Source: Blastocatellia bacterium
GTDB lineage: Bacteria; Acidobacteriota; Blastocatellia; HR10; J050
Assembly (NCBI GenBank): GCA_026985075.1
Contig: JALSQX010000060.1
Coordinates: 62,001 to 126,000, forward strand
DNA: 64,000 nt
Reading direction: 5' to 3'
Positions 1 through 64,000 of the stretch are shown piece after piece. Position 1 is the first letter of the stretch, and each line of letters begins with the position of its first letter. Below the pieces are notes generated by a model that searched no databases, was not told the origin of the DNA, and worked only from the letters and a program-made list of their open reading frames with translations. Made by a program: the position numbers and the translations under genes.

Positions 1-185
1 CCGACGCCCGCCTGACGGGCGCAGCCGAAGATGACTTCTTCGATGGCCGATAAGCTCGCACCGGCGCGATCCAAGGCTTCCCTGGCCACCGGCACAGCCA
101 AATCGGCGGCCGACCACTCTTTGAGCGTCCCTCCGAAATTCCCGATGGGCGTTCGTACGGCTCCGGCCAGAAAAACGCTGTTCAT
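1..185 (-). CDS. Acetyl-CoA acetyltransferase (thiolase), N-terminal fragment
   Basis: Only the first 61 codons are inside the window; the gene continues past base 1. The visible protein begins MNSVFLAGAVRTPIGNFGG and continues through DLAVPVAREALDRAG to EEVIFGCARQAG, which is the usual start of a biosynthetic or degradative thiolase. The family cleaves 3-ketoacyl-CoA with CoA, or condenses two acyl-CoA. The catalytic cysteine region lies outside the window and cannot be checked. The start codon overlaps the stop of the SDR gene in an ATGA arrangement, so the two are translationally coupled. It is the last visible gene of the long operon that starts at the GntR gene, and would supply the final thiolytic step there. 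Confidence 0.85.
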   Translation of the reverse strand, partial: MNSVFLAGAVRTPIGNFGGTLKEWSAADLAVPVAREALDRAGASLSAIEEVIFGCARQAGV

Positions 186-913
186 GGTCCCCCCTGATTG
201 GTTGGTCTGACGACGACTTCGAAGACATCGACGTGGAGCGGTTGCCTGAGCGCCCAGAGGATCGTGCGGGCCACATCCTCGGCCTGGAGCGGCGTCACAT
301 CCCGAAAGCGCTCCATCGCCTGCGGGGGAATGCGATTGATGAATTCCGTCTCCACAATCCCCGGCTCAATGACGGTGACGCGGATACGATGAGCATAGAC
401 TTCCTGACGCAGCGCCTCCGAGACGGCGATGACGCCGAATTTCGTCGCCGAGTAGACGCCCATCCCCGCCAGCGTTCGTCGCCCGGCTATCGACGAGATA
501 TTGACGATATGGCCGCTCCGCTGAGGGATCATCAGCCGAAGAGCTTCCCGCGTGGCCCAGAGAAGCCCGAGGAGATTAGTCTCCAGCATCTCGCGCCACT
601 CGGCCGTCTTGCCCTCGGCGATGACCCCGAACCACCCCAGGCCGGCATTATTGATGAGGATATCCAATCGCCCAAACTGCTCATGAGTGGCGGCGACCAT
701 CTGTCGGACGGTCTCTTCATCACGCATATCGGTGGGGAGGATGAGCGCTTCACCGCCCCCAGCGCGAATCTGGTCGGCGAGAGTGGCCAGGCGGTCCCGA
801 CGGCGAGCGGCCAGGGCCAAACGAACGCCAGCCTCGCCGAGGGCCAATGCCGTCGCCCGTCCAATGCCACTACTCGCTCCAGTGATCAAAGCGACGCGTC
901 CCTTCAAGTCCAT
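182..913 (-). CDS. Short-chain dehydrogenase/reductase (SDR)
   Basis: A 243-residue classical SDR that would oxidise or reduce a hydroxyl/keto group with NAD(P)H. It starts MDLKGRVALITGASSGIGRA, with the TGASSGIG cofactor motif at about residues 11-18. It also has the NNAG motif, NISS with the catalytic serine, and YSATK with the catalytic Tyr and Lys. The ATG at 913 is preceded by AGAGGAGACATCA, a good ribosome site. The reading frame is open much further upstream, but that part has no SDR homology and runs into the enoyl-CoA hydratase gene. It sits between an enoyl-CoA hydratase and a thiolase, so oxidation of a 3-hydroxyacyl-CoA is the simplest role, although SDR specificity cannot be read from sequence. 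Confidence 0.9.
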   Translation of the reverse strand: MDLKGRVALITGASSGIGRATALALGEAGVRLALAARRRDRLATLADQIRAGGGEALILPTDMRDEETVRQMVAATHEQFGRLDILINNAGLGWFGVIAEGKTAEWREMLETNLLGLLWATREALRLMIPQRSGHIVNISSIAGRRTLAGMGVYSATKFGVIAVSEALRQEVYAHRIRVTVIEPGIVETEFINRIPPQAMERFRDVTPLQAEDVARTILWALRQPLHVDVFEVVVRPTNQGGP

Positions 914-980
914 TGATGTCTCCTCTGATTCGCCTCCGCGTTCAGCATCAGGAGCAGGGCCGAGACCGTCTGGCCCGCGG

Positions 981-1766
981 CTATCGACCTTTGAAGTTGG
1001 CCTGTCGCTTCTCGACATAGGCCGAGAGTCCTTCGGCAGCGTCTTCGCTCTGGAAGAGCAATTGCTGCAGCTCCCGTTCCAGCGCCAGGCCATCGGCAAA
1101 TGACATTTCGAATCCCGATTGAACGGCCCGTTTGATGCGCCCCACGGCCCGACTGGCTTTCTTGGGCGGCGTGAACTGCCGCGCATAGTCGAGGACCTGA
1201 TCGAAGAAATTCTCCCCTTCGAACACCTCGTTGACCAGACCCAGTTCCTTAGCCTCATCGAAGCTCATCAACCGTCCCGTGGTCATGAGTTCAATCGCTT
1301 TGGACTTGCCCACGGCACGCGCCAATCGTTGCGTCCCACCGGTCCCTGGCAGTACGCCGAGGGAGACCTCGGGAAGGCCGATCTTCCCGGCATCCTTCTT
1401 GGCGATGCGAAGATCGGCGGCCAGAGCGATTTCCAGGCCGCCACCCACCGTATGTCCATTCAACGCGGCGATGACCAATTTGGGCGTCTGTTCGAGGCGA
1501 TTCAGCGTCTCGTTGGCGTGCAAGCAGAAATAGTACTTGAACTCCGGCGTCGCTTTGGAGAGCATGCCAATATTGGCGCCGGCACAGAAAAACTTCTCTC
1601 CAGCTCCCCGGATGACGAGGACGTGAACGTCGGTGTCCATGCGAGCTGTGAGAATCGCCTCGTCCAGCTGACGCATCATTTCGTAAGTATAGGTATTGGC
1701 CGGCGGATCATTCAATTCCAAAATAGCGATTCCATCGACAGTACGATATCCAACCAGTTCACTCAT
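981..1766 (-). CDS. Enoyl-CoA hydratase/isomerase (crotonase family)
   Basis: A 261-residue crotonase-fold protein, the normal length for the family. The oxyanion-hole segment (FFCAGANIGML) and the second conserved block (NGHTVGGGLEIALAADLRIA) are present. A catalytic glutamate appears in GLPEVSLGVLPGTGGTQRL. Both glutamates expected of a hydratase are therefore there, so hydration of a 2-enoyl-CoA is more likely than isomerisation only. The start at 1766 has AAAGGAGAGAGACGT ahead of it. A longer reading to 1844 would overlap the hydrolase gene and adds no conserved residues. With the SDR and thiolase that follow, it forms a beta-oxidation-type tail to the operon. Confidence 0.92.
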   Translation of the reverse strand: MSELVGYRTVDGIAILELNDPPANTYTYEMMRQLDEAILTARMDTDVHVLVIRGAGEKFFCAGANIGMLSKATPEFKYYFCLHANETLNRLEQTPKLVIAALNGHTVGGGLEIALAADLRIAKKDAGKIGLPEVSLGVLPGTGGTQRLARAVGKSKAIELMTTGRLMSFDEAKELGLVNEVFEGENFFDQVLDYARQFTPPKKASRAVGRIKRAVQSGFEMSFADGLALERELQQLLFQSEDAAEGLSAYVEKRQANFKGR

Positions 1767-1821
1767 ACGTCTCTCTCCTTTTCGATAGCATTTATGGTCT
1801 TCATGATGAGAGGCCATCGCC

Positions 1822-2655
1822 TCACTCTGGGGAACCTCCCCCACCGCTCTTCTCGCTCACCGTGGAGACCCCTAACGTCTCTCTCAGCCAGTCCAGACAG
1901 AGTGAGATGACGTCCTCAAACGCGTATCCGTTGAACTTCCGTTCGAAGAAATGACCAACCTGAGGGAGGAGTTCCAACCGAACCGACCGATGCCCCGCTC
2001 GTTCCAGCGCCTCCTTCATCCACTGAGAATGTTCCATGGGAACGACCAGATCGAGCGTCCCATGAATGAGAAGCACGGGAGCCGTGATGTTGGCCGCCCA
2101 TTGGATCGGCGAGACGGCCCGATAATAGTCGGGAACTTCGTCGGGCGTTCCTCCGCGCATTCTGATCATCGCCTCGTACCGACTCGGAGAGTACTGCTGC
2201 ATCCCTCGCACGTAGCGAACGTGATCGGTCACCGGCGCGAGCGCGACTACCGTCCCAACCCGCTCCTGGCGGGCGGCGACGTTCAACACGGCGATGGCGC
2301 CCCGGGAATGCCCGACCAATCCGAGGCGCGACGTATCGACGGATTCCAGATTCATGAGGAATGACAGGGCGGCGCTGACGTCTTCAATATCGCTCTGATG
2401 AACCCGCGTCTGGGTGTCCCGGTAATGGGTGCCCAAGACGAGAAAGCCCGCCTCGGCGAGCGGTCGCGCCAGCCATTCCAGGGCGCGCACATCCCGATCG
2501 CGCCCTGGAGCGAGCACGATGGCCGGTCGCCGAAGCGGGCCCTCATTGAGGGAGCCTCCCGGCTCGCTCAGGAAGGGGGGTCGTTCATCGGAAACGAACA
2601 GGAGAGCCCGAACGCGCTCTCCCTGGCTGACATATTGGACCGTCTCAACCTTCAT
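1822..2655 (-). CDS. Alpha/beta hydrolase (dienelactone hydrolase/prolyl oligopeptidase-like)
   Basis: About 277 residues. The nucleophile elbow is GHSRGA (serine). The acid is the aspartate in HGTLDLVVP, and the histidine follows in QVGHFFERKF, so the full Ser-Asp-His triad is visible. The N-terminal part (AIVLAPGRDRDVRALEWLA) is typical of dienelactone-hydrolase-like or acyl-peptidase-like hydrolases. Inside this operon it could hydrolyse a lactone, a ring-cleavage product or a CoA thioester. The ATG at 2655 has AGGTGAGTGGGGG upstream. A GTG six codons earlier would overlap the DUF779 stop as GTGA and remains possible. Confidence 0.85.
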   Translation of the reverse strand: MKVETVQYVSQGERVRALLFVSDERPPFLSEPGGSLNEGPLRRPAIVLAPGRDRDVRALEWLARPLAEAGFLVLGTHYRDTQTRVHQSDIEDVSAALSFLMNLESVDTSRLGLVGHSRGAIAVLNVAARQERVGTVVALAPVTDHVRYVRGMQQYSPSRYEAMIRMRGGTPDEVPDYYRAVSPIQWAANITAPVLLIHGTLDLVVPMEHSQWMKEALERAGHRSVRLELLPQVGHFFERKFNGYAFEDVISLCLDWLRETLGVSTVSEKSGGGGSPE

Positions 2656-2669
2656 CCCCCACTCACCTC

Positions 2670-3089
2670 TCACTCCTCGGCCCGTCGTCGAGAACGAAGA
2701 ACGAACCGCTTCCGTCGGGCGCCTTCCAACGAGAACCCGTGGCCGCCCGTCCCATCAACGACATCGAATACCAGCTCATAGCCTCCAAGGCGTCGCGCCT
2801 GCTCCTCCGAAGCGTACACGGGGATTCCCTCCACTTCCCCGAGGCGTCGATCGCTCAACCCGAGATGAAAGCCTTTGAGGAGCATCGGTGACGTCGCATC
2901 GCAACACCCTCCGCTGATCATGAACAGCAGCCCCTCACCATGCTCCCGCTGGAGGTCTTCGAGCAACGCCTGGGCGCGCCGAGTGACCTGAAGCGAGACG
3001 GCGACACCGGTCACTCCACTGCCTCTTCCGGTCAGTGCTCCCGATGGATCGCTGGGGATCACTCGGTCTCTTGGATCCTCTCCGCTCAT
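2670..3089 (-). CDS. DUF779 family protein
   Basis: 139 residues. The conserved DUF779 core is present: FMISGGCCDATSPM with the twin cysteines, then LLKGFHLGLSDRRLGEVEGI, an E-E-Q segment, and FDVVDGTGGHGFSLEG near the C terminus. DUF779 proteins are known mainly as small companions of aldehyde dehydrogenase genes; their biochemical role is unknown. No aldehyde dehydrogenase is in the visible part of this operon. The ATG at 3089 overlaps the stop of the epimerase gene (ATGA), which fixes the likely start. The first ~40 residues are polar and poorly conserved, so a later start cannot be excluded. Confidence 0.8.
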   Translation of the reverse strand: MSGEDPRDRVIPSDPSGALTGRGSGVTGVAVSLQVTRRAQALLEDLQREHGEGLLFMISGGCCDATSPMLLKGFHLGLSDRRLGEVEGIPVYASEEQARRLGGYELVFDVVDGTGGHGFSLEGARRKRFVLRSRRRAEE

Positions 3090-4084
3090 GATGTCTTGTT
3101 CGTCGCCGAGCGCTTCCGTCGCGCCCACTGGATGTATTCGGCGATGCCTTCGGCCAGGTCGACTTCGGGCTCGTATCCCAGTTCCCTCCTGGCCCGAGAG
3201 ATATCATACGGTTGATCCAGGACCGCCGCCGTGCCCGCATATCCTCCGGTCAACGGGACTTTGACCTCGAATTCGGCCCCGGGGATATGCTTGCGGATCT
3301 CGTCCAGAAACTCGGAGAAGGCATATTGACGAGCGTCAGTGATGTTGAATGTTCGGTGCTCCAGCTTCTCAGCATCGCGCGCCCGGATGAGGGCCTGAGC
3401 CACATTACGGACGTGGACGAATCCTTCTCGCCCCCCCCACACGAGCATCGGCTGATCGATGGTCACTTTTTCTCCGTTGAGCGCCCCCTCGACGAGCATA
3501 TGGAGGAGGATGGAGATGGGCGCGCCGAAGGCTCCGCTCCAGACCCCCCAGACGTGTCCCAATCGTGGCGCGACGAAATCGACGCCCAGCGCATCGGCGT
3601 AATCCAGCCCCACGTACTCGGCGGCGATCTTCGTCGTCCCATAGAAGAATCCCGGAATGCGATCGACGGGAGCCTCTTCGGTGATCGCCCCCGCGGGCGG
3701 ATGCTTGGGATAGGCCCCATAGTAAAGGACGATGGAGCTCGTATACACGACGCGCCGAACATCGAGAGCGCGCGCCGCCTCCAGCACATTGACCAATCCC
3801 ATCACGTTGACCTGAACGGCGAGATGGGGCTTGGCGTCGGGCGTGGGCAGGATGGCCGCCGTATGGATGATGTGATCGATGGACTCCTCCTTGATGACGT
3901 GGATGAGATCGGTCATATCGAGGACGCTCCCCCGCAGGAGCTTCACGCGATGGAGATCGACGATCTCTCCCACGGCATCGCGGCGCGGGTGCACGTCGAA
4001 GAGTACGGGAGTCTCGCCTCTGTCGACCAACGCTCGCGCCACATAACTCCCCACTTGGCCGGCGCCCGTAATCAGTGTCGGCAT
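3086..4084 (-). CDS. NAD-dependent epimerase/dehydratase (extended SDR)
   Basis: 332 residues beginning MPTLITGAGQVGSYVARAL, with the TGAGQVGS Rossmann motif at residues 6-13. The catalytic Tyr-Lys pair is in FYGTTKIAAEYVG, and the usual extended-SDR block VNVMGLVNVLEAAR is present. The family works on nucleotide sugars, but many members act on other hydroxy or keto substrates, and no sugar-nucleotide gene is nearby. A role as a dehydrogenase or reductase in the aromatic/cyclic acid pathway is therefore more likely here. The start has GAGGAGGTGAGAT in front. The stop overlaps the DUF779 start. Confidence 0.85.
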   Translation of the reverse strand: MPTLITGAGQVGSYVARALVDRGETPVLFDVHPRRDAVGEIVDLHRVKLLRGSVLDMTDLIHVIKEESIDHIIHTAAILPTPDAKPHLAVQVNVMGLVNVLEAARALDVRRVVYTSSIVLYYGAYPKHPPAGAITEEAPVDRIPGFFYGTTKIAAEYVGLDYADALGVDFVAPRLGHVWGVWSGAFGAPISILLHMLVEGALNGEKVTIDQPMLVWGGREGFVHVRNVAQALIRARDAEKLEHRTFNITDARQYAFSEFLDEIRKHIPGAEFEVKVPLTGGYAGTAAVLDQPYDISRARRELGYEPEVDLAEGIAEYIQWARRKRSATNKTS

Positions 4085-4188
4085 ATCTCACCTCCTCGGT
4101 GCGCGACCGGTGCCGGTCGGCCTCCACATCATGACTCAGTGACCCATCGGGGATGGATCTTTCGGCCCGCGCTGTGGGGCTCGCCCCA

Positions 4189-4908
4189 TCATATCGCGGA
4201 CATACTCCCCATCTGAATGGCTTTTTGATTGACGCCCATCATGGCGGCGGCGATATCGAGCATCCGATCGCGCTGCTCTTCGCCTCGCTTGGCCAGCAAT
4301 CGCGCCGCCAGTCGCCCGTTGGCGATATGGAAGTACTCGTCCGGAAGAATCTCCTCGGTCAAGAGACGACTGAGGCTCTTGTTCGTATACGCCTTCTTGG
4401 CGAGATTGGTGAACAGTGGTACGGCCCATTTCTCGCAACAGAACTGACAATTGAACACGAGCTCCAGCGGATCCTCGGACACCTGATCGCAGTAATCGAA
4501 CTGATAGGTGAAACTGGGATGGGGTTGTTGAGCCAGAAGATCCTCCCCGCCCATCTTCAGCGCCAGACTCCGATAGAGCTTGAAATGGCGCATCTCGTCG
4601 TGAAGTTGACGACAGACGCCGAGTTTCAACTCGGGATAATCGACGGCGTATCCCATTCGCTCGATTTGCCGGGCGAACGTATCCACCGATCGCAACTCAC
4701 CCCATCCCGAGAGATAGACCAGGTGAAGCTGGGCTTCGGGCGACTCCAGGGCGCCGCTGGTGAGATACTCATCGACCCACTTTTCCAGGATTTCACTGAT
4801 GCGGAGATCCAATCGCTTGACGAAATCGTTGGGCTCGATGTCGATGGGAATATCGCCGAAGAATTGCTGGCGCAATCCGGCCACGTCTATTCCTTCTTGA
4901 CCGATCAT
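4189..4908 (-). CDS. Ferritin-like di-iron protein (PaaA/PaaC-type fold)
   Basis: 239 residues, mostly helical. Two ExxH-type metal motifs are visible: LHDEMRHFKLY (about residues 105-115) and EEILPDEYFHIANGR (about 187-201). This spacing matches four-helix-bundle di-iron carboxylate proteins such as the subunits of phenylacetyl-CoA epoxidase. It is short and could be an accessory subunit (PaaC-like) or a stand-alone oxygenase. The operon also encodes a larger BoxB-like protein, so the two may form one complex. The ATG at 4908 is preceded by GGGAGGTGGATC. I do not recognise a specific named orthologue. About 100 bases without a gene separate it from the epimerase downstream. Confidence 0.7.
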   Translation of the reverse strand: MIGQEGIDVAGLRQQFFGDIPIDIEPNDFVKRLDLRISEILEKWVDEYLTSGALESPEAQLHLVYLSGWGELRSVDTFARQIERMGYAVDYPELKLGVCRQLHDEMRHFKLYRSLALKMGGEDLLAQQPHPSFTYQFDYCDQVSEDPLELVFNCQFCCEKWAVPLFTNLAKKAYTNKSLSRLLTEEILPDEYFHIANGRLAARLLAKRGEEQRDRMLDIAAAMMGVNQKAIQMGSMSAI

Positions 4909-4929
4909 GATCCACCTCCCACAAAGGAA

Positions 4930-5958
4930 TTACGGAACGATGACCACGCCGAGGGTCTCCGGTTGCTCCAACATGGCCAATCCATCGTTGATCTCGATCA
5001 ACTGGATCCGATGGGTGAGCAACGGAGCGAGTTGAAACTGGCCCTCGACGGCCATACGGGTGAGCTCCTCGACCTCGTCTCGCCGGGCCAGGCAGGCGCC
5101 GGTGAGAACGAGTTCTCCGAACATGACAGTGAGGATATCCACCTTCACCTCGCCGAAGCATCCGGCGCGGCCAACGACGACGACGCGACCACCACGACGG
5201 ACGAGCGTCGCCGCTCGACTGACCCATTGGGGATCGCCGGTGAAATCAATGACCACATCGGCGCCGATCGGCGCGTAGTCGTCCAGGGCGCGCTTCAGAT
5301 CCTCGGACCGGGCATCGATCGTCCCGTCAGCGCCCTGCTCCCGAGCGATGGCCAGTCGCCGCTCCTCATCGTCGATGACCACGGCTCGGGCGCCGAGCTG
5401 ATGACACATCTGAATGGTCGCCAATCCCCATACCCAGGCCCGCTGGATGAGGACGACTTCGCCAGACTGGATGTTGGCTTGTTTCACGGCCCGATAGGGC
5501 GTGCCTAAACCGCAGGGAATGAGCGACGCCTGTTCCGGAGGGAGCGCGGTCACCGAATAGGGAATGACGTTGCGCTCGGGGACGACCACGTACTGAGCGA
5601 AGCCGCCGGGAAGGTGCGCGCCCACGCCCTTCCAGTTCAAACAGAGATGATCCTGTCCTTTCTGGCACAAGGGACACTGACCGCAACTCACCACGAAATG
5701 CACGATCACGTGATCGCCCTTCTCGACCGACGTCACGCCCTGGCCGACTTTCTCCACCACCCCGGCAATCTGATGCCCCAGGATGAGAGGCTCCTGCATC
5801 CAGGGAAGGCCCAGCGTGAAGAACCGATAATCCGTATCGCAGACGCCGCTGGCCAGAATGCGGAGCAGCACCTCGCCCTCTCCGGGTTCGGGGACCGACT
5901 GCAATTCGAGGATCAATGGCTGTTTCGCCTGATGAAAGACGGCCACATCGTGTTGCAT
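4930..5958 (-). CDS. Zinc-type medium-chain alcohol dehydrogenase with degraded cofactor loop
   Basis: 342 residues, MDR superfamily. The structural zinc site is CGQCPLCQKGQDHLC. For the catalytic zinc, GVCDTD supplies the cysteine and ILGHQIAGVVE the histidine, but the usual GHE is GHQ. The nucleotide-binding turn, normally GAGGVG, reads RAWVWGL here, so the glycine-rich loop is lost although the flanking strands are normal. The protein may bind cofactor differently or have another job. It lies three bases after a second MDR gene, with GTGAGGAGGTGAACC before its ATG. By context it acts on a cyclic CoA ester or alcohol intermediate, but the substrate is unknown. Confidence 0.85.
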   Translation of the reverse strand: MQHDVAVFHQAKQPLILELQSVPEPGEGEVLLRILASGVCDTDYRFFTLGLPWMQEPLILGHQIAGVVEKVGQGVTSVEKGDHVIVHFVVSCGQCPLCQKGQDHLCLNWKGVGAHLPGGFAQYVVVPERNVIPYSVTALPPEQASLIPCGLGTPYRAVKQANIQSGEVVLIQRAWVWGLATIQMCHQLGARAVVIDDEERRLAIAREQGADGTIDARSEDLKRALDDYAPIGADVVIDFTGDPQWVSRAATLVRRGGRVVVVGRAGCFGEVKVDILTVMFGELVLTGACLARRDEVEELTRMAVEGQFQLAPLLTHRIQLIEINDGLAMLEQPETLGVVIVP

Positions 5959-5961
5959 GGT

Positions 5962-7047
5962 TCACCTCCTCACAGAGGATGCGCGGGTCGAAGCCGGCGA
6001 CTCTTCGAGGAGACGGTCCGGCACCAGTACGATCTTGCCCAACAGCCTTCCCTGCTCCATCAACCGGTGAGCCTCGGCCGCCTGAGAGAGCGGCAACAGA
6101 CGATCGATGATCGGTTTGAGCTTTCCCTCATTGACCAGTTGGAGGACCCTCTCCACTTCCTGCATAGTCGATCCCGTCGATCCGATGATCTCGATTTCCC
6201 GGAAAAAGACGGAGATGAGATCCACCGTCGCCCGCCGCTCGCTCACCGCTCCGCAGGTGGCCAGGCGTCCTCTCTTGGTCAAGAGAGAGAGACTCCTGGT
6301 CAGCGTCTCGCCGCCGACCATATCGAACACGAAATCGACGCCGCGCCCCCCGGTCACTCGGGAGACCGCTGCGGTCACATCCTCAGCGCGGTAATTGATG
6401 ACCACATCGGCCCCGAGTTCACGGAGCCGCTCGGCTTTCTCTGCGCTGCTCGTCGTGGCGATGACGAAGGCGCCGGCCAGTTTGGCGATCTGCAGGCCCG
6501 CGCTCCCCACCCCGCTACTGGCCGAATTGATGAGCACGGTCTCTCCGGCCTGAAGTCGACCGCGGGTGATGAGCAGGTGCCAGGCCGTTCCGAACGAGGT
6601 TCGGGACGCGGCGGCGGCCTCGAAGCTGAGTCCGGGGGGAATCGGCAGAACGCCGCGCTCGGAGATCGTCACCTGCTCGGCATACCCGCCGGGCAACTGG
6701 GTGCCGAGCATCCGCCGATCATCGCAAAGTTGCTCCCACCCCGCTCGACAAAACCGACAGCGACCACAGGTGACCACGGCGGCGAGCACCCGGTCTCCGG
6801 GACGGAATGCCTTGACCTGAGGACCCACCATGACCACCTCGCCAGCCACTTCCATACCGAGAATGTGAGGGAGCGACTGTTGGCCGGGAAGGCGCAACTC
6901 GCCGCTCCGCACCATCACATCGATATGGTTGACGCCGCAGGCGCGAACGCGAATGAGCACCTCATCCCCGACCGGCTCGGGATCGGGCACCGTCTCATAG
7001 CGAAGCTCACTCGCATCACCATACTGATGGAATCGAACGGCTTTCAT
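5962..7047 (-). CDS. Zinc-binding/quinone-oxidoreductase-type MDR dehydrogenase
   Basis: 361 residues beginning MKAVRFHQYGDASELRYE, typical of quinone-oxidoreductase-like MDR enzymes. The structural zinc cysteines are in CGRCRFCRAGWEQLC. The NADP loop is intact (NSASSGVGSAGLQIAK). GVNHIDVMVRSG matches the QOR branch. The family often reduces enoyl or enone double bonds, so saturation of a ring or enoyl-CoA is a plausible role. The ATG at 7047 is preferred because it begins the conserved MKAV block. A GTG at 7065 overlapping the previous stop is an alternative. It is paired with the MDR gene at 4930-5958, in which the loop is degraded. Confidence 0.87.
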   Translation of the reverse strand: MKAVRFHQYGDASELRYETVPDPEPVGDEVLIRVRACGVNHIDVMVRSGELRLPGQQSLPHILGMEVAGEVVMVGPQVKAFRPGDRVLAAVVTCGRCRFCRAGWEQLCDDRRMLGTQLPGGYAEQVTISERGVLPIPPGLSFEAAAASRTSFGTAWHLLITRGRLQAGETVLINSASSGVGSAGLQIAKLAGAFVIATTSSAEKAERLRELGADVVINYRAEDVTAAVSRVTGGRGVDFVFDMVGGETLTRSLSLLTKRGRLATCGAVSERRATVDLISVFFREIEIIGSTGSTMQEVERVLQLVNEGKLKPIIDRLLPLSQAAEAHRLMEQGRLLGKIVLVPDRLLEESPASTRASSVRR

Positions 7048-7061
7048 GAAGCGCTGTCCCC

Positions 7062-8297
7062 TCACCCGTAGAATGGGAGCGGCCCCTCATCGACCACTTC
7101 GCCCCCTTGATGACGTCGAAGATTCTCCAGATACGCACTGAAATCCCGTCCGGTCACATAGGCTTCCGGAAGCACGGTGCGCAGATGACGAACGTATTCA
7201 TCGTAGGACTGAATCGGCCGCCCGTGCACATCGTTCATCTCGAAGGCGTGGATCCCGCGCCGCCGATAGAAGCTCATCGCCGGCAGGTAGATGAGATCTT
7301 CGGGTTTGATCCCCCGCTTGGATTCACCGGTGGAGAGAATCTCATCGGCCAATCGGATGGCTTCCGCCTTGCTGACCTTGGGGAGGCGCTCCTTCAAGAT
7401 TTCGTAATTCAACACATCGATGACCTGCTCTTTCACCTCCCGGTAGTAGCGCTCCTGGGCTTCTTTATTGAGCATGTCCTTGAAACCGAACTCCAGATTG
7501 GTGCGTCCGCCGCGCTCATCGCCGAACATCTCCAATCCCCGCGGCAACCACTTGTTGATATGACGCTGGATGTTGGGTACGCTCACATTCCCTCGGCCGG
7601 CCGTCGCTTCGGCCACCCATCGTCGAAGGGGATTGACCCCGGTGGCCAGATGGAACGACTCCTCCACGAGCATCGGCCCCATGCTCCGGGCCATGGGCGC
7701 ATAGGCCGAGACGCTCTGCATGGTCAATTGGTACTTGCCCACCCGATCGATGAGCGCGGCGAAGACGATGTTGTCGACGAAGGAGTCGAAGTAGACGTTG
7801 AACGCCTCCAGCACATGAGATCCCGTCTCCATGCTGAGGAGTTCGTCGATCGTATCGGCGGCCACGTCCCGGGTTCCCCCCCAATCGTCTTTGGCCAACA
7901 AGTAGATCATCTGGTATCCATGACGAAACTCCTCGGCCATGACCCGGAGCACATCGAACTGAATCTTCGGGTCTTGAGCCTTGGGGAGCGATTCTCGGTG
8001 TTGCTGAATAGACCCCAGTTCGGTGCTCGCCTGAGCGCGAATGATCTTCAGAATCTGCGCCCGCATCTCTTCGTCCATGTCGCTGGCTCGCCGGAACTTG
8101 GGTTTTCCGGCGTGAGCGCCGACCTCGATGAGTTCCGACTTCAGGTCGCCCAGTTTGGCGACCAGTTGAAAGGGCGACTGCTTGTAGAACTCCTGCCAGT
8201 GCTCGAGCAGATAAGGAAAATCCTTGAAGTGTTTCTCCTGCCAGCCCAGCATGGCTTTATGATATTTCTCTGGCAATTGATCCGTGATCACGGCCAT
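7062..8297 (-). CDS. BoxB/PaaA-type di-iron aryl-CoA epoxidase-like subunit
   Basis: 411 residues. Two di-iron motifs are visible: MAEEFRHGYQMIYLL (about residue 125-139) and MLVEESFHLATGVNPLRRW (about 210-228). They are joined by FAALIDRVGKYQLTMQSV, which resembles the corresponding block of benzoyl-CoA 2,3-epoxidase BoxB. BoxB itself is about 470 residues, so this is a shorter relative, and the exact substrate is not known. The N-terminal part (FPYLLEHWQEFYKQSPFQL) is not one I recognise. No BoxA- or PaaE-like reductase is visible in the operon, so the electron donor must be encoded elsewhere. The start has GGAGGTGGACCT ahead of it. Confidence 0.75.
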   Translation of the reverse strand: MAVITDQLPEKYHKAMLGWQEKHFKDFPYLLEHWQEFYKQSPFQLVAKLGDLKSELIEVGAHAGKPKFRRASDMDEEMRAQILKIIRAQASTELGSIQQHRESLPKAQDPKIQFDVLRVMAEEFRHGYQMIYLLAKDDWGGTRDVAADTIDELLSMETGSHVLEAFNVYFDSFVDNIVFAALIDRVGKYQLTMQSVSAYAPMARSMGPMLVEESFHLATGVNPLRRWVAEATAGRGNVSVPNIQRHINKWLPRGLEMFGDERGGRTNLEFGFKDMLNKEAQERYYREVKEQVIDVLNYEILKERLPKVSKAEAIRLADEILSTGESKRGIKPEDLIYLPAMSFYRRRGIHAFEMNDVHGRPIQSYDEYVRHLRTVLPEAYVTGRDFSAYLENLRRHQGGEVVDEGPLPFYG

Positions 8298-8725
8298 AGG
8301 TCCACCTCCTCAAAAAAGTATCGGACAACAGGCTCGCCGGCGCCATCGCCTCGCGATCGACTGAGCGGGCTCGCACCACCCTCTCACCGATTCACGAAAC
8401 GGTCGCCCGCGAGAACGAGCGGGAGCGCGCCGCCGGGGGGCTTGACGCACGCGGGAAGACGCTGGGGTCAGGTCATCAGCCGACGCGCTCCACAGCCCGC
8501 TCTCCCTCGAAGAGAGATCAAAGAGAGCGTTTCGCCCATTCGTCGTGCTCCTCAGCGTCATGGGCAACTCCAGCGAAAATGAGTGGCTCATGAAGCTCTC
8601 TCGCGCCTCATCATCTCTCCCCTTCGTAGTGCGCTCCGTGCCCATGAGCGATTCCCTGGAAGTCCCGGAAGCCGTCTCCGAGGTGTCCCCGGAGAGTTTC
8701 GATGACATCTCCCATCGCCCGCTGC
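8298..8725. other. 428-base gap inside the region A operon
   Basis: The only sizeable break in the operon, between the AAA ATPase and the BoxB-like gene. A minus-strand frame is open across most of it, beginning with a GTG that overlaps the ATPase stop. Its product (about 139 residues) is serine- and arginine-rich with no recognisable domain or conserved motif, so I do not call it a gene. It may be an untranslated spacer or an internal promoter region. Confidence 0.5.
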
Positions 8726-10870
8726 TCACACCGTCATTCCCACCTCTTGATGCGGGGTTGAAGGCGCGACGCGCTCCAATGCCCGCTCAAAGTGTGTGAA
8801 CGCGATCTCCACGGCTCCGGCATATTCGTTCTCGCGCAAGGCCAACAACTTGGCCTCCTGACAGAGATGATCGAGTTCCGCTCCGGAAAAGCCCTCGGTC
8901 CGAGGGGCCAACTGATCGCAGATCATATCCACAGTGAGTCCCGGCTTGAGGCGCGCGCCGCGCAGTTTGATGCGCAAGATGTGACGGCGATCCTCCTCAT
9001 CGGGCAACGGCACGAGGATATGAATCCCGAACCGACCGGGCCGCAAGACCGAGGGATCGATGAGATTGAGGCGATTGGTGGCGCCGATGACGATCACGTT
9101 ATTCAAGGGCTCGATGCCGTCCAGTTCGGCCAACAATTGATTGACGACGCGCTCGGTACTCTTCGAGCCCGTGTACTGACCGCGAATGGAGGCCACGGCA
9201 TCGAGCTGATCGAAGAAGATGATGGAGGGCGCCACCTGGCGAGCGATACGGAAGATCTGACGAAGCGTCTCCTCGGTTTCGCCCAACCATTTGGTGAACA
9301 GCTCGGGGCCTTCCACGGGAATGAAATTGATCCCACACTCATTGGCAATGGCCTTGGCGAGCAACGTCTTGCCTGTCCCCGGCGGCCCATGAAGCAGTAT
9401 CCCCGAGCGAACGTGCAATCCCATCTCGGCGAACGCCTCGGGATGCTGGAGCGGTTTCTCGATGAGCTCGATCAATCGCTGTTTGATCTCCTCCAGGCCA
9501 CCAATATCCTCCCAGCTCACGTCGGGAACGGTGATGAGCGTCTCGCGCAAGGCCGAAGGCTGGACTTGCGATCGGGCCATCTGAAAATCGGCCTTCTCGA
9601 TCGTGATGGCTTCGGCCTGAATACGAAACGCTCGTCGTGGATCGGTCAGCGCCGATGCGCTCCGCCGCATGGCGTTCAAACCCGCCTCCCGACAGAGTTC
9701 CATCAAATCGGCGCCGACGAACCCATGCGTATTTCTGGCCAATTCGGGCAGGTACTGAAGCGCCTCGGCTGACAAGGGCATCTCCCGCGTATGGATCTGC
9801 AAGATCTCCAGGCGCCCCTTCTGATCGGGCGGCCCGAAGAAGATCTCGCGATCGAACCGACCCGGCCGACGGAGCGCCGGATCGATGGAATCGACGCGGT
9901 TGGTCGTGCCGATGACGATCACCCCATCGACGCGCTTCAACCCGTCCATCAGAGCGAGCAGTTGGGTCACCGCCCGCGTGTCCGAATGGGCGCCCGTCTC
10001 CCCCCGCTTGGGCGCCAGAGCGTCCAACTCGTCGATGAAAATAATCGATGGCGAGTGGTGCGCCGCCTCGTTGAACATGCGGCGGAGATTTCCTTCCGTC
10101 TCGCCCGAATAGGTGCCAATGATGTCCGGCCCATTGATGTAGTAGAATCGCGCCTCGACTTCGTTGGCCACGGCCCGGGCCAAATGGGTCTTCCCCGTTC
10201 CCGGGGGGCCGTAGAAGATGATTCCCCGAGGAGGATTGATGCCCAACTGCCGATAGATATAGGGCATCTGGAGGGGCAACTGGACCAACTCGCGGACCAG
10301 ACGCATCTGACGCTCCAATCCGCCGACATCTTCGAACGTGATATCGAACGCCCCTTCGGGGAGATGGGCATCGTGATAGGCGAGTTCCACCTCCGTCTCC
10401 TCGGTGACGACGCCACCGCGATCGAAAATGCTCTCCACTTCATAGGTCGTGCCTGCGACCGAGCGGGGGAAGGTGATATAGACGATGGAGCCAACATCGA
10501 GAGGAGCTTCGCTGTTGACGAGAGTCGCTTTGATGTGCGGAAGGAGATGGTGAGCCGTTGAGACATCAATGGCCGGTCGCAGGACGACCTTTTTCACTGA
10601 CTCCACGTGGACCGGCTCGATGCGAATCGTTTCGTTCAATCGAGCTTTGAGCGCCTGCCGAAGAAATCGATCCAACTGAATATGGCCGGGCGTCCCGCTC
10701 GTCTCCATGAGTCGCGCCAGAGCGCTTCGGTTCCGCTCGGTCCGCAGCCTCACAATCTGGCCGGTCTTCAACCCATGAGATCGCATCCACCCGGCGTCCA
10801 GGAGCGCCTGACAGCGGCTGCTGGCGGCGTAGTCACTGACATAGAAATCGACGACGGCCTTCAGTTCCAT
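8726..10870 (-). CDS. Cdc48/p97-type AAA ATPase with two AAA domains
   Basis: 714 residues. The N-terminal ~170 residues are unlike the p97 N domain at sequence level. Domain D1 has Walker [10 protein letters not shown] (221-229), Walker [11 protein letters not shown] (D280, E281) and [20 protein letters not shown] with both arginine fingers. Domain D2 has Walker [10 protein letters not shown] (495-503) and [19 protein letters not shown]. Its Walker B is [10 protein letters not shown], so the catalytic glutamate is glutamine (Q555). That change normally allows ATP binding but blocks hydrolysis. The family remodels or unfolds proteins. Lying between cupin genes and a di-iron oxygenase gene in one operon, it may assemble or recycle those metalloenzymes; this is inference. 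The start follows GGAGGGATGAGCGTCG. Confidence 0.93.
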
Positions 10871-10876
10871 CGACGC

Positions 10877-11380
10877 TCATCCCTCCTCCGGCTTGTAGTC
10901 GGGCGAGTTCTCCAGTTGTTCGAAGCCCGCCCCACGATCCACGCCCACGCAATCGACCCAGTTGTTCGACGTGGAGACGAATCGGACCGGTTCGTGGGGA
11001 TCGTCGTTAAAGTGCTGGACGACGATGCCATCGCGTTTGAGCGGCAGATTGAGCGCATCGCCGGCCTCCCAATCGTAGCGGACACCATCGATGATCGTAT
11101 GTCCCTTCCCCTTGATGATATAGATGGACTCGCCCCCCGGCGTATGCAAGCGGCCGCTGCGGCTGCCCGGAGGAATTTCCTGAACGTAAACGATGAGTGA
11201 CCGCAGGGCGGTGGTCTGAATCGACGGATGGAGGTACCACTTCATGAGGCCCTGACGGTTATTCTCCAGGGGCACATCCTTGCCGCGGATGACTTTCACC
11301 CCCTTCCTCAATCGCTCGCGATCTTCATCGCGAAGCCGAAAGAGCTCTTCCCAGTAGTTGATCTTCTTCTGTTCGCTCAT
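10877..11380 (-). CDS. Cupin-domain protein (first of two in tandem)
   Basis: 167 residues with one cupin barrel in the C-terminal two thirds. Cupin motif 1 is in SGRLHTPGGESIYIIKGKG and motif 2 around GDALNLPLKRDGIVVQHFN; histidines and a glutamate suitable for one metal ion are present. The family includes ring-cleaving dioxygenases of the gentisate/3-hydroxyanthranilate type as well as binding proteins, so an oxygenase role is possible but not shown. The end (NWVDCVGVDRGAGFEQLE) is not typical of a named dioxygenase. It is related to the next cupin upstream. The start has GGAGGATGATGGACG, and the AAA ATPase gene starts six bases after its stop. Confidence 0.8.
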   Translation of the reverse strand: MSEQKKINYWEELFRLRDEDRERLRKGVKVIRGKDVPLENNRQGLMKWYLHPSIQTTALRSLIVYVQEIPPGSRSGRLHTPGGESIYIIKGKGHTIIDGVRYDWEAGDALNLPLKRDGIVVQHFNDDPHEPVRFVSTSNNWVDCVGVDRGAGFEQLENSPDYKPEEG

Positions 11381-11398
11381 CGTCCATCATCCTCCTCA

Positions 11399-11911
11399 TC
11401 ATCCGGTGAAATCGGGAGCCACCTCCCGCTGAGTCATCTCGCTGGCCACCCAGTCCCAAATGGGAAGATGAATCGACGCCAACCACTTGCATGGCTTCCC
11501 CGGCTGGGCATTGAAATGCTGATGCTCGACGCCACCCGGCTTGACCGGCAACAGGATCAAATCCCCTTCTTCCCAATCAACCCGTTCGCCGTCGATGATC
11601 GAGTAGCCTTTCCCTTCCACGACGAAGATGACCAATCCCCCCTGATGGACGTGCTTGCCCGAGTGCGTCCGGATGTCATGGAGGAAGAAACACCGATCCT
11701 GGAGTGGCGTATCTTTGTACTTGAGCGGGTTGAGAAACCACAGCAATCGACCCTGACGGCTCACATCCCACTCCCGATCCGACTGCTTGATGACGATCTT
11801 CCCCTTCTCCTGGCGTTCCAGGAACTCCTGGCGATTCTTGTAGAGGAGCTCGTACGGGCTCTCTTCCAACGGTTCACGTTCACGCGTTCGCGTTCGTTCG
11901 GCTTCAACCAT
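11399..11911 (-). CDS. Cupin-domain protein (second of two in tandem)
   Basis: 170 residues. Cupin motif 1 reads HSGKHVHQGGLVIFVVEGKG and motif 2 GDLILLPVKPGGVEHQHFN, with several histidines able to bind metal. It shares layout and short blocks (GKG-SIIDG, WEEGD versus WEAGD, QHFN) with the neighbouring cupin. The pair probably arose by duplication and may form a hetero-oligomer. The ATG at 11911 is chosen because TAAGGAGGAACAGGAC precedes it; the frame is open further upstream without homology. It is the first structural gene after the GntR regulator. Its reaction is not recognisable from sequence. Confidence 0.8.
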   Translation of the reverse strand: MVEAERTRTREREPLEESPYELLYKNRQEFLERQEKGKIVIKQSDREWDVSRQGRLLWFLNPLKYKDTPLQDRCFFLHDIRTHSGKHVHQGGLVIFVVEGKGYSIIDGERVDWEEGDLILLPVKPGGVEHQHFNAQPGKPCKWLASIHLPIWDWVASEMTQREVAPDFTG

Positions 11912-12006
11912 GTCCTGTTCCTCCTTAGTATTGAGATCACGAGAATCTCGTGCCACCGAGAACCGGAGCCCTCGATCAGACCGGACGCCATCGGCGAGGG
12001 CTCTGG

Positions 12007-12750
12007 TCACCGCGAGGTTCTGACCTGCCGCTGCTGGGCCACCTCCAGCCGGGCCAGCCGACGCTGAACATCGGCGATGTGTCGGGCCATCAATTCGTAC
12101 GCCTGGTCAGGATCGCGCTGTCGCAGCGCCTCCAAAATCCGCCTGTGGAAATCGACGATGCTCCGCCTGACCACGTCATCCAACTCCATCTGCTCCTGTT
12201 TGAGCTCGGTGAGCAGAATATGCACGATGGCGTTCATCGCCGTCACCAGGACGGGATTCCTGGTCGCCTTGGCCACGACGCGATGAAAACGGAGATCGAA
12301 TCCCTCCTGAGCACTTCCCGAACCCAGAGCCGCTTCCTGATGATGGAGCACCTCTTCGAGCTCGGCTAACTCCTCATCGGTCGCCCGGAGGGCAGCCAGC
12401 CGCGCCACCTCCGGCTCGTAGATGGATCGCGCTTCAGCCAGATCCTGCATGGAGATCTCCCCCGTTCGCAGCAGGGCGACCAGCGACTCTCTCACCGGGC
12501 GACTGGTCGGTTGCGCCACAAACGTTCCTCCCCCATAGCCGCGCTTGATGATGATGAGTCCCTGCTGCTCCAGGTAACGGAGAGCCTCCCGAATGACCAC
12601 CCGACTGGCGCCAAACTGTTCGCCCAACTCGCGCTGGGTCGGCAGCTTATCGCCGACCTTGAGTTCACCTCGAGCGATGGCCGCCCCGATGGCTTCGGCC
12701 ACCGAGTGAAAAATCGGCTTGATATTGGCCTTGTTTCTGGTGCGAACCAC
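12007..12750 (-). CDS. GntR-family regulator, FadR/FCD subfamily
   Basis: 247 residues. The N-terminal winged helix-turn-helix is clear: AIARGELKVGDKLPTQRELG, then GASRVVIREALRYLEQQGLI and the wing RGYGGGTFV. The C-terminal FCD ligand domain carries metal/ligand residues in FDLRFHRVVA and FHRRILEALRQRD. Such regulators usually repress catabolic genes until an organic acid or acyl-CoA binds. The gene starts with GTG, with TGAGGAGACGAACGAC upstream. It is first in the operon, and its promoter contains a palindrome suited to a GntR dimer, so it very likely controls itself and all of region A. Confidence 0.93.
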   Translation of the reverse strand: MVRTRNKANIKPIFHSVAEAIGAAIARGELKVGDKLPTQRELGEQFGASRVVIREALRYLEQQGLIIIKRGYGGGTFVAQPTSRPVRESLVALLRTGEISMQDLAEARSIYEPEVARLAALRATDEELAELEEVLHHQEAALGSGSAQEGFDLRFHRVVAKATRNPVLVTAMNAIVHILLTELKQEQMELDDVVRRSIVDFHRRILEALRQRDPDQAYELMARHIADVQRRLARLEVAQQRQVRTSR

Positions 12751-12768
12751 GTCGTTCGTCTCCTCAGT

Positions 12769-12805
12769 AAGGTCTGATTTTAGACCTTTTCACCGCCATT
12801 GTCAA
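12769..12805 (-). promoter_or_regulatory. GntR operon promoter with operator palindrome
   Basis: On the minus strand TTGACA (12805-12800) and TAAAAT (12782-12777) are separated by 17 bases, a near-consensus sigma70 promoter. The -10 lies wholly inside a perfect inverted repeat at 12769-12788: AAGGTCT, six bases, AGACCTT. The GntR start codon is about 20 bases further on. A repressor bound there would block open-complex formation. This is the only strong promoter I see for region A. Confidence 0.8.
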
Positions 12806-13044
12806 GAGCTTTTTGTTCTCCGGTGCGCGAACCGGACGGGGAGAACATGTTGCCCCGCTCGCGCCCCCGGTCTCAGACGGCGATCCTCTCCCCAATCACT
12901 CTGTCATCTCTTCTGTTGGCAACCCTTTCGCCCGCCGTGGCCCGCGACCGGTGACGGCATGGCCAGCTCTCTCGGCGATGGATGGGAAATAAGAAATGCT
13001 TCTCCCGGGACCAGCTCCTCCCCGGCGACCGACGGGAAACGGCG

Positions 13045-13851
13045 TCACGTCAATAGGCTCACCCGTGGTGCGCCACTGATGGGATTGATATCGACGAGGA
13101 ACTCACAGCCAAATGCTGCGTGCAACTTCTCTGGCGTCAAGACCGCTCGTGGAGGACCGCATCCGAGGATCTGGCCCCTCTTGAGCAACACAATACGGTC
13201 GGCGAACTCGGCCGCCAGGTTGAGCTCATGAGTGACGAACACCGAGAGCCACGATCGTTCCCTGGTCAATCGTCTGATGAGCCTGAGCATGTCCACCTGG
13301 TAGGCTAGGTCCATGTTGGCCGTTGGTTCATCCAGCAGCAGAATCTCCGGTTGAGCGGCCAGCGCCCTGGCCAGGATAACTCGTTGGCGCTCCCCCCCAG
13401 AGAGTTCGTCCACGCGGCGCTTGCAGAACTCGACCGTGTTGGTCACCTGCAAGGCCCAGCGGGCGGCCTCTACATCTTTCTTCCTCTCCAGGGTCCAGCC
13501 TCGAGTATGAGCGAACCGCGCCTGAAGAACGTACTCGGCCACGGTCAGAGGAAATCCCACCCGATGATCTTGCAGGACGTATCCGATGGTCCGAGCCAGC
13601 GCCTTTCGCGAGTATCGCTCTATGGGTTTCCCTTTGAGAAGCACGTGCCCCCGCTGTGGTCGAAGCCGATTCCGCAACAGGCGCAAGAGAGTCGTCTTCC
13701 CCGACCCATTTGGCCCGATCAAGGCCACGAGTTCTCCCCGTTCGAACTCAATAGAGACGGCCGCGAGGACCGGACGATCGAAACGAAACCATACGTCCCT
13801 GGCCACGAGCAAGGGGATCGAAGATGTGCTCACTTGTTTGCTGATCTCCAT
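13045..13851 (-). CDS. btuD: Vitamin B12 ABC transporter, ATP-binding protein
   Basis: About 268 residues. Walker A is GPNGSGKTT, the Q-loop lies in IGYVLQDH, the ABC signature is VDELSGGERQRV, Walker B is ILLLDEPTANMD, and the switch histidine is in VFVTHELNL. The domain order and length match the ATPases of the iron-siderophore/cobalamin/haem import class. The C-terminal tail (GPPRAVLTPEKLHAAFGCEF) is also typical of that class. B12 is inferred from the riboswitch upstream of the operon. An ATG at 13851 is used; a GTG at 13890 is possible, and neither has a strong ribosome site. It is the last gene of the operon. Confidence 0.88.
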   Translation of the reverse strand: MEISKQVSTSSIPLLVARDVWFRFDRPVLAAVSIEFERGELVALIGPNGSGKTTLLRLLRNRLRPQRGHVLLKGKPIERYSRKALARTIGYVLQDHRVGFPLTVAEYVLQARFAHTRGWTLERKKDVEAARWALQVTNTVEFCKRRVDELSGGERQRVILARALAAQPEILLLDEPTANMDLAYQVDMLRLIRRLTRERSWLSVFVTHELNLAAEFADRIVLLKRGQILGCGPPRAVLTPEKLHAAFGCEFLVDINPISGAPRVSLLT

Positions 13852-13911
13852 CGTACGATCAATAGGTCGCCGTACGCAGTGGCCCTCCACCGGGCGGGGC
13901 GCCGACCCGGG

Positions 13912-14985
13912 TTACGGTGATCTCCTGAGCAGGTAGACGAACATGGGAGCACCGACCAGGGCGGTCACCGCCCCCACGGGGAGTTCCCGGGGCGCGATCA
14001 CCGTCCGCGCCACCGTATCGGCCGAGACGACGAACATCGCCCCCACGAGGGCCGCTGCAGGAATAACCAGGCGGTTATCCCCACCCCAGGCGAGACGGAC
14101 CATATGAGGGACGATGAGGCCCACGTATCCGACCGAACCGCTCACCGCCACGACCACGCCGGTGAGCAGCGAAGCGAGGATGTAGGCCGTCGTCTTGATG
14201 CGCTCGACATCGACACCGAGCATGAAGGCGTCCTCCTCTCCCACCATGAGGAGGTTCAAACTCCTGGAGAGGAAGACGGCGACGAGAATTCCCACGGCCA
14301 CGGCGACCGCCACCAGCCCCAGCAATCCGCGACCGCCACCGCTCAGATCGCCCATCAGCCAAAAAGTGATTCCCCGCAACGAAGGATCATGAATGATGGC
14401 CAGGAGCGCGGCGATCGCCGACCAGAGGAATGAGGCGGTGATGATCCCCGCCAGCACGAGTCGTTCGGTCGACATACCGACCTGAGTTCGACTCATCGCA
14501 TAGATGAGCGTCATGGTGACCAGCGCTCCGATGAAAGCGGCCACCGGCTGGGCGAGCAGCGTTGCAGGCAGAGCGATCAGGGCTAGCAAGGCGCCCAGCG
14601 CCGCCCCACTGGAGATGCCCAGCACATAGGGTTCGGCCAGCGGATTCCTGAGCAACGCCTGGAGCACCGCTCCGGCGACGGAGAGAGCCGCTCCAGTGAC
14701 TGCGCCGAGCATGATCCGCGGCAGCCGAATGGAGAGAAGGATGAGAGCTTCCGGCGATCGGGCCGCTGACTCTTCACCCCAGAGAGCGCCCTTGAGAACA
14801 CGATACACCACTGAGGCGCTGATGGGCTCGCTCCCCATGTTGAGCGCGATGGCCATCACCAGCGCCAGGGCGCCAAGGAGCGACCCCAGGATCACGACGA
14901 GCTTGTGGCGCGTCAAGACGAGAATGGATTCCGGACGACCGGAGCGCCGATCGAGCCTCTCGTGCACTCGTTCTCCTTCGTTCAT
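13912..14985 (-). CDS. btuC: Vitamin B12 ABC transporter, permease
   Basis: 357 residues, FecCD/BtuC family, with about nine or ten hydrophobic segments. Family blocks seen: RLPRIMLGAVTGAALSVAGAV, NPLAEPYVLGISSGAALGA, and SVGYVGLIVPHMVRLAWGGD near the C terminus, followed by ELPVGAVTALVGAPMFVYLL. These segments form the membrane channel and the loop that couples to the ATPase. The start codon overlaps the stop of the binding-protein gene (ATGA). The first ~25 residues are hydrophilic and rich in arginine. Substrate assignment to cobalamin rests on the riboswitch; the family also carries iron-siderophore permeases. Confidence 0.9.
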   Translation of the reverse strand: MNEGERVHERLDRRSGRPESILVLTRHKLVVILGSLLGALALVMAIALNMGSEPISASVVYRVLKGALWGEESAARSPEALILLSIRLPRIMLGAVTGAALSVAGAVLQALLRNPLAEPYVLGISSGAALGALLALIALPATLLAQPVAAFIGALVTMTLIYAMSRTQVGMSTERLVLAGIITASFLWSAIAALLAIIHDPSLRGITFWLMGDLSGGGRGLLGLVAVAVAVGILVAVFLSRSLNLLMVGEEDAFMLGVDVERIKTTAYILASLLTGVVVAVSGSVGYVGLIVPHMVRLAWGGDNRLVIPAAALVGAMFVVSADTVARTVIAPRELPVGAVTALVGAPMFVYLLRRSP

Positions 14986-15938
14986 CGTCTCCCCGAACTC
15001 ACATGCGCCGCGCTCACAGCCGATTCTCGGTCGAAGGCCTCGGGATGAAGGATCTCAGCGACGATGGCCAGTCCCTGGACGACGCGCGGGCCGGGACGAA
15101 AGATGAGATTGGCGTCCATCGTATAGACCCTCCCGCGGCGAGCGGCGGGGGTCTCGGCCAGCCCCGGCCAGTCAATATGCTCCAGACGACGCCGACGCGC
15201 CCCGCTCTCCGGGACGATGATCACCTGGGGGGCCGCCGCGATGACCGATTCCAGACTGTAGGTGACGCCTTCTCTGGGGTCATCCGGTCCCAGGGGAATG
15301 CCTCCCGCTCGACGAACGAGATCGGCGAGATAGGTTTTCGTTCCCGGCACCATCAGCGGTTCGGCCTGAACGACGAGCAAGGTTCTCGGCCGAGGACGAC
15401 CGGCCAGGCGCCGCTCGATCTCCCGCATGCGTTCCTCCATAGCCCGCGTCACCGTGGCCGCTCGCTCCGGCTCCCCGAGAACGTCGCCGAGCCGTCTCAT
15501 CGACCGGGGAATATCATCCAACCGACGGGCATCCACCACGTAGAGAGGAACGCCGGCCTGTTCGAGACGGTGGGCGAAGACTTCTAATTGAGAGATTCGA
15601 GAGGCGATGACCAGATCGGGTTCCAGCGCGAGAATGCGTTCCAGGCTGGGGTGAATGGTATCGCCGATCTTGGTGATGGTTCGCGCTTCCGGAGGGTAAT
15701 CGCAGAAGGTCGTCACACCGACCAGCCGCGCTCCCAACCCGAGGGCGAACACCATCTCGGTGATGCTCGGCGCCAGCGAGACGAGTCGCCGCGGCCGTCG
15801 GACGCAGGCGACCGATCGCCCCAGATCATCGCGAACGATGTGAAGGGCGCGTTCGTCCCCATGTCGCCGACTGGAGGAACAGGCTCCCGAAACGAGGAGG
15901 AGAAGCGTGACGGTCCAGATGATGGTTCGGTTTGGCAT
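14982..15938 (-). CDS. btuF: Vitamin B12-binding lipoprotein (BtuF-like)
   Basis: 318 residues. The N terminus is a lipoprotein signal: MPNRT, a hydrophobic run, then VSGAC with the lipobox cysteine near residue 20. The mature part is a class III binding protein: RPRRLVSLAPSITEMVFALG, GVTTFCDYPPEA, IGDTIHPSLERILALEPDLV, typical of BtuF and related B12/siderophore binders. It delivers ligand to the BtuC permease. The true start is at 15938; reading on to 16169 in the same frame would translate the riboswitch. The start codon lies about 30 bases after the riboswitch. Confidence 0.9.
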   Translation of the reverse strand: MPNRTIIWTVTLLLLVSGACSSSRRHGDERALHIVRDDLGRSVACVRRPRRLVSLAPSITEMVFALGLGARLVGVTTFCDYPPEARTITKIGDTIHPSLERILALEPDLVIASRISQLEVFAHRLEQAGVPLYVVDARRLDDIPRSMRRLGDVLGEPERAATVTRAMEERMREIERRLAGRPRPRTLLVVQAEPLMVPGTKTYLADLVRRAGGIPLGPDDPREGVTYSLESVIAAAPQVIIVPESGARRRRLEHIDWPGLAETPAARRGRVYTMDANLIFRPGPRVVQGLAIVAEILHPEAFDRESAVSAAHVSSGRR

Positions 15939-15969
15939 CCCAGCGTCGCCTCGCGCCAGTATCCGCCTC

Positions 15970-16185
15970 TGCCACGGGCAGGTCTCCTGACTGAGCCCCT
16001 GACCCGAGGAATCAATCGCTCGGGTAGAAGCCGCGCCTTCCCGTTCGCCGCGCGAACAGTGGCATACGTGCGGCTTCATGCGGGACAACACAGTGGCGGG
16101 ACCGTGTGGGATTCTCACCCACTTCCCTATTATCCCGGAATCCTCTATGCCCTCTGGATCTCCGGGCACCCGCGACGTTCAAACA
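15970..16185 (-). promoter_or_regulatory. Cobalamin riboswitch upstream of btuFCD
   Basis: Read on the minus strand, the key conserved parts appear in order: GGGAA (16127-16123), then GTGAGAATCCCACACGG, GGTCCCGCCACTG (16103-16091), and the B12 box AGTCAGGAGACCTGCC (15992-15977). Between them are the variable stem-loops expected of the class. The element ends about 30 bases before the btuF ATG, so control of translation start is likely; I see no terminator with a U-run. The outer limits are approximate. When cobalamin binds, import genes are switched off. Confidence 0.95.
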
Positions 16186-16829
16186 GCAACGCCTGACGTT
16201 AACACAGGGCTCACCCGATGTCAACGAAGAGAGGCTCTACCAGGCGCCCCGATGGCAATTAAACGTCAGGTATACTTTCGAAATGAGCAGGGATTAAAAA
16301 GGGAGAAAACAGGACAGCGTTGTGAGAGTGGTAGAGGAAGGGTTAGGGTGCTATCTGGGCCTGCGCGCCCGCGTGGAAGCGCCAGTAGATGTGGTGAGGA
16401 ACGTTACTGGAGACATGGTGGAAGCCGATGAGGTCAAGAATCAGGTAGTTCAGGAGATGCGTCCAACGGAATAGGAAACGGCAAAGGTGTGGGGGGAGAA
16501 AGAACCGGGTAACCTTCTGGCTTAGCTATCAAAGGCTTGCTTCTACTTTCTTGCTTTAACACCCCCGTGCACCAATTCACTATGGAGCTACTGCCGCCGC
16601 CGGGTAACGAGAAGCATAACCTGTTATAAGATGCACACGTCCAGCCATCTGCCATAGATCAGTACTGGTGTCCAGTGAGCTTAACTAGGAGCTAATATCC
16701 CTATTAGTGGGTTACTGCTCAGATTTGTAGGGGAGTAGAAGTAAATTGGATGCAGGATGGTAATGTGGCGAGGTCCTCGGTGGATTCTGTTTTCGAGGAT
16801 AGAGAAGGTGAGAGTCGTTCACAGAGGGA
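16186..16829. other. Intergenic region of about 640 bases at the composition change
   Basis: Contains the upstream region of the B12 operon (promoter not certain) and the end of region C. On the plus strand a 50-codon frame starts with GTG at 16322 and ends with TAG at 16474. Its product contains VVRNVTGDMVEADEVKNQV, which looks protein-like, but no family is recognised and the ribosome site is weak. No tRNA, insertion sequence or clear terminator was found. GC content falls markedly from here rightwards. Confidence 0.5.
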
Positions 16830-17762
16830 CTATATCATCTGATTCGCAATCTTCCAAGAAAGGGGACGATGGAGATCATTTACAAAATAATAATTGCTCT
16901 GGCCGTATCCTTTCAACGTGCCCCACGTATATTCGGTGAAGCAAAAGAAATGGAATCCCTTTTTGTTTCGCTCTTGATATGAGATATCAAATACGTTGAT
17001 GATCCGACCTTCAACAACGAGATGGGTCCCGCTTTGATCAATCAAGTGGATCCCTATCCCATCGGGTCTCTTCCACGTGTTATCATACTTGAGATCGAGT
17101 ACGGACTGTTTCAACAGGACATTTTCATGGCCCTGAAAGATGTACCCAAACAAGATATCGTGATCGGTTTCCAACGTGACGTGAAACGTATTAAAAGCCA
17201 ATCCATCGTGGAACTGCCCCGAAGCCCAGATCCATCGTTTGATTCCCTCTCGGGCTCCCCATCCCCAGGCATGATCGCGCGTCCCCACTCCACACACCGT
17301 ATAGGTCTTAGCTCCGATTCGGACTGTGCCCCTATAGGTTCCTTGTTGTTCATAATGATGACTGTTGGTTTGAGCGAACATCGGATGGGACTCTGACCAA
17401 CAATAGGGTTGATGAATGGCCTGGAATGTGATATCCAACCGGCAGTATCCATCATCATACCGCCAATCGCATTCCTGGAACGGGACTCGCGGAGAATAGT
17501 GAAGGGGTCCAAATGAAAACCTCTCTTCACCAATATCACTGGGGATATTAAAATCCCAGCGAGTGAACTTTGCCACTAACACATCTCCCTTCCACATGGC
17601 GAAGATCTGATCGCCAATCTCCAACCGTGGATGCACGCCCATATATCCTAAAGCCCCCAGACCCGTCCTCGGATCATAACAATCAAAATACACAGCCTCA
17701 CGCCAGGTAGGGTCCTCCCCGATAGGATGAATGTACTCATCTTGTTCGCGTAGCTTGAACAT
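16830..17762 (-). CDS. CrtC/AttH-like lipocalin-type protein (paralogue 1)
   Basis: 310 residues. It shares blocks with the protein at 27533-28486: YIHPIG and HPVG near the start, WREAVYFDCYDP, IPSDIGEERFSFGPL, QQGTYRGTV, GTRDHAWGWGAR, and LKGYGQSNYYF at the end. The RDHxWGWGAR signature and all-beta layout resemble hydroxyneurosporene-synthase-like/AttH proteins (the DUF7064/DUF7065 group, by memory). Known members of the wider fold hydrate or bind hydrophobic terpenoids; this one's role is unknown. No signal peptide is visible. It is the last gene of region C, 12 bases after the PEP-barrel gene, with GAAGAGGGGGTGGC before its ATG. Confidence 0.65.
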   Translation of the reverse strand: MFKLREQDEYIHPIGEDPTWREAVYFDCYDPRTGLGALGYMGVHPRLEIGDQIFAMWKGDVLVAKFTRWDFNIPSDIGEERFSFGPLHYSPRVPFQECDWRYDDGYCRLDITFQAIHQPYCWSESHPMFAQTNSHHYEQQGTYRGTVRIGAKTYTVCGVGTRDHAWGWGAREGIKRWIWASGQFHDGLAFNTFHVTLETDHDILFGYIFQGHENVLLKQSVLDLKYDNTWKRPDGIGIHLIDQSGTHLVVEGRIINVFDISYQERNKKGFHFFCFTEYTWGTLKGYGQSNYYFVNDLHRPLSWKIANQMI

Positions 17763-17774
17763 GCCACCCCCTCT

Positions 17775-18659
17775 TCAGCCGGAGGCGAGCCGGGCTTCGA
17801 CCTTTTCAACGAGATCCACTGTCCGTTCGAAGACTTCCGGGAAAACGGAGAGCGAGGTGATTCCCCACTCAATTAACTGAGCAGCCAGTTCGGGGTACTT
17901 TGAAGGGGCATTCCCACAAATCGATACAGGTCGTCCCCAAGCCCGACACGCCTGAACGATTTGTCTCATAGCAAGCATCACAGCCTCATCTCGTTCATCA
18001 AACTCTGTCGCCAATCTTCGGTTATCTCTATCAATGCCGAGGATTAATTGAGTTAGGTCATTCGATCCAATTGATACGCCGGACACCAGCGGTAGAAATT
18101 TCTCTATCAAAAAAACATTCGATGGTACCTCGGCCATCATCCATAACTCCATTCCGTCAGTCAACAACCCTTCCTCTTCGATGAGTATACGACATTGTTC
18201 CAATTCGCGTGGGAACCGAACAAAAGGAAGCATCAACTGAATATTACTATATCCAGCTTCTCGTGCTCGTTTAATTGCTCGAAGTTCGAGTCGGAAGCAT
18301 TCAGGATCTCTCACATAGCGAGTACATCCACGAAGACCAAGCATGGGGTTTTCTTCTTCCTCTTCGAACCGCTCTCCACCAATGAGTCCTCGGTATTCAT
18401 TCGACTTAAGATCCAACGTTCGATAAATGATCGGTCGAGGCCAAAACGCCTCGGCCACTTTCTTTAATCCGGTGGAGAAGCATTCAATAAACGCCGTACT
18501 CCCCTCCTCGGCTAACAATTGGCGTGGATGTTTACCGAGCGAAAGGGCAAAAAATTCGGCCCGCATGAGGCCTACGCCATCTACAGGAAGCGCTGCGTAC
18601 TCGGCGGCCAATTCGGGAAAGCTGAGGTTAATATAAATCTTGGTACGCCGTCTACTCAT
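17775..18659 (-). CDS. PEP-binding barrel protein (C-terminal domain of PEP synthase/PPDK type)
   Basis: 294 residues matching only the C-terminal TIM barrel of PEP synthase: TKIYINLSFPELAAEYAALP, then GVGLMRAEFFALSLGKHP, RTLDLKSNEYRGL, MLGLRGCTRY, SIGSNDLTQLILGIDRDN and VSICGNAPSKYPELA. The arginines that hold PEP and the cysteine of the ICGNAPS motif, which acts as proton donor in the family, are all present. The start overlaps the stop of the phosphohistidine-domain gene by eight bases. No ATP-grasp (PPDK-N) domain occurs here or nearby, so it is not a complete PEP synthase. The nearest precedent for such splitting is phenylphosphate synthase, which keeps the pieces on separate subunits. 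Confidence 0.85.
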   Translation of the reverse strand: MSRRRTKIYINLSFPELAAEYAALPVDGVGLMRAEFFALSLGKHPRQLLAEEGSTAFIECFSTGLKKVAEAFWPRPIIYRTLDLKSNEYRGLIGGERFEEEEENPMLGLRGCTRYVRDPECFRLELRAIKRAREAGYSNIQLMLPFVRFPRELEQCRILIEEEGLLTDGMELWMMAEVPSNVFLIEKFLPLVSGVSIGSNDLTQLILGIDRDNRRLATEFDERDEAVMLAMRQIVQACRAWGRPVSICGNAPSKYPELAAQLIEWGITSLSVFPEVFERTVDLVEKVEARLASG

Positions 18660-18996
18660 GACTTGCCAGGAAAATCTCACCCTCGTCATTGAAGGAAACA
18701 CGTTGACCATCGAGTTGACCGTCATAGTGAATCTCACTCCCCATGACGCACGGTAAGCCAAACTCCCGGGCGACGATGGCCAAGTGAGACGTTGGTCCGC
18801 CCGCTGTGCAGATAATTCCTTTGATTTTGGGGAAAATGGGTGTAAGGGTTGTAGCCGAAGCGGAGGTCGTAAACACGATAGTCTCAGACAGATCTTTCTG
18901 CATCAACTCGAGAACATCTTGAATGCTCTGTACCGAACGGAGCACCCCAGTGCATCCCTTGCCTGAAGTGATTTCTCCGTGACCAATCTTGGTCAT
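18652..18996 (-). CDS. Phosphohistidine swivelling (mobile) domain protein
   Basis: 114 residues forming a single PEP-utilizer mobile domain. The phosphorylatable histidine is H71 in CTAGGPTSHLAIVAREFG. The surrounding pattern (KGIICTAGG before, LPCVMG after) matches PEP synthase and PPDK. In complete enzymes this domain carries phosphate between the ATP site and the PEP site; here it is a free protein. The ATG at 18996 is chosen for the strong site GGGAGGAGC just ahead; earlier codons in the frame are not conserved. A one-base frameshift could join it to the next gene, but even joined the ATP-grasp part would be missing. Confidence 0.83.
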   Translation of the reverse strand: MTKIGHGEITSGKGCTGVLRSVQSIQDVLELMQKDLSETIVFTTSASATTLTPIFPKIKGIICTAGGPTSHLAIVAREFGLPCVMGSEIHYDGQLDGQRVSFNDEGEIFLASHE

Positions 18997-19083
18997 GCTC
19001 CTCCCTGCCATGAATCTACTCCACACAGGAACCTGAAACACGAATTGTTCCCTATCCGGACTTCTTGTGGACCTCCCCACCCA

Positions 19084-20658
19084 TCATACACCACCAACCC
19101 GACGTTTGTGTCCCGCCCAATATTTCTCTCGCAGTACGCGTTTTAACACCTTCCCCGTAGGCGCCTTGGGCAACTCGTCGACGAAGTCCACCGATGTTGG
19201 TTTCATATAGCTAGCGAGGTGCTGTCGACACACTTCGATGATCTCCTCTGCCGTCGCTGTGCATCCTTCCCTGAGCACCACGATCGCCTTGACTGTCTCT
19301 CCATATACCGGGTGGGGTACACCGATAACCGCACACTCCTTGACTGCTGGATGTTTATATATGGCCTCCTCAACCACTGTACTGTAGATGTTCTCTCCCC
19401 CCGATACGATCATATCTTTCTTTCGATCCACGACATACATATAACCCTCCCCATCCCAAGCCGCCATATCGCCCATATAACACCAACCCTGACGTACTGT
19501 CTCAGCAGTTAACTCGGGCCTATTCCAATAACCTTTCATCACATTATCGCCGCGGGCGATCATCTCGCCTACTGTCTTTCCGTCTTTAGGTACATCGTTC
19601 CCCTGTTCGTCGACGACCCGCACGTCGCACAGGATTGCCTCTCGCCCGCAAGATTCGAGCAATCGATAGTTTTTCTGCTCCAGGGCACGCACATGATCTT
19701 CTGGACTCAGCCAAGCACACATGATGGCTAATTCTGTTTGCCCCATATACTGAAGAAATCCTACACCAGGGAAACGCTCTATCGCTCGCATGAGCGTGGC
19801 TACGCCCACGGGGCCACCCCCATAGCTGATCAACCGCAAGCTACTCAGATCGAAACGGTTGAAATCGGGGACGTCCAATAGGTAGTTTAACATGGTGGAG
19901 ATGGCCAAGAAACTGGTTACGCGTTCCTGTTCAATTACTTCTAACGTCCGGCGTGGTTCGAAGTTGAGAACCACGACTTTCGCCCCATGAAAGAGATATC
20001 CATGCGGTAGGAGGACGGCCACGTGAAACATCTGCCCAAGGATGAGATAGACGTCCTCGTGTCGAATGCGCTCGGCCACAGTCATGTTAAAGATCGTGGT
20101 CAGCGCATTCTTGTGCGTCAGCATCACGCCCTTAGCAATGCCGGTTGTCCCGCCCGTATAACATATGAAGTAGACATCGTCATCTTGTACCTGCGTGATT
20201 GTCTCAGGCTCGTCAGGATGACCTTGGTTCAGGAACTCTTCGTAGTTGATGTCAAGCTTCCGATGGCCGAGACCAATGGCAAATTCCACCGAGGAGAGCT
20301 GAGAACGAATAGCGGTAAATGTATCGTTGTATTGGTCGTGAACGATAATCACCCGTGGGCTCCCATCGTTGATTGTATAGGCAATCTCATCGGGCGTGAA
20401 GCGCCAATTCAGTGGTTGAATGATGATGCCCGTTTTGGCACCAGCGAAGAAGATTTCCAAATACTCAATGCAATTCTTCGAATAGATAGCCACTCGATCC
20501 CCCTTCTTTAAGCCATAGGCAAGGAAAGCGTGTGCTAAATGGTTGATGCGGCGATTAAACTCCTTCCAAGTGATACGCTTCCCCACATTAGCATCGACCA
20601 ATGCCTCTTTATGGGGGTATCGCTTGGCATTGCGATAGGGGATCAATCCGATATTCAT
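19084..20658 (-). CDS. Acyl-CoA synthetase (AMP-forming)
   Basis: 524 residues, ANL superfamily. The phosphate loop is YTGGTTGIAKG, the A5 region is QYMGQTE, the A7/A8 hinge is YMGDMAAWDGEGYMYVVDRKKDMI, and the catalytic lysine motif near the end is PKAPTGKVLKR. It would activate a carboxylic acid with ATP and CoA. It follows HyuB directly, the order seen for acetophenone carboxylase and its benzoylacetate-CoA ligase. Activation of the product of HyuAB is therefore a sensible guess. The start at 20658 has GGGGAGGAATCCACG; an upstream GTG overlapping the HyuB stop exists but would add an unrelated tail. Confidence 0.92.
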   Translation of the reverse strand: MNIGLIPYRNAKRYPHKEALVDANVGKRITWKEFNRRINHLAHAFLAYGLKKGDRVAIYSKNCIEYLEIFFAGAKTGIIIQPLNWRFTPDEIAYTINDGSPRVIIVHDQYNDTFTAIRSQLSSVEFAIGLGHRKLDINYEEFLNQGHPDEPETITQVQDDDVYFICYTGGTTGIAKGVMLTHKNALTTIFNMTVAERIRHEDVYLILGQMFHVAVLLPHGYLFHGAKVVVLNFEPRRTLEVIEQERVTSFLAISTMLNYLLDVPDFNRFDLSSLRLISYGGGPVGVATLMRAIERFPGVGFLQYMGQTELAIMCAWLSPEDHVRALEQKNYRLLESCGREAILCDVRVVDEQGNDVPKDGKTVGEMIARGDNVMKGYWNRPELTAETVRQGWCYMGDMAAWDGEGYMYVVDRKKDMIVSGGENIYSTVVEEAIYKHPAVKECAVIGVPHPVYGETVKAIVVLREGCTATAEEIIEVCRQHLASYMKPTSVDFVDELPKAPTGKVLKRVLREKYWAGHKRRVGGV

Positions 20659-20723
20659 CGTGGATTCCTCCCCGTTTTCAGAATGACCGCCCCACGAAGG
20701 GGGAAGTCTATGGATGGCGGAGT

Positions 20724-23009
20724 TCACTTATCCCCCTCGACCAGCTGGATATCCCAGAGCGGATCGTCGGCTGGTCGGGCAATCTCCGTCTGTATGAGCA
20801 GGCCGCACCTGGGGCAATAGAAATGACGGAACTCGACTTCGTCATCGAGGTACGTACGAGGATCGAGGATGTACCGATTCGCTTCCTGAATGGGAAACTT
20901 CTTTTGCCGGCAGTGAAGCTTATAGTTCTCGCTCAGTGGTGAAATGCGATGACCACATCGACGACAGTAGAAGTATTCCCCCATGAGCTCTAATCCCTCG
21001 GCCACCATCTGCTTATTCGTCCCATCCACTCGCGCCGGCGAATTAGGCTTGTCCACTCGCTGTCGGCGCATTCGATCACGGAGGTGTTTGGTCTTCGTCC
21101 AGTCGACTTCTCCCTCCTCGGTTAAAACGACTCCGTAAGCTCTACGTGCCCACTGTTGGGTAACATTCCCCTGCCGAACATCGACCGCTACGCGTTCGGG
21201 ATCACGCTCGATGGGATCTCCATATCCACCGGCCGAAGCCCAGGACATGATAAAGACATCATCCGGATGCTGAATGACCCCAAATGCCTTCGGAGGGAGA
21301 TATTCTACTCGACCTTCCAAATGCTGAAGTCCAATCGGTAACTGCCCTGAGGTTCTCGCACGCTGGCTCACGCATGCCCCGCGCACCAATGTATAGCGCG
21401 TCGTCGACGTCGGATATCCCCCGAAGAGGCCCGGTCCCGGCACAGCACAATGTCCCGTAGCCGTGAACAGAGTGATCTGATCCGTCCCGTGCGGGATGAA
21501 TGCCAATTCGGCAGCATTGCCGCCACGGAATTTCCCTGCTCCTCCCGAATCGGGCAACTCGCGCCGCCAAAGATAGAGGATGGGATAGAACCACTCATTA
21601 TCCTCGACGTTGGGCATTGTACTCTGCAAGTCCCAGGGCCAACCACCCGTATCGACGCCATCCCGCCAGGCGAGTCCGGCCAAGGCAGCTCCCACCGGAT
21701 CGAGGAGGAAAGAGGTATACGGAGCCCCGCGTTGATTGATGCCACTGATCGCGGCGATCGGATACATGGGTGCTCCCATACAGCTCTGGACTTCCGTGCG
21801 TAACTGTTCATCACTCGAGCAGGCTAACATCTTAGAAATGACCAATCCAGCCAAGGCGATCGTTTGGAGCAATGTCAAGGCCGGCGCAGCACTGACGGCG
21901 GCGGGGAAGGTCGCACAAGTAATCGTTCCTGGCTCGGCGACGAACTCCATGTGTCGATAAGCTCCCTCGACGACGAACATTTGATCGAAAAGCATTTGAG
22001 CTGAGACCATAGAAGCGATCGCCCCCTTCCAAGCGATCATTGTGCTGTTGAGCGTCCCCGCCTGAGAGTCGGTCCCCTGATTGGAGAAGATGAGGCGATC
22101 ACCGCGCTTGGTGAGGGTCAAACAATTTCGATAGATGCGTCGATCTTCGGGATGGGCCAGTTCGATCCATCCCACCTCGCGCCACGTCCCATCCGGAATC
22201 GTGTGCAATCGACGGACAAATGCCCGTTCGGAATCATCCTGAAGCTTGCGCATCACCCCTTTGACGATGGCCGCACCATAACGATCGATCAGTTGCTTGA
22301 TGCGCTCTCGAGCCACATAGCATCCGGCGATTTCGGCCCGCAGATCAAGGGCGACGAGTTCGGGCATACGGGATCGACGTGTGTATTCTTCTTCTATATC
22401 TTTGCGCAGGCGTCCGCGCTCGACGATCTTGATGGGAGGGATGCACCCAGCCTCCCAGTAAACATCTTGAGCCACAGGGTTGAATCCCCCAGGCGATGTC
22501 CCACCCAGATCCCACTGATGGAGCGTATTGCCAACCCAACAGAAGAGTTCGCCCTGCCAGAATACGGGAGCGATGAGCGTCACGTCCAACTGGTGAGTCG
22601 CCCCAATCCAGGGATCGTTTGTGAGGAACATGTCGCCATCCTCAATCCCCGGATTCCCGGACCGATATTCCAACGTCCACTTGACGGCTGAACTCGTGGC
22701 CGAAGATAGATATTGGAGGAAGGGGCCAAAGAAAATGAAGTTCCCACGCTCATCGAGCAAACAGGGGTTGAAGTCGTGTCCGTAGGCACAAATGGGCGAT
22801 CCCGAGACTTTCATGATGGTATGCCCATGCTCGACGTTGATATTCCACATCGCATGCCGAATCACCTCATATGTGATGGGATCGATGGACTCGGCCGTCT
22901 CCGTATGCAACTTCAATCCCGGATCGACACACAGAGGTTCCTGGGGGATGTACGGATACTGCCGCCCATCCCAACGGATACCGGTCATCGCCTCTGGATG
23001 GGTCACCAT
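20724..23009 (-). CDS. Hydantoinase B/acetophenone carboxylase-like subunit fused to acetone-carboxylase-gamma-like domain
   Basis: 761 residues. The first ~570 are a HyuB domain: DPITYEVIRHAMWNINVEHG, SPICAYGHDFNPCLLDERG, GDMFLTNDPWIGATHQLDV, then GGAGKFRGGNAAELAFI and a terminal SAGGYGDPIERDPERV. The last ~110 residues are extra and hold two zinc-ribbon half sites, YCRRCGH and FYCPRCGLL, joined by YILDPRTYLDD. This matches the small gamma subunit of acetone/acetophenone carboxylase, which is usually a separate protein. HyuAB-type carboxylases use ATP to carboxylate ketones. The start has GGAGGTCTCTCTCT. It pairs with HyuA upstream. Confidence 0.85.
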   Translation of the reverse strand: MVTHPEAMTGIRWDGRQYPYIPQEPLCVDPGLKLHTETAESIDPITYEVIRHAMWNINVEHGHTIMKVSGSPICAYGHDFNPCLLDERGNFIFFGPFLQYLSSATSSAVKWTLEYRSGNPGIEDGDMFLTNDPWIGATHQLDVTLIAPVFWQGELFCWVGNTLHQWDLGGTSPGGFNPVAQDVYWEAGCIPPIKIVERGRLRKDIEEEYTRRSRMPELVALDLRAEIAGCYVARERIKQLIDRYGAAIVKGVMRKLQDDSERAFVRRLHTIPDGTWREVGWIELAHPEDRRIYRNCLTLTKRGDRLIFSNQGTDSQAGTLNSTMIAWKGAIASMVSAQMLFDQMFVVEGAYRHMEFVAEPGTITCATFPAAVSAAPALTLLQTIALAGLVISKMLACSSDEQLRTEVQSCMGAPMYPIAAISGINQRGAPYTSFLLDPVGAALAGLAWRDGVDTGGWPWDLQSTMPNVEDNEWFYPILYLWRRELPDSGGAGKFRGGNAAELAFIPHGTDQITLFTATGHCAVPGPGLFGGYPTSTTRYTLVRGACVSQRARTSGQLPIGLQHLEGRVEYLPPKAFGVIQHPDDVFIMSWASAGGYGDPIERDPERVAVDVRQGNVTQQWARRAYGVVLTEEGEVDWTKTKHLRDRMRRQRVDKPNSPARVDGTNKQMVAEGLELMGEYFYCRRCGHRISPLSENYKLHCRQKKFPIQEANRYILDPRTYLDDEVEFRHFYCPRCGLLIQTEIARPADDPLWDIQLVEGDK

Positions 23010-23030
23010 AGAGAGAGACCTCCTACTTGT

Positions 23031-25115
23031 TCATAACTCGATGACGAAGTTCCCATAGGCGTCCATCCGCCCGACTGTATAAGGTCGCACGACAATGGTC
23101 GTCACAGGCATCTCGACGATAGCCGGTCCTTCGATGATGGTATGCGGTTGTAGACGCGTACCATCGTAGATGGCCGTTGATCGATGACCGTTATACTCGC
23201 GCCAGTAGACCTCACGTCGACCAACGAAAGCCTCTCGAGCCAACCGCTCAGGTGGATTGATGGGAGGAATATCCATCTTTCCCCTAGCCATGACCCGCAC
23301 GACGCCGATCTCCATGCCCGCTTCGGTGAAGGCTGAGCCCTGACCATAAAGCGCCTCGTATGTCTGCACGAAAGTCGCTTCCAACGCCTCCATATCTCGA
23401 TCCGTCAGCGTCCCTCCAGGAACGGGGATCTCGATGCGATGAATCTGGAGGCGGAACTTCATTTCCACAAAGCGTTGCAACTCTATCCGATCATCCGGGA
23501 TCTGATCCTCTCGCAACTGTTCTCGAGCACGAGACTCTAGCTGACAGAAGATCCGGTTGAGACGTTCAACATCGAAAGGAGCGATGAGTAGTTCGGACGT
23601 CTCGTAGACATGCAGAATGTCAGCCGATTGAATGCCAAAGGCCGACCAGGTAGAGGCGATCGATCCCAAGGGGATGACGACCGTCTGGCATCCTAATTCG
23701 CGCGCGTAGGCCGCGGCATGAGCACCGCCTGCTCCTCCGTAGGCGTAGACGACGAACTCTCGAGGATCGAGTCCACGCTGCACGGTCATCTGCCGCAGGA
23801 GCTCGGCCATCTGGAACTCGGCAATCTGAGTTGCTCCGGCTGCTGCTTCAACGACACCCATCCTCAAGGGATCAGCCACCGTGCGCATCGCCTGCAGGGC
23901 GGCCTCGCGATCCAGTCGTAAGGCACCCCCCAGGAAATTGTTCGGATTGTAGTACCCGAGCACGACATCGGCATCGGTGATCGTCGGCCGGAGATTCCCT
24001 CGCCCGTAACAAGCCGGCCCTGGATCGGCACCAGCTGATTCCGGTCCTACCTTCATCGTCTGACTTAACGGATCAATCCAGATGATCGAACCACCTCCCG
24101 AGCCGATGGATTCGATATCCAGCCGAGGCATGAAGAAGGTATATTGATTAACAGTCGTCTCCGAAGCCATCAGTGGTCGTCCCTGACTGATAATACCCAC
24201 ATCGAAACTGGTTCCTCCCACATCCGTGGCAATCACGTTGGTGTGGCCGAGCACGCCAGCCAGATAGTGGGCCCCTATCAAGCCACCTGCTGGACCTGAG
24301 CCAATCGTGAATAATGGCTTGTGAATTATCTCATCGGCTGTAGCCACGCCACCCGAAGCCTGCATGATCAAAAAGGGGCGCTTATACCCAAGCGTACGCG
24401 TGCGCTGTTGGACGCGCTGAATGTAACCCGACATCTGAGGACCAATGAAACAGTTAATCGCCGTGGCCGCTGTCCGTTCGTACTCGCCGGGTTTGGCAAT
24501 GAGCTCATGGGCACAGGTCACGTACACGTCTGGGGCCATTTGGCTCACCATCTCGCGAACAGCGATCTCATGCACTGGATTGACGAATCCCCAAAGGAAC
24601 GAGATCGCAATGGCTTCCACGTTCTCCGCGAGCAACTCCTCAATGGCTTGACGCGCCTCTTGGCGATTGAGGGGTAAGAAAATCTCACCTCGCCAATCGA
24701 TCCGCTCACTCACTTCCTTGATGAGCGAGCGAGGGATCAGGGGCGATGGTTTCCGATGGCGCGACACGTGGAGTAATCGCTCGATAGGCAGCCCTGCCGA
24801 TCGCCCCACCGACCGCATGATTAACAACGCATCGCCATGGCCACGTGTGGTAATAAGTCCTGTCTTGGCTCCCTTCAGTTCGAGCAACGCATTGATTCCC
24901 ACGGTCGTCCCGTGCAACAGCAAACGCGTTCGCGATAGGAGCTCATCGAGCGTTAAACCCATTTGAGTTGCAGCTTGAGCCAATGCATTGAAGAACCCCT
25001 CCGAAAAATCATCCGGCGTCGATGGACTCTTGGCCAGCGTGATGTGGCCGGCCGAGTCCCGGACGATGCAGTCGGTGAACGTGCCCCCTATATCGACCGC
25101 ACAAATGAAATCCAT
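23031..25115 (-). CDS. Hydantoinase A/acetophenone carboxylase-like ATP-binding subunit
   Basis: 694 residues. It begins MDFICAVDIGGTFTDCIV, the actin-like phosphate loop of the HyuA family. HGTTVGINALLELKGAKTGL and TDVGGTSFDVGIISQGRP (second phosphate loop) follow, then GAGGAHAAAYARELG. The family includes 5-oxoprolinase, N-methylhydantoinase and the ATPase subunits of acetone and acetophenone carboxylases. The gamma-type domain on the partner protein favours the carboxylase group. The ATG at 25115 has GGGGAGGGGGGAATCG upstream; a TTG one codon earlier is less likely. About 100 bases without a gene lie between it and the next gene upstream. Confidence 0.88.
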   Translation of the reverse strand: MDFICAVDIGGTFTDCIVRDSAGHITLAKSPSTPDDFSEGFFNALAQAATQMGLTLDELLSRTRLLLHGTTVGINALLELKGAKTGLITTRGHGDALLIMRSVGRSAGLPIERLLHVSRHRKPSPLIPRSLIKEVSERIDWRGEIFLPLNRQEARQAIEELLAENVEAIAISFLWGFVNPVHEIAVREMVSQMAPDVYVTCAHELIAKPGEYERTAATAINCFIGPQMSGYIQRVQQRTRTLGYKRPFLIMQASGGVATADEIIHKPLFTIGSGPAGGLIGAHYLAGVLGHTNVIATDVGGTSFDVGIISQGRPLMASETTVNQYTFFMPRLDIESIGSGGGSIIWIDPLSQTMKVGPESAGADPGPACYGRGNLRPTITDADVVLGYYNPNNFLGGALRLDREAALQAMRTVADPLRMGVVEAAAGATQIAEFQMAELLRQMTVQRGLDPREFVVYAYGGAGGAHAAAYARELGCQTVVIPLGSIASTWSAFGIQSADILHVYETSELLIAPFDVERLNRIFCQLESRAREQLREDQIPDDRIELQRFVEMKFRLQIHRIEIPVPGGTLTDRDMEALEATFVQTYEALYGQGSAFTEAGMEIGVVRVMARGKMDIPPINPPERLAREAFVGRREVYWREYNGHRSTAIYDGTRLQPHTIIEGPAIVEMPVTTIVVRPYTVGRMDAYGNFVIEL

Positions 25116-25222
25116 CAATACGATTCCCCCCTCCCCATAGAAATGAGCATCAACTTTACCGACTTAGAATGCCCTCTCCCATATTGATGCATCGCCTTCA
25201 CCTATGCACTAATAGCCTCTTT

Positions 25223-26380
25223 TCAGGGAGCACGGCTTACCGGAGAGAAGAAATCCCCCTCGGTGGTGGCCATGAATTGCCAGATCGAAGGAAGCGCACC
25301 CCGCTTCAACATGTGCTGAACCACTGGTCGCCCGACGGCTCGAAATGTTGCGCGTATCCGCTCACCCGCATCTACTCCAGCTACATCGAAGAATGACTTC
25401 ATATGATTGGCAAACAGGTCGATCCCATATTCAATCTTGTATCGCTGCGTCCAACGGGCGGCCTTCAAATACAGCTCATTCTCCGCCTCCGCCGCTCGGC
25501 GCGTGATCTCAGGAATCTCATCATCCGGAATGAGAACGATGCTCCCATCTTCTCGGCATCTCAATAGAGCACAGGCAACCACTCGAGAGGCATAGTCGGG
25601 CGGATCGATGAGAACACCCCCAAACAGGTCGAATTGAACATTCACGTCGCGAAGCCTCAAGGCTACAGCGAGATGAGGATAGAGATTCCATGTTTCGGTC
25701 ATCGCCCAGGGGAGATAGTCATTCTGTAGATCGGTGAACTCCCGAATAACGATCACCCCATCATCTTCCGTCTCATAAGGACCATGAGCAAACAGCCCAT
25801 CTCGTTGTTCGCCATGAAGAATGAACGCGTAGATTTCCAGTGTGGCCATCATACGACGCACTAACGCGTAACGTTCTGGGCTGCTCGGTGTCAAAGAGTC
25901 TCGGACAATCTTGACAATGGATTCCGGCAAGATGGGCTGCCGATGCGCATTCTCGATAGGCATGAGGTATCCGTCATTCCGGTAGCTGCGAGCCACGCGG
26001 CGCCAAAAATCGACTACGAAACATATTTGTTCATCTTCCTCTTCACTCGTTGACGTCTCCAACATCCATCCTGGATCCAACCGTCGCTGTTGGCGGGCAC
26101 CTAAATAACTACACATGAGAATACTCAAGGTGAGGTAATTGGGGCGGGAGCACAACCGCTTCATCCGCCAGCCGATCTCTTCGGGTGAAATGCGTTGGAT
26201 CAACTCCTTGAGCAAGGGATAGGCTGTCTGATACACGCACTCCCATCCCAGCGAGGATCGTCGGGGCACATCAAATAGGGTGGATCTCAACAATACACGT
26301 CGCTCTGAACGCATGAATGCTTTTTGACTCTCAGAAAACAACTTGATGCACTGATTTATCTGTTCGATATCATAATTCAT
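25223..26380 (-). CDS. Protein of unknown family, tandem paralogue A
   Basis: 385 residues, not recognised. Largely helical, no signal peptide or membrane segment. It shares many blocks with the next gene upstream: EEIGWRMKRLCSRPNYL, LGARQQRR, FVVDFWRRVARSYRND, a central AHGPY, IREFTDLQNDYLPW, and YGIDLFANHMKSF near the end. The pair must come from a duplication. The start at 26380 (ATGA overlap with the upstream stop) is chosen because it aligns with the start of the paralogue; an ATG two codons earlier is possible. Conserved H and W residues suggest a cofactor or substrate pocket, but I name no function. It lies between HyuA and the lipocalin-like gene. Confidence 0.75.
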   Translation of the reverse strand: MNYDIEQINQCIKLFSESQKAFMRSERRVLLRSTLFDVPRRSSLGWECVYQTAYPLLKELIQRISPEEIGWRMKRLCSRPNYLTLSILMCSYLGARQQRRLDPGWMLETSTSEEEDEQICFVVDFWRRVARSYRNDGYLMPIENAHRQPILPESIVKIVRDSLTPSSPERYALVRRMMATLEIYAFILHGEQRDGLFAHGPYETEDDGVIVIREFTDLQNDYLPWAMTETWNLYPHLAVALRLRDVNVQFDLFGGVLIDPPDYASRVVACALLRCREDGSIVLIPDDEIPEITRRAAEAENELYLKAARWTQRYKIEYGIDLFANHMKSFFDVAGVDAGERIRATFRAVGRPVVQHMLKRGALPSIWQFMATTEGDFFSPVSRAP

Positions 26381-27522
26381 GGACATCGTAATGGATAGTA
26401 AATCGGACCTTCCGTCTCAGCAATATGCTGAAGAATGAGAGGCGGTTCTCCCTCAACGAGCGCCTCAATATGCCTCATCGTGGTTTCTCGAAATCGCGCT
26501 CGCACCTCTTGATGAAACTCCCCATCGAGACCGGCTAAATCACCAAATGCTCTGAGCAGATTAGCATACAGCTCGGCTCCATATTCGATGCGTTGGCGAT
26601 CACTCCACTCCATGAATGTCCGATATAACGTTATTTGGATATCACCAGCGCGTTCAGCCGTCGCCCGCATTTGATGGATGGAAAGTGGCTGAATGATACC
26701 ATCACAAAAGGTGAACACGTTTTGTGCTCGAATCAACCCCTCATATTCTCGAGGTTCCGTTCGAAGTGTTCCAAAGAGATCGAACCGCAGCCGGAGATTG
26801 TGAACGCGCATTGCACGGATGATATTCGCATATGGCAATCGAGTTCCCTTCCCCGTCCAAGAGTAAAAGTCTTCTTGAAGCCCTACCAGCTCTTTGATGA
26901 TCAGTTGATCCCCCCCTGAGAGTGCATACGGTCCATGGTGAAAGACACCCACACGTGCCTCCCCATTCAGAACAAACGTGAATAGCTCAATCGTTGCAAT
27001 AGTCCGTCGAATCCACCGACGCTCATCATCGCTGTAATCAGAATGCAAGCAAGCCGCCACTTCGCCTACCGCTCGAGGGGGCAATATCGGGATGGTGAAT
27101 CCGGCCTCGTCAGGTAGTAGTTTCCTGTCATTTCGATAAGCGCGCACCACACGAGTCCAGAAATCGAGGATGAACGCTAACTCCCTTGGATCATCATCTC
27201 TTGCTTCACCTCGCAAAATTGCTTGTTGGCGACCATTAAAGTACCCGAGTAGAAGGGAATTCAAGTTGATGTAGTTAGGCAGTCCTCCCAGTCGCTTCAT
27301 CCTCATTCCCAGTTGCTCTGGCGTCACTCGTTGACATATGCGCTGCAGTAGCGCATACATGTGTTCGTAATAACAATAGCTACCTATAATCAATCGTCCA
27401 GGGAGATTAAAAAGGGGGGAGAATTGCCTCGATCTTTGTTGCTCGCGAAAAAAACGGCGAACGCTCTCGCCGTAGAGGTGAATGAGCTGATTCACTCTCT
27501 CCCGGTGTAACAGCAGAGTCAT
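26377..27522 (-). CDS. Protein of unknown family, tandem paralogue B
   Basis: 381 residues, not recognised, clearly homologous to the preceding product: EQLGMRMKRLGGLPNYI, YFNGRQQAIL, FILDFWTRVVRAYRND, FHHGPYALSGGDQLIIKELVGLQEDFYSW, and YGAELYANLLRAFGDLAG. The sequences differ enough that the two may have distinct roles or form a heterodimer. The start at 27522 aligns with paralogue A; an ATG at 27567 would overlap the upstream gene by 35 bases. No catalytic motif known to me is present. Being conserved as a pair inside a carboxylase/ETF operon, they are good candidates for new enzyme subunits. Confidence 0.75.
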   Translation of the reverse strand: MTLLLHRERVNQLIHLYGESVRRFFREQQRSRQFSPLFNLPGRLIIGSYCYYEHMYALLQRICQRVTPEQLGMRMKRLGGLPNYINLNSLLLGYFNGRQQAILRGEARDDDPRELAFILDFWTRVVRAYRNDRKLLPDEAGFTIPILPPRAVGEVAACLHSDYSDDERRWIRRTIATIELFTFVLNGEARVGVFHHGPYALSGGDQLIIKELVGLQEDFYSWTGKGTRLPYANIIRAMRVHNLRLRFDLFGTLRTEPREYEGLIRAQNVFTFCDGIIQPLSIHQMRATAERAGDIQITLYRTFMEWSDRQRIEYGAELYANLLRAFGDLAGLDGEFHQEVRARFRETTMRHIEALVEGEPPLILQHIAETEGPIYYPLRCP

Positions 27523-27532
27523 ACCCCAATCT

Positions 27533-28486
27533 TCAAATGGTGAACTGAAGGAGATCCGGCCGGTCATCGACAGTCCTGAAACTCCAATTCAAACATCCAT
27601 ATCCTTTCAATCCACGGCATTCATACTCTGCCATACTGAAAAGCATGTGGTCATGGCGGTGAAGCCACCAATGAGATGTATCGATGATTCCCAGAGGCCT
27701 GCCTCGAAGCTCAACGGAGCGTCCCCGAATATCCGTCAGAAGGGCCCGCACTATCTCGATGGATTTCCAGCGACGCTCGCTCCAGGTGATGTCTAAGCGA
27801 GCTGATTGGAGAACAGTGCGACTCGCGCCTTGATGAACATAACCATATAGCTGTTGCCGACCATCTATGAAGGTGAACAGCGCAGCATTGGTGACCAAAT
27901 CTGGACTGAACGGCGACCAAAGGATGATATAGCTTCGCAATTGAGTCCGAGCACCCCACCCCCACATATGGTCGCGCATTCCTAGAGCCGAGATCTCGAT
28001 CTGTTCGCCATCCAAACAAATCCACCCCCGATATTGCCCCATCTGGTCGAAATGCCGACTTTGTTCCCCCGATCTCGTTCGTTCCATCCACAGCCTCGAT
28101 TCAGCCCAACTGTAGGGAGCATGGAGCGCTTCGAATAATAAATCTCCCTGCAACTCCGAACTGTCGTAGCGCAACCGCCACCGGTGAAACGGCTCGATCA
28201 AGTCCAGCTTCAGTGGTCCGAAACAAAGACGCTCACTCCCAATATCACGTGGAATAGTGTAATCCATCTTCATGAACCGGTAACGCACGTTTCCACCTTC
28301 GAAAACATAACATGTGAGATCAGCAACTCCTCTGTTGGGAAACACGCCCTGATAGACCTGGAATTGTATTCCGACCGAGGGGTCGAAAAACTCAAAATAC
28401 CATGCCTCACGCCACCACTCTTCAGGTCCCACCGGATGAATGGAATCAGCGTTCTCCTCGATGCCAATGAGCGGGAATCTCGCCAT
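27533..28486 (-). CDS. CrtC/AttH-like lipocalin-type protein (paralogue 2)
   Basis: 317 residues, homologous to the product of 16830-17762. Shared blocks: SIHPVGPEEWWREAWYFEF, IPRDIGSERLCFGPL, DQMGQYRGWI, GMRDHMWGWGAR and LKGYGCLNWSF. The pattern is an all-beta protein with two related halves, as in hydroxyneurosporene-synthase-like proteins. Enzymes of that fold hydrate hydrophobic isoprenoids; other members are unassigned. Having one copy near each end of the same operon suggests two related substrates or a two-subunit protein. The ATG at 28486 lies 10 bases after the etfA stop. Confidence 0.65.
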   Translation of the reverse strand: MARFPLIGIEENADSIHPVGPEEWWREAWYFEFFDPSVGIQFQVYQGVFPNRGVADLTCYVFEGGNVRYRFMKMDYTIPRDIGSERLCFGPLKLDLIEPFHRWRLRYDSSELQGDLLFEALHAPYSWAESRLWMERTRSGEQSRHFDQMGQYRGWICLDGEQIEISALGMRDHMWGWGARTQLRSYIILWSPFSPDLVTNAALFTFIDGRQQLYGYVHQGASRTVLQSARLDITWSERRWKSIEIVRALLTDIRGRSVELRGRPLGIIDTSHWWLHRHDHMLFSMAEYECRGLKGYGCLNWSFRTVDDRPDLLQFTI

Positions 28487-28496
28487 CACACAATGA

Positions 28497-29483
28497 TCAA
28501 GCACTGCTTTCCTGTTTTAGCTCTTCGATTAAAACAGGGATGACACTTCGGTAATCTTCCACCACGCCGATATCTGCGACTTTGAAAATTGGCGCCTTGG
28601 GATCCGTATTGATGGCCACAATCGTTTTGGCTCTCGTGATCCCCACCAAATGCTGACTGGCACCGGATATTCCAACGGCGATATAAAGATCGGGAGCGAC
28701 TTTCTTCCCCGTTTGACCAATCTGCCAACTCATTGGAGCCCACCCGGCGTCACAGGCCGCCCGAGACGCCCCAACCGCACCACCGAGCAACTCAGCCAAC
28801 TCCTTTAACAAAAGGAAACCCTCTGGTCCCCCTAATCCTCTGCCGCCGCTGACGATGATCCGGGCCTCCTCCAATTTCGCGTCACTTGACTCTTCGACGA
28901 TTCGGTCGATGACCTTTGTTCGCCGTAACGATGGCTCAATCTCAATGGTGAGTCGATGCACTTCACCAGTAGTTTCACTGACGGCATTCAGTGGTTCAAA
29001 ACTCCGCGGCCGTAAGCATATGGTAACCGGAGGATTGTGAGCCACCAATATTGTCTCCGCCTTACCCCCATAGACTGGTTTCGTTATCTGAACATGGCCC
29101 CCACTCACACCTTGCAATTCCGTACAGTCGATCACCATTGCCGATTTCATTCTATAGGCGAGCCGAGGTGCTAATTCTAGACCTATCGAGTTGCCGGCAA
29201 AAATGCACACATGGGGATGCGCGACCTCGACCACGCCCTCGAGTGCCTTCAAATAAGGATCGGCCGAATACTCAACCAACTCGGGGTGATCAACCACAAA
29301 GACCTTCGAAGCTCCACACACTAAGACTTGCCGGCTCAGGGCGCAAGCACGGGGAGCGATCAAGGCAACGGCCCATTGCCCATTCAACTGCGAGGCTAAT
29401 CGTTGGGCCGCCCCCATCACCTCCTTCTCTGCGCGACCGACGGTGTCAGCTCGCGGTACGAGGATGGCAAGCACATTTTGCAT
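28497..29483 (-). CDS. etfA: Electron transfer flavoprotein alpha subunit
   Basis: About 328 residues. The C-terminal FAD domain is diagnostic: VSGGRGLGGPEGFLLLKEL, GASRAACDAGW, QIGQTGKKVAPDLYIAVGIS, GASQHL, IVAINTDPKAPIFKVADIG. The N-terminal domain is a Rossmann-like half (NVLAILVPRADTVGRAEKE). ETF carries electrons from acyl-CoA dehydrogenases to the quinone pool; the membrane partner is probably the FeS protein at 59191-61224. An ATG at 29483 is used, but a TTG at 29492 lies at a better distance from AGGGGAGATC. It is cotranscribed with etfB. Confidence 0.95.
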   Translation of the reverse strand: MQNVLAILVPRADTVGRAEKEVMGAAQRLASQLNGQWAVALIAPRACALSRQVLVCGASKVFVVDHPELVEYSADPYLKALEGVVEVAHPHVCIFAGNSIGLELAPRLAYRMKSAMVIDCTELQGVSGGHVQITKPVYGGKAETILVAHNPPVTICLRPRSFEPLNAVSETTGEVHRLTIEIEPSLRRTKVIDRIVEESSDAKLEEARIIVSGGRGLGGPEGFLLLKELAELLGGAVGASRAACDAGWAPMSWQIGQTGKKVAPDLYIAVGISGASQHLVGITRAKTIVAINTDPKAPIFKVADIGVVEDYRSVIPVLIEELKQESSA

Positions 29484-29506
29484 GTCAACCAAGATCTCCC
29501 CTCATC

Positions 29507-30313
29507 TTAGATTATATGCATTTCTCTAAGTTTATGCAGTAATCGGATCGCTTTTTCTTTCCCCACCTCTCCTTCAATGAAAGAGCATCTCTTGTTCACC
29601 TCCGGGATATACATATCTCTGAGTTGGAGGGTCACATGAGCATCCCTGACAGCGGAGACATCTATGCCCAATTCCATTATGTTCCATATCGGTATCTCCT
29701 TGCGAAAGGCCATCATACTATCTCTCACTTTGGGAATACGAGGGACGTTCGTTTCATCATTGGTCACTGTTGCAATAGCCGGCCTTTGGCACTTGACGAC
29801 CTCCCACCCATCATCGGTTTGCCGACGCATGATAAAGTGCTCACCATCAATATCGATCCGGGATACAAAAGTGGCACAGGGCCAACTCAACTCTTCGGCT
29901 AGAAAGGATCCTACCTGCCCACCGTGCCAATCCCCAGCTTCTCGACCACAGAGAATCAGGTCAATGGGGGCCAACCGGCGTAGGGCCGCCGCTAAGATTT
30001 TAGCTGTAGCGAATGTATCGAGCTCTGGCATCCCTTCGTTGTTAATGAGAATAGCCTGGTCGGCGCGCAGAGATAGCGCTCTCCGTAATATGTCAATTGA
30101 TGAAGACGTGCCTATGGATATAGCCGTGATGCGGATATCACCTTCCGCCCGCTCGCGCATTTGAAGAGCAGTTTCCAACGCATTCTCATCAAAGATGTTC
30201 GTGACCAGATTGGCATTGCCCTGGATTATCCGCTTGCTTTCTCGATCGATGCGAAAATCCGCCAGTGGTATTTCCGGATCGATGATCGGCTTCAAGCAAA
30301 CAACAACATGCAT
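29507..30313 (-). CDS. etfB: Electron transfer flavoprotein beta subunit
   Basis: 268 residues. Typical blocks: MHVVVCLKPIIDPEI, NIFDENALETALQMRE, LRRALSLRADQAILI, LILCGREAGDWHGGQVGSFLAEEL, and the signature near residue 185-205 (KCQRPAIATVTNDETNVPRI). This subunit binds AMP in classical ETFs. The ATG is preceded by AAAGGAGAAGTGTATGC, and the gene is first in the region C operon. Acyl-CoA dehydrogenases at 37.6 and 44.7 kb are possible electron donors. I see no bifurcating-type partner in the window. Confidence 0.95.
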   Translation of the reverse strand: MHVVVCLKPIIDPEIPLADFRIDRESKRIIQGNANLVTNIFDENALETALQMRERAEGDIRITAISIGTSSSIDILRRALSLRADQAILINNEGMPELDTFATAKILAAALRRLAPIDLILCGREAGDWHGGQVGSFLAEELSWPCATFVSRIDIDGEHFIMRRQTDDGWEVVKCQRPAIATVTNDETNVPRIPKVRDSMMAFRKEIPIWNIMELGIDVSAVRDAHVTLQLRDMYIPEVNKRCSFIEGEVGKEKAIRLLHKLREMHII

Positions 30314-30602
30314 ACACTTCTCCTTTGCCAGTTTCTAACTAGAAGCGAAAACAGGGCCAAACGTCTTCTCGAAGGGTGTTGATCCAGCAGGAGGTTGCTT
30401 CAGTTCCCCGTGAGTGGGGGTGTTTTGCACCGTCGTAGTGGTTCTGTATTGCTGCGCGAATAAAGTCAAGCGCCATAATGTTCACGGTCGGCTCTCTTGT
30501 GAGCAATGATTCGGCTCGTATCAATTCCGCCTCAGCGCCTCTTCATTGACCTCACTACCCCACATAGGAAAACGCCGATTCTGAACGACTCAAAGCGCCC
30601 CC
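30314..30602. other. Gap between two operons, with a short stem-loop
   Basis: 289 bases between the thiolase stop and etfB. It should hold the promoter of the region C operon, but no convincing -35/-10 pair was found. A short stem-loop (CCCC, GTGAGT, GGGG at 30406-30419) lies in it. No gene is apparent. Confidence 0.4.
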
Positions 30603-31766
30603 TCATCGTCCTAGTATGACGACACACGCTACTGAGCCTGGTCCGCCGAGATTATGAACGAGTCCCAGTTCGGCGCCGGGTACTTGTCGTGGCCCCGCTT
30701 GGCCACGAAGCTGAGTGACAATCTCGTAAATCATCCGCACGCCACTTGCCCCAACGGGATGCCCAAAAGACTTGAGTCCACCACTGGGATTCACCGGCAG
30801 ATCTCCTTTCAGCGTACTATGCCCTTCCTCAATGAAGTAGCGACCTTCCCCCTTCTTACAGAAACCCAGATCCTCATAATTGGTGATTTCAGTCCACGTG
30901 AAGCAGTCATGTACTTCTGCGAGATCTATCTCCTGTCTTGGATTTTTGATGCCGGCCATCTCATAAGCCTGCTGGGCAGCTAGTTTCGTCGATCGAAAGC
31001 CGATATAATCGAACGTCGGATCAAAGTATGGTTTCCCCGTCATGACCGCCAAACCAATGCCCTTCACGAAAACCGGATCATCACGAAATGATCGAGCCCG
31101 GTCAGCTCGACAGAGAATGGCCGCTGCCGCGCCGTCGGTCGTGGGACAGCAATCATACAACCCAAAGGGATAAGCGATGATCGGTGCGTTGAGTACTTGC
31201 TCCTCAGTCACCTCCCTCTGGAAGTGTGCCTTCGGATTCAATGCGCCATTATGATGATTCTTCACGGCCACCTTGGCCAACACATGGCGATCCATACTAA
31301 ACTCATGAAAGTACCGATTCGCCGCTAAGGCGAATATCCCGGGGGCCGTGGAGCCAGCATCAAGATAAGGATGAACCCCTTCTCGCCGGAGGCCTCGCAC
31401 GGGGCGATCTTTCAGCTTTTCAGCTCCGATCACGAGCACTATCTCATAGAGACCAGCAGCTATAGCCAAGCAGGCATTACGGAAGGCATCCGTTCCAGTA
31501 GCACAGAAATTTTCCACTCGTGTGATGGGTTTACCATATAGCCGCAGAGCATCAGCCAATGTAATACTCGCTTTCCCTCCACCAAACCCGGGAGAGAATG
31601 TGCCCAGCCAAGCGGCTTCTATGAGCTCAGGATCAATGCCCGCATCTTCATAAGCCATCTGAGCAGCTTCTACCATCAGGTCCTGCAGGCTGTGATCATA
31701 TAGATCGCCAAACTTCGTACACCCAACTCCTACGATAGCAACTTTATCCTTTAAACTCTCAACCAT
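30603..31766 (-). CDS. Thiolase (SCP-x type acyl-CoA acetyltransferase)
   Basis: 387 residues. All three thiolase active-site parts are visible: the nucleophile cysteine C88 in RVENFCATGTDAF, the histidine in AEVHDCFTWTEI, and GGLKSFGHPVGASGVRM. It resembles sterol-carrier-protein-x type thiolases, which cleave branched or bulky 3-ketoacyl-CoAs. Its start follows directly after the stop of the HMG-CoA-synthase-like/DUF35 fusion gene (TAAATG, with GGAGAGATAA). That suggests a multi-enzyme complex like the archaeal thiolase-HMGCS-DUF35 one. It is the last gene of its operon. Unlike the two thiolase-like proteins at 46.8-49.1 kb it looks catalytically complete. Confidence 0.92.
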   Translation of the reverse strand: MVESLKDKVAIVGVGCTKFGDLYDHSLQDLMVEAAQMAYEDAGIDPELIEAAWLGTFSPGFGGGKASITLADALRLYGKPITRVENFCATGTDAFRNACLAIAAGLYEIVLVIGAEKLKDRPVRGLRREGVHPYLDAGSTAPGIFALAANRYFHEFSMDRHVLAKVAVKNHHNGALNPKAHFQREVTEEQVLNAPIIAYPFGLYDCCPTTDGAAAAILCRADRARSFRDDPVFVKGIGLAVMTGKPYFDPTFDYIGFRSTKLAAQQAYEMAGIKNPRQEIDLAEVHDCFTWTEITNYEDLGFCKKGEGRYFIEEGHSTLKGDLPVNPSGGLKSFGHPVGASGVRMIYEIVTQLRGQAGPRQVPGAELGLVHNLGGPGSVACVVILGR

Positions 31767-33164
31767 TTATCTCTCCTCCGGACGACATTTCCAATAATAG
31801 TGGTGTATCCCTCTCCCTTCGTTAAGACGTCTCAAAGTCAACTCGACTGGCATGCCAATCCTGATCGATTCAGGCTCAATATCCGTCATCTGTAAATATA
31901 ACCGCCCACCATCGTCCAAATCAACTACAGCCATCACCGTTGGCGGTATGGGGGAGGGTGTGAGAGTATCAGTCGTAAAGGTAAACACCCGTCCCCGCCT
32001 CCCAAGTCGAACCTCTTTGAGACTCTCTGTACTCCGGCAAGCGATACAGACACGCGTCATCGGGAATTGCCGCGTGCCACACTCCTCGCACTGCGTGCCG
32101 TAGAGTCGAATGTTCTGCCTCTCCTCTCTCCCATACAGGATATTGGAAATCTCTAAATTGTCTTCGTGATGGCGAAAGAATTCTCTCGCCTTACGAAACA
32201 ATTCATAGGACTTGAAGTGAATCGCCCAGCTCACTTGTTCTTCGATGGGATGATCAACCTGAAATTGATCGATGTGATCGGTCACCTCAAAAAGGAGGGC
32301 ATCAGCGCCATCCCCGTATCCCACCAGCAGGAGTTTATCATTGGGACGCGCCTCTTCGAGAGCAGCACTCAACAGAAGGAATGGCATAGAGCTACCAGTT
32401 ATACCTATGTGCTCGAAGAACGTTCTCTGAATCTGATTGGGTTGGAAGCCAGCCTGAGCCGCAAGTTTCAGATGAGATTCGCGATCGACGGGCGGCAGGA
32501 TAAGCTTGTCAATCTCCTCGGGGCGGAGTCCCACCCCTTTCAGAAGTTTGGAGAGTGCTTTGATCACGGCTTCCTGATATCCTCGCTGGAAAGTGAATTT
32601 GGACGCGAAGGATGTTACTCGCTCATCTTTGTCTCGCCTGACGATATCCAAAAAATCATCATAGACTGTAGCGCGTCCTATGTACTTAGCAATGACTCGA
32701 TCGCGACCAACGACGATGGCTGCTCCCGCATCCCCAAAAATTTGCTCCTCCACGGATTCAGGAGGTGCATCCCTTACATCAGCAGCTGCGATAACGATAT
32801 TAGTCAGATCTGAGGCGGCCACACTATCGAGAGCACAACTGAGAGCAATAGTTCCCGAGCGCACGGACCCGCCAAAATCGGCCACGGTGATTCCATCATC
32901 AAGATCGCAGGCAGCCGCAATTAAGCCGGCATTCAGTTTCTCCAAGTAGGGAGCTGTAGTGGAGGCAAAAAAGAGGCCATGACAAGAAGATACGTACCTC
33001 AGCCCCCATTGGACGGCATGTGTCGCGAGCGTGAGCGAATCCTCATCAAAGTTCACGGCAGTCCGTTCCCCCGTGAGCGCTCGCATGCCAAAAGCAGATG
33101 CGATCATCGCTCGGCTGATCCGATGACGAGGAATATACACAGCATGCGCTGTAATACCAATCAT
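31767..33164 (-). CDS. HMG-CoA synthase/KAS III-like protein fused to a DUF35 domain
   Basis: 465 residues. Residues 1-~325 have the thiolase-like fold of HMG-CoA synthases (IPRHRISRAMIASAFG, FASTTAPYLEKLNA, EEQIFGDAGAAIVVG). Where the synthase has its nucleophile cysteine, this protein reads VADFGGSVRSGTIAL, with no cysteine, so condensation by the usual route looks impossible. Residues ~355-465 are a DUF35 unit with the zinc ribbon CEECGTRQFPMTRVCIAC, followed by an OB-fold that usually binds CoA. In archaea the three proteins form a channelled complex with thiolase; here two are fused and the third is the next gene. It may be a scaffold or use different chemistry. Confidence 0.8.
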   Translation of the reverse strand: MIGITAHAVYIPRHRISRAMIASAFGMRALTGERTAVNFDEDSLTLATHAVQWGLRYVSSCHGLFFASTTAPYLEKLNAGLIAAACDLDDGITVADFGGSVRSGTIALSCALDSVAASDLTNIVIAAADVRDAPPESVEEQIFGDAGAAIVVGRDRVIAKYIGRATVYDDFLDIVRRDKDERVTSFASKFTFQRGYQEAVIKALSKLLKGVGLRPEEIDKLILPPVDRESHLKLAAQAGFQPNQIQRTFFEHIGITGSSMPFLLLSAALEEARPNDKLLLVGYGDGADALLFEVTDHIDQFQVDHPIEEQVSWAIHFKSYELFRKAREFFRHHEDNLEISNILYGREERQNIRLYGTQCEECGTRQFPMTRVCIACRSTESLKEVRLGRRGRVFTFTTDTLTPSPIPPTVMAVVDLDDGGRLYLQMTDIEPESIRIGMPVELTLRRLNEGRGIHHYYWKCRPEER

Positions 33165-33181
33165 ACTTTGTCCTTTCCCGT

Positions 33182-34858
33182 CTAAGATATCAACGTCTCA
33201 AGGAGATGCCCCTTGTCTATCTGTGTTCGCAATAGCTGTAATTCCTCCTCCGTGGGCAAGGGAGTGGTTTCGATCTCCTCTGGGATGATGAGTTCAAATC
33301 CCGTATTCTTTTGCACCTCTTCAGCGCTCACCCCAGGGTGAACCGATTTAAGGCGCATGCGCTTTGAAACAGGATCAAAATCCAACACTGCCAAATTCGT
33401 CACCACTAAAAAAGGTCCTGTGTCCTCATTGAGATCAAACCGCCGACGACTCCGTGGTCCATCAAGGTAGCCCACGCCAGAGATGAAATCCACTCGTTCA
33501 ACAAATGTCTGGCGAGTGTGATGGCGGAAGAAAGCCACCACCTTTTTCACACAAGGCGCGAATTCCAACCCTGCGCTGCCTGGTCCCCGGAGCTTGGGCG
33601 ATGACCGATCTCCCACATAAGCCAAGTTTACGTTTCCATATTGATCTATTTGTAATCCGCTAACAAACATGACATCAAACGACCCGTTTAATTCTAAATC
33701 GAACAAATGTTCTAACTCGAGAATTGCTTCTGCACTTGGAATTGTTTCCGGTGAATTGACAGACAGCGGCAGGACGGTCAACTGTGAATTCAATGCCACT
33801 GTTCCTCCCACCGTGAAGGAAAGATTAGGAGCATGCGTTAATTGAGCTAGTCGAACACCAGCCGCGACTTCCCAGCACCCTGTCCCGACACCTACGATAT
33901 CTCCATCTTCAAGTATGTGAGAGAGTACCGTGACGATCACCTCGGCTACTGACGGCGGAGAAGTCAACTTAACCTCTCTGACGCGGAGCGGCTCGGGCTT
34001 TTTCAGACCGCCCACCTTGCTCAGATATTCCTCCGGTTCACGCACTGAGAGAACAAACTGATCGAGGTACGCCCTAAATCCATCTTCGGTCTTGGAAGAT
34101 TTCAGATAGGAGCGGATATGTGACCGGTCAACCTCATAGAATGGCAGGCTAGAAGTGGGGTGGGCGCCACCATGGATGGGAACGACTTGATCAACCATCA
34201 TCGCCGGAATAGTTGTTGCCCGAGGCTCAGAACGAACCATTTCATGAGGAATTAACTCATCACAACTCGCAATCACACGGCGACCGGCGCGCGCCAACAG
34301 GGCATCTAAGAAGCCGGATCCCATATATCGGAGGTTCCCAAATCGATCACTTTGCTGCGCATGCAACAACACCCAATCGGGGTTAATGGCTGGCACGCAT
34401 ACGACTATCTCTCCAGTAAATGGGTTTATAGTCGTACGATATTCACTCGTCACACGAGCCATATCGGCCGCAGCGAAGCATCTGGGTAAAGCATAAAAGG
34501 GAGATCCGGAGGCCCCGGCTTTTAATCCAAATGCGAGGAATGCCTCTCCAATTTCCATTACATCCAGCGATCCCCTCTCGACGGCTCGACGGAAATTGAC
34601 CGCCAATCCCATCTCTTCCAGCGTCACAAAAGGAGAGATCAGGCGACGCACGCATCCTGCACCAATGAGCATATCCACCGGAAGGCCAGCCACCGGTGCG
34701 GTGACGAGAACGAGGTTTCGCTTTCGCTGACGAATCATTTCCCGCACCAAGGCCATGGGCGCGTTAAAATAAGATAATCCACCGATAGCCACGCAACTGC
34801 CATGTTCAATGGGTCTGATGACTTCTTCCAGCGATGTGGTTTTATCTTTTCGACTCAT
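33182..34858 (-). CDS. Fused alpha/beta CoA-transferase-family protein (IpdAB-like)
   Basis: 558 residues made of an IpdA-like half (to about 290: VIRPIEHGSCVAIGGLSYF, LIGAGCVRRLISPF) and an IpdB-like half (SVAEVIVTVLSHILEDGDIVGVGTG, QIDQYGNVNLAYVGD, KSVHPGVSAEEVQKNTGFELI). Members include acyl-CoA transferases, but M. tuberculosis IpdAB is a hydrolase that opens the last cholesterol ring. The fused form here parallels the separate genes at 41623-43328. It lies between a PaaK-like ligase and the HMGCS-like gene. A ring-opening or CoA-transfer role is open. The ribosome site is weak; the start is 11 bases after the ligase stop. Confidence 0.85.
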   Translation of the reverse strand: MSRKDKTTSLEEVIRPIEHGSCVAIGGLSYFNAPMALVREMIRQRKRNLVLVTAPVAGLPVDMLIGAGCVRRLISPFVTLEEMGLAVNFRRAVERGSLDVMEIGEAFLAFGLKAGASGSPFYALPRCFAAADMARVTSEYRTTINPFTGEIVVCVPAINPDWVLLHAQQSDRFGNLRYMGSGFLDALLARAGRRVIASCDELIPHEMVRSEPRATTIPAMMVDQVVPIHGGAHPTSSLPFYEVDRSHIRSYLKSSKTEDGFRAYLDQFVLSVREPEEYLSKVGGLKKPEPLRVREVKLTSPPSVAEVIVTVLSHILEDGDIVGVGTGCWEVAAGVRLAQLTHAPNLSFTVGGTVALNSQLTVLPLSVNSPETIPSAEAILELEHLFDLELNGSFDVMFVSGLQIDQYGNVNLAYVGDRSSPKLRGPGSAGLEFAPCVKKVVAFFRHHTRQTFVERVDFISGVGYLDGPRSRRRFDLNEDTGPFLVVTNLAVLDFDPVSKRMRLKSVHPGVSAEEVQKNTGFELIIPEEIETTPLPTEEELQLLRTQIDKGHLLETLIS

Positions 34859-34869
34859 TGTTCGTGAAC

Positions 34870-36243
34870 TTACTCGGGATGATATTCAATAAGTTTTGTC
34901 TTATGCCGAGTCCGCTCAAATGTCCCTTCCGGGACCATGTCCACTTTCGGCCGGACTCGCAATCGTTGGTGGAGAGCCTCAATAATATCCTGCTTGAGCA
35001 TTTCCACGGCATCCTTTTCGAGGCCGGATTGGTATTCCACCCGAAGCTTGAGAGGAGGTGAGACGCGCGGACCAGGTTCATTTAGAACGATGCGGAGTTC
35101 ACCCGTCGTGCGTGGGGCGAAGGATTCGATGATGTTCTTTACTGCTGCTGGGTAGACTTTCACACCTTTGACAATCAACAGATCGTCTATGCGTCCCAAA
35201 ACCTTTATGCGCGGCCCAGGTTGACCACACACACAGGGTTTGGTGAAGATCTGATAAATATCTCCAACAGAATATCTCACTGGTGGTTGTGCCTCCCATT
35301 CCAGAGACGTTTTCACTCGCTCACCAATGGCCCCATCAACTAAAGGTATGGGGGCTTTCGTCTCGGGATCGACTAAGTCATAAGAGACAGAGAAATCATC
35401 TCCAAGAACGTGCATTCCTTGGTATTCAGGGGCGTCACATGAAATATTCAAAATGCCGTGGGCACCACCCAACATGTCATAGAGGCGCGCTCCATAAGAC
35501 TCCTCTATTTTTCGGCGAAGTTCTGGCAACCCCGCCCCAGGCTCCCCAGCACAACAGATGATCTCAATACCAAGATCTCCGACATTCTTGCCCAAAATCC
35601 TGGGAGCGACGTCGATGAGATACTCGGCATAAGACGGTGTACAAAGGAGCGCCCGGGGACGCGTCCACCAGATGAGTTTCAATAGGCGCTCGCTTCCAGC
35701 TTCGGCTCCACAGGGAATGACGCGCACCCCTATAGACTCCAATGCTCGCACAATGGGCACTCCGGCTAGAAACATACTGAGCCCAAATGCCTGCATCACC
35801 GTATCCCCTGGGCGTATCCCGGCACGCCAGAATCCTCGCACCCACAGACGATTGGTGACCTCCACATCATGACGAGTAAAAGCATAAAACGTCGGTTCCC
35901 CTGTGGTCCCTGATGTGGAGGCTACTGAAATAACGTCCTCCAGTGGTGCACAAAGAAACATCCCAAACGGGTGACCTAGACGACGATGAGATTCTTCCTG
36001 ACTCTCCCGGTGAATCTCCGGCGTAATAAAAATGGGTAATTGTCTCAGATCATCAAGTGAGCGAATATCCTCGGGTCGGGCACCAGCAGCGCGGAACTTC
36101 TCTCTATAGAACTCAGACCGCTCATAAGCATAGCGAAGCTGCCGCTGTAATTTCTTCCGCCGTAATGCCTCGAGTTGTCGTCGAGGCATAAGCTCAATTT
36201 CAGGTTCAAAGAACCGCTCTTTGAGGACTTCCGACTCTGGCAT
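34870..36243 (-). CDS. Phenylacetate-CoA ligase-like enzyme (PaaK family)
   Basis: 457 residues. ANL-type blocks of the PaaK branch: FYREKFRAAGARPEDIRSLDDL near the start, SVASTSGTTGEPTFYAFTR (phosphate loop), DMLGGAHGILNISCDAP, VKVLGRIDDLLIVKGVKVYP (hinge), and a short C-terminal domain. The family makes CoA esters of aromatic acids such as phenylacetate. The substrate here is unknown but an aryl or cyclic acid is likely. The ATG at 36243 is used; a GTG at 36255 overlaps the VOC stop as GTGA. Confidence 0.9.
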   Translation of the reverse strand: MPESEVLKERFFEPEIELMPRRQLEALRRKKLQRQLRYAYERSEFYREKFRAAGARPEDIRSLDDLRQLPIFITPEIHRESQEESHRRLGHPFGMFLCAPLEDVISVASTSGTTGEPTFYAFTRHDVEVTNRLWVRGFWRAGIRPGDTVMQAFGLSMFLAGVPIVRALESIGVRVIPCGAEAGSERLLKLIWWTRPRALLCTPSYAEYLIDVAPRILGKNVGDLGIEIICCAGEPGAGLPELRRKIEESYGARLYDMLGGAHGILNISCDAPEYQGMHVLGDDFSVSYDLVDPETKAPIPLVDGAIGERVKTSLEWEAQPPVRYSVGDIYQIFTKPCVCGQPGPRIKVLGRIDDLLIVKGVKVYPAAVKNIIESFAPRTTGELRIVLNEPGPRVSPPLKLRVEYQSGLEKDAVEMLKQDIIEALHQRLRVRPKVDMVPEGTFERTRHKTKLIEYHPE

Positions 36244-36251
36244 AACCGCCC

Positions 36252-36737
36252 TCACTCCTCACAAGATTCATTTTCTGGGTGTGGTATCCAATGATCGCCC
36301 TCGACCTTATACCGAGTGGCCACCTCAATGAGAACCCCATGAGCTTTCTTTGGTGGGATGAATGTCCATTTGAGCCAAGGGATATTGCTCGGATTAGTCA
36401 ACTCTGTACTCGTCAACGGAATGCCTGCTTTCTCTAAATCTCTGACCGTTTGTTTAATGTCACTGGAAGTGAAGGCGAGGTGATGAACGCGCTCACCATA
36501 CTTATCAAGCAACTTTTGATCGGCCGGATTCTCACTCTCGAAGAACTGGAGCGACGTTCCATGAGGATTAACGAAGGTTGCCCAACGAAGTTTATATCCA
36601 CCCTCTTCACCCTCGGCCCAAACAATATTTTTGGCTTGCTCGGGATCGAGAACCTGAAGGATTTCTTGATAGTCTTTCACTGCACGATCTAAATCTCGGA
36701 CTAAGAAGGCCACATGATCGAACTTGAGTTCAGGCAT
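36252..36737 (-). CDS. VOC-family metalloprotein (glyoxalase/methylmalonyl-CoA epimerase-like)
   Basis: 161 residues with two VOC half-repeats. The metal ligands expected of the family are in FDHVAFLVRDLDRAV (His), RVHHLAFTSSDIKQT (His) and GVLIEVATRY (Glu). The layout matches methylmalonyl-CoA epimerases and related lyases, with GTSLQFFESENPAD in the middle. It sits between an SDR and a CoA ligase in a CoA-ester operon. A small step such as epimerisation at the carbon next to the thioester is plausible. A second VOC protein leads the operon at 51 kb. Confidence 0.85.
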   Translation of the reverse strand: MPELKFDHVAFLVRDLDRAVKDYQEILQVLDPEQAKNIVWAEGEEGGYKLRWATFVNPHGTSLQFFESENPADQKLLDKYGERVHHLAFTSSDIKQTVRDLEKAGIPLTSTELTNPSNIPWLKWTFIPPKKAHGVLIEVATRYKVEGDHWIPHPENESCEE

Positions 36738-36764
36738 AATTACACCCCCACATAAAGAGAAGAT

Positions 36765-37583
36765 TTAACCCACCACATTGATGAATTCCAAGCCTCCATC
36801 AATCTGCAATACCTGAGCAGTGATGAAATCGGCCTCTGGCGAGGCCAAGAAGGCAATAGCATGAGCTACATCCTCTGGCGTGCCCGCGCGTCCAAAAGGC
36901 ATTTGTTCGAGGATGCGATCACGCACCGCAGCAGGGATACCAAACTTCGAAGATGTTGTTTCGTCTCGCGCTGCCGTGAGTCGCGTATCGATGAATCCAG
37001 GGGCCACGGCATTCACATTGACGAGAAAAGGCGCTAACTCTCGAGCCGCAGCTTTGGTTAAGCCAATGACGCCAGCCTTGGCCGCTGCATAATTGGCATT
37101 TCCCACAGCCCCATGAATCCCCGCGATGGATGTGACGTTGATGATCTTGCGGTGGATGCGAAGCCCGCGCTCACGATCTTGTTTAGCCGCACGGCGAAAA
37201 TATCCGGCAGCCGCTCGCGTGCAATTAAACGTGCCTCGCAGGACCACATCCATCACCATATCATACTCCTCATCCGTCATGCGATGAATCATGGCATCCC
37301 GTGTAATTCCAGCATTGTTGACCAAAATATCAAGCCGACCATACTCTCGGAGCGCGACCTGGATCAGCGCGTTGGCTTCTTCGGGGCGAGCGACATTCCC
37401 CAGGGTCACCAAAGACTCCCCCCCTTGGACTCGCACACGTTGCTCAACTTCGCGAGCCGGCTCTTCATCCACATCGTTGATAACAACGCGGGCTCCCAAT
37501 GAGGCAAGTTTCAATACTGTCGCCCGCCCAATGCCACGGCCCGAACCGGTAACGATGGCCACTCGATCGCGTAATGTTCCCAT
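36765..37583 (-). CDS. SDR-family 3-oxoacyl reductase-like enzyme (FabG type)
   Basis: 272 residues. Cofactor motif VTGSGRGIGRA at residues 11-21, NNAGITRDAM, INVTSIAG with the catalytic serine, and NYAAAKAGVIG with Tyr and Lys; the ending ITAQVLQIDGGL is typical of FabG. The group of FabG-like enzymes includes 3-hydroxyacyl-CoA dehydrogenases, and catabolic direction is more likely here because acyl-CoA dehydrogenase and thiolase are in the same operon. The ATG is preceded by GGAGTTATTGATTT, and the gene follows four bases after the acyl-CoA dehydrogenase. Confidence 0.9.
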   Translation of the reverse strand: MGTLRDRVAIVTGSGRGIGRATVLKLASLGARVVINDVDEEPAREVEQRVRVQGGESLVTLGNVARPEEANALIQVALREYGRLDILVNNAGITRDAMIHRMTDEEYDMVMDVVLRGTFNCTRAAAGYFRRAAKQDRERGLRIHRKIINVTSIAGIHGAVGNANYAAAKAGVIGLTKAAARELAPFLVNVNAVAPGFIDTRLTAARDETTSSKFGIPAAVRDRILEQMPFGRAGTPEDVAHAIAFLASPEADFITAQVLQIDGGLEFINVVG

Positions 37584-37586
37584 AAA

Positions 37587-38792
37587 TCAATAACTCCGTG
37601 GAAGACCCAGTTTTTCGCCGATAAAATTGAGCACCATTTCATCAGAGACAGGTCCTACTTTATGTAACCGACAATCGCGCCAGTACCGTTGCATGTCATA
37701 CTCGCGGCTGTAACAGTATCCTCCCAGAATCTGCATCCCCATATCGGCAACTTCACAGGCAAAATTAGCGGCTACCAGTTTGGCCATATTAGCTTCAATA
37801 GCGCAGTCTCTTCCCAGTGATTGGAGCCAAGCCGCCTTGTAGGTGATGAGCCGGGCCAGTTCTACTTTAGTGCGCATCCACGAGAGCTTATGTTGAATGG
37901 CCTGGAACTGCCCAATGGGGCGCTCAAACGCATATCGCTCTTTAGCATAGGTCAGGGCATCCTCAAATGCCGCTTGGGCCTCTCCAAGACAGAGAGCTGC
38001 CGTGAGGATACGTTCGTTATTCAACATGGGGAACATCTGGTACATCCCTTTATCACGTTCACCGATAAGATTCTCCTTAGGCACACGCACGTTATCATAA
38101 AAAACCTCGTACGACGGAGTGGCTCGAATGCCGATTTTTTCGAGTTTGCGCATGCTGATGCCAGGACTTTTGCTGTCCACCAGGAAGACAGAGATACCAT
38201 CAATCCTTTTCTGACTCCGTTCATTGGTGCGCGCAAAGAGAATCAAATAATCAGATTCCTTCGCTGCCGTCGTCCAGACCTTTTGGCCATTGACGACAAA
38301 ATGGTCTCCCCGTTCCACCGCCCGTGTTTTCATTGCCCCAGCTACATCCGTCCCTCCGTCGGGCTCGGTCAACGAGATGGCGAACCGGATCTTCCCCTCA
38401 GCAAGCTGGGGGAGGTATTTTCTTTTCTGTTCTTCAGTCCCCCCAACTGAAAGTGTTTTCGCACCGAAACAACTTGACATGAAAAAGACTAACCCAATGG
38501 CCCCGCTGCGTCGAGCCAACTCCTCGGTTACGATGACCATATCAACGATGTCCCCACCAACGCCCCCATATCGCTCTTCGATGGGGATCTGCAAGAACCC
38601 ATACTCGGCGAGCTTTTTCCAGACACGCTCCGGATACTCTTCCTTTTCATCGAGTTCTCGTACATATTCTCTCGGACACTCGCGCTCGACAAACTCACGA
38701 ATATTCTGCCGGAGAAATTCTTTCTCCTTGCCCAAATCGAAGTTGAGTTGACCCGAATTTACTGTTCCCCACTCAGACGCGCTAGTTACCAT
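37587..38792 (-). CDS. Acyl-CoA dehydrogenase
   Basis: 401 residues, full length for the family. Typical blocks: IREFVERECPREYVRELDE, FAISLTEPDGGTDVAGAMKT (FAD/substrate loop), VNGQKVWTTAAKESDYLI, PTSYEVFYDNVRVPKENLIGE-like hinge, and CYSREYDMQRYWRDCRL at the end. In the canonical catalytic-base position near the C terminus, no clear glutamate of the IYEGT type is seen (RLHKVGPVSDEM), so the base may lie elsewhere, as in isovaleryl-type or steroid-type enzymes. It is the first gene of the operon, with CGGAGGTGTGTT before its ATG. Electrons would pass to EtfAB. Confidence 0.92.
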   Translation of the reverse strand: MVTSASEWGTVNSGQLNFDLGKEKEFLRQNIREFVERECPREYVRELDEKEEYPERVWKKLAEYGFLQIPIEERYGGVGGDIVDMVIVTEELARRSGAIGLVFFMSSCFGAKTLSVGGTEEQKRKYLPQLAEGKIRFAISLTEPDGGTDVAGAMKTRAVERGDHFVVNGQKVWTTAAKESDYLILFARTNERSQKRIDGISVFLVDSKSPGISMRKLEKIGIRATPSYEVFYDNVRVPKENLIGERDKGMYQMFPMLNNERILTAALCLGEAQAAFEDALTYAKERYAFERPIGQFQAIQHKLSWMRTKVELARLITYKAAWLQSLGRDCAIEANMAKLVAANFACEVADMGMQILGGYCYSREYDMQRYWRDCRLHKVGPVSDEMVLNFIGEKLGLPRSY

Positions 38793-38904
38793 AACACACC
38801 TCCGATGACCACGTAGATGGACATATACACTGAACCTCCCCTTTACTACGATGGCACTGACCGAGTTTTAATGGCGAGTTGGACTTAACGGACTTCCCTA
38901 TTCC

Positions 38905-39516
38905 TTATGCCTTAACCATCCCCTCTAGGACCATGCGCGTGAACACGGATTTAATCTCGTCTAGACTCATCCCTCGGGAACGCCGGTACCACCGGTAAAT
39001 CCAATTACACATTCCCAGGATCCCGTAGACAGCCAATCGAGGATTGACATCGATGAATTGACCAGCGGCTTGTCCTTCCTCAATGATGGCCACAATACGA
39101 TTTTCGAACTGGCGCATCTTGGCCAGGATGCGGCGCCGCCTTTGACTGGATAATACATGGAATTCATGAAGGAAAAGCCCAACGGTCACTTGATTCTGAA
39201 TGATGTACTCGATCTCAGCTTCCATGGCAAGGCGCAGTTTATCCACCGGATTTTTGCTTCCAGCCAATTTGTGGACGAGATAATCATCGCCCCGCGTGAT
39301 AACCTGTTCCAAGGTCGCGTAAAGCAAATCTTCCTTAGACTTAATATAGTAGTAGAGGGATCCCTTCAGCATTCCTACTTGATCAGCAACATCCTGGACG
39401 GTAGTAGCATGATAACCCTGTTTGTAAAATAACTCAGCAGCCGCGTCCAAAATTTCTGCGAGTCGATCACGCGTCTCTGAGGCGTTTTCTTTTCCTTGCT
39501 CTTTTACTCGGACCAC
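38905..39516 (-). CDS. TetR-family transcriptional regulator
   Basis: 203 residues. The helix-turn-helix is at about residues 20-65: ILDAAAELFYKQGYHATTV, then QVGMLKGSLYYYIKSKEDLL. The C-terminal ligand domain resembles the fatty-acyl/steroid-CoA responsive TetR group. The gene starts with GTG, with CAGGAGGTTGATAG ahead. It stands alone between two catabolic operons. It is the only TetR gene in the window, so it is the best candidate for binding the shared palindromes at 51.24 and 59.02 kb. I found no copy of that palindrome at its own promoter. Confidence 0.93.
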   Translation of the reverse strand: MVRVKEQGKENASETRDRLAEILDAAAELFYKQGYHATTVQDVADQVGMLKGSLYYYIKSKEDLLYATLEQVITRGDDYLVHKLAGSKNPVDKLRLAMEAEIEYIIQNQVTVGLFLHEFHVLSSQRRRRILAKMRQFENRIVAIIEEGQAAGQFIDVNPRLAVYGILGMCNWIYRWYRRSRGMSLDEIKSVFTRMVLEGMVKA

Positions 39517-39712
39517 CTATCAACCTCCTGTTATAATTGCTTAAGTCGCGAAGCATTGGCTCAGGCGTTCCTCACTGCATCGATGCCTGACCTTATAGGG
39601 CTCATTTATCCTTCGCCACAAGGCGATGTCCTGAATCATGAAAGAGGGCATTCCTACGCTTCCTCAGGATACCTCGCTGCTCTCTCCGTCCCAGAAATGC
39701 ACACTTTTGAAC

Positions 39713-41623
39713 TTATAGCTTCGCAGCGAGATGCGCCCCTTGACTGACAGCATCTAATATCGTACCAATTCGAGCACAATCGCCAACACGATAGACTTTC
39801 ACAGGAAATGTTTCCTCCTCACAAAACGCCAGATCATCACTCGGGCGATATCCCATGGCGAGCACGACAGAATCACAGTGAATGTGCCGCTCGTGCCCGT
39901 GTTTGTCAGTGGCGACCACAGCAGTCTCCTTCACGCGCATCACCTTGTGCTTCGTCAAAATATTCACTCCCGCCTTTCGGAATTCATAATACAACCATCG
40001 ACGGGTAATCGCCTCAAGTCCCCTCCCAATATGGGATAGGAGCTCAATGATTGTAACCTGATGCCCATCATGAATCAATTGCTCAACCACATCACATCCC
40101 GTCCCCCCACCGCCAACCACTACGACCTGGCGACCCACCGCTACCCGTCGGAGGAGAATATCTTCAGCAATATGCACATGAGGCTGATCGTGGCCCGGAA
40201 TGGGTGGGACAACCGGGACACTTCCCGTTGCCAAGACGACGACGTCTGGCTCAAGCCCTAAAAGCTCGTCCTGGGTGAGATTCACCCCCATCTCCACTTT
40301 GATGTGATATTTCGCAATTTGATGGAGTAAATACTCGGTAAATCGATTGATCTCTTTCTTGGAAGGAGCGGCCGCTGAAACATGAAGCTTACCCCCCAGT
40401 CGATTATCTTTTTCGAACAGCAATACTTCATGGCCTCGATGTGCCGCCACCCATGCCGTCTCCAAACCAGCTGGTCCTCCTCCGACAATAACAACGCGCT
40501 TTCGCTTGAGCGCGGGCAGAATCTCGAAGGTGAACTCCTCACCCAATTCTGCATTGACGGTACATTTGGCCTCCAATGCCCTGGAAACGAAGTCCACACA
40601 GTAGTTACAAGCTATACAAGGTCTGATGTCTTTGATCCGATTCTCTCTTACTTTTTGAGCCCACTCAGGGTCGGCAATTAAACCACGCCCCACGGCAATC
40701 ATATCGGCCTTTCCTTCACGTAAGACGCGTTCGGCCACCTCTACATCATTCAACCGACCCACCGCAATGACAGGGATGTTTACCGCTGACTTGATTCTGG
40801 CAGCATCATTAGCCAGATACCCTTTGGGCATGAACATCGGAGCCATGATATAGTGCAAAGTTTGCCAATTGCCCGCGGACACGCTGAGCGAAGTCACACC
40901 TGCCCTTTCTAAAATTCGAGCGATCTCCACAGCATCATCCAATGTCAATCCGCCCGGTACATACTCACTCCCGGACAATCTGAACTGAATGGGAAAATCC
41001 TCACCAATGGTCTCTCGAATGCCATAGATGATCTCCAGCGGAAACCTCATACGATTTCCCAACGAACCCCCATACTCGTCCTCCCGTTGATTTGAGATCG
41101 GTGACATAAATTCGCACACTAAATATCCATGAGCACCATGAATTTCAACAAAATCAAAGCCTGCCTCTCGAGCGCGCCAAGCACCCGCAACGAACTCCCT
41201 CACCACATCCTGAATCTCGTCCACACTTAACACCTTGGGAATCGGTCCCTTGGGTGAAACAGGGATGGGGGATGGTGCCACGGGCGTGCCCAGCGTCGTC
41301 TGACGTCCCATGTGATTGAGCTGAATGCCTACAACTACCCCATACTTCTTAATCTCTCGCGCCAGCCTAGCCAACCCCTCAATATAGTGATCATCGTGAA
41401 TTCGTAATTCAGGCCCCACACCGAGAACATTCGGATCGACGATACAGTTTTCCACCACAATCATTCCCACGCCGCTCTGGGCTCGCCGCACGTAATAATT
41501 GATGACCCGGTCCGAGACCGTCCCATCTTCATGGGCGTAACCCATGCCCATGGGCGGCATCACAATGCGGTTCTTAACATGTAGACCACCCACCTCGATG
41601 GGTTCTAGGAGCTTCATATTCAT
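39713..41623 (-). CDS. 2,4-dienoyl-CoA reductase/Old Yellow Enzyme-type flavoprotein (FadH-like)
   Basis: 636 residues in three parts. An OYE barrel occupies residues 1-~360 (NRIVMPPMGMGYA, QLNHMGRQT, EIHGAHGYLVCEFMSP). A 4Fe-4S site follows in RPCIACNYCVDF and the later cysteine in EAKCTVN. A FAD/NAD(P) disulfide-reductase-like region begins VVIVGGGPAGLETAW and contains VVVVGGGGTGCDVVEQL. This matches NADPH-dependent 2,4-dienoyl-CoA reductase FadH and related enone reductases. It is the last gene of the large operon and would reduce a conjugated double bond. The start overlaps the IpdB-like stop (TGATG). Confidence 0.93.
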   Translation of the reverse strand: MNMKLLEPIEVGGLHVKNRIVMPPMGMGYAHEDGTVSDRVINYYVRRAQSGVGMIVVENCIVDPNVLGVGPELRIHDDHYIEGLARLAREIKKYGVVVGIQLNHMGRQTTLGTPVAPSPIPVSPKGPIPKVLSVDEIQDVVREFVAGAWRAREAGFDFVEIHGAHGYLVCEFMSPISNQREDEYGGSLGNRMRFPLEIIYGIRETIGEDFPIQFRLSGSEYVPGGLTLDDAVEIARILERAGVTSLSVSAGNWQTLHYIMAPMFMPKGYLANDAARIKSAVNIPVIAVGRLNDVEVAERVLREGKADMIAVGRGLIADPEWAQKVRENRIKDIRPCIACNYCVDFVSRALEAKCTVNAELGEEFTFEILPALKRKRVVIVGGGPAGLETAWVAAHRGHEVLLFEKDNRLGGKLHVSAAAPSKKEINRFTEYLLHQIAKYHIKVEMGVNLTQDELLGLEPDVVVLATGSVPVVPPIPGHDQPHVHIAEDILLRRVAVGRQVVVVGGGGTGCDVVEQLIHDGHQVTIIELLSHIGRGLEAITRRWLYYEFRKAGVNILTKHKVMRVKETAVVATDKHGHERHIHCDSVVLAMGYRPSDDLAFCEEETFPVKVYRVGDCARIGTILDAVSQGAHLAAKL

Positions 41624-42420
41624 CAACGCCTCAACATTCCCTCAACGTCGATCCGCTCCCGCAGCGTGCGGATCTCGTGGATCGTCGGCGGCTCGGTCTC
41701 AGGGACCGATTCCGGAACAATGAGTTCAAATCCCGTATTTTCCACCACCTGATCAACGGTAACCCCAGGATGAACAGACTTGAGCCGCATTCTCTTAGAG
41801 GTCGGCTCGAAATCCATAATACAGAGCGGCGTGATGCAATAGATAGGACCATTGCCCGGAATACCCAACTTTCGGCGACCATCAGCTCCCCCTTCTCCCC
41901 AACCGATTGTTGAGATGAAGTCACATTGCTCAACGAAAATACGCCGATCATGAGATTGGACATACAGATAGTAGCGATCCACGTAGTGGGCCATGGAAAG
42001 GGTCCCTACAGCCCCCGGCCCACGGAAATCGAGTCGCTTATAATCCTTTCCTACGCCGATGAGATTGGAGTTTCCGTACTTGTCGATTTGCAACGCGCCC
42101 ACCACGAACATATCCGACACCAATCGAGGGTTCTCCTGGAAATCATCGTGGAAGACATAGGCCTCTGCCCACTTGGCCGGGCGAAAATCGGTCACTGTAT
42201 AAAACGGTTCCATCTTGGGTTCTTTGATAAGGTTGGTGAATGTCATCACCACATACAATCTGACATTCGGGCAGTAGAGTAAATGGGCCAGTAAGATTCC
42301 AGCCCGCGGCACGTGGAGGCCCGCACCTACAGCCACACGTTCTCCATCACGCACTTGATGAGCGATGAATGAGGCTATTAACTCTTTGGTCGTGAAATCG
42401 GTGGCATATTCTTTCGTCAT
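41623..42420 (-). CDS. IpdB-like CoA-transferase-family beta subunit
   Basis: 265 residues. Conserved: SFIAHQVRDGERVAVGAGL, VGALQIDKYGNSNLIGVG, FRGPGAVGTLSMAHYV and KSVHPGVTVDQVVENTGFELI. These match IpdB and the second half of the fused protein at 33.2-34.9 kb (same KSVHPGVxxxxVxxNTGFELI signature). It forms a pair with the next gene upstream. In actinobacteria the IpdAB pair hydrolyses the C ring of a steroid-derived CoA ester; here the substrate is unknown. The ATG at 42420 is used; a TTG at 42432 overlaps the previous stop and is an alternative start. Confidence 0.88.
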   Translation of the reverse strand: MTKEYATDFTTKELIASFIAHQVRDGERVAVGAGLHVPRAGILLAHLLYCPNVRLYVVMTFTNLIKEPKMEPFYTVTDFRPAKWAEAYVFHDDFQENPRLVSDMFVVGALQIDKYGNSNLIGVGKDYKRLDFRGPGAVGTLSMAHYVDRYYLYVQSHDRRIFVEQCDFISTIGWGEGGADGRRKLGIPGNGPIYCITPLCIMDFEPTSKRMRLKSVHPGVTVDQVVENTGFELIVPESVPETEPPTIHEIRTLRERIDVEGMLRR

Positions 42421-42428
42421 ATCTTCGA

Positions 42429-43328
42429 TCAATACTCGTGAAGACTAATAAGCCGCTTGATGCCGATGACCTCGAGGTAGTCGGCGTGCGTCTCTGGTTC
42501 CATGATGTACTTATGGAGATACGCCTCAAACGGACGACGATCTCCTTTCTTCGCATAGGCGTTCGCAGCCGCTACATACTCACGAATATGCTCCTCATCT
42601 TCAATATAATAGCCGGGAGCGGCGAATGGATGGGAACCATAAGGAGCTCGGACAATGGCATCGGCTCCGTAAATCGATGTGGCCAACGGGTTCTTCCGGA
42701 CTTCTTCATTAGGGATAATCTTTTCTACTTGAACGATTGTTTTCCCGGCCGCCCGCCACATGGCCCGATCGCCGAACCCGGTGCCGATATGTTGAACATT
42801 ACCATAGGGATCAGCGTGGGCAGCATAGATGAGCGCTATTTCAGGCTTGATGGCAGGAACAGCTAACAATGGTTCCCCGTTAATCGGATCGGTGAATACC
42901 TTCAGGTCGGGATTGACTTGGGGAAAGGATGTCCCAATACCTGCTTTCCAGGGCGTGAATGGTAAGCCCTGAGCCGCCGCGCGGAGCGCACAATAGAACA
43001 TTCCTTCGTCACACTCCCACACATCGATTTCTCCTCGCTCAGCAGCAACGCGGAAGAGCGGAGCGATGGGACAATAGTGTTCGCCTCCCATGTATGCCGT
43101 CACGAGCTTCTTCACGCAGCCAGCTCCGATGAGGAGATCAAGGTCCAAGCCTCCCGAGGCTGGCCCAACGACCGTTAAATCTTTCACACCTCGCCTGATG
43201 ATCTGGCGAACGATGGCCATGGGATGACTGGAATTGATGAACCCGCCAATGGCGATGGTCATGCCATCGCGGATCATGGCGGCGGCTTGGCGTTCGTCGA
43301 TGATGAGGCTCTTGCGTTCTGGGATCAT
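42429..43328 (-). CDS. IpdA-like CoA-transferase-family alpha subunit
   Basis: 299 residues. Blocks: DGMTIAIGGFINSSHPMAIV, SGGLDLDLLIGAGCVKKLV, GEIDVWECDEGMFYCALRAAA, and DPYGNVQHIGTGFGD. The acidic stretch ECDEG lies where IpdA has its catalytic glutamate. It forms a complex with the IpdB-like product of the gene that follows. Its start is one base after the stop of the flavoprotein gene. Two sets of these proteins in one window (split here, fused at 33 kb) suggest two ring-opening or CoA-transfer steps. Confidence 0.88.
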   Translation of the reverse strand: MIPERKSLIIDERQAAAMIRDGMTIAIGGFINSSHPMAIVRQIIRRGVKDLTVVGPASGGLDLDLLIGAGCVKKLVTAYMGGEHYCPIAPLFRVAAERGEIDVWECDEGMFYCALRAAAQGLPFTPWKAGIGTSFPQVNPDLKVFTDPINGEPLLAVPAIKPEIALIYAAHADPYGNVQHIGTGFGDRAMWRAAGKTIVQVEKIIPNEEVRKNPLATSIYGADAIVRAPYGSHPFAAPGYYIEDEEHIREYVAAANAYAKKGDRRPFEAYLHKYIMEPETHADYLEVIGIKRLISLHEY

Positions 43329-43329
43329 C

Positions 43330-44727
43330 TCAGTAATGCCATGAGTCTTTAAATTCTGGAAGTCGATGTCCGATGACTTGCTCCACGCATGTCAAGGCGG
43401 CTCGAGCCGCCCGGTCGACGCCGATACCCCGTGAGCGGAATGTCTCGGAGGCCATCAACAGCCCATCGACGTTGGGGACCACATAGTCAGGTCGGTATCG
43501 TCCCACGAGGCACGGCTTCTGAATCACGCCGAATGGTGGATTGCCCACGAGATGACGCCGCTTCCAAATGATATTCTTCGGCGTGAAGGTCTTCGGATAC
43601 ATCACGGCTAAGTCTCTCTCCGCCTCCTCGAACTTCTGCTCGATCCATTCGCGACGGCGAAGCCCTTGGAAGGCAAATCCGCAGTTGAAAAGATGGCAGC
43701 CATCGGGCGCCGTCGAGGGATCCATGCCCGAGGTCAAGAACGCCCAACCTGGCAACCGAGTATGGGGTGCCTCGAACCAGACGGCCAACTCGGTCAGATC
43801 TGTACCCGTATAGATCGGCTCGTGCGTCGCGACATAAAACCCAAGCCAGCATACCTTGAAGTGATCCTGTGCTAGCGTCTTGATCTGCGCCACATACCAA
43901 TCGGGCAGATCTTGCTCGCGCACTACTGAGAGAACGTTCCAAACTGGCAAGGTAGAGATGACGCACTCCGTCTCTACGATCTCGTAATTGAACGCCTCGG
44001 TGGGAATGGCCTTGTCAACCGGCTCCAAGGCCACACCCACGACGCGTCCCCGCTCGATGATGACTCGCTGGGCTTGCGTCCGGAGGCGAATCTCGCATCC
44101 GTTCTCCACGACCGAATCGGCGAGCGTCTGAAAGAGCCCATCCCAACCACCCACCGGCCAAAATGAATAACCGGCAGTTCGTTTCTCCTGATAATGCATC
44201 TTGCGAACATAGAGATTATCGCTAGCTGAGTGATCGTACCAGTGCTCGGTCAGGCATTCAGCCATAGCCACGTATTCGAACAACTCGATGACACCCTCGC
44301 TCTGCGTATGCTGCAACAACCAATGGCGCAGCGGTGCGTGATCCCACTGATCGAGTTGATCGAACTCAATGTCACAAAGAATAGTAATGACCTTCTTCAA
44401 CTCTCCTTTATCGACCTGATAGCGCTCCTGAATGGGGCGCCACTTCCCCAATTGATTATCCCAAAAAGGGAGTCCTCGATTCACCGTCCCATGCTCCAAC
44501 TTCTTGCCCAGAAACTCGAAGATCTTCGTGATCCCGGAGCCACTGTCTTCAAGTAAGTGCCCCCCCAGATTGAGTCGATATCCATTGTGAGGGATCGCCA
44601 TAGCCCGTCCCCCCAGATACTTGTCGCGATCCACGATCAAGACTTTCCTGCCCAGCTTAGCCAGCAAAGCGCCGGCGGTCAATCCAGCAGCTCCAGCGCC
44701 AATGATGACGACATCGTATTTAGCCAT
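43330..44727 (-). CDS. FAD-dependent oxidoreductase (CrtI/phytoene desaturase-like)
   Basis: 465 residues. The FAD-binding N terminus is KYDVVIIGAGAAGLTAG followed by VLIVDRDKYLGGRAMAI. GYRLNLGGHLLED is typical of the CrtI/protoporphyrinogen-oxidase group, and the C-terminal FAD block VDGLLMASETFRSRGIGVDRA is present. The group desaturates or isomerises polycyclic or isoprenoid substrates. Here it sits between acyl-CoA dehydrogenase and IpdA-like genes, so desaturation of a ring is plausible. The ATG at 44727 has GGAGGTCATCG upstream. An upstream extension would run into the preceding gene. Confidence 0.87.
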   Translation of the reverse strand: MAKYDVVIIGAGAAGLTAGALLAKLGRKVLIVDRDKYLGGRAMAIPHNGYRLNLGGHLLEDSGSGITKIFEFLGKKLEHGTVNRGLPFWDNQLGKWRPIQERYQVDKGELKKVITILCDIEFDQLDQWDHAPLRHWLLQHTQSEGVIELFEYVAMAECLTEHWYDHSASDNLYVRKMHYQEKRTAGYSFWPVGGWDGLFQTLADSVVENGCEIRLRTQAQRVIIERGRVVGVALEPVDKAIPTEAFNYEIVETECVISTLPVWNVLSVVREQDLPDWYVAQIKTLAQDHFKVCWLGFYVATHEPIYTGTDLTELAVWFEAPHTRLPGWAFLTSGMDPSTAPDGCHLFNCGFAFQGLRRREWIEQKFEEAERDLAVMYPKTFTPKNIIWKRRHLVGNPPFGVIQKPCLVGRYRPDYVVPNVDGLLMASETFRSRGIGVDRAARAALTCVEQVIGHRLPEFKDSWHY

Positions 44728-44746
44728 CGATGACCTCCGGATACGG

Positions 44747-45898
44747 TTATTGTCGAAAGCCGAGAGTATATTCGGCAATCAGCGCGCGATGGATTTGATT
44801 AGTTCCCTCAATGATCTGAAAGACTTTGGCATCGCGATAGTACCGACTGACCGGGTATTCGGGTGAACAGCCATAAGCGCCAAAGATCTGCACGGCATGA
44901 GTGGCGGCCATGAGAGCGACATCCGTGGCCACCATCTTGGCAATGGATGCTTCTCGGCGCGCTCGCTCCACCCCTTGATCTTTGAGCCAAGCGAGCCGAT
45001 AGGTGAGAAACCGGGCACTTTCGATTCCCGTCACCATGTCAGTGATCATTGATTGAATGAGCTGAAATCGCCCGATTGGTTGATCGAAGACGATCCGGTC
45101 TCGGGCATACGTGATGACCTCGTCCAAGCACGCCTGAGCCATCCCGACAGCGCGCGCAGCGACGCCCAAGCGACCATTCTCGACCGCACACATGGCCACT
45201 TTAAACCCCTCACCTTCAGCCCCGACGCGGTTTTTCGCTGGCACACGGCAATCTTGAAACACGATATCGCCAGTGCAGAGAGGACGGAATCCCAGCTTAT
45301 TCTTGTAAGGGTGGAACGACATGCCCGGCGTATCCCGCTCGATAATGAAGGCACAGATCCCTTTATGCTTGAGACGACGATCGAGCGTGGCGAACGTCAA
45401 TACCCAATCGGCCACATCGAGGAAACTGATCCATGCTTTGCTCCCGTTGAGGACATACTCATTCCCATCACGCCGAGCCGTCGTACGCATTGCGGCGACA
45501 TCAGTTCCTGAGCCAGGTTCAGTCACGCCAGTGGCGGCGAAGGCCTCGCCGCGAGCCAGGGGTCGAAGATATTTTCGTTTCTGCTCCTCCGTGCCATATC
45601 GCAAAATCGCCGAACCCGCCAGGCCACTGGGAAATGAGAGCGCGCAGCCGATGATTTGGCATACGCGCGAGATTTCCTCGATGATGAGCGTGTAGGTCAG
45701 ATAATCGAGCCCAGCGCCACCATACTCGGGTGGGACCACGCCTCCCATGTAGCCGTGTTTAGCTGCCTCTTTGACGAGTTCGATGGGAAACCGCTCCTGC
45801 TGATCGTACTCCATGACATGAGGTGCGATCTCCCGCTGAGCGAACTCGCGCACGGCTTTCCGGATCTGTTGCTGTTCTTCGCTGAGACTGAAATCCAT
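44747..45898 (-). CDS. Acyl-CoA dehydrogenase
   Basis: 383 residues. FAATGVTEPGSGTDVAAMRT and LNGSKAWISFLDVADWVL form the active-site loops. YPVSRYYRDAKVFQIIEGTNQIHR near the end contains the catalytic glutamate (IIEGTN) expected of short/medium-chain enzymes. It starts MDFSLSEEQQQIRKAVREFA, the standard opening. It should introduce a 2,3-double bond in an acyl-CoA and pass electrons to ETF. It lies between the DUF35 genes and the CrtI-like flavoprotein. Confidence 0.95.
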   Translation of the reverse strand: MDFSLSEEQQQIRKAVREFAQREIAPHVMEYDQQERFPIELVKEAAKHGYMGGVVPPEYGGAGLDYLTYTLIIEEISRVCQIIGCALSFPSGLAGSAILRYGTEEQKRKYLRPLARGEAFAATGVTEPGSGTDVAAMRTTARRDGNEYVLNGSKAWISFLDVADWVLTFATLDRRLKHKGICAFIIERDTPGMSFHPYKNKLGFRPLCTGDIVFQDCRVPAKNRVGAEGEGFKVAMCAVENGRLGVAARAVGMAQACLDEVITYARDRIVFDQPIGRFQLIQSMITDMVTGIESARFLTYRLAWLKDQGVERARREASIAKMVATDVALMAATHAVQIFGAYGCSPEYPVSRYYRDAKVFQIIEGTNQIHRALIAEYTLGFRQ

Positions 45899-45918
45899 AA
45901 CAACCTCTTCCCGGATGC

Positions 45919-46356
45919 CTATGTGAGGGGAGCGAAGTGAGAAATGGCAAGAATGCTCGCGGGACGCTCATCGCGCCATACAGCCCGAACGCGGGTGACC
46001 CTCTCCACCTCAGAGGGATCAACGTCACCGATGAGATGCACCAGATTCGTATCGGCCCCGTCAAGTCGAATCAATCCTAAGATGAGTGGTGAACGATCCG
46101 GATGTTCGGGCAAGGGGCGTTGTATGATAGTATAACTTATCAGTTCCCCCAGAGGAGGTAACTGACACCACCTGTCGATGCCCCGCCAGCAACGTCCGCA
46201 GAAATTGAGCGGTGGAAGATAAACTCGACCACAAGATGCGCAACGGGTGGCCCAGATCTCACCTCGGGCCAGCCCTTCCAAGAAGCGAGTCAACGCTCGC
46301 CCTGCTGTGTACATGAAGGGAATTTTAATCCTCTGATGCACAACCCATTCATCCAT
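45919..46356 (-). CDS. DUF35 OB-fold/zinc-ribbon protein (second of two)
   Basis: 145 residues. The zinc ribbon is CASCGRVYLPPLNFCGRC (about residues 38-55), followed by an OB-fold with LGLIRLDGADTNLVHLIG. DUF35 proteins bind acyl-CoA and work as partners of thiolase-like proteins, for example ChsH2 with the aldolase Ltp2 in steroid side-chain cleavage. It follows the other DUF35 gene by one base. With two DUF35 and two thiolase-like genes, a pairwise arrangement is likely. Confidence 0.9.
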   Translation of the reverse strand: MDEWVVHQRIKIPFMYTAGRALTRFLEGLARGEIWATRCASCGRVYLPPLNFCGRCWRGIDRWCQLPPLGELISYTIIQRPLPEHPDRSPLILGLIRLDGADTNLVHLIGDVDPSEVERVTRVRAVWRDERPASILAISHFAPLT

Positions 46357-46357
46357 T

Positions 46358-46831
46358 TCATTTCCCTACGAGGCGAAAGTATTTAATGTCGTGATGCAGC
46401 GAGCCTGTACGCGGCTCACGAAAGACGGCTTTAACGCGTTGCCCCACGCGCAGTTTCTTTTCATCCGTTTCATCCACGAAGTGATAAATACTCGTTGAGG
46501 CCCCATCGAGCCGGATAATGGCAAATCCATAGGGCACAGGCCGCTGCTCACCTGTCATAGGGTCAATGAAGGGAAGATGAACCACAGTACAGCCGACAAT
46601 AATCCCTTCATCGCTCAAAGGAACCCAATCCTTCAACTCCTTATAACAGATCCCGCAGACCGGGCGGGGCGGCAGATACACGCGGTGGCAACCAGAACAA
46701 CGCATACCCATGATACGCCCAGCCTCTTTCAATTCGGTGAAGAATCGGGTCGCCAATTCACCAGCGGCATAGTGATATTCAATATCCAAGAGATATTGGA
46801 CTCGTTGTGTCTCGTCGTCCTTTTTAGTCAT
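46358..46831 (-). CDS. DUF35 OB-fold/zinc-ribbon protein (first of two)
   Basis: 157 residues. The zinc ribbon CSGCHRVYLPPRPVCGIC lies at about residues 44-61, then GCTVVHLPFIDP and FAIIRLDGASTSIYHFVDE of the OB-fold. The N-terminal helix (ELATRFFTELKEAG) is typical of DUF35 proteins that bind thiolase partners. Its ATG overlaps the stop of the thiolase-like gene (ATGA), implying equal production with it. It is paralogous to the next DUF35 gene and to the tail of the fusion at 31.8-33.2 kb. Confidence 0.9.
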   Translation of the reverse strand: MTKKDDETQRVQYLLDIEYHYAAGELATRFFTELKEAGRIMGMRCSGCHRVYLPPRPVCGICYKELKDWVPLSDEGIIVGCTVVHLPFIDPMTGEQRPVPYGFAIIRLDGASTSIYHFVDETDEKKLRVGQRVKAVFREPRTGSLHHDIKYFRLVGK

Positions 46832-47988
46832 AGGTCTCGACTCAAAATCATCACATCGGTCCAGGCATTCCCACCATATCCTGTAGCTAAGGCTGTCCGG
46901 ACGCCATCTATCTGACGTTTCCCCGCTTTACCCATAACCTGCAGGGCTGCCTCAGCCACACGAATGAGCGCCGTGGCACCAATTGGATTCGTAGACAGTA
47001 CACCACCAGAAGGATTCACCGGTAATTCTCCTGTCATCTCAGTCACACCCGCATCGATGAGTTTCCCGCCCTCGCCCCGCTCGCAAAATCCCAGATTCTC
47101 ATACATCGCCAGTTCGGCGAACGAGGCAACCTCATAAATTTCAGCCACGTCGAGCTCCTTGCGCGGATTAGTAATTCCCGCGTAAGCATAAGCCCGCCGT
47201 GACGCAGCAACTTGACTCCGCATGGCCGCAAGCCGCTTCGGACTATCTCCCATGTACTGCTGCTCATGTGCCGTCGCTACAGCTTTAATCCAAGCTGGTC
47301 GAGGAGCCAACTGCTTGGCGCGTGATTCTTCGGCGAAGACGACGGCACAGGCCCCGTCCGACTGAGGGCACATGTCTAACAACTTGACCGGGTAGGCCAG
47401 CATGCGAGACTTCAACACATCCTCAACGGTGATATCAGGCATCTGCAGATGAGCATACTCATTGTTGCACGCATTCCGTCGAGCTTTAACGGCGACCTTG
47501 GCTGCTTGTTCCTCAGTCACTCCACTGTCATGTATGTATGTGCTCGCCATAACAGCGAAGTTACCGACAGCACCGGCCATGATCGCTCGTTCCCAAATGG
47601 GATCTCCCACGGTGGTGATCGCCGTCTGTGTGTGTCCCTCCGATTGCTTTTCAAAGCCGATAGCCAACACGACATCATAGATACCGCTCGCCACGTAGTA
47701 ATATGCGGCGATGGCCGTTGTGGTCCCCACCGTGCCTCCAGTATTGAATTTCACTGACGGCTTCAAGTACCCCCCCCATCCTTCAACAGCCCAGAGCTCG
47801 GGGAACAAGAATCCCTCGAATGGCTCCATATTGCCGATCACCACGGCATCTATGTCCTTCATGCGAATATCTGCCTCTTCCAATGCTCTGGTGACTGCTT
47901 CAGTGATGAGCTCGCGGACATTCACATCACGACGTTTCGCTCTATGTTTCGTCTGTCCCGTAGAAATGATGGCTACTCGTCTAGGCAT
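46828..47988 (-). CDS. Thiolase-fold protein lacking thiolase catalytic residues (Ltp2 aldolase-like)
   Basis: 386 residues, lipid-transfer/SCP-x thiolase family. Where thiolases have the cysteine (compare NFCATGTDAF at 30.6 kb) this protein reads FNTGGTVGTTTA. Where they have the first histidine it has AEIYEVASFAEL, with tyrosine. In the GHP loop it reads STNPIGATAL. This pattern matches Ltp2, a retro-aldolase in steroid side-chain degradation that uses tyrosines. A retro-aldol cleavage of a hydroxyacyl-CoA is therefore more likely than thiolysis. It is cotranscribed with DUF35 genes, as Ltp2 is. The start at 47988 is 6 bases after the next thiolase-like stop. Confidence 0.85.
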   Translation of the reverse strand: MPRRVAIISTGQTKHRAKRRDVNVRELITEAVTRALEEADIRMKDIDAVVIGNMEPFEGFLFPELWAVEGWGGYLKPSVKFNTGGTVGTTTAIAAYYYVASGIYDVVLAIGFEKQSEGHTQTAITTVGDPIWERAIMAGAVGNFAVMASTYIHDSGVTEEQAAKVAVKARRNACNNEYAHLQMPDITVEDVLKSRMLAYPVKLLDMCPQSDGACAVVFAEESRAKQLAPRPAWIKAVATAHEQQYMGDSPKRLAAMRSQVAASRRAYAYAGITNPRKELDVAEIYEVASFAELAMYENLGFCERGEGGKLIDAGVTEMTGELPVNPSGGVLSTNPIGATALIRVAEAALQVMGKAGKRQIDGVRTALATGYGGNAWTDVMILSRDL

Positions 47989-47993
47989 ATTCT

Positions 47994-49127
47994 TCACTCG
48001 CGTCGCAAAATAACAACACTTTGATTCTGCCCACAAATTCCGCCCGCCCCATGAGCCAGAGCAGTTTGTGCTCCGTGAACCTGATGCTCTCCAGCCTGGT
48101 CAGTCAATTGAAGATAAGCTTCCACAACGCGCACCAATCCGCTCACGGTGACCGGGTTACCACAGAGCGGTCCCCCAGAAGGATTGATGGGCAACCGTCC
48201 GCCGATCTCACAATCTCCGCGAGCCAGCATATCTTGAGGGGCCTCGCTCAATCCGAGTGCCTCCATAGCCATCAACTCCTCGTAGGCATAGCGGGCCGAG
48301 ATTTCAGCCACATCGATCTCATGCGCGGGATATTCAATGCCGGCCATACGGTAGGCTCGGGATGCGGCTTGGCGCAGGGCTTTCGCCTCTCCTAGTTCTC
48401 GATCCGTCCAATAGGCATCCGTCGCATTCCCCATCCCAATGATAAAAACGGGATGATCGGTGACGGTTCGAGCCTTTGATTCGCTGGCCAACAGGAGAGC
48501 ACAGGCTCCATCTGACTGGGGAGCTGCTTCCAGTTCGTGGATAGGATCGGCGAGGATGGGCGAGTTCAAAACATCGGTTATGGTGAAATCCCCGGCTCGC
48601 TGCGCAAAGGGATTTTTCTTCGCATGCCGATGATTTTTCACCGCTACGGCGGCGATATCCTCAGCCGCGAGCCCTCTTAGCCTCATGTACCGCCGCGCTT
48701 GCAAGGCCGCCGCCGTCACATCGTCTAATCCTAAGTGGCGTTGGGTAAAAGGATCGAACATCAGATTCGTAATGGCATGCGGCGTGCCCTCGGACTCCTT
48801 GCAGTGAGCCACAACAAGAGTCAGCGTGTATTCGCCAGACATGATTCGTGCCGCTCCATAGAGCAGCGCTTGAAGGCCATCGGCAGCAACTTTGGCCTCG
48901 GCATTTAAATACCCTCCGACCACTTCGTTGATCGTCATTCCCGAAATCGTCCGGCCATCCCAGGCATCCTGTGATGCCGTGACAATGCTCCTGATCTCTT
49001 TCATCGAGACGCCGGTCTTATGAAGCAGCTCTCGTACGACCATGTACACGAGCTCATTGATAGCCAGCGAGGCTATGCGCTCCTCAAACCGGGTTTGCGC
49101 CACTCCGACGATACTGACTTTTGTCAT
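47994..49127 (-). CDS. Second thiolase-fold protein lacking catalytic residues
   Basis: 377 residues, related to the following gene. The cysteine position reads EAKVAADGLQALLYG, the histidine region AEISARYAYEELMAM, and the GHP loop CGNPVTVSGLVRV, so all three thiolase residues are replaced. It keeps the family frame: a C-terminal INPSGGPLCGNP and ALAHGAGGICGQNQ. It is likely the partner of the other thiolase-like protein, either as a second aldolase-type subunit or as a non-catalytic one. Its ATG overlaps the enoyl-CoA hydratase stop. Each of the two might bind one of the two DUF35 proteins. Confidence 0.83.
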   Translation of the reverse strand: MTKVSIVGVAQTRFEERIASLAINELVYMVVRELLHKTGVSMKEIRSIVTASQDAWDGRTISGMTINEVVGGYLNAEAKVAADGLQALLYGAARIMSGEYTLTLVVAHCKESEGTPHAITNLMFDPFTQRHLGLDDVTAAALQARRYMRLRGLAAEDIAAVAVKNHRHAKKNPFAQRAGDFTITDVLNSPILADPIHELEAAPQSDGACALLLASESKARTVTDHPVFIIGMGNATDAYWTDRELGEAKALRQAASRAYRMAGIEYPAHEIDVAEISARYAYEELMAMEALGLSEAPQDMLARGDCEIGGRLPINPSGGPLCGNPVTVSGLVRVVEAYLQLTDQAGEHQVHGAQTALAHGAGGICGQNQSVVILRRE

Positions 49128-49915
49128 CGTCCCTTCCATCGCGGCTCTCGCTTCTCCAAAAATGCGGAAATCCCTTCCCGCGCATCTTCAGAGAGGACTG
49201 CCTTAGTGCAGTATTTCTTCTCCATCTGCAACCCCAACATCAAATCGACATCGAATGATTCAACCAAACACTGCTTGATCGCCTGCAAGGCAACAGGTGC
49301 TTGCCCGGCCAATCTCTCGGCGAAGGATACAGTTTCCTCAATCGTCTTGTCAGGGGGACAGGCTCGCGTGACGAGTCCAATCTGTTCGGCGCGCGTTGCG
49401 TCTAATCGCTCGCCTGTCATCATCAACTCAGCCGCGCGTTCTCGTCCAATCAACCGCGGCAGTCTCTGCGTTCCACCTCCACCAGGAATAATCCCCAGGT
49501 TGATCTCCGGTAATCCAATCCTCGGCTCACCTGTTGACATGAAGCGAAAATCTAAAGTGAGGACAAACTCACAGCCACCGCCCAATGCATGACCGGTGAT
49601 CGCCGCAAGTGTAGGTTTCCTAATGCGTTCGATGCGATTGAATGTGGTGTGAACCGTGTCAATCTTCTGCTCGATAAACTCGCGTTCAAACCGATAATTC
49701 TTCATCTGTTTGATATCGGCTCCGGCCATGAAGATCTTTTCCAAGCCGCTGAGGAAGACAATAACCCGGGTTGATTCATCAGCATCCAGCTGTTCACTCA
49801 CCCGCACGAGTTCATCGTAGAGGTCGTTATCAAGAGCATTAACGGGGGGCTTTTTAATGGTTACACGCGCAACCCCGCCTCGCTTCTCTACTCGTAAGAA
49901 TGCGTACTCTGACAT
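49124..49915 (-). CDS. Enoyl-CoA hydratase/isomerase (crotonase family)
   Basis: 263 residues. FMAGADIKQMKN supplies the oxyanion hole, GHALGGGCEFVLTLDFRFM and LPEINLGIIPGGGGTQRLPRL follow. Glutamates are present in both catalytic positions, so hydration of 2-enoyl-CoA is likely. In this operon it would make the hydroxyacyl-CoA that the aldolase-type thiolase-fold proteins could cleave. The start overlaps the amidohydrolase stop by one base (TAATG). Confidence 0.93.
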   Translation of the reverse strand: MSEYAFLRVEKRGGVARVTIKKPPVNALDNDLYDELVRVSEQLDADESTRVIVFLSGLEKIFMAGADIKQMKNYRFEREFIEQKIDTVHTTFNRIERIRKPTLAAITGHALGGGCEFVLTLDFRFMSTGEPRIGLPEINLGIIPGGGGTQRLPRLIGRERAAELMMTGERLDATRAEQIGLVTRACPPDKTIEETVSFAERLAGQAPVALQAIKQCLVESFDVDLMLGLQMEKKYCTKAVLSEDAREGISAFLEKREPRWKGR

Positions 49916-50796
49916 TACGTCGTGCCCTCCAAAGATCCGTTCTTATCCTCGAATTTGAAGACGCTCACCGCCGTATTACGCAATAGCGCCTCCTTGGCCT
50001 GTGGTTTGAGTTCTAACTGTTCGATTTGCTCTAGACTTTCTTCGTGAAGGATGAGGGGATAGTCGGTTCCCCACATCACCTTACCAATGCCTCGGGAGTT
50101 GATGAAATGCACTAGTGATTGATCCCAATACTTCGGCGCATGACCACTCACCGCGATGTAGACGTTAGGATGTTTCCACGCCAAGGCGATCAATTCTTCC
50201 ACCCAAGGCCAACCGGTATGTGCGCCGATCAGTCTTAACTCCGGAAAGTAAAGGGCAATATCATCCAAGAGAAGTGGGCGCCCACAAGCACTGGGCATGA
50301 ATTCGGCCGAATGTCCAGTCTGAATCATCACCGGTACGTCCAATTCCGCGCACTTGGCGTAAAATGGATACCACTCGGCGCTGTTAATGGGAATGCCGAA
50401 CCCATAGGGATGGATATGCGCCCCGCGAAATCCGTAGTCTTTGATAGCCCGCTCAAGCTTACGCACACCTTCCATCCGTTCGAACGGATTGATGCCGGCT
50501 AATCCAATAATACGATCGGGATAGGCGTTCACTAACTCAGCAATGTCCTCATAAGAAAAATCAGCCCCCATCTTGTTCTTGCGAAAAAAGGCCTGCTTGA
50601 GTGCGGGAACACAGACTTTCTCAATACCCAACGCATCCATCTTCGCGATGAACTCGTCCGGCTCGTAGCCTCTCATATTCGCCCGGCGTCCCCACTGGAT
50701 GCCCATCATGAAGTAGACCTCTTCATTATCTAGGAAGAGATGCTTAATGCCCGCTGGCGTAAAGGGATTGCACCAAACGTCAATGACTCCTTTCAT
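49915..50796 (-). CDS. Amidohydrolase 2 (ACMSD-like) family protein, N-terminal HxH missing
   Basis: 293 residues. Family residues: GAHIHPYGFGIPINS, LIGAHTGWPWVEEL, KVMWGTDYPLI with the aspartate, and NTAVSVFKF at the end. The usual start DxHxH that binds the metal is IDVWCNPF here, so two metal ligands are absent. ACMSD-like members decarboxylate or hydrolyse small acids or CoA-linked rings; without these ligands the metal site must be altered or lost. It is second in the operon after the VOC gene. GGGAGAG precedes the start at 50796. Confidence 0.8.
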   Translation of the reverse strand: MKGVIDVWCNPFTPAGIKHLFLDNEEVYFMMGIQWGRRANMRGYEPDEFIAKMDALGIEKVCVPALKQAFFRKNKMGADFSYEDIAELVNAYPDRIIGLAGINPFERMEGVRKLERAIKDYGFRGAHIHPYGFGIPINSAEWYPFYAKCAELDVPVMIQTGHSAEFMPSACGRPLLLDDIALYFPELRLIGAHTGWPWVEELIALAWKHPNVYIAVSGHAPKYWDQSLVHFINSRGIGKVMWGTDYPLILHEESLEQIEQLELKPQAKEALLRNTAVSVFKFEDKNGSLEGTT

Positions 50797-50811
50797 CTCA
50801 TCATTCTCTCC

Positions 50812-51228
50812 CTATTGGTGATCCGATTCTGGTTCCTCGACCAGCTCGATCAGAACGCCACCTGTGGACGCCGGGTCCAAAAAGGCAATTTTTCGACTAT
50901 GCAATCCCCGGCGCGGACGCTCATCCAATAACCGGACACCTTCCTGATGTAATCGTTCGAGTTCGGCCTCGATGTGATCCGTGTGGAACGAAAGATGATG
51001 CACTCCTTCTCCACGCTCTCTTAAGATGCGACCTACCCGAGATGTTTCGTCAGGTGAACTCAGGAGTTCCAGATGCACGCCATTCAGATCAAGGACGGCA
51101 ACGTCAGTCTGTGATTCATCGAGGAACTCCCGTTCGATGAGGCGCGCACCAAAAAGTTGGTGGAAGCGCTCGATGGCCTCCTCTAAGTCGGCCACTATGA
51201 TGGCGATATGATTCAGTTTCCCTATCAT
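50812..51228 (-). CDS. VOC-family protein, methylmalonyl-CoA epimerase-like
   Basis: 138 residues. Ligands: LNHIAIIVADLEEAI (His), EGVHHLSFHTDHIEA (His), and GGVLIELVEE (Glu). The length and the ELLSSPDE block match methylmalonyl-CoA epimerase more closely than glyoxalase I. It is the first gene of the large operon, and the promoter and palindrome lie only about 10-60 bases before its start. No Shine-Dalgarno site is visible in the very short leader. An epimerisation next to the thioester would fit the CoA-ester pathway. Confidence 0.88.
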   Translation of the reverse strand: MIGKLNHIAIIVADLEEAIERFHQLFGARLIEREFLDESQTDVAVLDLNGVHLELLSSPDETSRVGRILRERGEGVHHLSFHTDHIEAELERLHQEGVRLLDERPRRGLHSRKIAFLDPASTGGVLIELVEEPESDHQ

Positions 51229-51237
51229 GGTGTGTTA

Positions 51238-51285
51238 TATCAAACAAATGGTTGGTATGTTAAAGGCAAGATTTTTTATTGTCAA
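51238..51285 (-). promoter_or_regulatory. Promoter of the large operon with TetR-type operator
   Basis: Minus strand: TTGACA (51285-51280), 17 bases, TAACAT (51262-51257). An imperfect palindrome follows at 51257-51238 and covers the expected +1. In plus orientation it reads TATCAAAC, AAAT, GGTTGGTA. It matches the palindrome at 59015-59034 except for two arm positions and its centre. A bound dimer would block initiation. Confidence 0.78.
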
Positions 51286-51360
51286 GAAGAGTTCTCCTCT
51301 GATAGTCACCGTTTTCTCGGCCTCCTTCGATTATCTCCGCGATGCTTTCGCTGACCTCTC

Positions 51361-51888
51361 TCACACCTCACAAGCGTAGAAAATCTGAAACACCTCGTTG
51401 AATCTCTGAAACCCGGTTACGAGAGCGAAATAGACGCCGAGTTCCACCAGTTCACTGTCGCTGAAGTGTCGCTGCATCTGCTTAAGGAGGCTCCCTTCAA
51501 GGGATGCACGAGAACGATGCGCCATCAACTCGGCCATTCTGAGAACCGCTTTCTCGCGTGGTGAATAATCGCCCTGCTCATAGGCATCGAGTTGGTCAAT
51601 CTTCCATTGAGGAATGTTATTCCGCTTGGCCCAAGCGAGATTAGCGGCCTTTCAGTAATGACAATCATTCAACTGCGCCAACTTCAACCGGGCCAACTCC
51701 TTGATCTCGGGTTCAATCTGTCCGTTCAAGAGCACTTCATAGAACCGGTTGAACGCTTTGAACGCCTCCGGGATGTGAGCCATAACGCGGGCAAACACGG
51801 TATCACCAATCCAGGCTTCGTAGGTCTCGACAATTTCTCTCATATCGGAGGAGAGTTCCTCTATCTTCTTTAACATCACAGCTGGCAT
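51361..51888 (-). CDS. Probable selenoprotein: AhpD-like/carboxymuconolactone decarboxylase family with CxxU
   Basis: The frame from 51888 is 176 codons long with one in-frame TGA at 51654-51652 (codon 79) and the final stop at 51361. Before the TGA: AFNRFYEVLLNGQI, ELARLKLAQLNDCHY. After it, the same frame continues KAANLAWAKRNNIPQWK, YSPREKAVLRMAELM, then a family-like end. In AhpD-like proteins this place is CxxC (for example NGCHYC), so TGA replaces the second cysteine, giving NDCHYU. A hairpin at SECIS distance follows. The start has GAGGAGGATAAA. The alternative is a gene broken by a Cys-to-stop mutation. It lies in the operon with the luciferase-like genes, with an expected peroxidase or thiol-redox role. 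Confidence 0.75.
51614..51654 (-). promoter_or_regulatory. SECIS-like hairpin after in-frame UGA
   Basis: After UGA (51654-51652), a 7-base inverted repeat CGCTTGG/CCAAGCG is centred on 51630. As RNA it can form CGCUU, loop GGGCC, AAGCG. The loop begins 20 bases after the UGA, close to the 19-base distance of the GG-loop in the E. coli fdhF SECIS. Bacterial SECIS elements need a G-rich loop at about this spacing; this one fits by eye. Confidence 0.6.
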
Positions 51889-51997
51889 TTTATCCTCCTC
51901 GGCAGAAATTTCGGCTGTGAGTAAACGCGATCTCACTTATAACAACTCCATAGGCACTGCGCGGGCTGAATCTTCGCGCGGCTAATGCCATAAAGAG

Positions 51998-52525
51998 TTA
52001 CCGTTCGGATTCCTTCCCCCGGAAAACCTGACACGTATTCTTGAGGACGGGCATCCACTTATCGCGATGTTCTTGCTCGGATAATGTTCGTTCCCCCAGA
52101 GGATCCATGCCCGTTCGTTTATTGATCAGGTACATAGCCGCGAAGCGAATAGCTGATTGAAAGAGTTCGACGAGGTGCGCGCAGCCGGTATCTTTCCCCA
52201 CCAGTTCGACAACGCGGCGATTGATGCCCCGTCCAATCACCTCCCCTTGGAGTTGATCCACACGATCCAGCGCTCGGAGACAGAGCGTTGGATAGGGTCG
52301 TTTAGCCATATCGGCTGTGACCTCCTGAATCTTTCCGCTGATGACATCTACCAGCATTTCGGCATGAAAGCTATGCTCGACATCGATCAACGAGGCGAGG
52401 ACTTTGAATACCGGTCCATCATCGTCAAGGATCTTGATGTTCACATTCCGTTCAAGCATCACTCCCATACGTCCCTTTTGGCATTCCCGAGCAAAGCGCC
52501 ATTGACCACTCGGGTTGACAGACAT
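51998..52525 (-). CDS. DUF2889 family protein
   Basis: 175 residues. The DUF2889 pattern is visible: ARSTVD-like start region replaced by FKVLASLIDVEHSFHAEM, then ISGKIQEVTADMAKRPYPTLC, GEVIGRGINRRVVELVG, and the signature DTGCAHLVELFQSAIRFAA. Function of the family is unknown. It is often found beside oxygenase or CoA-ester genes. It starts three bases after the stop of the luciferase-like gene upstream, without a strong ribosome site, so it may be translated by coupling. Confidence 0.75.
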   Translation of the reverse strand: MSVNPSGQWRFARECQKGRMGVMLERNVNIKILDDDGPVFKVLASLIDVEHSFHAEMLVDVISGKIQEVTADMAKRPYPTLCLRALDRVDQLQGEVIGRGINRRVVELVGKDTGCAHLVELFQSAIRFAAMYLINKRTGMDPLGERTLSEQEHRDKWMPVLKNTCQVFRGKESER

Positions 52526-52528
52526 CTG

Positions 52529-53557
52529 TTATTGGTGAAAGTGAGGGATGACCTCCGTGCCGAACAGTTTGATGCAGTCCAGTACTTTGTCCCACGCCGG
52601 CCCTTCCGGCAAGCGAAAGCGCATCACGATCTCATCGACTCCATACTCCCGCTCATACATCTCAATCTGCTTGATGCAATCTTCCGGAGAGCCCAGAACC
52701 AAGTGCTTGCTTCCGCGTTCGATGGTGAAATCCGATTCTGACTGGAATTCCGGGTGGTGAGTCAGGATGCCCCAACGAAAGTAAAACAACCACTCTTCAA
52801 TGGCGAGGCGACCAAAGACCTCTTCGGCTTCCCGGCGGGTGGGGGCCACCCACCCATCGCGCATGAGAACCACTTTGGAGCGACGCCCCGCCGCCTTGGC
52901 CGCGTCCCGATAAATCTTGACCTGATCGAGCCACACCTTCTTATCCAGCGGGAATGGATCGCTACACCAGGCATCGCCAATCCGACCCGCGCGGGCAATT
53001 GTTTTGGGAAACATCCCGCCAACCCACCACTCAGGCATTGGCTGCTGATACGGCTTAGGCGTGAGCATCACATCCTTGAAATGGTAAAACACCCCATCGA
53101 AGGAAAATCTCTCTTCCGTCCACGCTCGCCTGATCACTTCCACCGCCTCCTCGAACCGTCGGCCTCGCTCATGATGGGGGACGCCGAACATTTGGCTGTA
53201 TCCGGAGTGATATCCCGACGCGATGCCAAAAATGACCCGTCCTCGAGACATCTGATCAATCAGGGCGACTTGCTCGGCTACATGCATGGGATTGTGCAAA
53301 GGCAAAACGAGAATATAGCTCCCAATCCGGGCGCGGCTGGTTCGTATGGCTAACGCGGCTAACAGGATGAGCGAAGAGGGGAAGAAACACTCTGTACGCC
53401 CATGTCGCTCAGGAACGAGTAGCGCATCGAATCCCACTTCTTCGGCCAATTCCGCCTCACGAAAGAGCTGATCGATGAAAGCTCCTACTTCCGATGATGT
53501 AGGAATGGGGCGATTGTAGGGTCCGCCATGGGTATCGATCAAATAATGGAGTCTCAT
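52529..53557 (-). CDS. Luciferase-like (LLM) flavin-dependent monooxygenase
   Basis: 342 residues, LLM class. Typical: MRLHYLIDTHGG start, ELAEEVGFDALLVPERHGRTE, RIGSYILVLPLHNPMHVAEQVALIDQMSRGRVIFGIASGYH, RRFEEAVEVIRRAW, and a C-terminal HLVLGSPEDCIKQIEMYE. The family uses FMN or F420 to oxygenate or dehydrogenate substrates. It pairs with a second, related enzyme upstream. The start has GGAAGGGCAAG. Substrate is unknown; oxidation of a ketone or ring carbon is consistent with the surrounding operons. Confidence 0.9.
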   Translation of the reverse strand: MRLHYLIDTHGGPYNRPIPTSSEVGAFIDQLFREAELAEEVGFDALLVPERHGRTECFFPSSLILLAALAIRTSRARIGSYILVLPLHNPMHVAEQVALIDQMSRGRVIFGIASGYHSGYSQMFGVPHHERGRRFEEAVEVIRRAWTEERFSFDGVFYHFKDVMLTPKPYQQPMPEWWVGGMFPKTIARAGRIGDAWCSDPFPLDKKVWLDQVKIYRDAAKAAGRRSKVVLMRDGWVAPTRREAEEVFGRLAIEEWLFYFRWGILTHHPEFQSESDFTIERGSKHLVLGSPEDCIKQIEMYEREYGVDEIVMRFRLPEGPAWDKVLDCIKLFGTEVIPHFHQ

Positions 53558-53602
53558 CTTGCCCTTCCTTCCGTCTGGTGCGGCCGGTTGGCGCGCCGAC
53601 CA

Positions 53603-54646
53603 TCATTGATGGAAATGCGGAATCACTTCCTTTCCAAACAGCTCGATACATCGCATCGTGGCTCGGTGATCAGGACCGGTGGGATGACGGAAGTAAAAAA
53701 TGATATACTCACACCCTACTTCCCGGCGATACCGCTCAATCTCATCCACAACCTGAGCGGGCGTGCCCGCAATCAACCGATCGGGCACGATCCGATCGTA
53801 GGTCCACTCTTCATCTCGGATGGTACGCACCCAGGGCTCCCAATCGGCATTGAATCGCCCGGACTCGAAAAATCCCAAGTTCTTGTAAAAGAGATGATAG
53901 TCTCGCACCGTGGGCCACCACACTTCGCGTAATTCCCTCTCGTCGTATGAGACCCAACCGTCACGAATCAGCACGACTTGGACGTTGTCTTGATTCCCGT
54001 GCTCGGCGGCCGACTGGCGATAGATCTCCGCCCAGGCCTTCATCACATGAATGACGTGCAAAGGATCCGATACCCAGCCAGTTCCCAATCGACCAGCACG
54101 CTTCAACGCCGGTTCACTCATGGCACCGATCCAAATGGGTGGGTGCGGTTTCTGGATGACACGAGGGGTGATCATCACGTTCTCAAGCTGAAAGTACTCG
54201 CCCTGGAACGAGAAAGGTTGACCGCTCCAAGCCCGGCGCAAGATCTCGATCTCTTCGGTGAACCGTTTCACCACACCCTTCATGGAAATACCAAACAGCC
54301 TGAACTCGGGCTCGTTCAGATTCAACCCCACGCCCAAGATGACACGCCCTTTGGAGATATTATCGAGGACGGCAACTTCTTCAGCGACGTGGATAGGATG
54401 CCACTCAGGCAGGTGCATGATCGATGTACCCAACCGCAGACGCTCAGTATGCGCCGCTACGGCAGCCAAGAACAACAACGGAGCACATAGGTACCCATCA
54501 GGCATCATGTGGTGCTCAGGGACGAAGAGGCCATCAAATCCAACTGCCTCGGCCAACTTGGCTTCCTCGAAGATCTCATCATAAAGGTGTGGAATCCGCG
54601 CCCCATCGGGGGGATCCTGGGTGTTGACTAACAGGCCGAATTTCAT
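53603..54646 (-). CDS. Luciferase-like (LLM) flavin-dependent monooxygenase
   Basis: 347 residues. KFGLLVNTQDPPDGARIPHL start, EAVGFDGLFVPEHHMMPDG, RLGTSIMHLPEWHPIHVAEE, RVILGVGLNLNEPEF, RLIAGTPAQVVDEIERYRRE, and GCEYIIFYFRHPTGPDH. It is homologous to the next gene (both end with CIELFGKEVIPHFHQ or a close variant). First gene of this small operon, with CTGGAGGTCTCGAT before ATG at 54646. A 12-base inverted repeat lies 34 bases upstream. The product probably oxygenates a CoA-pathway intermediate, in step with or instead of the second enzyme. Confidence 0.9.
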   Translation of the reverse strand: MKFGLLVNTQDPPDGARIPHLYDEIFEEAKLAEAVGFDGLFVPEHHMMPDGYLCAPLLFLAAVAAHTERLRLGTSIMHLPEWHPIHVAEEVAVLDNISKGRVILGVGLNLNEPEFRLFGISMKGVVKRFTEEIEILRRAWSGQPFSFQGEYFQLENVMITPRVIQKPHPPIWIGAMSEPALKRAGRLGTGWVSDPLHVIHVMKAWAEIYRQSAAEHGNQDNVQVVLIRDGWVSYDERELREVWWPTVRDYHLFYKNLGFFESGRFNADWEPWVRTIRDEEWTYDRIVPDRLIAGTPAQVVDEIERYRREVGCEYIIFYFRHPTGPDHRATMRCIELFGKEVIPHFHQ

Positions 54647-54679
54647 ATCGAGACCTCCAGCAGCAGAGCGATTCACCAA

Positions 54680-54719
54680 GGAGGTGAGGTTTCACCCAGA
54701 GGAGTGTAACCTCACCTCC
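54680..54719 (-). repeat. 12-base perfect inverted repeat before the LLM operon
   Basis: GGAGGTGAGGTT (54680-54691) and AACCTCACCTCC (54708-54719) are perfect reverse complements with a 16-base loop. It lies 34-73 bases before the ATG of the first LLM gene. No run of U follows on either strand, so it is not a standard terminator. It could be a leader hairpin or a large operator. Confidence 0.7.
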
Positions 54720-55241
54720 TCCATGGAATCAAGCGGTGGGGTCATCGGTCATCGCTGTCTCTCGGAAATAACGAACAGAGCATCGGAACCGACATCCTCA
54801 GAGAGTGAATCCTGTAAAACTCCCCTCGTGCGGCTGCGGAATTCACACCATCGGGCGAAACTTGCGCGTGGACAAACATACAGCATCTCACCCTCAGTCA
54901 TCGGTTTCCTAGAAGCGGGGGTGGACTTCATGGGGTCTTGGAAACTTTTTTCTACTCACTCCCTGCCACGTCAGAACTCACCTCATCTTGGACTGATAGG
55001 ATCTTCTTTCGCGGTCTTTAAGCCCAGAGAATCAGGGGCACCAAGCCTCCTCTGGTAGCTTAATACACCTCGGCTGATGACAACCTCTCTCCCACTCGTG
55101 CTCGCGGATGAAAACCGTGAACGCCCTGGTTAGGCTCAGAGGAGTGAAGGCTGGTTGTCTCTGAAGCTGTTCACTTTTGCGAGTTCTTCGTGTACAGCCC
55201 GCTCCTCTGATATCCTCGCAGCCTCTCGCACGCGCTGCCGA
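54720..55241. other. Intergenic gap between the receptor gene and the LLM operon
   Basis: About 520 bases. It should hold the end of the TonB-type receptor transcript and the promoter of the LLM operon, but I see no strong terminator or consensus promoter. Short open frames exist without recognisable motifs. Confidence 0.4.
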
Positions 55242-58200
55242 TCAGAATGTCAATTTCAGACTGAACTGAATCTGTCGGGGCGTGCCCACCGTGTCGCTAA
55301 TCCTGCCCGCTTGCGGATTACATGAATGGATCTGTGCCTGGGCCGCCGTCAGGTTACAAGGTAAAGCATCCAGTTCGGCTTGTGTGGGAACGTGGTCGAA
55401 CTGGGGCACACCACCCACATACAATTGATTGAACGGCAGCGCGAAGTTCGGATGATTGAGAATGTTGAAGAACTCGGTGCGGAAGTGGAGTTCGGTACCC
55501 TCCCGAATGGTGAACTTCTTCACGAGCCCCAAATCAAGGTTATGGAAACCGGGACCACGTACGGACGTTCGAGGAGCATCACCCAGGTGTCCTGGATCCT
55601 GAAGGGCGAACGCCTTAGGGTCGAAGTATCGTTCCACTCCTCCTAACACCGGATTCGAGCGCAAGATGTTGGGGCGATCGGGAAAATCTATATTGTCCCC
55701 CACGCCGGTGATCCCGAAACCGGCTAACACGGAGAACGGATACCCACTTCGGAACTCGCCCAGGGCTGTCAGATTCCATCCCCCTAACAGGGCCTGTGTG
55801 AGTCCAGTGGCGCTAGAGAGGAACCGTCTCCCCCGGCCAAAGGGGAGTTCGTAAACCACATTCAACGTGGAACGGTGTCGAACGCTGAATAACGACTCTG
55901 ACCGATCGAGATGGCGATCGGGTGGAAACTGACTTGCCTGAGCGACACCCCTAATGATGTTATTAGAATTGAATGCGTCGGATTCAGACAGCGCTTTGGC
56001 GAAGGCGTAGGTGAATTGAAAGGTCAGGCCCTTACTGAACCGGCGCGCCACCTGGAAGGCGAGAGAATGGTAATTGGCGTTGGCATCGAACCGCTTGCTG
56101 TACAATGAAAACCCGATGTTATTGATGGCCGGAGCTGCCGTCCCCACACTGGCACAGGCGGGCGGAAAGATCGGTCGCCCGTTCTCGACGCCACAGGGCA
56201 AGTTATGATTGGCTTCAATCTTCCGTGGGATGTGATACGACTGTGAACCAGCATAGGTGACGGTGAATGTCAACCTCCCCGGCAATTGCCGTTCGACTTC
56301 CACATGCCATTGTAGTGAGGTGGGCGAATTGACCGGTTCTAGCAGCCCAGTGACCAACCCGACGAAGGGTGTCGGCTCAGTACATCGGTCACAAGTGGGG
56401 AATGGGAGTTGCGGTAGAAATCCCGGAGCAATGGGCGCTCCAAAGAAGGTGTTCAACACGGGCTCGGGAGCGTTCCACTGGAGTTGACCTTGTCCTATAC
56501 CTTCGAAGCCAAGAAATTCATTGAACACGCCAAACCCAGCCCGGATGACTGTCCTCCCGTTACCCACCGGATCATAGGCAATTCCCAATCGCGGCTGGAA
56601 CTGAGTGAGTGAATAGTTATGATAGGGTTCTCCCACCGTAATCGTCGTGTCCTCTGGCCGTCGCCAATTCCCTAATTTATTGTGAACGTCGCGAAGAATG
56701 GGAACTTGAAATTCATGCCGCAACCCCAAGGTAATGGTCAAATTGGGAAGGGCGCGCCAGGCATCTTCAACATACCAAGCCACCAATGTGGTGCGCACGC
56801 CAAAGCTGGCATCGGCTCCATCACGACGAATGATCACGACAGCTGGATTTGCCGCCAGGAAGTCATTCAAGGTGAGGAAGGTATAGCTGCCTCCGGGGAT
56901 AACCGCCGAGTTCCAGTTCCACTGGAACCGGTTCACCATGATACCAAACTTCAGTAAGTGTTTCTCGTGCGTGTAAACCAGATCATCATTGAGCACGAAA
57001 TTGTTCCGCACCAAATGGAACGGGCTAGCGTCATCGTTTCCCAGCAAGGTGAGCGTGCCACTTGTCGTTCCCGCTGTCCCACCGCCGACCGAAATCACGC
57101 CGATAGTTTGCCGGGCTGGATTCCCAGTAAATTGATCTGGTCGGAGCGGTACTGTTGGCTCGGTCGCCGCGAAAACGTTCGAGCGTAAGTAACTGAAGCT
57201 TGCCGTATTAACGAGGCTGGGGGAGAAGGTCCGCGTCCACTTCAAGAGCCAATTCTGGACGCGATCTGTCCGCAAGAACTCAAACGTGGGGAGATGGAAT
57301 GCACTTAGGGCATCAGCATCTGTGATTGAATAACGCGCCTGGAATTGATCCTTATCAGTGAGCGTATGATTGATATTCACGAGACCAAAGTCCTGACGCG
57401 TGGGTTGCCTATTTTGAAAGAGGTGTTCCGCAATGCCGCCCCCCAGATCAGCGCCATTGGGAAGCGGATAGAGATCGAGGATGGCACGCACGCCTGGAGA
57501 AATCGCTACCGGCTCCCCGTTCGGACCAAACACGGGGAAGTTGCAGCTCCCCCCCAATCCGCCATTACGGGCACATTCGTTAGGGACAAAGGCAATTTCC
57601 GTGGTCGTCAACCTCTGTCGCAATCCCTCATAGTTGGCGAAGAAAAAGGTTCGGTCCCGCTTGATGGGACCGCCCATCGCCGCGCCAAACTGATTGCGTC
57701 GGAAGGGGGGCTTCTCCCGGTCGAAGAAGGCTCGGGAATCGAAGATGTCGTTCCGCAAGAATTCGTAGACGCTGCCGTGGAATTCGTTGGTGCCGCTACG
57801 GGTGGCAAAGCTCACTACTGCTCCCCCGGCACCGCCATAGGCGGCGCTGAAGGAGTGAGTGATGACCTTGAATTCTTGAATGGCTTCCACTCCCGGCATG
57901 TCGCCCGCCGCCGCCGTGCCTGGCGCAGTGAAGTTGCCGTTGCTGAAGTTCACCCCGTCGACCAAGTAGGCAACCGATGAACCCATCAAGCCTCCGGCGC
58001 TGATATAGGAGCCTGTGTTCGTCGCCGCCCCCAATACTGTGGGCGGCGTGGCACTCGTCATCTTCACCAAGCCAGGTTGTTGCGTCACCAAGGCGGTGAA
58101 ACTGCGCTGATTCAATGGTAACTCGAGAACTTGGACTTCCTGGATGATATTACTCACCTCCGCCTTGGTCGTCTCCAGAGTTTCTACCGCTTCGGCACTC

Positions 58201-58619
58201 ACATCAATGCTCTCCACTAACTCTCCCACTTGCATGGTGATCTTCAACGACTCAGTGGCTCCCACGTCCAGTTGCACATCGCGGATGACGACCTTCTTGA
58301 AGCCCTCTGCCTCGACATCCACCTGATAGGCTCCGGCGGGCAACTGCGACACGATGAAATGCCCGGTGCTATCGCTCACGGTTTCACGTGTCAAGCCGGT
58401 TCTTTGATTCCTGACGGTGACACGGGCGCCAGCGATGGCCGCGCCCATCTCGTCAGCCACGTCCCCGGCGAGCGTCGCCGTGGTCACGGCACCCTGGGCC
58501 ATAGCCGGCTCGACACTCACCACATAGATGAATCCCCCAATCATGAGGGTCAAAAGGATATGGATCCATTGACCCTGATAGGGGAACACTCCCCTTTGGC
58601 CTGTTGGCTTTTTCCCCAT
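55242..58619 (-). CDS. TonB-dependent receptor-like protein with N-terminal carboxypeptidase-regulatory domain (Oar type)
   Basis: 1125 residues, outer membrane. A signal peptide with hydrophobic core (ILLTLMIGGFIYVVSV) is cut at about AMAQG. Residues ~45-125 are a CarboxypepD_reg domain (ADEMGAAIAGARVTVRNQRTG, FIVSQLPAGAYQVDVEAEGF). A plug-like region follows (LPLNQRSFTALVTQQPG), then a long beta-barrel ending in phenylalanine (IQFSLKLTF). Such Oar-like receptors are abundant in Acidobacteriota and take up large or hydrophobic substrates. AGTAGGAGGATTCGATC precedes the ATG. The promoter with a palindrome lies about 400 bases upstream; the receptor may import the substrate of the CoA-ester pathways. 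Confidence 0.9.
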   Translation of the reverse strand: MGKKPTGQRGVFPYQGQWIHILLTLMIGGFIYVVSVEPAMAQGAVTTATLAGDVADEMGAAIAGARVTVRNQRTGLTRETVSDSTGHFIVSQLPAGAYQVDVEAEGFKKVVIRDVQLDVGATESLKITMQVGELVESIDVSAEAVETLETTKAEVSNIIQEVQVLELPLNQRSFTALVTQQPGLVKMTSATPPTVLGAATNTGSYISAGGLMGSSVAYLVDGVNFSNGNFTAPGTAAAGDMPGVEAIQEFKVITHSFSAAYGGAGGAVVSFATRSGTNEFHGSVYEFLRNDIFDSRAFFDREKPPFRRNQFGAAMGGPIKRDRTFFFANYEGLRQRLTTTEIAFVPNECARNGGLGGSCNFPVFGPNGEPVAISPGVRAILDLYPLPNGADLGGGIAEHLFQNRQPTRQDFGLVNINHTLTDKDQFQARYSITDADALSAFHLPTFEFLRTDRVQNWLLKWTRTFSPSLVNTASFSYLRSNVFAATEPTVPLRPDQFTGNPARQTIGVISVGGGTAGTTSGTLTLLGNDDASPFHLVRNNFVLNDDLVYTHEKHLLKFGIMVNRFQWNWNSAVIPGGSYTFLTLNDFLAANPAVVIIRRDGADASFGVRTTLVAWYVEDAWRALPNLTITLGLRHEFQVPILRDVHNKLGNWRRPEDTTITVGEPYHNYSLTQFQPRLGIAYDPVGNGRTVIRAGFGVFNEFLGFEGIGQGQLQWNAPEPVLNTFFGAPIAPGFLPQLPFPTCDRCTEPTPFVGLVTGLLEPVNSPTSLQWHVEVERQLPGRLTFTVTYAGSQSYHIPRKIEANHNLPCGVENGRPIFPPACASVGTAAPAINNIGFSLYSKRFDANANYHSLAFQVARRFSKGLTFQFTYAFAKALSESDAFNSNNIIRGVAQASQFPPDRHLDRSESLFSVRHRSTLNVVYELPFGRGRRFLSSATGLTQALLGGWNLTALGEFRSGYPFSVLAGFGITGVGDNIDFPDRPNILRSNPVLGGVERYFDPKAFALQDPGHLGDAPRTSVRGPGFHNLDLGLVKKFTIREGTELHFRTEFFNILNHPNFALPFNQLYVGGVPQFDHVPTQAELDALPCNLTAAQAQIHSCNPQAGRISDTVGTPRQIQFSLKLTF

Positions 58620-59014
58620 GATCGAATCCTCCTACTGAATGGATTTGAAAAATGGTCTGAGTGACCGAGCGATACCGAAAGGATCCCTCTATTTGAGAAC
58701 ATCGGCAATCCCAACCTATGAGATAACTCGCGGCCCCCAGCATGGGGCATTCTCCAGTCCCGTAGATTCATTAATTAAAGGACAATCGCGGCACCGAATG
58801 CTCTCGACCAGCCTCGCTGCTGGCCCGGTAGAGTAGGTCATGAAGAGGGAGCATATACTGCTCGCGCTTTATCGACAGGCTGCCGCCATCCCGGTTAAGC
58901 AACCGGTTCAAAAGAATGATCTTTAGCGGCCCGCACTTCCAATCGAACGATGAACATCCCACCACGAGCATCTTGCCAGGGATCCCTCGTCCCGCGCATC
59001 CACAGGCTATTTCT
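58620..59014. other. Long leader between operator-promoter and receptor gene
   Basis: About 395 bases would be transcribed ahead of the receptor gene. A minus-strand frame of 66 codons (58771-58971) starts MLVVGCSSFDWKCGPLK but has a weak ribosome site and no family. No recognised riboswitch or terminator was found. The length is unusual for a simple leader. Confidence 0.4.
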
Positions 59015-59062
59015 TACCAAACAACCGTTTGGTATAATAACGCATCTCTCTCATCATGTCAA
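59015..59062 (-). promoter_or_regulatory. Receptor promoter with perfect operator palindrome
   Basis: Minus strand: TTGACA (59062-59057), 17 bases, TATTAT (59039-59034), directly followed by a perfect palindrome at 59015-59034 (TACCAAAC, AACC, GTTTGGTA), covering +1. The arrangement and sequence are the same as at 51238-51285, which suggests the same TetR-type regulator for the large operon and the receptor. Confidence 0.82.
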
Positions 59063-59190
59063 GTGATCTGATAAGGGGTCGAGTTGCTCAAGAATATAGA
59101 GTGGGGCTGAGAGGGCAAGCCTATGAGGCGATCCTAACCGCAACTCCCTGTAAGGAATGGGCTTCCGGAGATAGCCCAGTGGAGGCTGAA

Positions 59191-61224
59191 CTATGATCCC
59201 CGTTCAGGTTGTATGAGCGCTTGACTCAAGATCTCTGCAATATCCAGAACCTGCATCGAGCGCTCGTCCGCCTTGGCTTTGGCACCGTCCTCCAACATGA
59301 TCATGCAAAATGGGCAAGAGACGGCCACAATATCAACTCCCGTTTCCAGGGCGTGGGTCACCCGTTCATGGTTGATTCTCGTACCCAATTCCTCAGTCCA
59401 CATCAACCCACCACCAGCGCCACAGCAGAAGGCCTTTTCTCGACATGCTTTCATTTCTCTGATACCACCAGTAGCGCCTGCACGGATGACCCGCCTCGGC
59501 TCTTCGTAGAGGCCATTGTACCGCCCCAGATAACAGGGATCATGGTATGTTATTCTCTTGGATATTATCGGTTCGGGGGTGAGCCGCCCTTCGCTCACAA
59601 GCTCAGCGAGCAACTGACTGTGATGCACCACCTCGTAGTGCCCTCCAAACTGGGGATACTCGTGCCGAAAGCAGTTAAAACAATGGGGACAGGGAGTCAC
59701 GATCCTCCTGACCCTATACCGATCTAATTGCCGAATATTCTCTCGCACGATTTGCTCAAACAAGTACTCATGCCCAATTCGCCGAGCTGGATCCCCGACG
59801 CAACGCTCATGTTGACCAAGAATACCATAGCGAATACCCGCCCGGTCGAGAAGGCGCGCCAAGGCTCGAACGACTCTTTGATTCCGATCATTCAACGCTG
59901 AGGCACACCCGACCCACAGGAGGTAGTCAGGATTAGCAACTTCTGAAATGTGCGCTACTGAGAGATCCTGGCACCAATCGGTGCGCGAACTGGTCGTTCC
60001 TCGAAACGGATGCCCGCGGTCTTGGAGGGATTTGAGCGCATCAGCCATTAAGTCCGGGCATCGCGCTTCCTCCATCACCAGATAACGTCGCATGTTCACG
60101 ATCTTGGGAATGTGCTCTATGAACACGGGGCAGGCTTCCATGCACGCCATACACGTGGTACAAGACCAAAGGGTCTCCTCTCTGATGAACGTCCCCACCA
60201 AGGAACCAGCTCCCTCTCCAGTTCCTTGCCCCGCCCGGCGATGGAGCGCTTCGCGTAAATCCAGTATCAAGGTTTTCGGAGACAACGGCTTAGCCGTCGC
60301 CGTCGCTGGGCATTCTTGCTGACACCGTCCACACTCAGTACAGGCATCCAGATCGAGTAAGTCTTTCCACGTGAAGTCTTCAATCCAGGCTGTCCCTAAT
60401 CTCTCGGATGCTTCAATGTCCACGGGTTTGAGCATGGCTCCCGCTGGTTCCAGTGAACGAAAATAGACATTGGCGGCAGAGGCGAAGATATGAGCCAACT
60501 TTGTGTAGGGCAACCAAGCGATGAACCCATAGACAATAGCCATATGGAACCACCACAAAAACCGATGTGCTGAGCGCATGGCTTCAATAGGCAGCCACTT
60601 CTCAATCCCACCAGCTAATACCCAACCTACCGGCGACCAACGCCCCCAAGGATCATGTGTCACTGCGATCCTCAATCCTTCTAGAAGAAAACCGGTGATG
60701 AGAATGAGGAGAATGAGCAAGAGTAGTGTCGCGTCTTCCCAAGCCTTCTGCCGCCGTGCTCCCGGTCGTTCCGGCGTGTTATAATGGAGTCGATTTAGTT
60801 TTGAGACATACCGCCTCCCCATCAACATCAACGTTCCCATAATGGCAAGGAATCCAAACACATCTACGATGAACGATTGAAAAACGAGGTAAAACGCCCC
60901 TTGCATGATGTGAAGCCTGAAGTCCTGGTGAACCATGACCACGAGCGTGGCGATGAACAAAACAATGAACCCGGAAAACAGAAGAAAATGAGACCATCCG
61001 GAATAGCTCTCCCTGACCATCCGCTTGTGGCCCAGTACATATACAACAAAGGCGATCAGCCGCTGCTTCACCTGTTGCCTGCGATTAATATCTGACTGCC
61101 CCATCCTCCACAGTTTGTACCGCCGATACCATCCATAGCAGAAAACCAGTATTGTCGGCCCCAAGAGCACATACATCAACCAGATGTGGTCAATATTCCA
61201 ATAGACTTCACGCGTCGGCATCAT
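59191..61224 (-). CDS. Membrane FeS oxidoreductase, ETF:menaquinone oxidoreductase-like (EMO/DUF224)
   Basis: 677 residues. The N-terminal ~250 form about six membrane helices of NarI-like cytochrome b type, with histidines for haem (GWSHFLLFSGFIV, SAHRFLWWFHMAIVYGF). Two 4Fe-4S motifs follow: CTECGRCQQECP and CTTCMACMEACP. Two cysteine-rich CCG-type domains come next (VTPCPHCFNCFRHEY; AFCCGAGGGLMW, VAVSCPFCMIMLE). This order matches the enzyme that passes electrons from EtfAB to menaquinone in bacteria lacking classic ETF-QO. It would connect the acyl-CoA dehydrogenases and EtfAB of this window to respiration. GGAGGCCAACAGC precedes the ATG. Confidence 0.88.
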   Translation of the reverse strand: MMPTREVYWNIDHIWLMYVLLGPTILVFCYGWYRRYKLWRMGQSDINRRQQVKQRLIAFVVYVLGHKRMVRESYSGWSHFLLFSGFIVLFIATLVVMVHQDFRLHIMQGAFYLVFQSFIVDVFGFLAIMGTLMLMGRRYVSKLNRLHYNTPERPGARRQKAWEDATLLLLILLILITGFLLEGLRIAVTHDPWGRWSPVGWVLAGGIEKWLPIEAMRSAHRFLWWFHMAIVYGFIAWLPYTKLAHIFASAANVYFRSLEPAGAMLKPVDIEASERLGTAWIEDFTWKDLLDLDACTECGRCQQECPATATAKPLSPKTLILDLREALHRRAGQGTGEGAGSLVGTFIREETLWSCTTCMACMEACPVFIEHIPKIVNMRRYLVMEEARCPDLMADALKSLQDRGHPFRGTTSSRTDWCQDLSVAHISEVANPDYLLWVGCASALNDRNQRVVRALARLLDRAGIRYGILGQHERCVGDPARRIGHEYLFEQIVRENIRQLDRYRVRRIVTPCPHCFNCFRHEYPQFGGHYEVVHHSQLLAELVSEGRLTPEPIISKRITYHDPCYLGRYNGLYEEPRRVIRAGATGGIREMKACREKAFCCGAGGGLMWTEELGTRINHERVTHALETGVDIVAVSCPFCMIMLEDGAKAKADERSMQVLDIAEILSQALIQPERGS

Positions 61225-61429
61225 GCTGTTGGCCTCCTATCGCAACTCCAACCAGATTCACTGCCACTTGAACGATCCGATCCCAGCGTATATTTCGTAC
61301 CCTGACTCAGGTTAGCGCAATATGATGGCTATTTCCGAAAAGACCTTTACCACAGGATTGCTCTAACCTTCTCGTGAATCTATTGCGCGGACATCATGCA
61401 GTGCCTGCCTCTCTGCCTACGACAGACTT

Positions 61430-63085
61430 CTAAATGAGACCCAACTGTTTCATCTCAGCCATCGCTTGCTCGCGGAGGACGAATTTCTGTATCTTTCCGC
61501 TACCCGTCATAGGAAACTCTTTCACGAACCGGATGTAGCGGGGCACTTTGAAATTGGCGATGCGGTTCCGACAGTAGGCGATGATCTCCTCTGGCGTAGC
61601 CGTCATCCCAGGTTTCAGTTTGATGAACGCCATAGGCACTTCTCCTAATCGCTCATCAGGGATACCTACTACGGCGGCGGCAGCAACCTTGGGATGCCCG
61701 AAGAGAAAATCTTCCACTTCCAGAGCCGAGACATTCTCACCGCCTACGCGGAGCGTATCCTTGATGCGCCCCAACCAGATCAGATAGCCATCGGCATCGA
61801 GCACGCCTCGATCACCGGTATGGAGCCAGCCTTCGGGATCGATCGCCTGAGTCGTCTCTTCTGGCATCTTGTAGTAACCTTTCATCACGTTGTACCCCTG
61901 TACGCAAATCTCCCCAGGCTGGCCTACAGGTTGCGGCTCACCGGTTGCCGGGTCAATGATCTTCACTTCCACACCCGGCTGTGGTCGTCCCATGGTCGTC
62001 AGGCGCTTCTCCCGCGGATCCCGCCAATCGCCGATGGAGACGTTGGGCGATGCTTCGGACAGGCCATAGAGAGAGACTACATGTTCAATGCCGATTTCGT
62101 CGGCCACCATCTTGAGCATCTCCACGCTGCCCGTCGTCCACCCTTTGGATAAGCTCGAGCGATCCCGCCGATGAAAGTCCTCGTGTTCGCGCAGCATGTA
62201 GAACATCGACTCGATACCAATGTAGCAGGTGATCCTTTCTTCTTCGATAACGCGCAATGTCAGACTGGCATCGAACGTAGCCGTCGTATAGAGAGGGCAA
62301 CCACAGGTGATTGTTCCCAACAGGGCGCATACCGAGCCCCCCACATGGAACATGGGCATGGCCGAGAGTACGCGATCATTTTCGTCCAGGCCCGTGCGTC
62401 GCGCCATGATGTAGGCATTGCGCAGCGTCTGGTCGTGACCAAGCATCGCTCCTTTGGGGAACGCAGTCGTCCCCGACGTGTATTGAATGAGCACGACATC
62501 ATCGGGATCCACGCTCGCTTCGCGTCGTTGCAAGGCCTCGACCAACGCCGGATCATCGCCCAGAGCGAGGAGGTCTCGATAGGTGAGCATACCGGGAGTT
62601 TCATCGCCGAGCGTGATGACCTGTTTCAACCGTGGCAAGGCTTTCGACTCAAGCTGCCCTGGCCGACAGGTATTGAGTTCCGGACAAATCAAACGCACCA
62701 TAGCCTCATAATCAGTATCAAGGAACCGATCCATGATGATGAGCGTTGTGGCATCTGATTGTCGAAGAACATACTCGAGTTCACGAACTTTATAACGAGT
62801 GTTAATGGCTACCATCACGGCTCCTAGCTTGGCGATAGCGAACTCGGCTACAGCACATTCGGGGAGGTTAGCTAGCCACAAGGCCACCTTATCACCCGGT
62901 TGCACACCGAGCTTCAGCAATCCGCGAGCTAGCTGATTGACTTCGTCCAAGAATTCGCACGACCGGTATCGGCGACTTTGCCCATCACGATAAAAGATGA
63001 GCAATTCGCGATCGGGATACATCCGCACGATCCGATCTAACGCCGCGCCGTATGTCATGCTGGGCCAATCGTATGTTTCTGACAT
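61430..63085 (-). CDS. Acyl-CoA synthetase (AMP-forming, FadD-like)
   Basis: 551 residues. YTSGTTAFPKGAM phosphate loop, SLYGLSEASPNVS, LHTGDRGVLDADGYLIWLGRIKDTL hinge, and KEFPMTGSGKIQKFVLRE near the end with the catalytic lysine. It looks like a fatty-acyl or aryl-CoA ligase; substrate not predictable. The start at 63085 begins the conserved SETYDWPSMTYGAALDR; an ATG at 63109 is also possible. It follows the SnoaL-like gene by about 85 bases and may be in one operon with it. About 200 bases without a gene follow its stop. Confidence 0.92.
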   Translation of the reverse strand: MSETYDWPSMTYGAALDRIVRMYPDRELLIFYRDGQSRRYRSCEFLDEVNQLARGLLKLGVQPGDKVALWLANLPECAVAEFAIAKLGAVMVAINTRYKVRELEYVLRQSDATTLIIMDRFLDTDYEAMVRLICPELNTCRPGQLESKALPRLKQVITLGDETPGMLTYRDLLALGDDPALVEALQRREASVDPDDVVLIQYTSGTTAFPKGAMLGHDQTLRNAYIMARRTGLDENDRVLSAMPMFHVGGSVCALLGTITCGCPLYTTATFDASLTLRVIEEERITCYIGIESMFYMLREHEDFHRRDRSSLSKGWTTGSVEMLKMVADEIGIEHVVSLYGLSEASPNVSIGDWRDPREKRLTTMGRPQPGVEVKIIDPATGEPQPVGQPGEICVQGYNVMKGYYKMPEETTQAIDPEGWLHTGDRGVLDADGYLIWLGRIKDTLRVGGENVSALEVEDFLFGHPKVAAAAVVGIPDERLGEVPMAFIKLKPGMTATPEEIIAYCRNRIANFKVPRYIRFVKEFPMTGSGKIQKFVLREQAMAEMKQLGLI

Positions 63086-63169
63086 AATTGATGAATGGCG
63101 ACACTCCATAGTATGGGCCAACGTGGGCAAGCTAATGTTCTTTCGCTTGATTCCTAAATGGTCACCGAC

Positions 63170-63565
63170 TCAGCGCTGAGGCAGCGTGCCGATCATCTCC
63201 ATCACCTTGGCGCTATCGTAAAAAATTTGTAGTTTATAGATCCGACCACCCCTGATCGTAAACAGGTCAACGGCATCGAAGACGACTTCTTTGCCGGTTG
63301 CCGTCACGCCTTCGAAATGAATCTCGACGGCGACATCACCATCTTGGCTGAAGAAGAATCGCCGGGCGTCATCGAAGCGTTTGGGATAAAACTGCAACAC
63401 GCCTTCATAGAATTGACGGATGGCCGCACGTCCAACAATAGGATCCATCAGAGGGAAATGAAGCTCGGCATCTTCAGCAAAGAGCTGCACCAGCTCATCA
63501 AGCCGGGTGTTATTAATGGCATCAAAATAGGCGTGAGCGAGTTGCTTGGAAACATGCATGCTCAT
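63170..63565 (-). CDS. SnoaL/NTF2-like protein
   Basis: 131 residues with an NTF2-like cone fold: AHAYFDAINNTRLDELVQLFAEDAELHFPL, GRAAIRQFYEGVLQFYP, AVEIHFEGVTATGKEVVFDAVDLFTIRGGRI, YDSAKVMEMIG. The family includes ketosteroid isomerase, polyketide cyclases and proteins of unknown role. The aspartates and histidine that would form an isomerase site are present in part. It lies between an SDR and an acyl-CoA synthetase. A TAGGGGATGAGAG site precedes the start. Confidence 0.85.
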   Translation of the reverse strand: MSMHVSKQLAHAYFDAINNTRLDELVQLFAEDAELHFPLMDPIVGRAAIRQFYEGVLQFYPKRFDDARRFFFSQDGDVAVEIHFEGVTATGKEVVFDAVDLFTIRGGRIYKLQIFYDSAKVMEMIGTLPQR

Positions 63566-63589
63566 CTCTCATCCCCTACACTTACACTC

Positions 63590-64000
63590 TCATTGAGCAG
63601 TGAATCCGCCATCCACCGGCAGAGCCACGCCCGTGATGTAGCTGGATTCGTCACTGGCCAGGAAGAGCACAGCGGCGGCGATCTCTTCGGGCCGCGCCAC
63701 GCGCTTGAGCATGGTGGCATCGGCATACATCTGCTTGATCTCATCGGCCCGCTCTCCACCCAACCGCTCACAGGCGCGGCGCAACATCGGCGTATCCACT
63801 GGACCGGGACATACACAGTTGACGCGAATATTGTATTCCGCGTAATCAGCCGCCATGCTACGCGTCAGTTGAATTACAGCCGCCTTGGATGCGCCATATG
63901 CCGAATATTCCTTCACCGCAGCGAGTCCGCCGATGGATCCCACGTTGATGATGGCGCCACCGCCTGCCTTGATGATTTCGGGAACGGCAAATCGACTCAC
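63590..64000 (-). CDS. Short-chain dehydrogenase/reductase, C-terminal part (cut by window edge)
   Basis: The last 136 residues of an SDR; the start lies beyond base 64000. Visible: AIINVGSIGGLAA with the catalytic serine, YGASKAAVIQLTRSMAADYA with Tyr and Lys, VNCVCPGPVDTPML, and the ending SYITGVALPVDGGFTAQ. These are the typical second half of a FabG-type enzyme. It precedes the SnoaL-like gene by about 25 bases, so the two are cotranscribed. Confidence 0.92.
   Translation of the reverse strand: MSRFAVPEIIKAGGGAIINVGSIGGLAAVKEYSAYGASKAAVIQLTRSMAADYAEYNIRVNCVCPGPVDTPMLRRACERLGGERADEIKQMYADATMLKRVARPEEIAAAVLFLASDESSYITGVALPVDGGFTAQ

Follow-up and report, generated by a model that had tools for sequence, protein, structure and literature searches.

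A conserved quartet of two thiolase-fold and two DUF35 proteins in a Blastocatellia genome resembles Ltp3/Ltp4 and may form a heteromeric retro-aldolase

The closest described counterpart of the genes analysed here is the Ltp3/Ltp4 pair, for which knock-out results from sterol-degrading organisms have reportedly been available since 2012. In M. tuberculosis these genes (ltp4, Rv3522, and ltp3, Rv3523) adjoin Rv3521, with its (tandem-)DUF35 product. Both ltp3 and ltp4 were reported to be essential for C24-branched sterol side chains (PMC6273163), and a review calls Ltp3-Ltp4 a heteromeric aldol-lyase (PMC6678751). Our literature search, outside which the primary Wilbrink 2012 paper lay, gave no protein assay or structure of Ltp3/Ltp4. 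Two thiolase-fold aldolases are known together with their DUF35 partners, namely Ltp2-ChsH2 (PDB 6ok1) and the bile-acid aldolase Sal-Shy (PDB 9myr), and in both of them the base is a tyrosine identified by mutagenesis; in Sal, the replacement of Cys304 by Ser, Ala or His also abolished the activity (PMC12329534). The fold and the DUF35 partnership are likewise found in the archaeal thiolase/HMG-CoA synthase/DUF35 complex (6esq) and in the benzoylsuccinyl-CoA thiolase BbsAB (7pxp).

Gene layout and folds of the quartet

Here, we analysed a window of 64,000 nucleotides from a Blastocatellia bacterium with a 5.2 Mb genome. A preliminary description of this DNA had pointed to two thiolase-fold proteins without thiolase residues, paired with two DUF35 genes, and the reading frames, folds and Pfam domains bear this out. 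The quartet, encoded on the minus strand, consists of A, the Ltp4-side thiolase-fold subunit (47994..49139, 381 aa), B, its Ltp3-side counterpart (46828..48036, 402 aa counted from a TTG codon), DUF35-1 (46358..46831), whose start overlaps the stop of B by 4 nt, and DUF35-2 (45919..46356), which follows 1 nt after DUF35-1. According to the window's reading frames and Pfam, these genes belong to a tight run on that strand, in the order enoyl-CoA hydratase/isomerase - A - B - DUF35-1 - DUF35-2 - acyl-CoA dehydrogenase. The hydratase/isomerase family gene (49124..49915, minus strand) shares 16 nt with the start of A and may supply the substrate, while the acyl-CoA dehydrogenase gene (44747..45898, minus strand) lies 20 nt after DUF35-2 and could serve the upstream step. 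The reading frame of A reaches 49139 and contains a second in-frame ATG at 49127, the end quoted by the preliminary description. In B, codon 17 is an ATG at 47988, 5 nt after A, and residues 1-16 have pLDDT below 50 in the AlphaFold model; thus, the true start of B is probably this ATG and not the TTG.

A and B are about 33% identical to each other. The AlphaFold models have pLDDT values of 94.8 for A and 90.8 for B, and both proteins match thiolase-superfamily structures far beyond chance (E 8e-37 and 6e-44). The models superpose over nearly their full length on the Ltp2 and Sal aldolases and on SCP2-type thiolases (Z about 54-55 for the thiolases), with 6esq and 7pxp among the best structural matches. 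With VIA-align, the Z scores to Ltp2 are 47.2 for B (rmsd 2.3, 367 residues aligned) and 45.5 for A (rmsd 2.1, 356 aligned), and the score to Sal is 46.5 for each of the two. As judged from these models, A and B are confident thiolase folds. Both DUF35 proteins contain zinc-ribbon and OB domains above the Pfam cut-offs and a C4 zinc motif, CxxC-x10-CxxC, which begins at C45 in DUF35-1 (C45xxC-x10-CxxC) and at C39 in DUF35-2 (C39xxC-x10-CxxC), in contrast to the C3H1 site of Shy.

For the catalytic residues, A and B were aligned to the SCP2-type thiolases 6esq and 6hsj and to the intact thiolase of the same window (30603-31766). In this alignment, the nucleophilic Cys is replaced by Gly in both proteins, HDCF by YEVA in B and by SARY in A, and the His of GHP by Asn in both (GNP in A), whereas 6esq keeps the Cys/His/GHP machinery. 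The motifs quoted earlier are identical to ours (FNTGGTVG, AEIYEVAS and STNPIG in B; EAKVAADG, AEISARYA and CGNPVT in A), and the reported loss of Cys, HDCF and GHP in both proteins stands; the pattern is, however, not alike in the two, since the base Tyr is retained in B only. That A and B are ordinary catalytic thiolases, misread by us, is hardly conceivable. True thiolases are indeed among their closest folds and NCBIfam calls such proteins 'thiolase domain-containing protein', but this reading is contradicted by the sequence: Gly occupies the Cys position in 96/96 B proteins, HDCF and GHP are lost, and the proteins fall in a separate clade. This suggests that many annotations of that name do not denote thiolases.

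Phylogeny and conservation of the quartet

The final tree was built from 73 sequences, without the odd pair L058_2, which in an earlier tree had no clean placement in the A or the B clade and blurred the split between them. A and B form sister clades (support 100/99 and 100/98, respectively), and a split supported at 100/99 separates the two together from Ltp2/Sal as well as from the catalytic thiolases. As the tree is unrooted, it is compatible with one as well as with two losses of the thiolase Cys (A/B versus Ltp2/Sal). Ltp4 of Nocardia, Tsukamurella and Streptomyces falls inside the A clade and their Ltp3 inside the B clade, and the window proteins lie outside this actinobacterial sub-clade. 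The actinobacterial proteins were recognised through the NCBIfam models PRK07937 and PRK08313, which we take to be Ltp4 and Ltp3 on the basis of length and gene order, through the naming of Rv3522 and Rv3523 as ltp4 and ltp3 beside Rv3521, and through their location close to steroid genes; those of Nocardia and Tsukamurella pass the cut-offs, and the Tsukamurella pair belongs to a steroid gene cluster that also encodes a steroid 3-ketoacyl-CoA thiolase. The scores of B (413.6 bits against a PRK08313 cut-off of 514) and of A (166.3 against a PRK07937 cut-off of 419) stay below these thresholds, and we therefore call the window proteins Ltp3/Ltp4-like and do not place them inside the two families. 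Against the BbsAB equivalog, A and B reach 93 and 140 bits, far under the BbsB cut-off of 750.

Thus, A and B are indeed off the catalytic-thiolase branch, whereas the kinship with Ltp2 suggested earlier is not borne out: Ltp2 as nearest relative is ruled out by the tree, in which A and B group with Ltp4 and Ltp3. The quartet itself is real and well conserved; the preliminary description spotted it correctly and was wrong about its nearest relative. It is an Ltp3/Ltp4-like system, a kind known from genetics, represented here by a variant whose DUF35 genes are separate and whose surroundings are not sterol-related. The two systems share the sister clades, the order A then B and the presence of two DUF35 domains, but the DUF35 genes are separate and downstream here and form one fused upstream gene there.

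To describe the distribution of the quartet, named genomes were scanned for the best matches to B, which gave 80 loci with 83 B genes and so covers near relatives. Within this set, an A gene on the same strand and at most 1.5 kb away adjoins B in 79/83 cases, with A before B in 78 of the 79; of the four unpaired B genes, two begin no more than 80 bases from the end of their contig. The A-B pair is accompanied by exactly two DUF35 domains in 68/83 cases, 31 of them as one fused protein, and in Tsukamurella and Streptomyces Pfam finds two OB domains in the fusion. Paired loci occur in Actinomycetota, Chloroflexota, Myxococcota, Thermodesulfobacteriota, Pseudomonadota, Acidobacteriota, Spirochaetota, Bacillota and Kiritimatiellota as well as in archaea. 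The closest named match is a Terriglobia MAG (Acidobacteriota), with 78% for B, and in five genomes from another family of the same taxonomic order the quartet and its flanking genes are found in identical gene order. The sub-clades within A parallel those within B (r 0.80 against a shuffled maximum of 0.25, the shuffle leaving shared ancestry in). The genome also holds a second quartet on contig 22, in the order CoA ligase - dehydrogenase - SCP2 carrier - D-A-B-D - MaoC hydratase, where D stands for DUF35.

Since the quartet recurs as a conserved module, the two copies of each partner most likely reflect one heteromeric complex and not two specificities; the pairing, the DUF35 fusions and the mirrored trees all disfavour the latter proposal. 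Nor is the arrangement unusual, as had been supposed, since it is found repeatedly in bacteria as well as archaea and corresponds to that of Rv3521-Rv3523 with ltp4 and ltp3. The simplest reading is a single old duplication, after which A and B were kept together as a unit. Ltp3/Ltp4 would then represent a single branch of an A-B-DUF35-DUF35 module with a wide distribution, so that the roles of the subunits can be tested with proteins of other organisms. The DUF35 tree hints at two recurring DUF35 types; its support is too weak for matching one of them to A and the other to B.

Active-site residues and the proposed reaction

Tyr301 of B aligns exactly, also in a profile alignment, with Tyr294 of Ltp2 (YDHF), the equivalent of Tyr302 in Sal, and 95/96 B proteins have a Tyr at this base position. 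An Asn (Asn350 in the window) is invariant in 96/96, and the same Tyr and Asn are found on the Ltp3 side of the sterol system. Asn350 falls on the site of the GHP His and of Ltp2 Tyr344, or is at most one residue away from it, and Sal has an amide residue near this position too, Gln352. The loop can be aligned to Tyr344 one residue either way, with a Tyr in neither alignment. Beyond this, the known enzymes differ from B: the site of Ltp2 His296 and Sal Cys304 is occupied by Pro in 89, Val in 6 and Ala in 1 of the 96 B proteins (Val303 in the window), the catalytic Cys of Sal (YDCY) occurs in 0/96, and Asn350/Pro351 stand at the site of Tyr344. Window A has Arg at the His296 site and Asn at the Tyr344 site; no Tyr equivalent to Tyr344 was found in A or B. 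Thus, of the Ltp2 tyrosines, whose conservation the earlier proposal had made decisive, Tyr294 is conserved in B only and Tyr344 in neither subunit, and the His of YDHF is Val or Pro in B.

In the A family, the base position varies: His in 44, Ser in 30, Tyr in 11, Cys in 4 and other residues in 3 of 92 proteins. Window A has Ser, in contrast to the His of the Ltp4 proteins. Judging by this per-subunit conservation, with Tyr and Asn of B near-invariant and the site of A variable, B has the appearance of an enzyme and A that of a partner with a site that changes from lineage to lineage. We infer that B is the catalytic subunit and A a pseudo-subunit; since 11 A proteins carry the Tyr, including that of the second quartet of this genome, A may be active in some lineages.

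The Tyr in these 11 proteins, and the well-conserved positions that the A line has of its own, could also be taken to mean that A with one DUF35 protein and B with the other form two separate homodimeric aldolases for two substrates, in the manner of Ltp2 and Sal, each of which is a homodimer with a single kind of DUF35 partner (PMC12329534). We consider this quite unlikely. In nearly all loci, A and B are neighbours in a constant order, the DUF35 domains are fused in 31/83, the A and B trees are mirrored, Ser stands at the base position of window A, and the reported requirement for ltp3 as well as ltp4 with branched side chains (PMC6273163) also speaks against it.

Taken together, the folds, the tree, the conserved module, the active-site residues, the published work on known aldolases and Ltp3/Ltp4, and the gene context make it fairly probable, in our view, that the products of the four genes form a single heteromeric C-C lyase like Ltp3/Ltp4, in which B would be catalytic, A would be a pseudo-subunit and a non-steroid beta-hydroxyacyl-CoA would undergo retro-aldol cleavage. 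A and B would make up a heterodimeric thiolase-fold core with one DUF35 protein on the outside of each large subunit, as in the alpha-beta-beta-alpha assemblies of Ltp2-ChsH2 and Sal-Shy. If B works as Ltp2 and Sal do, its Tyr301 would deprotonate the beta-hydroxyl of the CoA-bound substrate, upon which the bond between C-alpha and C-beta would break. The resulting thioester enolate may be bound in what was the oxyanion pocket of the thiolase, with Asn350 as a candidate ligand, and acyl-CoA and a ketone or aldehyde would be released. A, without the base Tyr and with a drifting active site, would probably have a structural or substrate-shaping role. Viewed as a module, the quartet thus yields a prediction of the catalytic subunit and of two key residues.

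B has neither of the proton donors of the two known mechanisms (Tyr344 in Ltp2, Cys304 in Sal) and also lacks the oxyanion His296 of Ltp2. The absent proton donor is the weakest point of the retro-aldolase model, and it favours a reading in which the quartet is not an aldolase: it might catalyse another acyl-CoA reaction (C-C hydrolysis, decarboxylation, or an aldol or acyl-transfer condensation) or be a non-catalytic scaffold for the thiolase and the HMG-CoA-synthase-like/DUF35 fusion at 30603-33164. Other DUF35 complexes (PhlABC, HMG-CoA synthase) do perform other chemistry, and the intact thiolase and HMGS-DUF35 genes lie within the same conserved gene block. We regard this as unlikely. The strictly conserved Tyr and Asn of B favour catalysis over a scaffold, a thiolase/HMGS pair is missing near the quartet in most relatives' loci, and for an acyl transfer no nucleophilic Cys remains. 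Of the earlier interpretation, the remodelled thiolase folds and their pairing with DUF35 are supported, whereas Ltp2 kinship, two specificities and an unusual complex are not.

Genomic context and the putative substrate

A tertiary beta carbon blocks ordinary oxidation and thiolysis, and a retro-aldolase is then needed, as in C24-branched sterols. Within 6 kb of the quartet in the 48 relatives with enough flanking sequence, a hydratase was found in 29, a ligase in 33 and a 3-hydroxyacyl-CoA dehydrogenase in 3. The flanking genes, here and at the second quartet, fit a beta-hydroxyacyl-CoA substrate. The acyl-CoA dehydrogenase and hydratase next to the quartet probably produce it as a beta-branched acyl-CoA with a tertiary beta-hydroxy group.

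A sterol side-chain enzyme acting on C24-branched sterols, like actinobacterial Ltp3/Ltp4, would be in line with the shared clades and with a CoA-transferase-like pair at 41623-43328, in which the transferase Glu is missing from the beta subunit. Among the nearest solved structures of this pair are 6con and 6co6, which we take to be the steroid ring-opening IpdAB. We consider a sterol role very improbable, since a search of the genome for 3-ketosteroid dehydrogenase (KstD) gave none (the best match, 26 bits, covers the FAD motif only), the neighbourhood is not a sterol cluster, and window A and B stand apart from the actinobacterial sub-clade. Because KstD is absent, the substrate is probably not a 3-ketosteroid, and a steroid was set aside; together with the adjoining acyl-CoA dehydrogenase and hydratase, this absence suggests a non-steroid beta-hydroxyacyl-CoA. 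Literature on stigmasterol and on 25-hydroxysteroid kinase gave no aldolase lead, and the idea that a lone PEP-utiliser domain is linked to such a kinase was abandoned.

The conserved block that holds the intact thiolase also contains CoA ligases and the CoA-transferase-like pair. A further part of it is a hydantoinase/acetone-carboxylase-type pair (20724-25118), which five relatives share with about 77% identity and which adjoins the block there wherever the contig shows it. As a guess that fits this gene content, retro-aldol cleavage might yield a methyl ketone, which would be carboxylated, activated and thiolysed; the carboxylase-like pair has a resemblance to caprolactamase as well. A bolder reading, which we hold to be rather less likely than not, is a third thiolase-fold aldolase design, with a Tyr base and an invariant Asn and no Cys, second Tyr or His, in an obligate heteromer of catalytic and pseudo-subunit. 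Such a module would have been passed on intact among bacteria and archaea, many of them from lineages known for anaerobes, and would cut beta-branched acyl-CoAs; in this genome the ketone may feed the nearby conserved carboxylase-like and CoA-ligase genes, in an oxygen-independent way past the beta-methyl block. The wide distribution of the quartet points to uncharacterised C-C cleavage by which soil and anaerobic bacteria and archaea attack branched compounds.

Hydantoinase genes and adjoining families

The hydantoinase A/B pair (20724-25118), in which the C-terminal end of the B protein is an acetone-carboxylase-gamma-like domain, is found at approximately 77% identity in five relatives, where it adjoins the conserved block of the quartet as far as the contig extends to show this. 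A stand-alone PEP-utilising-enzyme C-terminal (TIM-barrel) domain, devoid of its customary companion domains, is encoded at 17775-18761 and stays beside the hydantoinase pair in the relatives. Two adjoining proteins of 387 and 396 aa (25223-27567) gave no match in a Pfam search; each matches the other's homologues in the relatives, which marks them as an unnamed tandem paralogous family. The same catabolic block contains two DUF7065/DUF7064 proteins (16830-17762 and 27533-28504), and a cobalamin riboswitch (95 bits) lies at 15960-16188 on the minus strand.

Thiolase and CoA-transferase-like neighbours

An SCP2-type thiolase with an intact Cys/His complement adjoins a protein in which an archaeal-type HMG-CoA-synthase-like part is fused to a DUF35 domain (30603-33164), and both genes belong to the conserved block of the quartet. 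For the CoA-transferase-like alpha/beta pair (41623-43328), the closest solved structures are glutaconate CoA-transferase and those of the IpdAB type. Because the beta subunit has VVMT in place of VESG, the stretch of 1poi_B with the transferase catalytic Glu, the pair is probably not a transferase.

Further A-B pairs

A second, diverged A-B pair, with a DUF35 gene on each side, was observed on contig 22 of the same genome (G000:C22:45450-47764; L005:6941-10286). Its A protein carries YDAF in the active site. The pair and its DUF35 genes lie between genes for a CoA ligase, an acyl-CoA dehydrogenase and a carrier with an SCP2 domain on one side and a MaoC hydratase gene on the other. The second A-B pair of a Desulfobacteraceae locus (L058:12715-15129) lies outside both main clades, A and B, and may represent an early branch from the A/B duplication.

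Follow-up and report, generated by a model that had tools for sequence, protein, structure and literature searches.

Within a 64,000-nucleotide stretch of a Blastocatellia bacterium contig, here called the window, a gene on the minus strand at positions 51361 to 51888 very probably encodes an AhpD-like selenoprotein in which the UGA at codon 79 would be read as selenocysteine. We favor this reading because of the reading frame, the exchange of UGA and Cys codons among homologs, a covarying bacterial SECIS hairpin, and the presence of the selenocysteine machinery. The predicted CMD/AhpD-like protein, here termed CMD-Sec, has 175 amino acids and was recognized from its frame, a PF02627 match, its homologs, and its AhpD-like fold. 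Standard annotation would stop the gene at codon 78, and likewise in every close relative, with the loss of the active site. Recognizing Sec79 would set right how a conserved gene of a catabolic cluster is annotated.

The CMD-Sec frame opens with an ATG at 51888 to 51886, preceded by a ribosome-binding-site-like GAGGAGG that is directly visible in the sequence (51893 to 51899, minus strand). It contains a sole internal TGA at 51654 to 51652, codon 79, predicted from comparison with homologs to be Sec79 at the second Cys position of a C-x-Y-C motif. The position of this TGA, its frame, and the gene coordinates given in an earlier note on this DNA were exact when the sequence was reread. That note was also correct that the frame stays open past the TGA with no other stop, but the true count is 96 codons rather than the 97 it gave, followed by a TGA stop at 51363 to 51361. 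The read-through protein carries the motif N-D-C76-H-Y78-U79-K-A-A-N83 and scores 30.3 bits against PF02627 (CMD), above the gathering cutoff of 23.

A total of 195 relatives were searched, and the clade counted here consists of the window copy and six others from the same genus and order. These six are 59 to 89% identical to the window copy and have exactly one TGA each, so that all seven members, from independent assemblies, share it at the identical codon. Contig search matches all belonged to this clade and came from MAGs, two labeled Acidobacteria/Acidobacteriota and one Blastocatellia, plus Bacterium HR10 and HR08; a plasmid search found homologs at about 30% identity at most. The frame is conserved before and after the TGA, and both parts are under purifying selection. 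Downstream of the UGA, dN/dS was approximately 0.07 to 0.26 in the four close pairs measured, well below 1, so that purifying selection extends past this codon, and the close relatives contained none of the random stops or frameshifts for which they were checked. Distant homologs, approximately 25 to 31% identical, were of two main sorts, having either TGA at the same codon or TGC/TGT there, and the alignment thus bears out the proposal that the TGA occupies the place of the second cysteine of CxxC in relatives. In a tree of 47 homologs the seven members formed one clade (100/100), and about five Sec/Cys changes were needed; deeper placement was unsure because of long branches.

The predicted apical hairpin of the bacterial SECIS lies at 51622 to 51638 (minus strand) and has the sequence TCGCTTG-GGC-CAAGCGG, with seven pairs and a GGC loop at 51631 to 51629. 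The earlier note had described a G-rich hairpin loop some 20 bases past the UGA, and the loop indeed falls at bases 21 to 23, within a structure that is conserved and covarying; its stem starts 14 to 16 bases past the UGA, depending on where the stem base is counted. In a ten-sequence alignment, 70 of 70 pair cells were standard (100% paired), six of the seven pairs showed double compensatory changes, and the covariation score of the stem was reached by none of 500 shuffles. Structures slid along the same ten sequences had only 23 to 46% of cells paired, and RNAalifold, unaided, returned the same stem. Six or seven of the seven pairs plus the GGC loop were present in 24 of 25 distinct Sec-type homologs; Cys-type homologs formed 0 to 5 of the pairs. 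The case for a SECIS element rests on this covariation and on the absence of the hairpin from Cys homologs. The lone Sec-type exception, L087, has the TGA but forms only one of the seven pairs at the common offset. A Cys is present in L067, a near relative, and L087 may have a different SECIS position or reflect a recent change.

By itself the hairpin is only modest evidence for recoding. Of the 2,585 TGA trinucleotides in the window, 6 have all seven pairs at the exact offset, and the full stem would arise in 1.3% of synonymous ways of encoding the peptide. Hairpin energy was rejected as evidence, as the folding z-scores are weak: folded as a single strand, the window copy is unexceptional (z, −0.59) and adopts a competing pairing at minimum energy, and most single copies have ordinary fold energies. 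It is conservation, in the form of the same-codon TGA and the covarying stem, that is decisive in placing recoding beyond chance. Elsewhere in the window, a TGA at 1101 to 1103 on the plus strand, in a long open frame, is followed at SECIS distance by a hairpin of 8 pairs, but this is a shadow open reading frame antisense to an apparent enoyl-CoA hydratase gene, a warning that hairpins alone mislead.

The source genome (5.2 Mb, 98.7% complete, draft) was searched for selA, selB, selC (tRNA-Sec), and selD, as the earlier note had proposed, and all four were present. With no random stops or frameshifts in the close relatives either, both of the outcomes that the note had named as refuting were looked for and did not occur. 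The tRNA-Sec scored 72.8 bits and has the anticodon UCA, while SelA scored 478.7 bits, SelB 370.9 bits (over its cutoff), and SelD 369.2 bits. The SelD gene (L017; G000:C33:250191-251117, minus strand) itself contains one in-frame TGA, in the context MSHGAG-TGA-ACK, which makes it a second predicted selenoprotein of this genome; Sec-containing SelD is a well-known kind of selenoprotein. Since 178 of the 195 relatives have SelA, finding it here is no surprise and says nothing specific about the CMD-Sec gene; its co-occurrence was set aside as uninformative. A point against the selenocysteine reading is that SelA was not found in the same-genus genome G001 (draft, 480 contigs).

A pseudogene, in which a TGC/TGT Cys codon mutated to a true TGA stop and the C-terminal half is decaying, needs just a single base change and could be entertained in a draft genome, but its probability is negligible and it is rejected along with sequencing error, as the same TGA is common to seven clade members from independent assemblies, 96 codons follow it under purifying selection without a further stop or frameshift, and there are a covarying hairpin and Sec machinery. 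The case against gene decay made in the earlier note thus holds. We also consider it very improbable that the UGA is reassigned or read through without selenium, whether as Trp or Cys or by low-level readthrough beyond an intended short product. Programmed readthrough would likewise conserve both halves of the frame, but the CMD-Sec gene itself terminates in TGA and tRNA-Sec and SelA/B/D are present, which makes reassignment unlikely; moreover, a hairpin that is missing in Cys homologs stands at SECIS distance, and residue 79 aligns with the redox Cys. Selenocysteine insertion, which the earlier note had inferred for this gene, is supported by the clade-wide TGA, the covarying stem, and the Sec machinery: the ribosome would decode UGA 79 by means of SelB, tRNA-Sec(UCA), and the hairpin that closely follows the codon, and Sec79 would place a selenol in a C-x-Y-U redox pair.

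The structure model of the CMD-Sec protein has moderate confidence (pLDDT, 80) and a TM score of approximately 0.6 to the nearest folds. The nearest solved folds are AhpD-like (2prr, 7xw1, 2ijc, and others), and sequence search agrees. In PA0269 the catalytic relay consists of Glu36, Cys48, Tyr50, Cys51, and His55, and its two Cys and its His are reported to be invariant across the family (PMC3141380). CMD-Sec shares with PA0269 and the AhpD-like solved structures (2ijc, 2o4d, 7xw1; PMC3141380) the fold and the Glu-Cys-Tyr-(Cys/Sec) spacing: Glu64, Cys76, Tyr78, and Sec79, invariant in all seven clade members, match Glu36, Cys48, Tyr50, and Cys51. It differs from them in having Sec for Cys51 and Asn for His55 (PA0269 numbering), a longer N terminus, and an invariant Cys173 near the C terminus. 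The His four residues past the second Cys is absent from the clade, all seven members having Asn83 instead, whereas other Sec homologs retain it: His stands at this position in each of the 20 other Sec rows scored and in 24 of the 25 scored Cys rows, a few rows being duplicates. As the relay His is replaced by Asn, peroxidase activity via the classic relay is not assured. It may be that the low pKa of the selenol makes the relay His needless, and the replacement of His by Asn gives a straightforward way to ask whether selenium can take over from the proton relay in activating AhpD-like enzymes. Cys173 occurs in a Y/F-A-C context in all seven members and is possibly a further redox residue; its segment is poorly modeled in the structure prediction.

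The CMD-Sec gene lies within a same-strand run on the minus strand, between genes for a DUF2889 protein (PF11136; 51998 to 52525) and a VOC protein (50812 to 51228) that scores just above the methylmalonyl-CoA epimerase cutoff (TIGR03081; 115.8 versus 114.95). Beyond the DUF2889 gene are two LLM (luciferase-like) flavin/F420 oxidoreductases (52529 to 54679; 52529 to 53557 and 53603 to 54679). On the other side are an amidohydrolase (PF04909; 49915 to 50796), an enoyl-CoA hydratase/isomerase (49124 to 49915), two thiolase-like proteins (46828 to 49139; 47994 to 49139 and 46828 to 48036), two zinc-ribbon/OB (ChsH2, DUF35-type) proteins (45919 to 46831), and an acyl-CoA dehydrogenase-like protein (44747 to 45898). 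The last was identified by reading and its synteny was tested; the oxidoreductases, DUF2889 protein, amidohydrolase, hydratase, thiolase-like proteins, and zinc-ribbon proteins come from a neighbor scan and synteny. Gene order is common to the four order-mates with longer flanks (L055 to L058) apart from one insertion, a TonB-receptor-like gene between the DUF2889 and CMD-Sec genes (about 3000 to 5960 in those loci) that is absent there in the window. In L054 and L026, with shorter flanks, the VOC-amidohydrolase-enoyl-CoA hydratase side agrees as far as it is reached. Genomes with the CMD-Sec gene have an orthologous amidohydrolase (at least 85% identity); among those lacking it, G002 and G006 had only amidohydrolase paralogs of 46 to 48% and G003 (78% complete) had none. 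The cluster looks catabolic and CoA based, and the CMD-Sec gene occurs where this apparently CoA-type cluster occurs and is missing where the cluster is missing.

We hypothesize that U79 is the attacking residue, with a peroxide or some other two-electron oxidant as its target, that C76 resolves the oxidized U79 as a selenenylsulfide, and that the enzyme is regenerated by a thiol donor (lipoyl, thioredoxin, or a low-molecular thiol). CMD-Sec would also protect, or feed electrons to, the neighboring LLM-type oxidoreductases and the enzymes of CoA-ester oxidation. Such a role for CMD-Sec, as a putative selenol-based AhpD-like peroxidase/reductase serving the cluster, is plausible and somewhat favored. 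It is less probable that Sec made the otherwise invariant relay His dispensable and gave rise to a selenol enzyme that serves a single catabolic cluster, perhaps acting on a pathway substrate and not on peroxides. A related alternative, which concerns the role alone and not selenocysteine, is that the selenoprotein is mainly reductive on a cluster substrate, for example in reductive dehalogenation, or is an electron transfer partner rather than a peroxidase. The tie of the gene to a catabolic cluster and the missing AhpD relay His would fit such a function, as would the appearance of Bmp8 (6ohi, 6ohj), named a debrominase, among both the sequence and the fold matches. Bmp8 is, however, just one of many AhpD-like matches; although it shares the fold family, it is approximately 18% identical to CMD-Sec and its function is not transferable, and the scan of the neighbors identified no halogen-specific gene. 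We regard a mainly reductive role as possible but rather unlikely, and the peroxidase/reductase role is the one that we tentatively prefer.

Selenoproteins of the CxxU AhpD-like and CMD-like families have been established since 2005 (PMC1088965, PMC2398784, PMC13188914), in agreement with the statement of the earlier note that CxxU occurs in some AhpD-like proteins. The AhpD-like 1/2 and CMD-like selenoproteins came from the Sargasso Sea and GOS surveys (PMC1088965, PMC2398784), and Table 1 of PMC13188914 includes TIGR01926 CxxU and PF02627 CxxU. CMD-Sec has in common with the survey proteins an AhpD/CMD-related protein, the CxxU motif, and a bacterial SECIS element. The Sec-type relatives L031, L032, and L034 score 76.8, 80.7, and 95.1 against TIGR01926 (peroxidase-related subfamily; cutoff, 81.8), near or above the cutoff, whereas the window clade is approximately 25 to 31% identical to these relatives, has Asn for their His, and at 42 bits does not reach that cutoff. 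Of the NCBIfam models, NF053654 (YciW-related (seleno)protein) gives the highest score, aligning along most of the protein, with 47.1 bits for CMD-Sec and 56 bits for its ortholog L026; CMD-Sec falls far under the 310-bit cutoff and is not a member. As all matched NCBIfam models are below cutoff, the subfamily appears not yet to be curated there. The description of CMD-Sec as a new selenoprotein is thus to be qualified: the kind of protein is already known, and what appears to be undescribed, in the parts of the literature covered, is a divergent subfamily linked to one catabolic cluster and with the relay His replaced by Asn, which large MAG survey candidate lists (e.g., the groundwater survey cited in PMC13188914) may include. 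Among the Acidobacteriota homologs, L065, L070, L073, L074, and L078 have lost the first motif Cys and kept the Cys at the Sec position (e.g., N-Q-T-P-Y-C).
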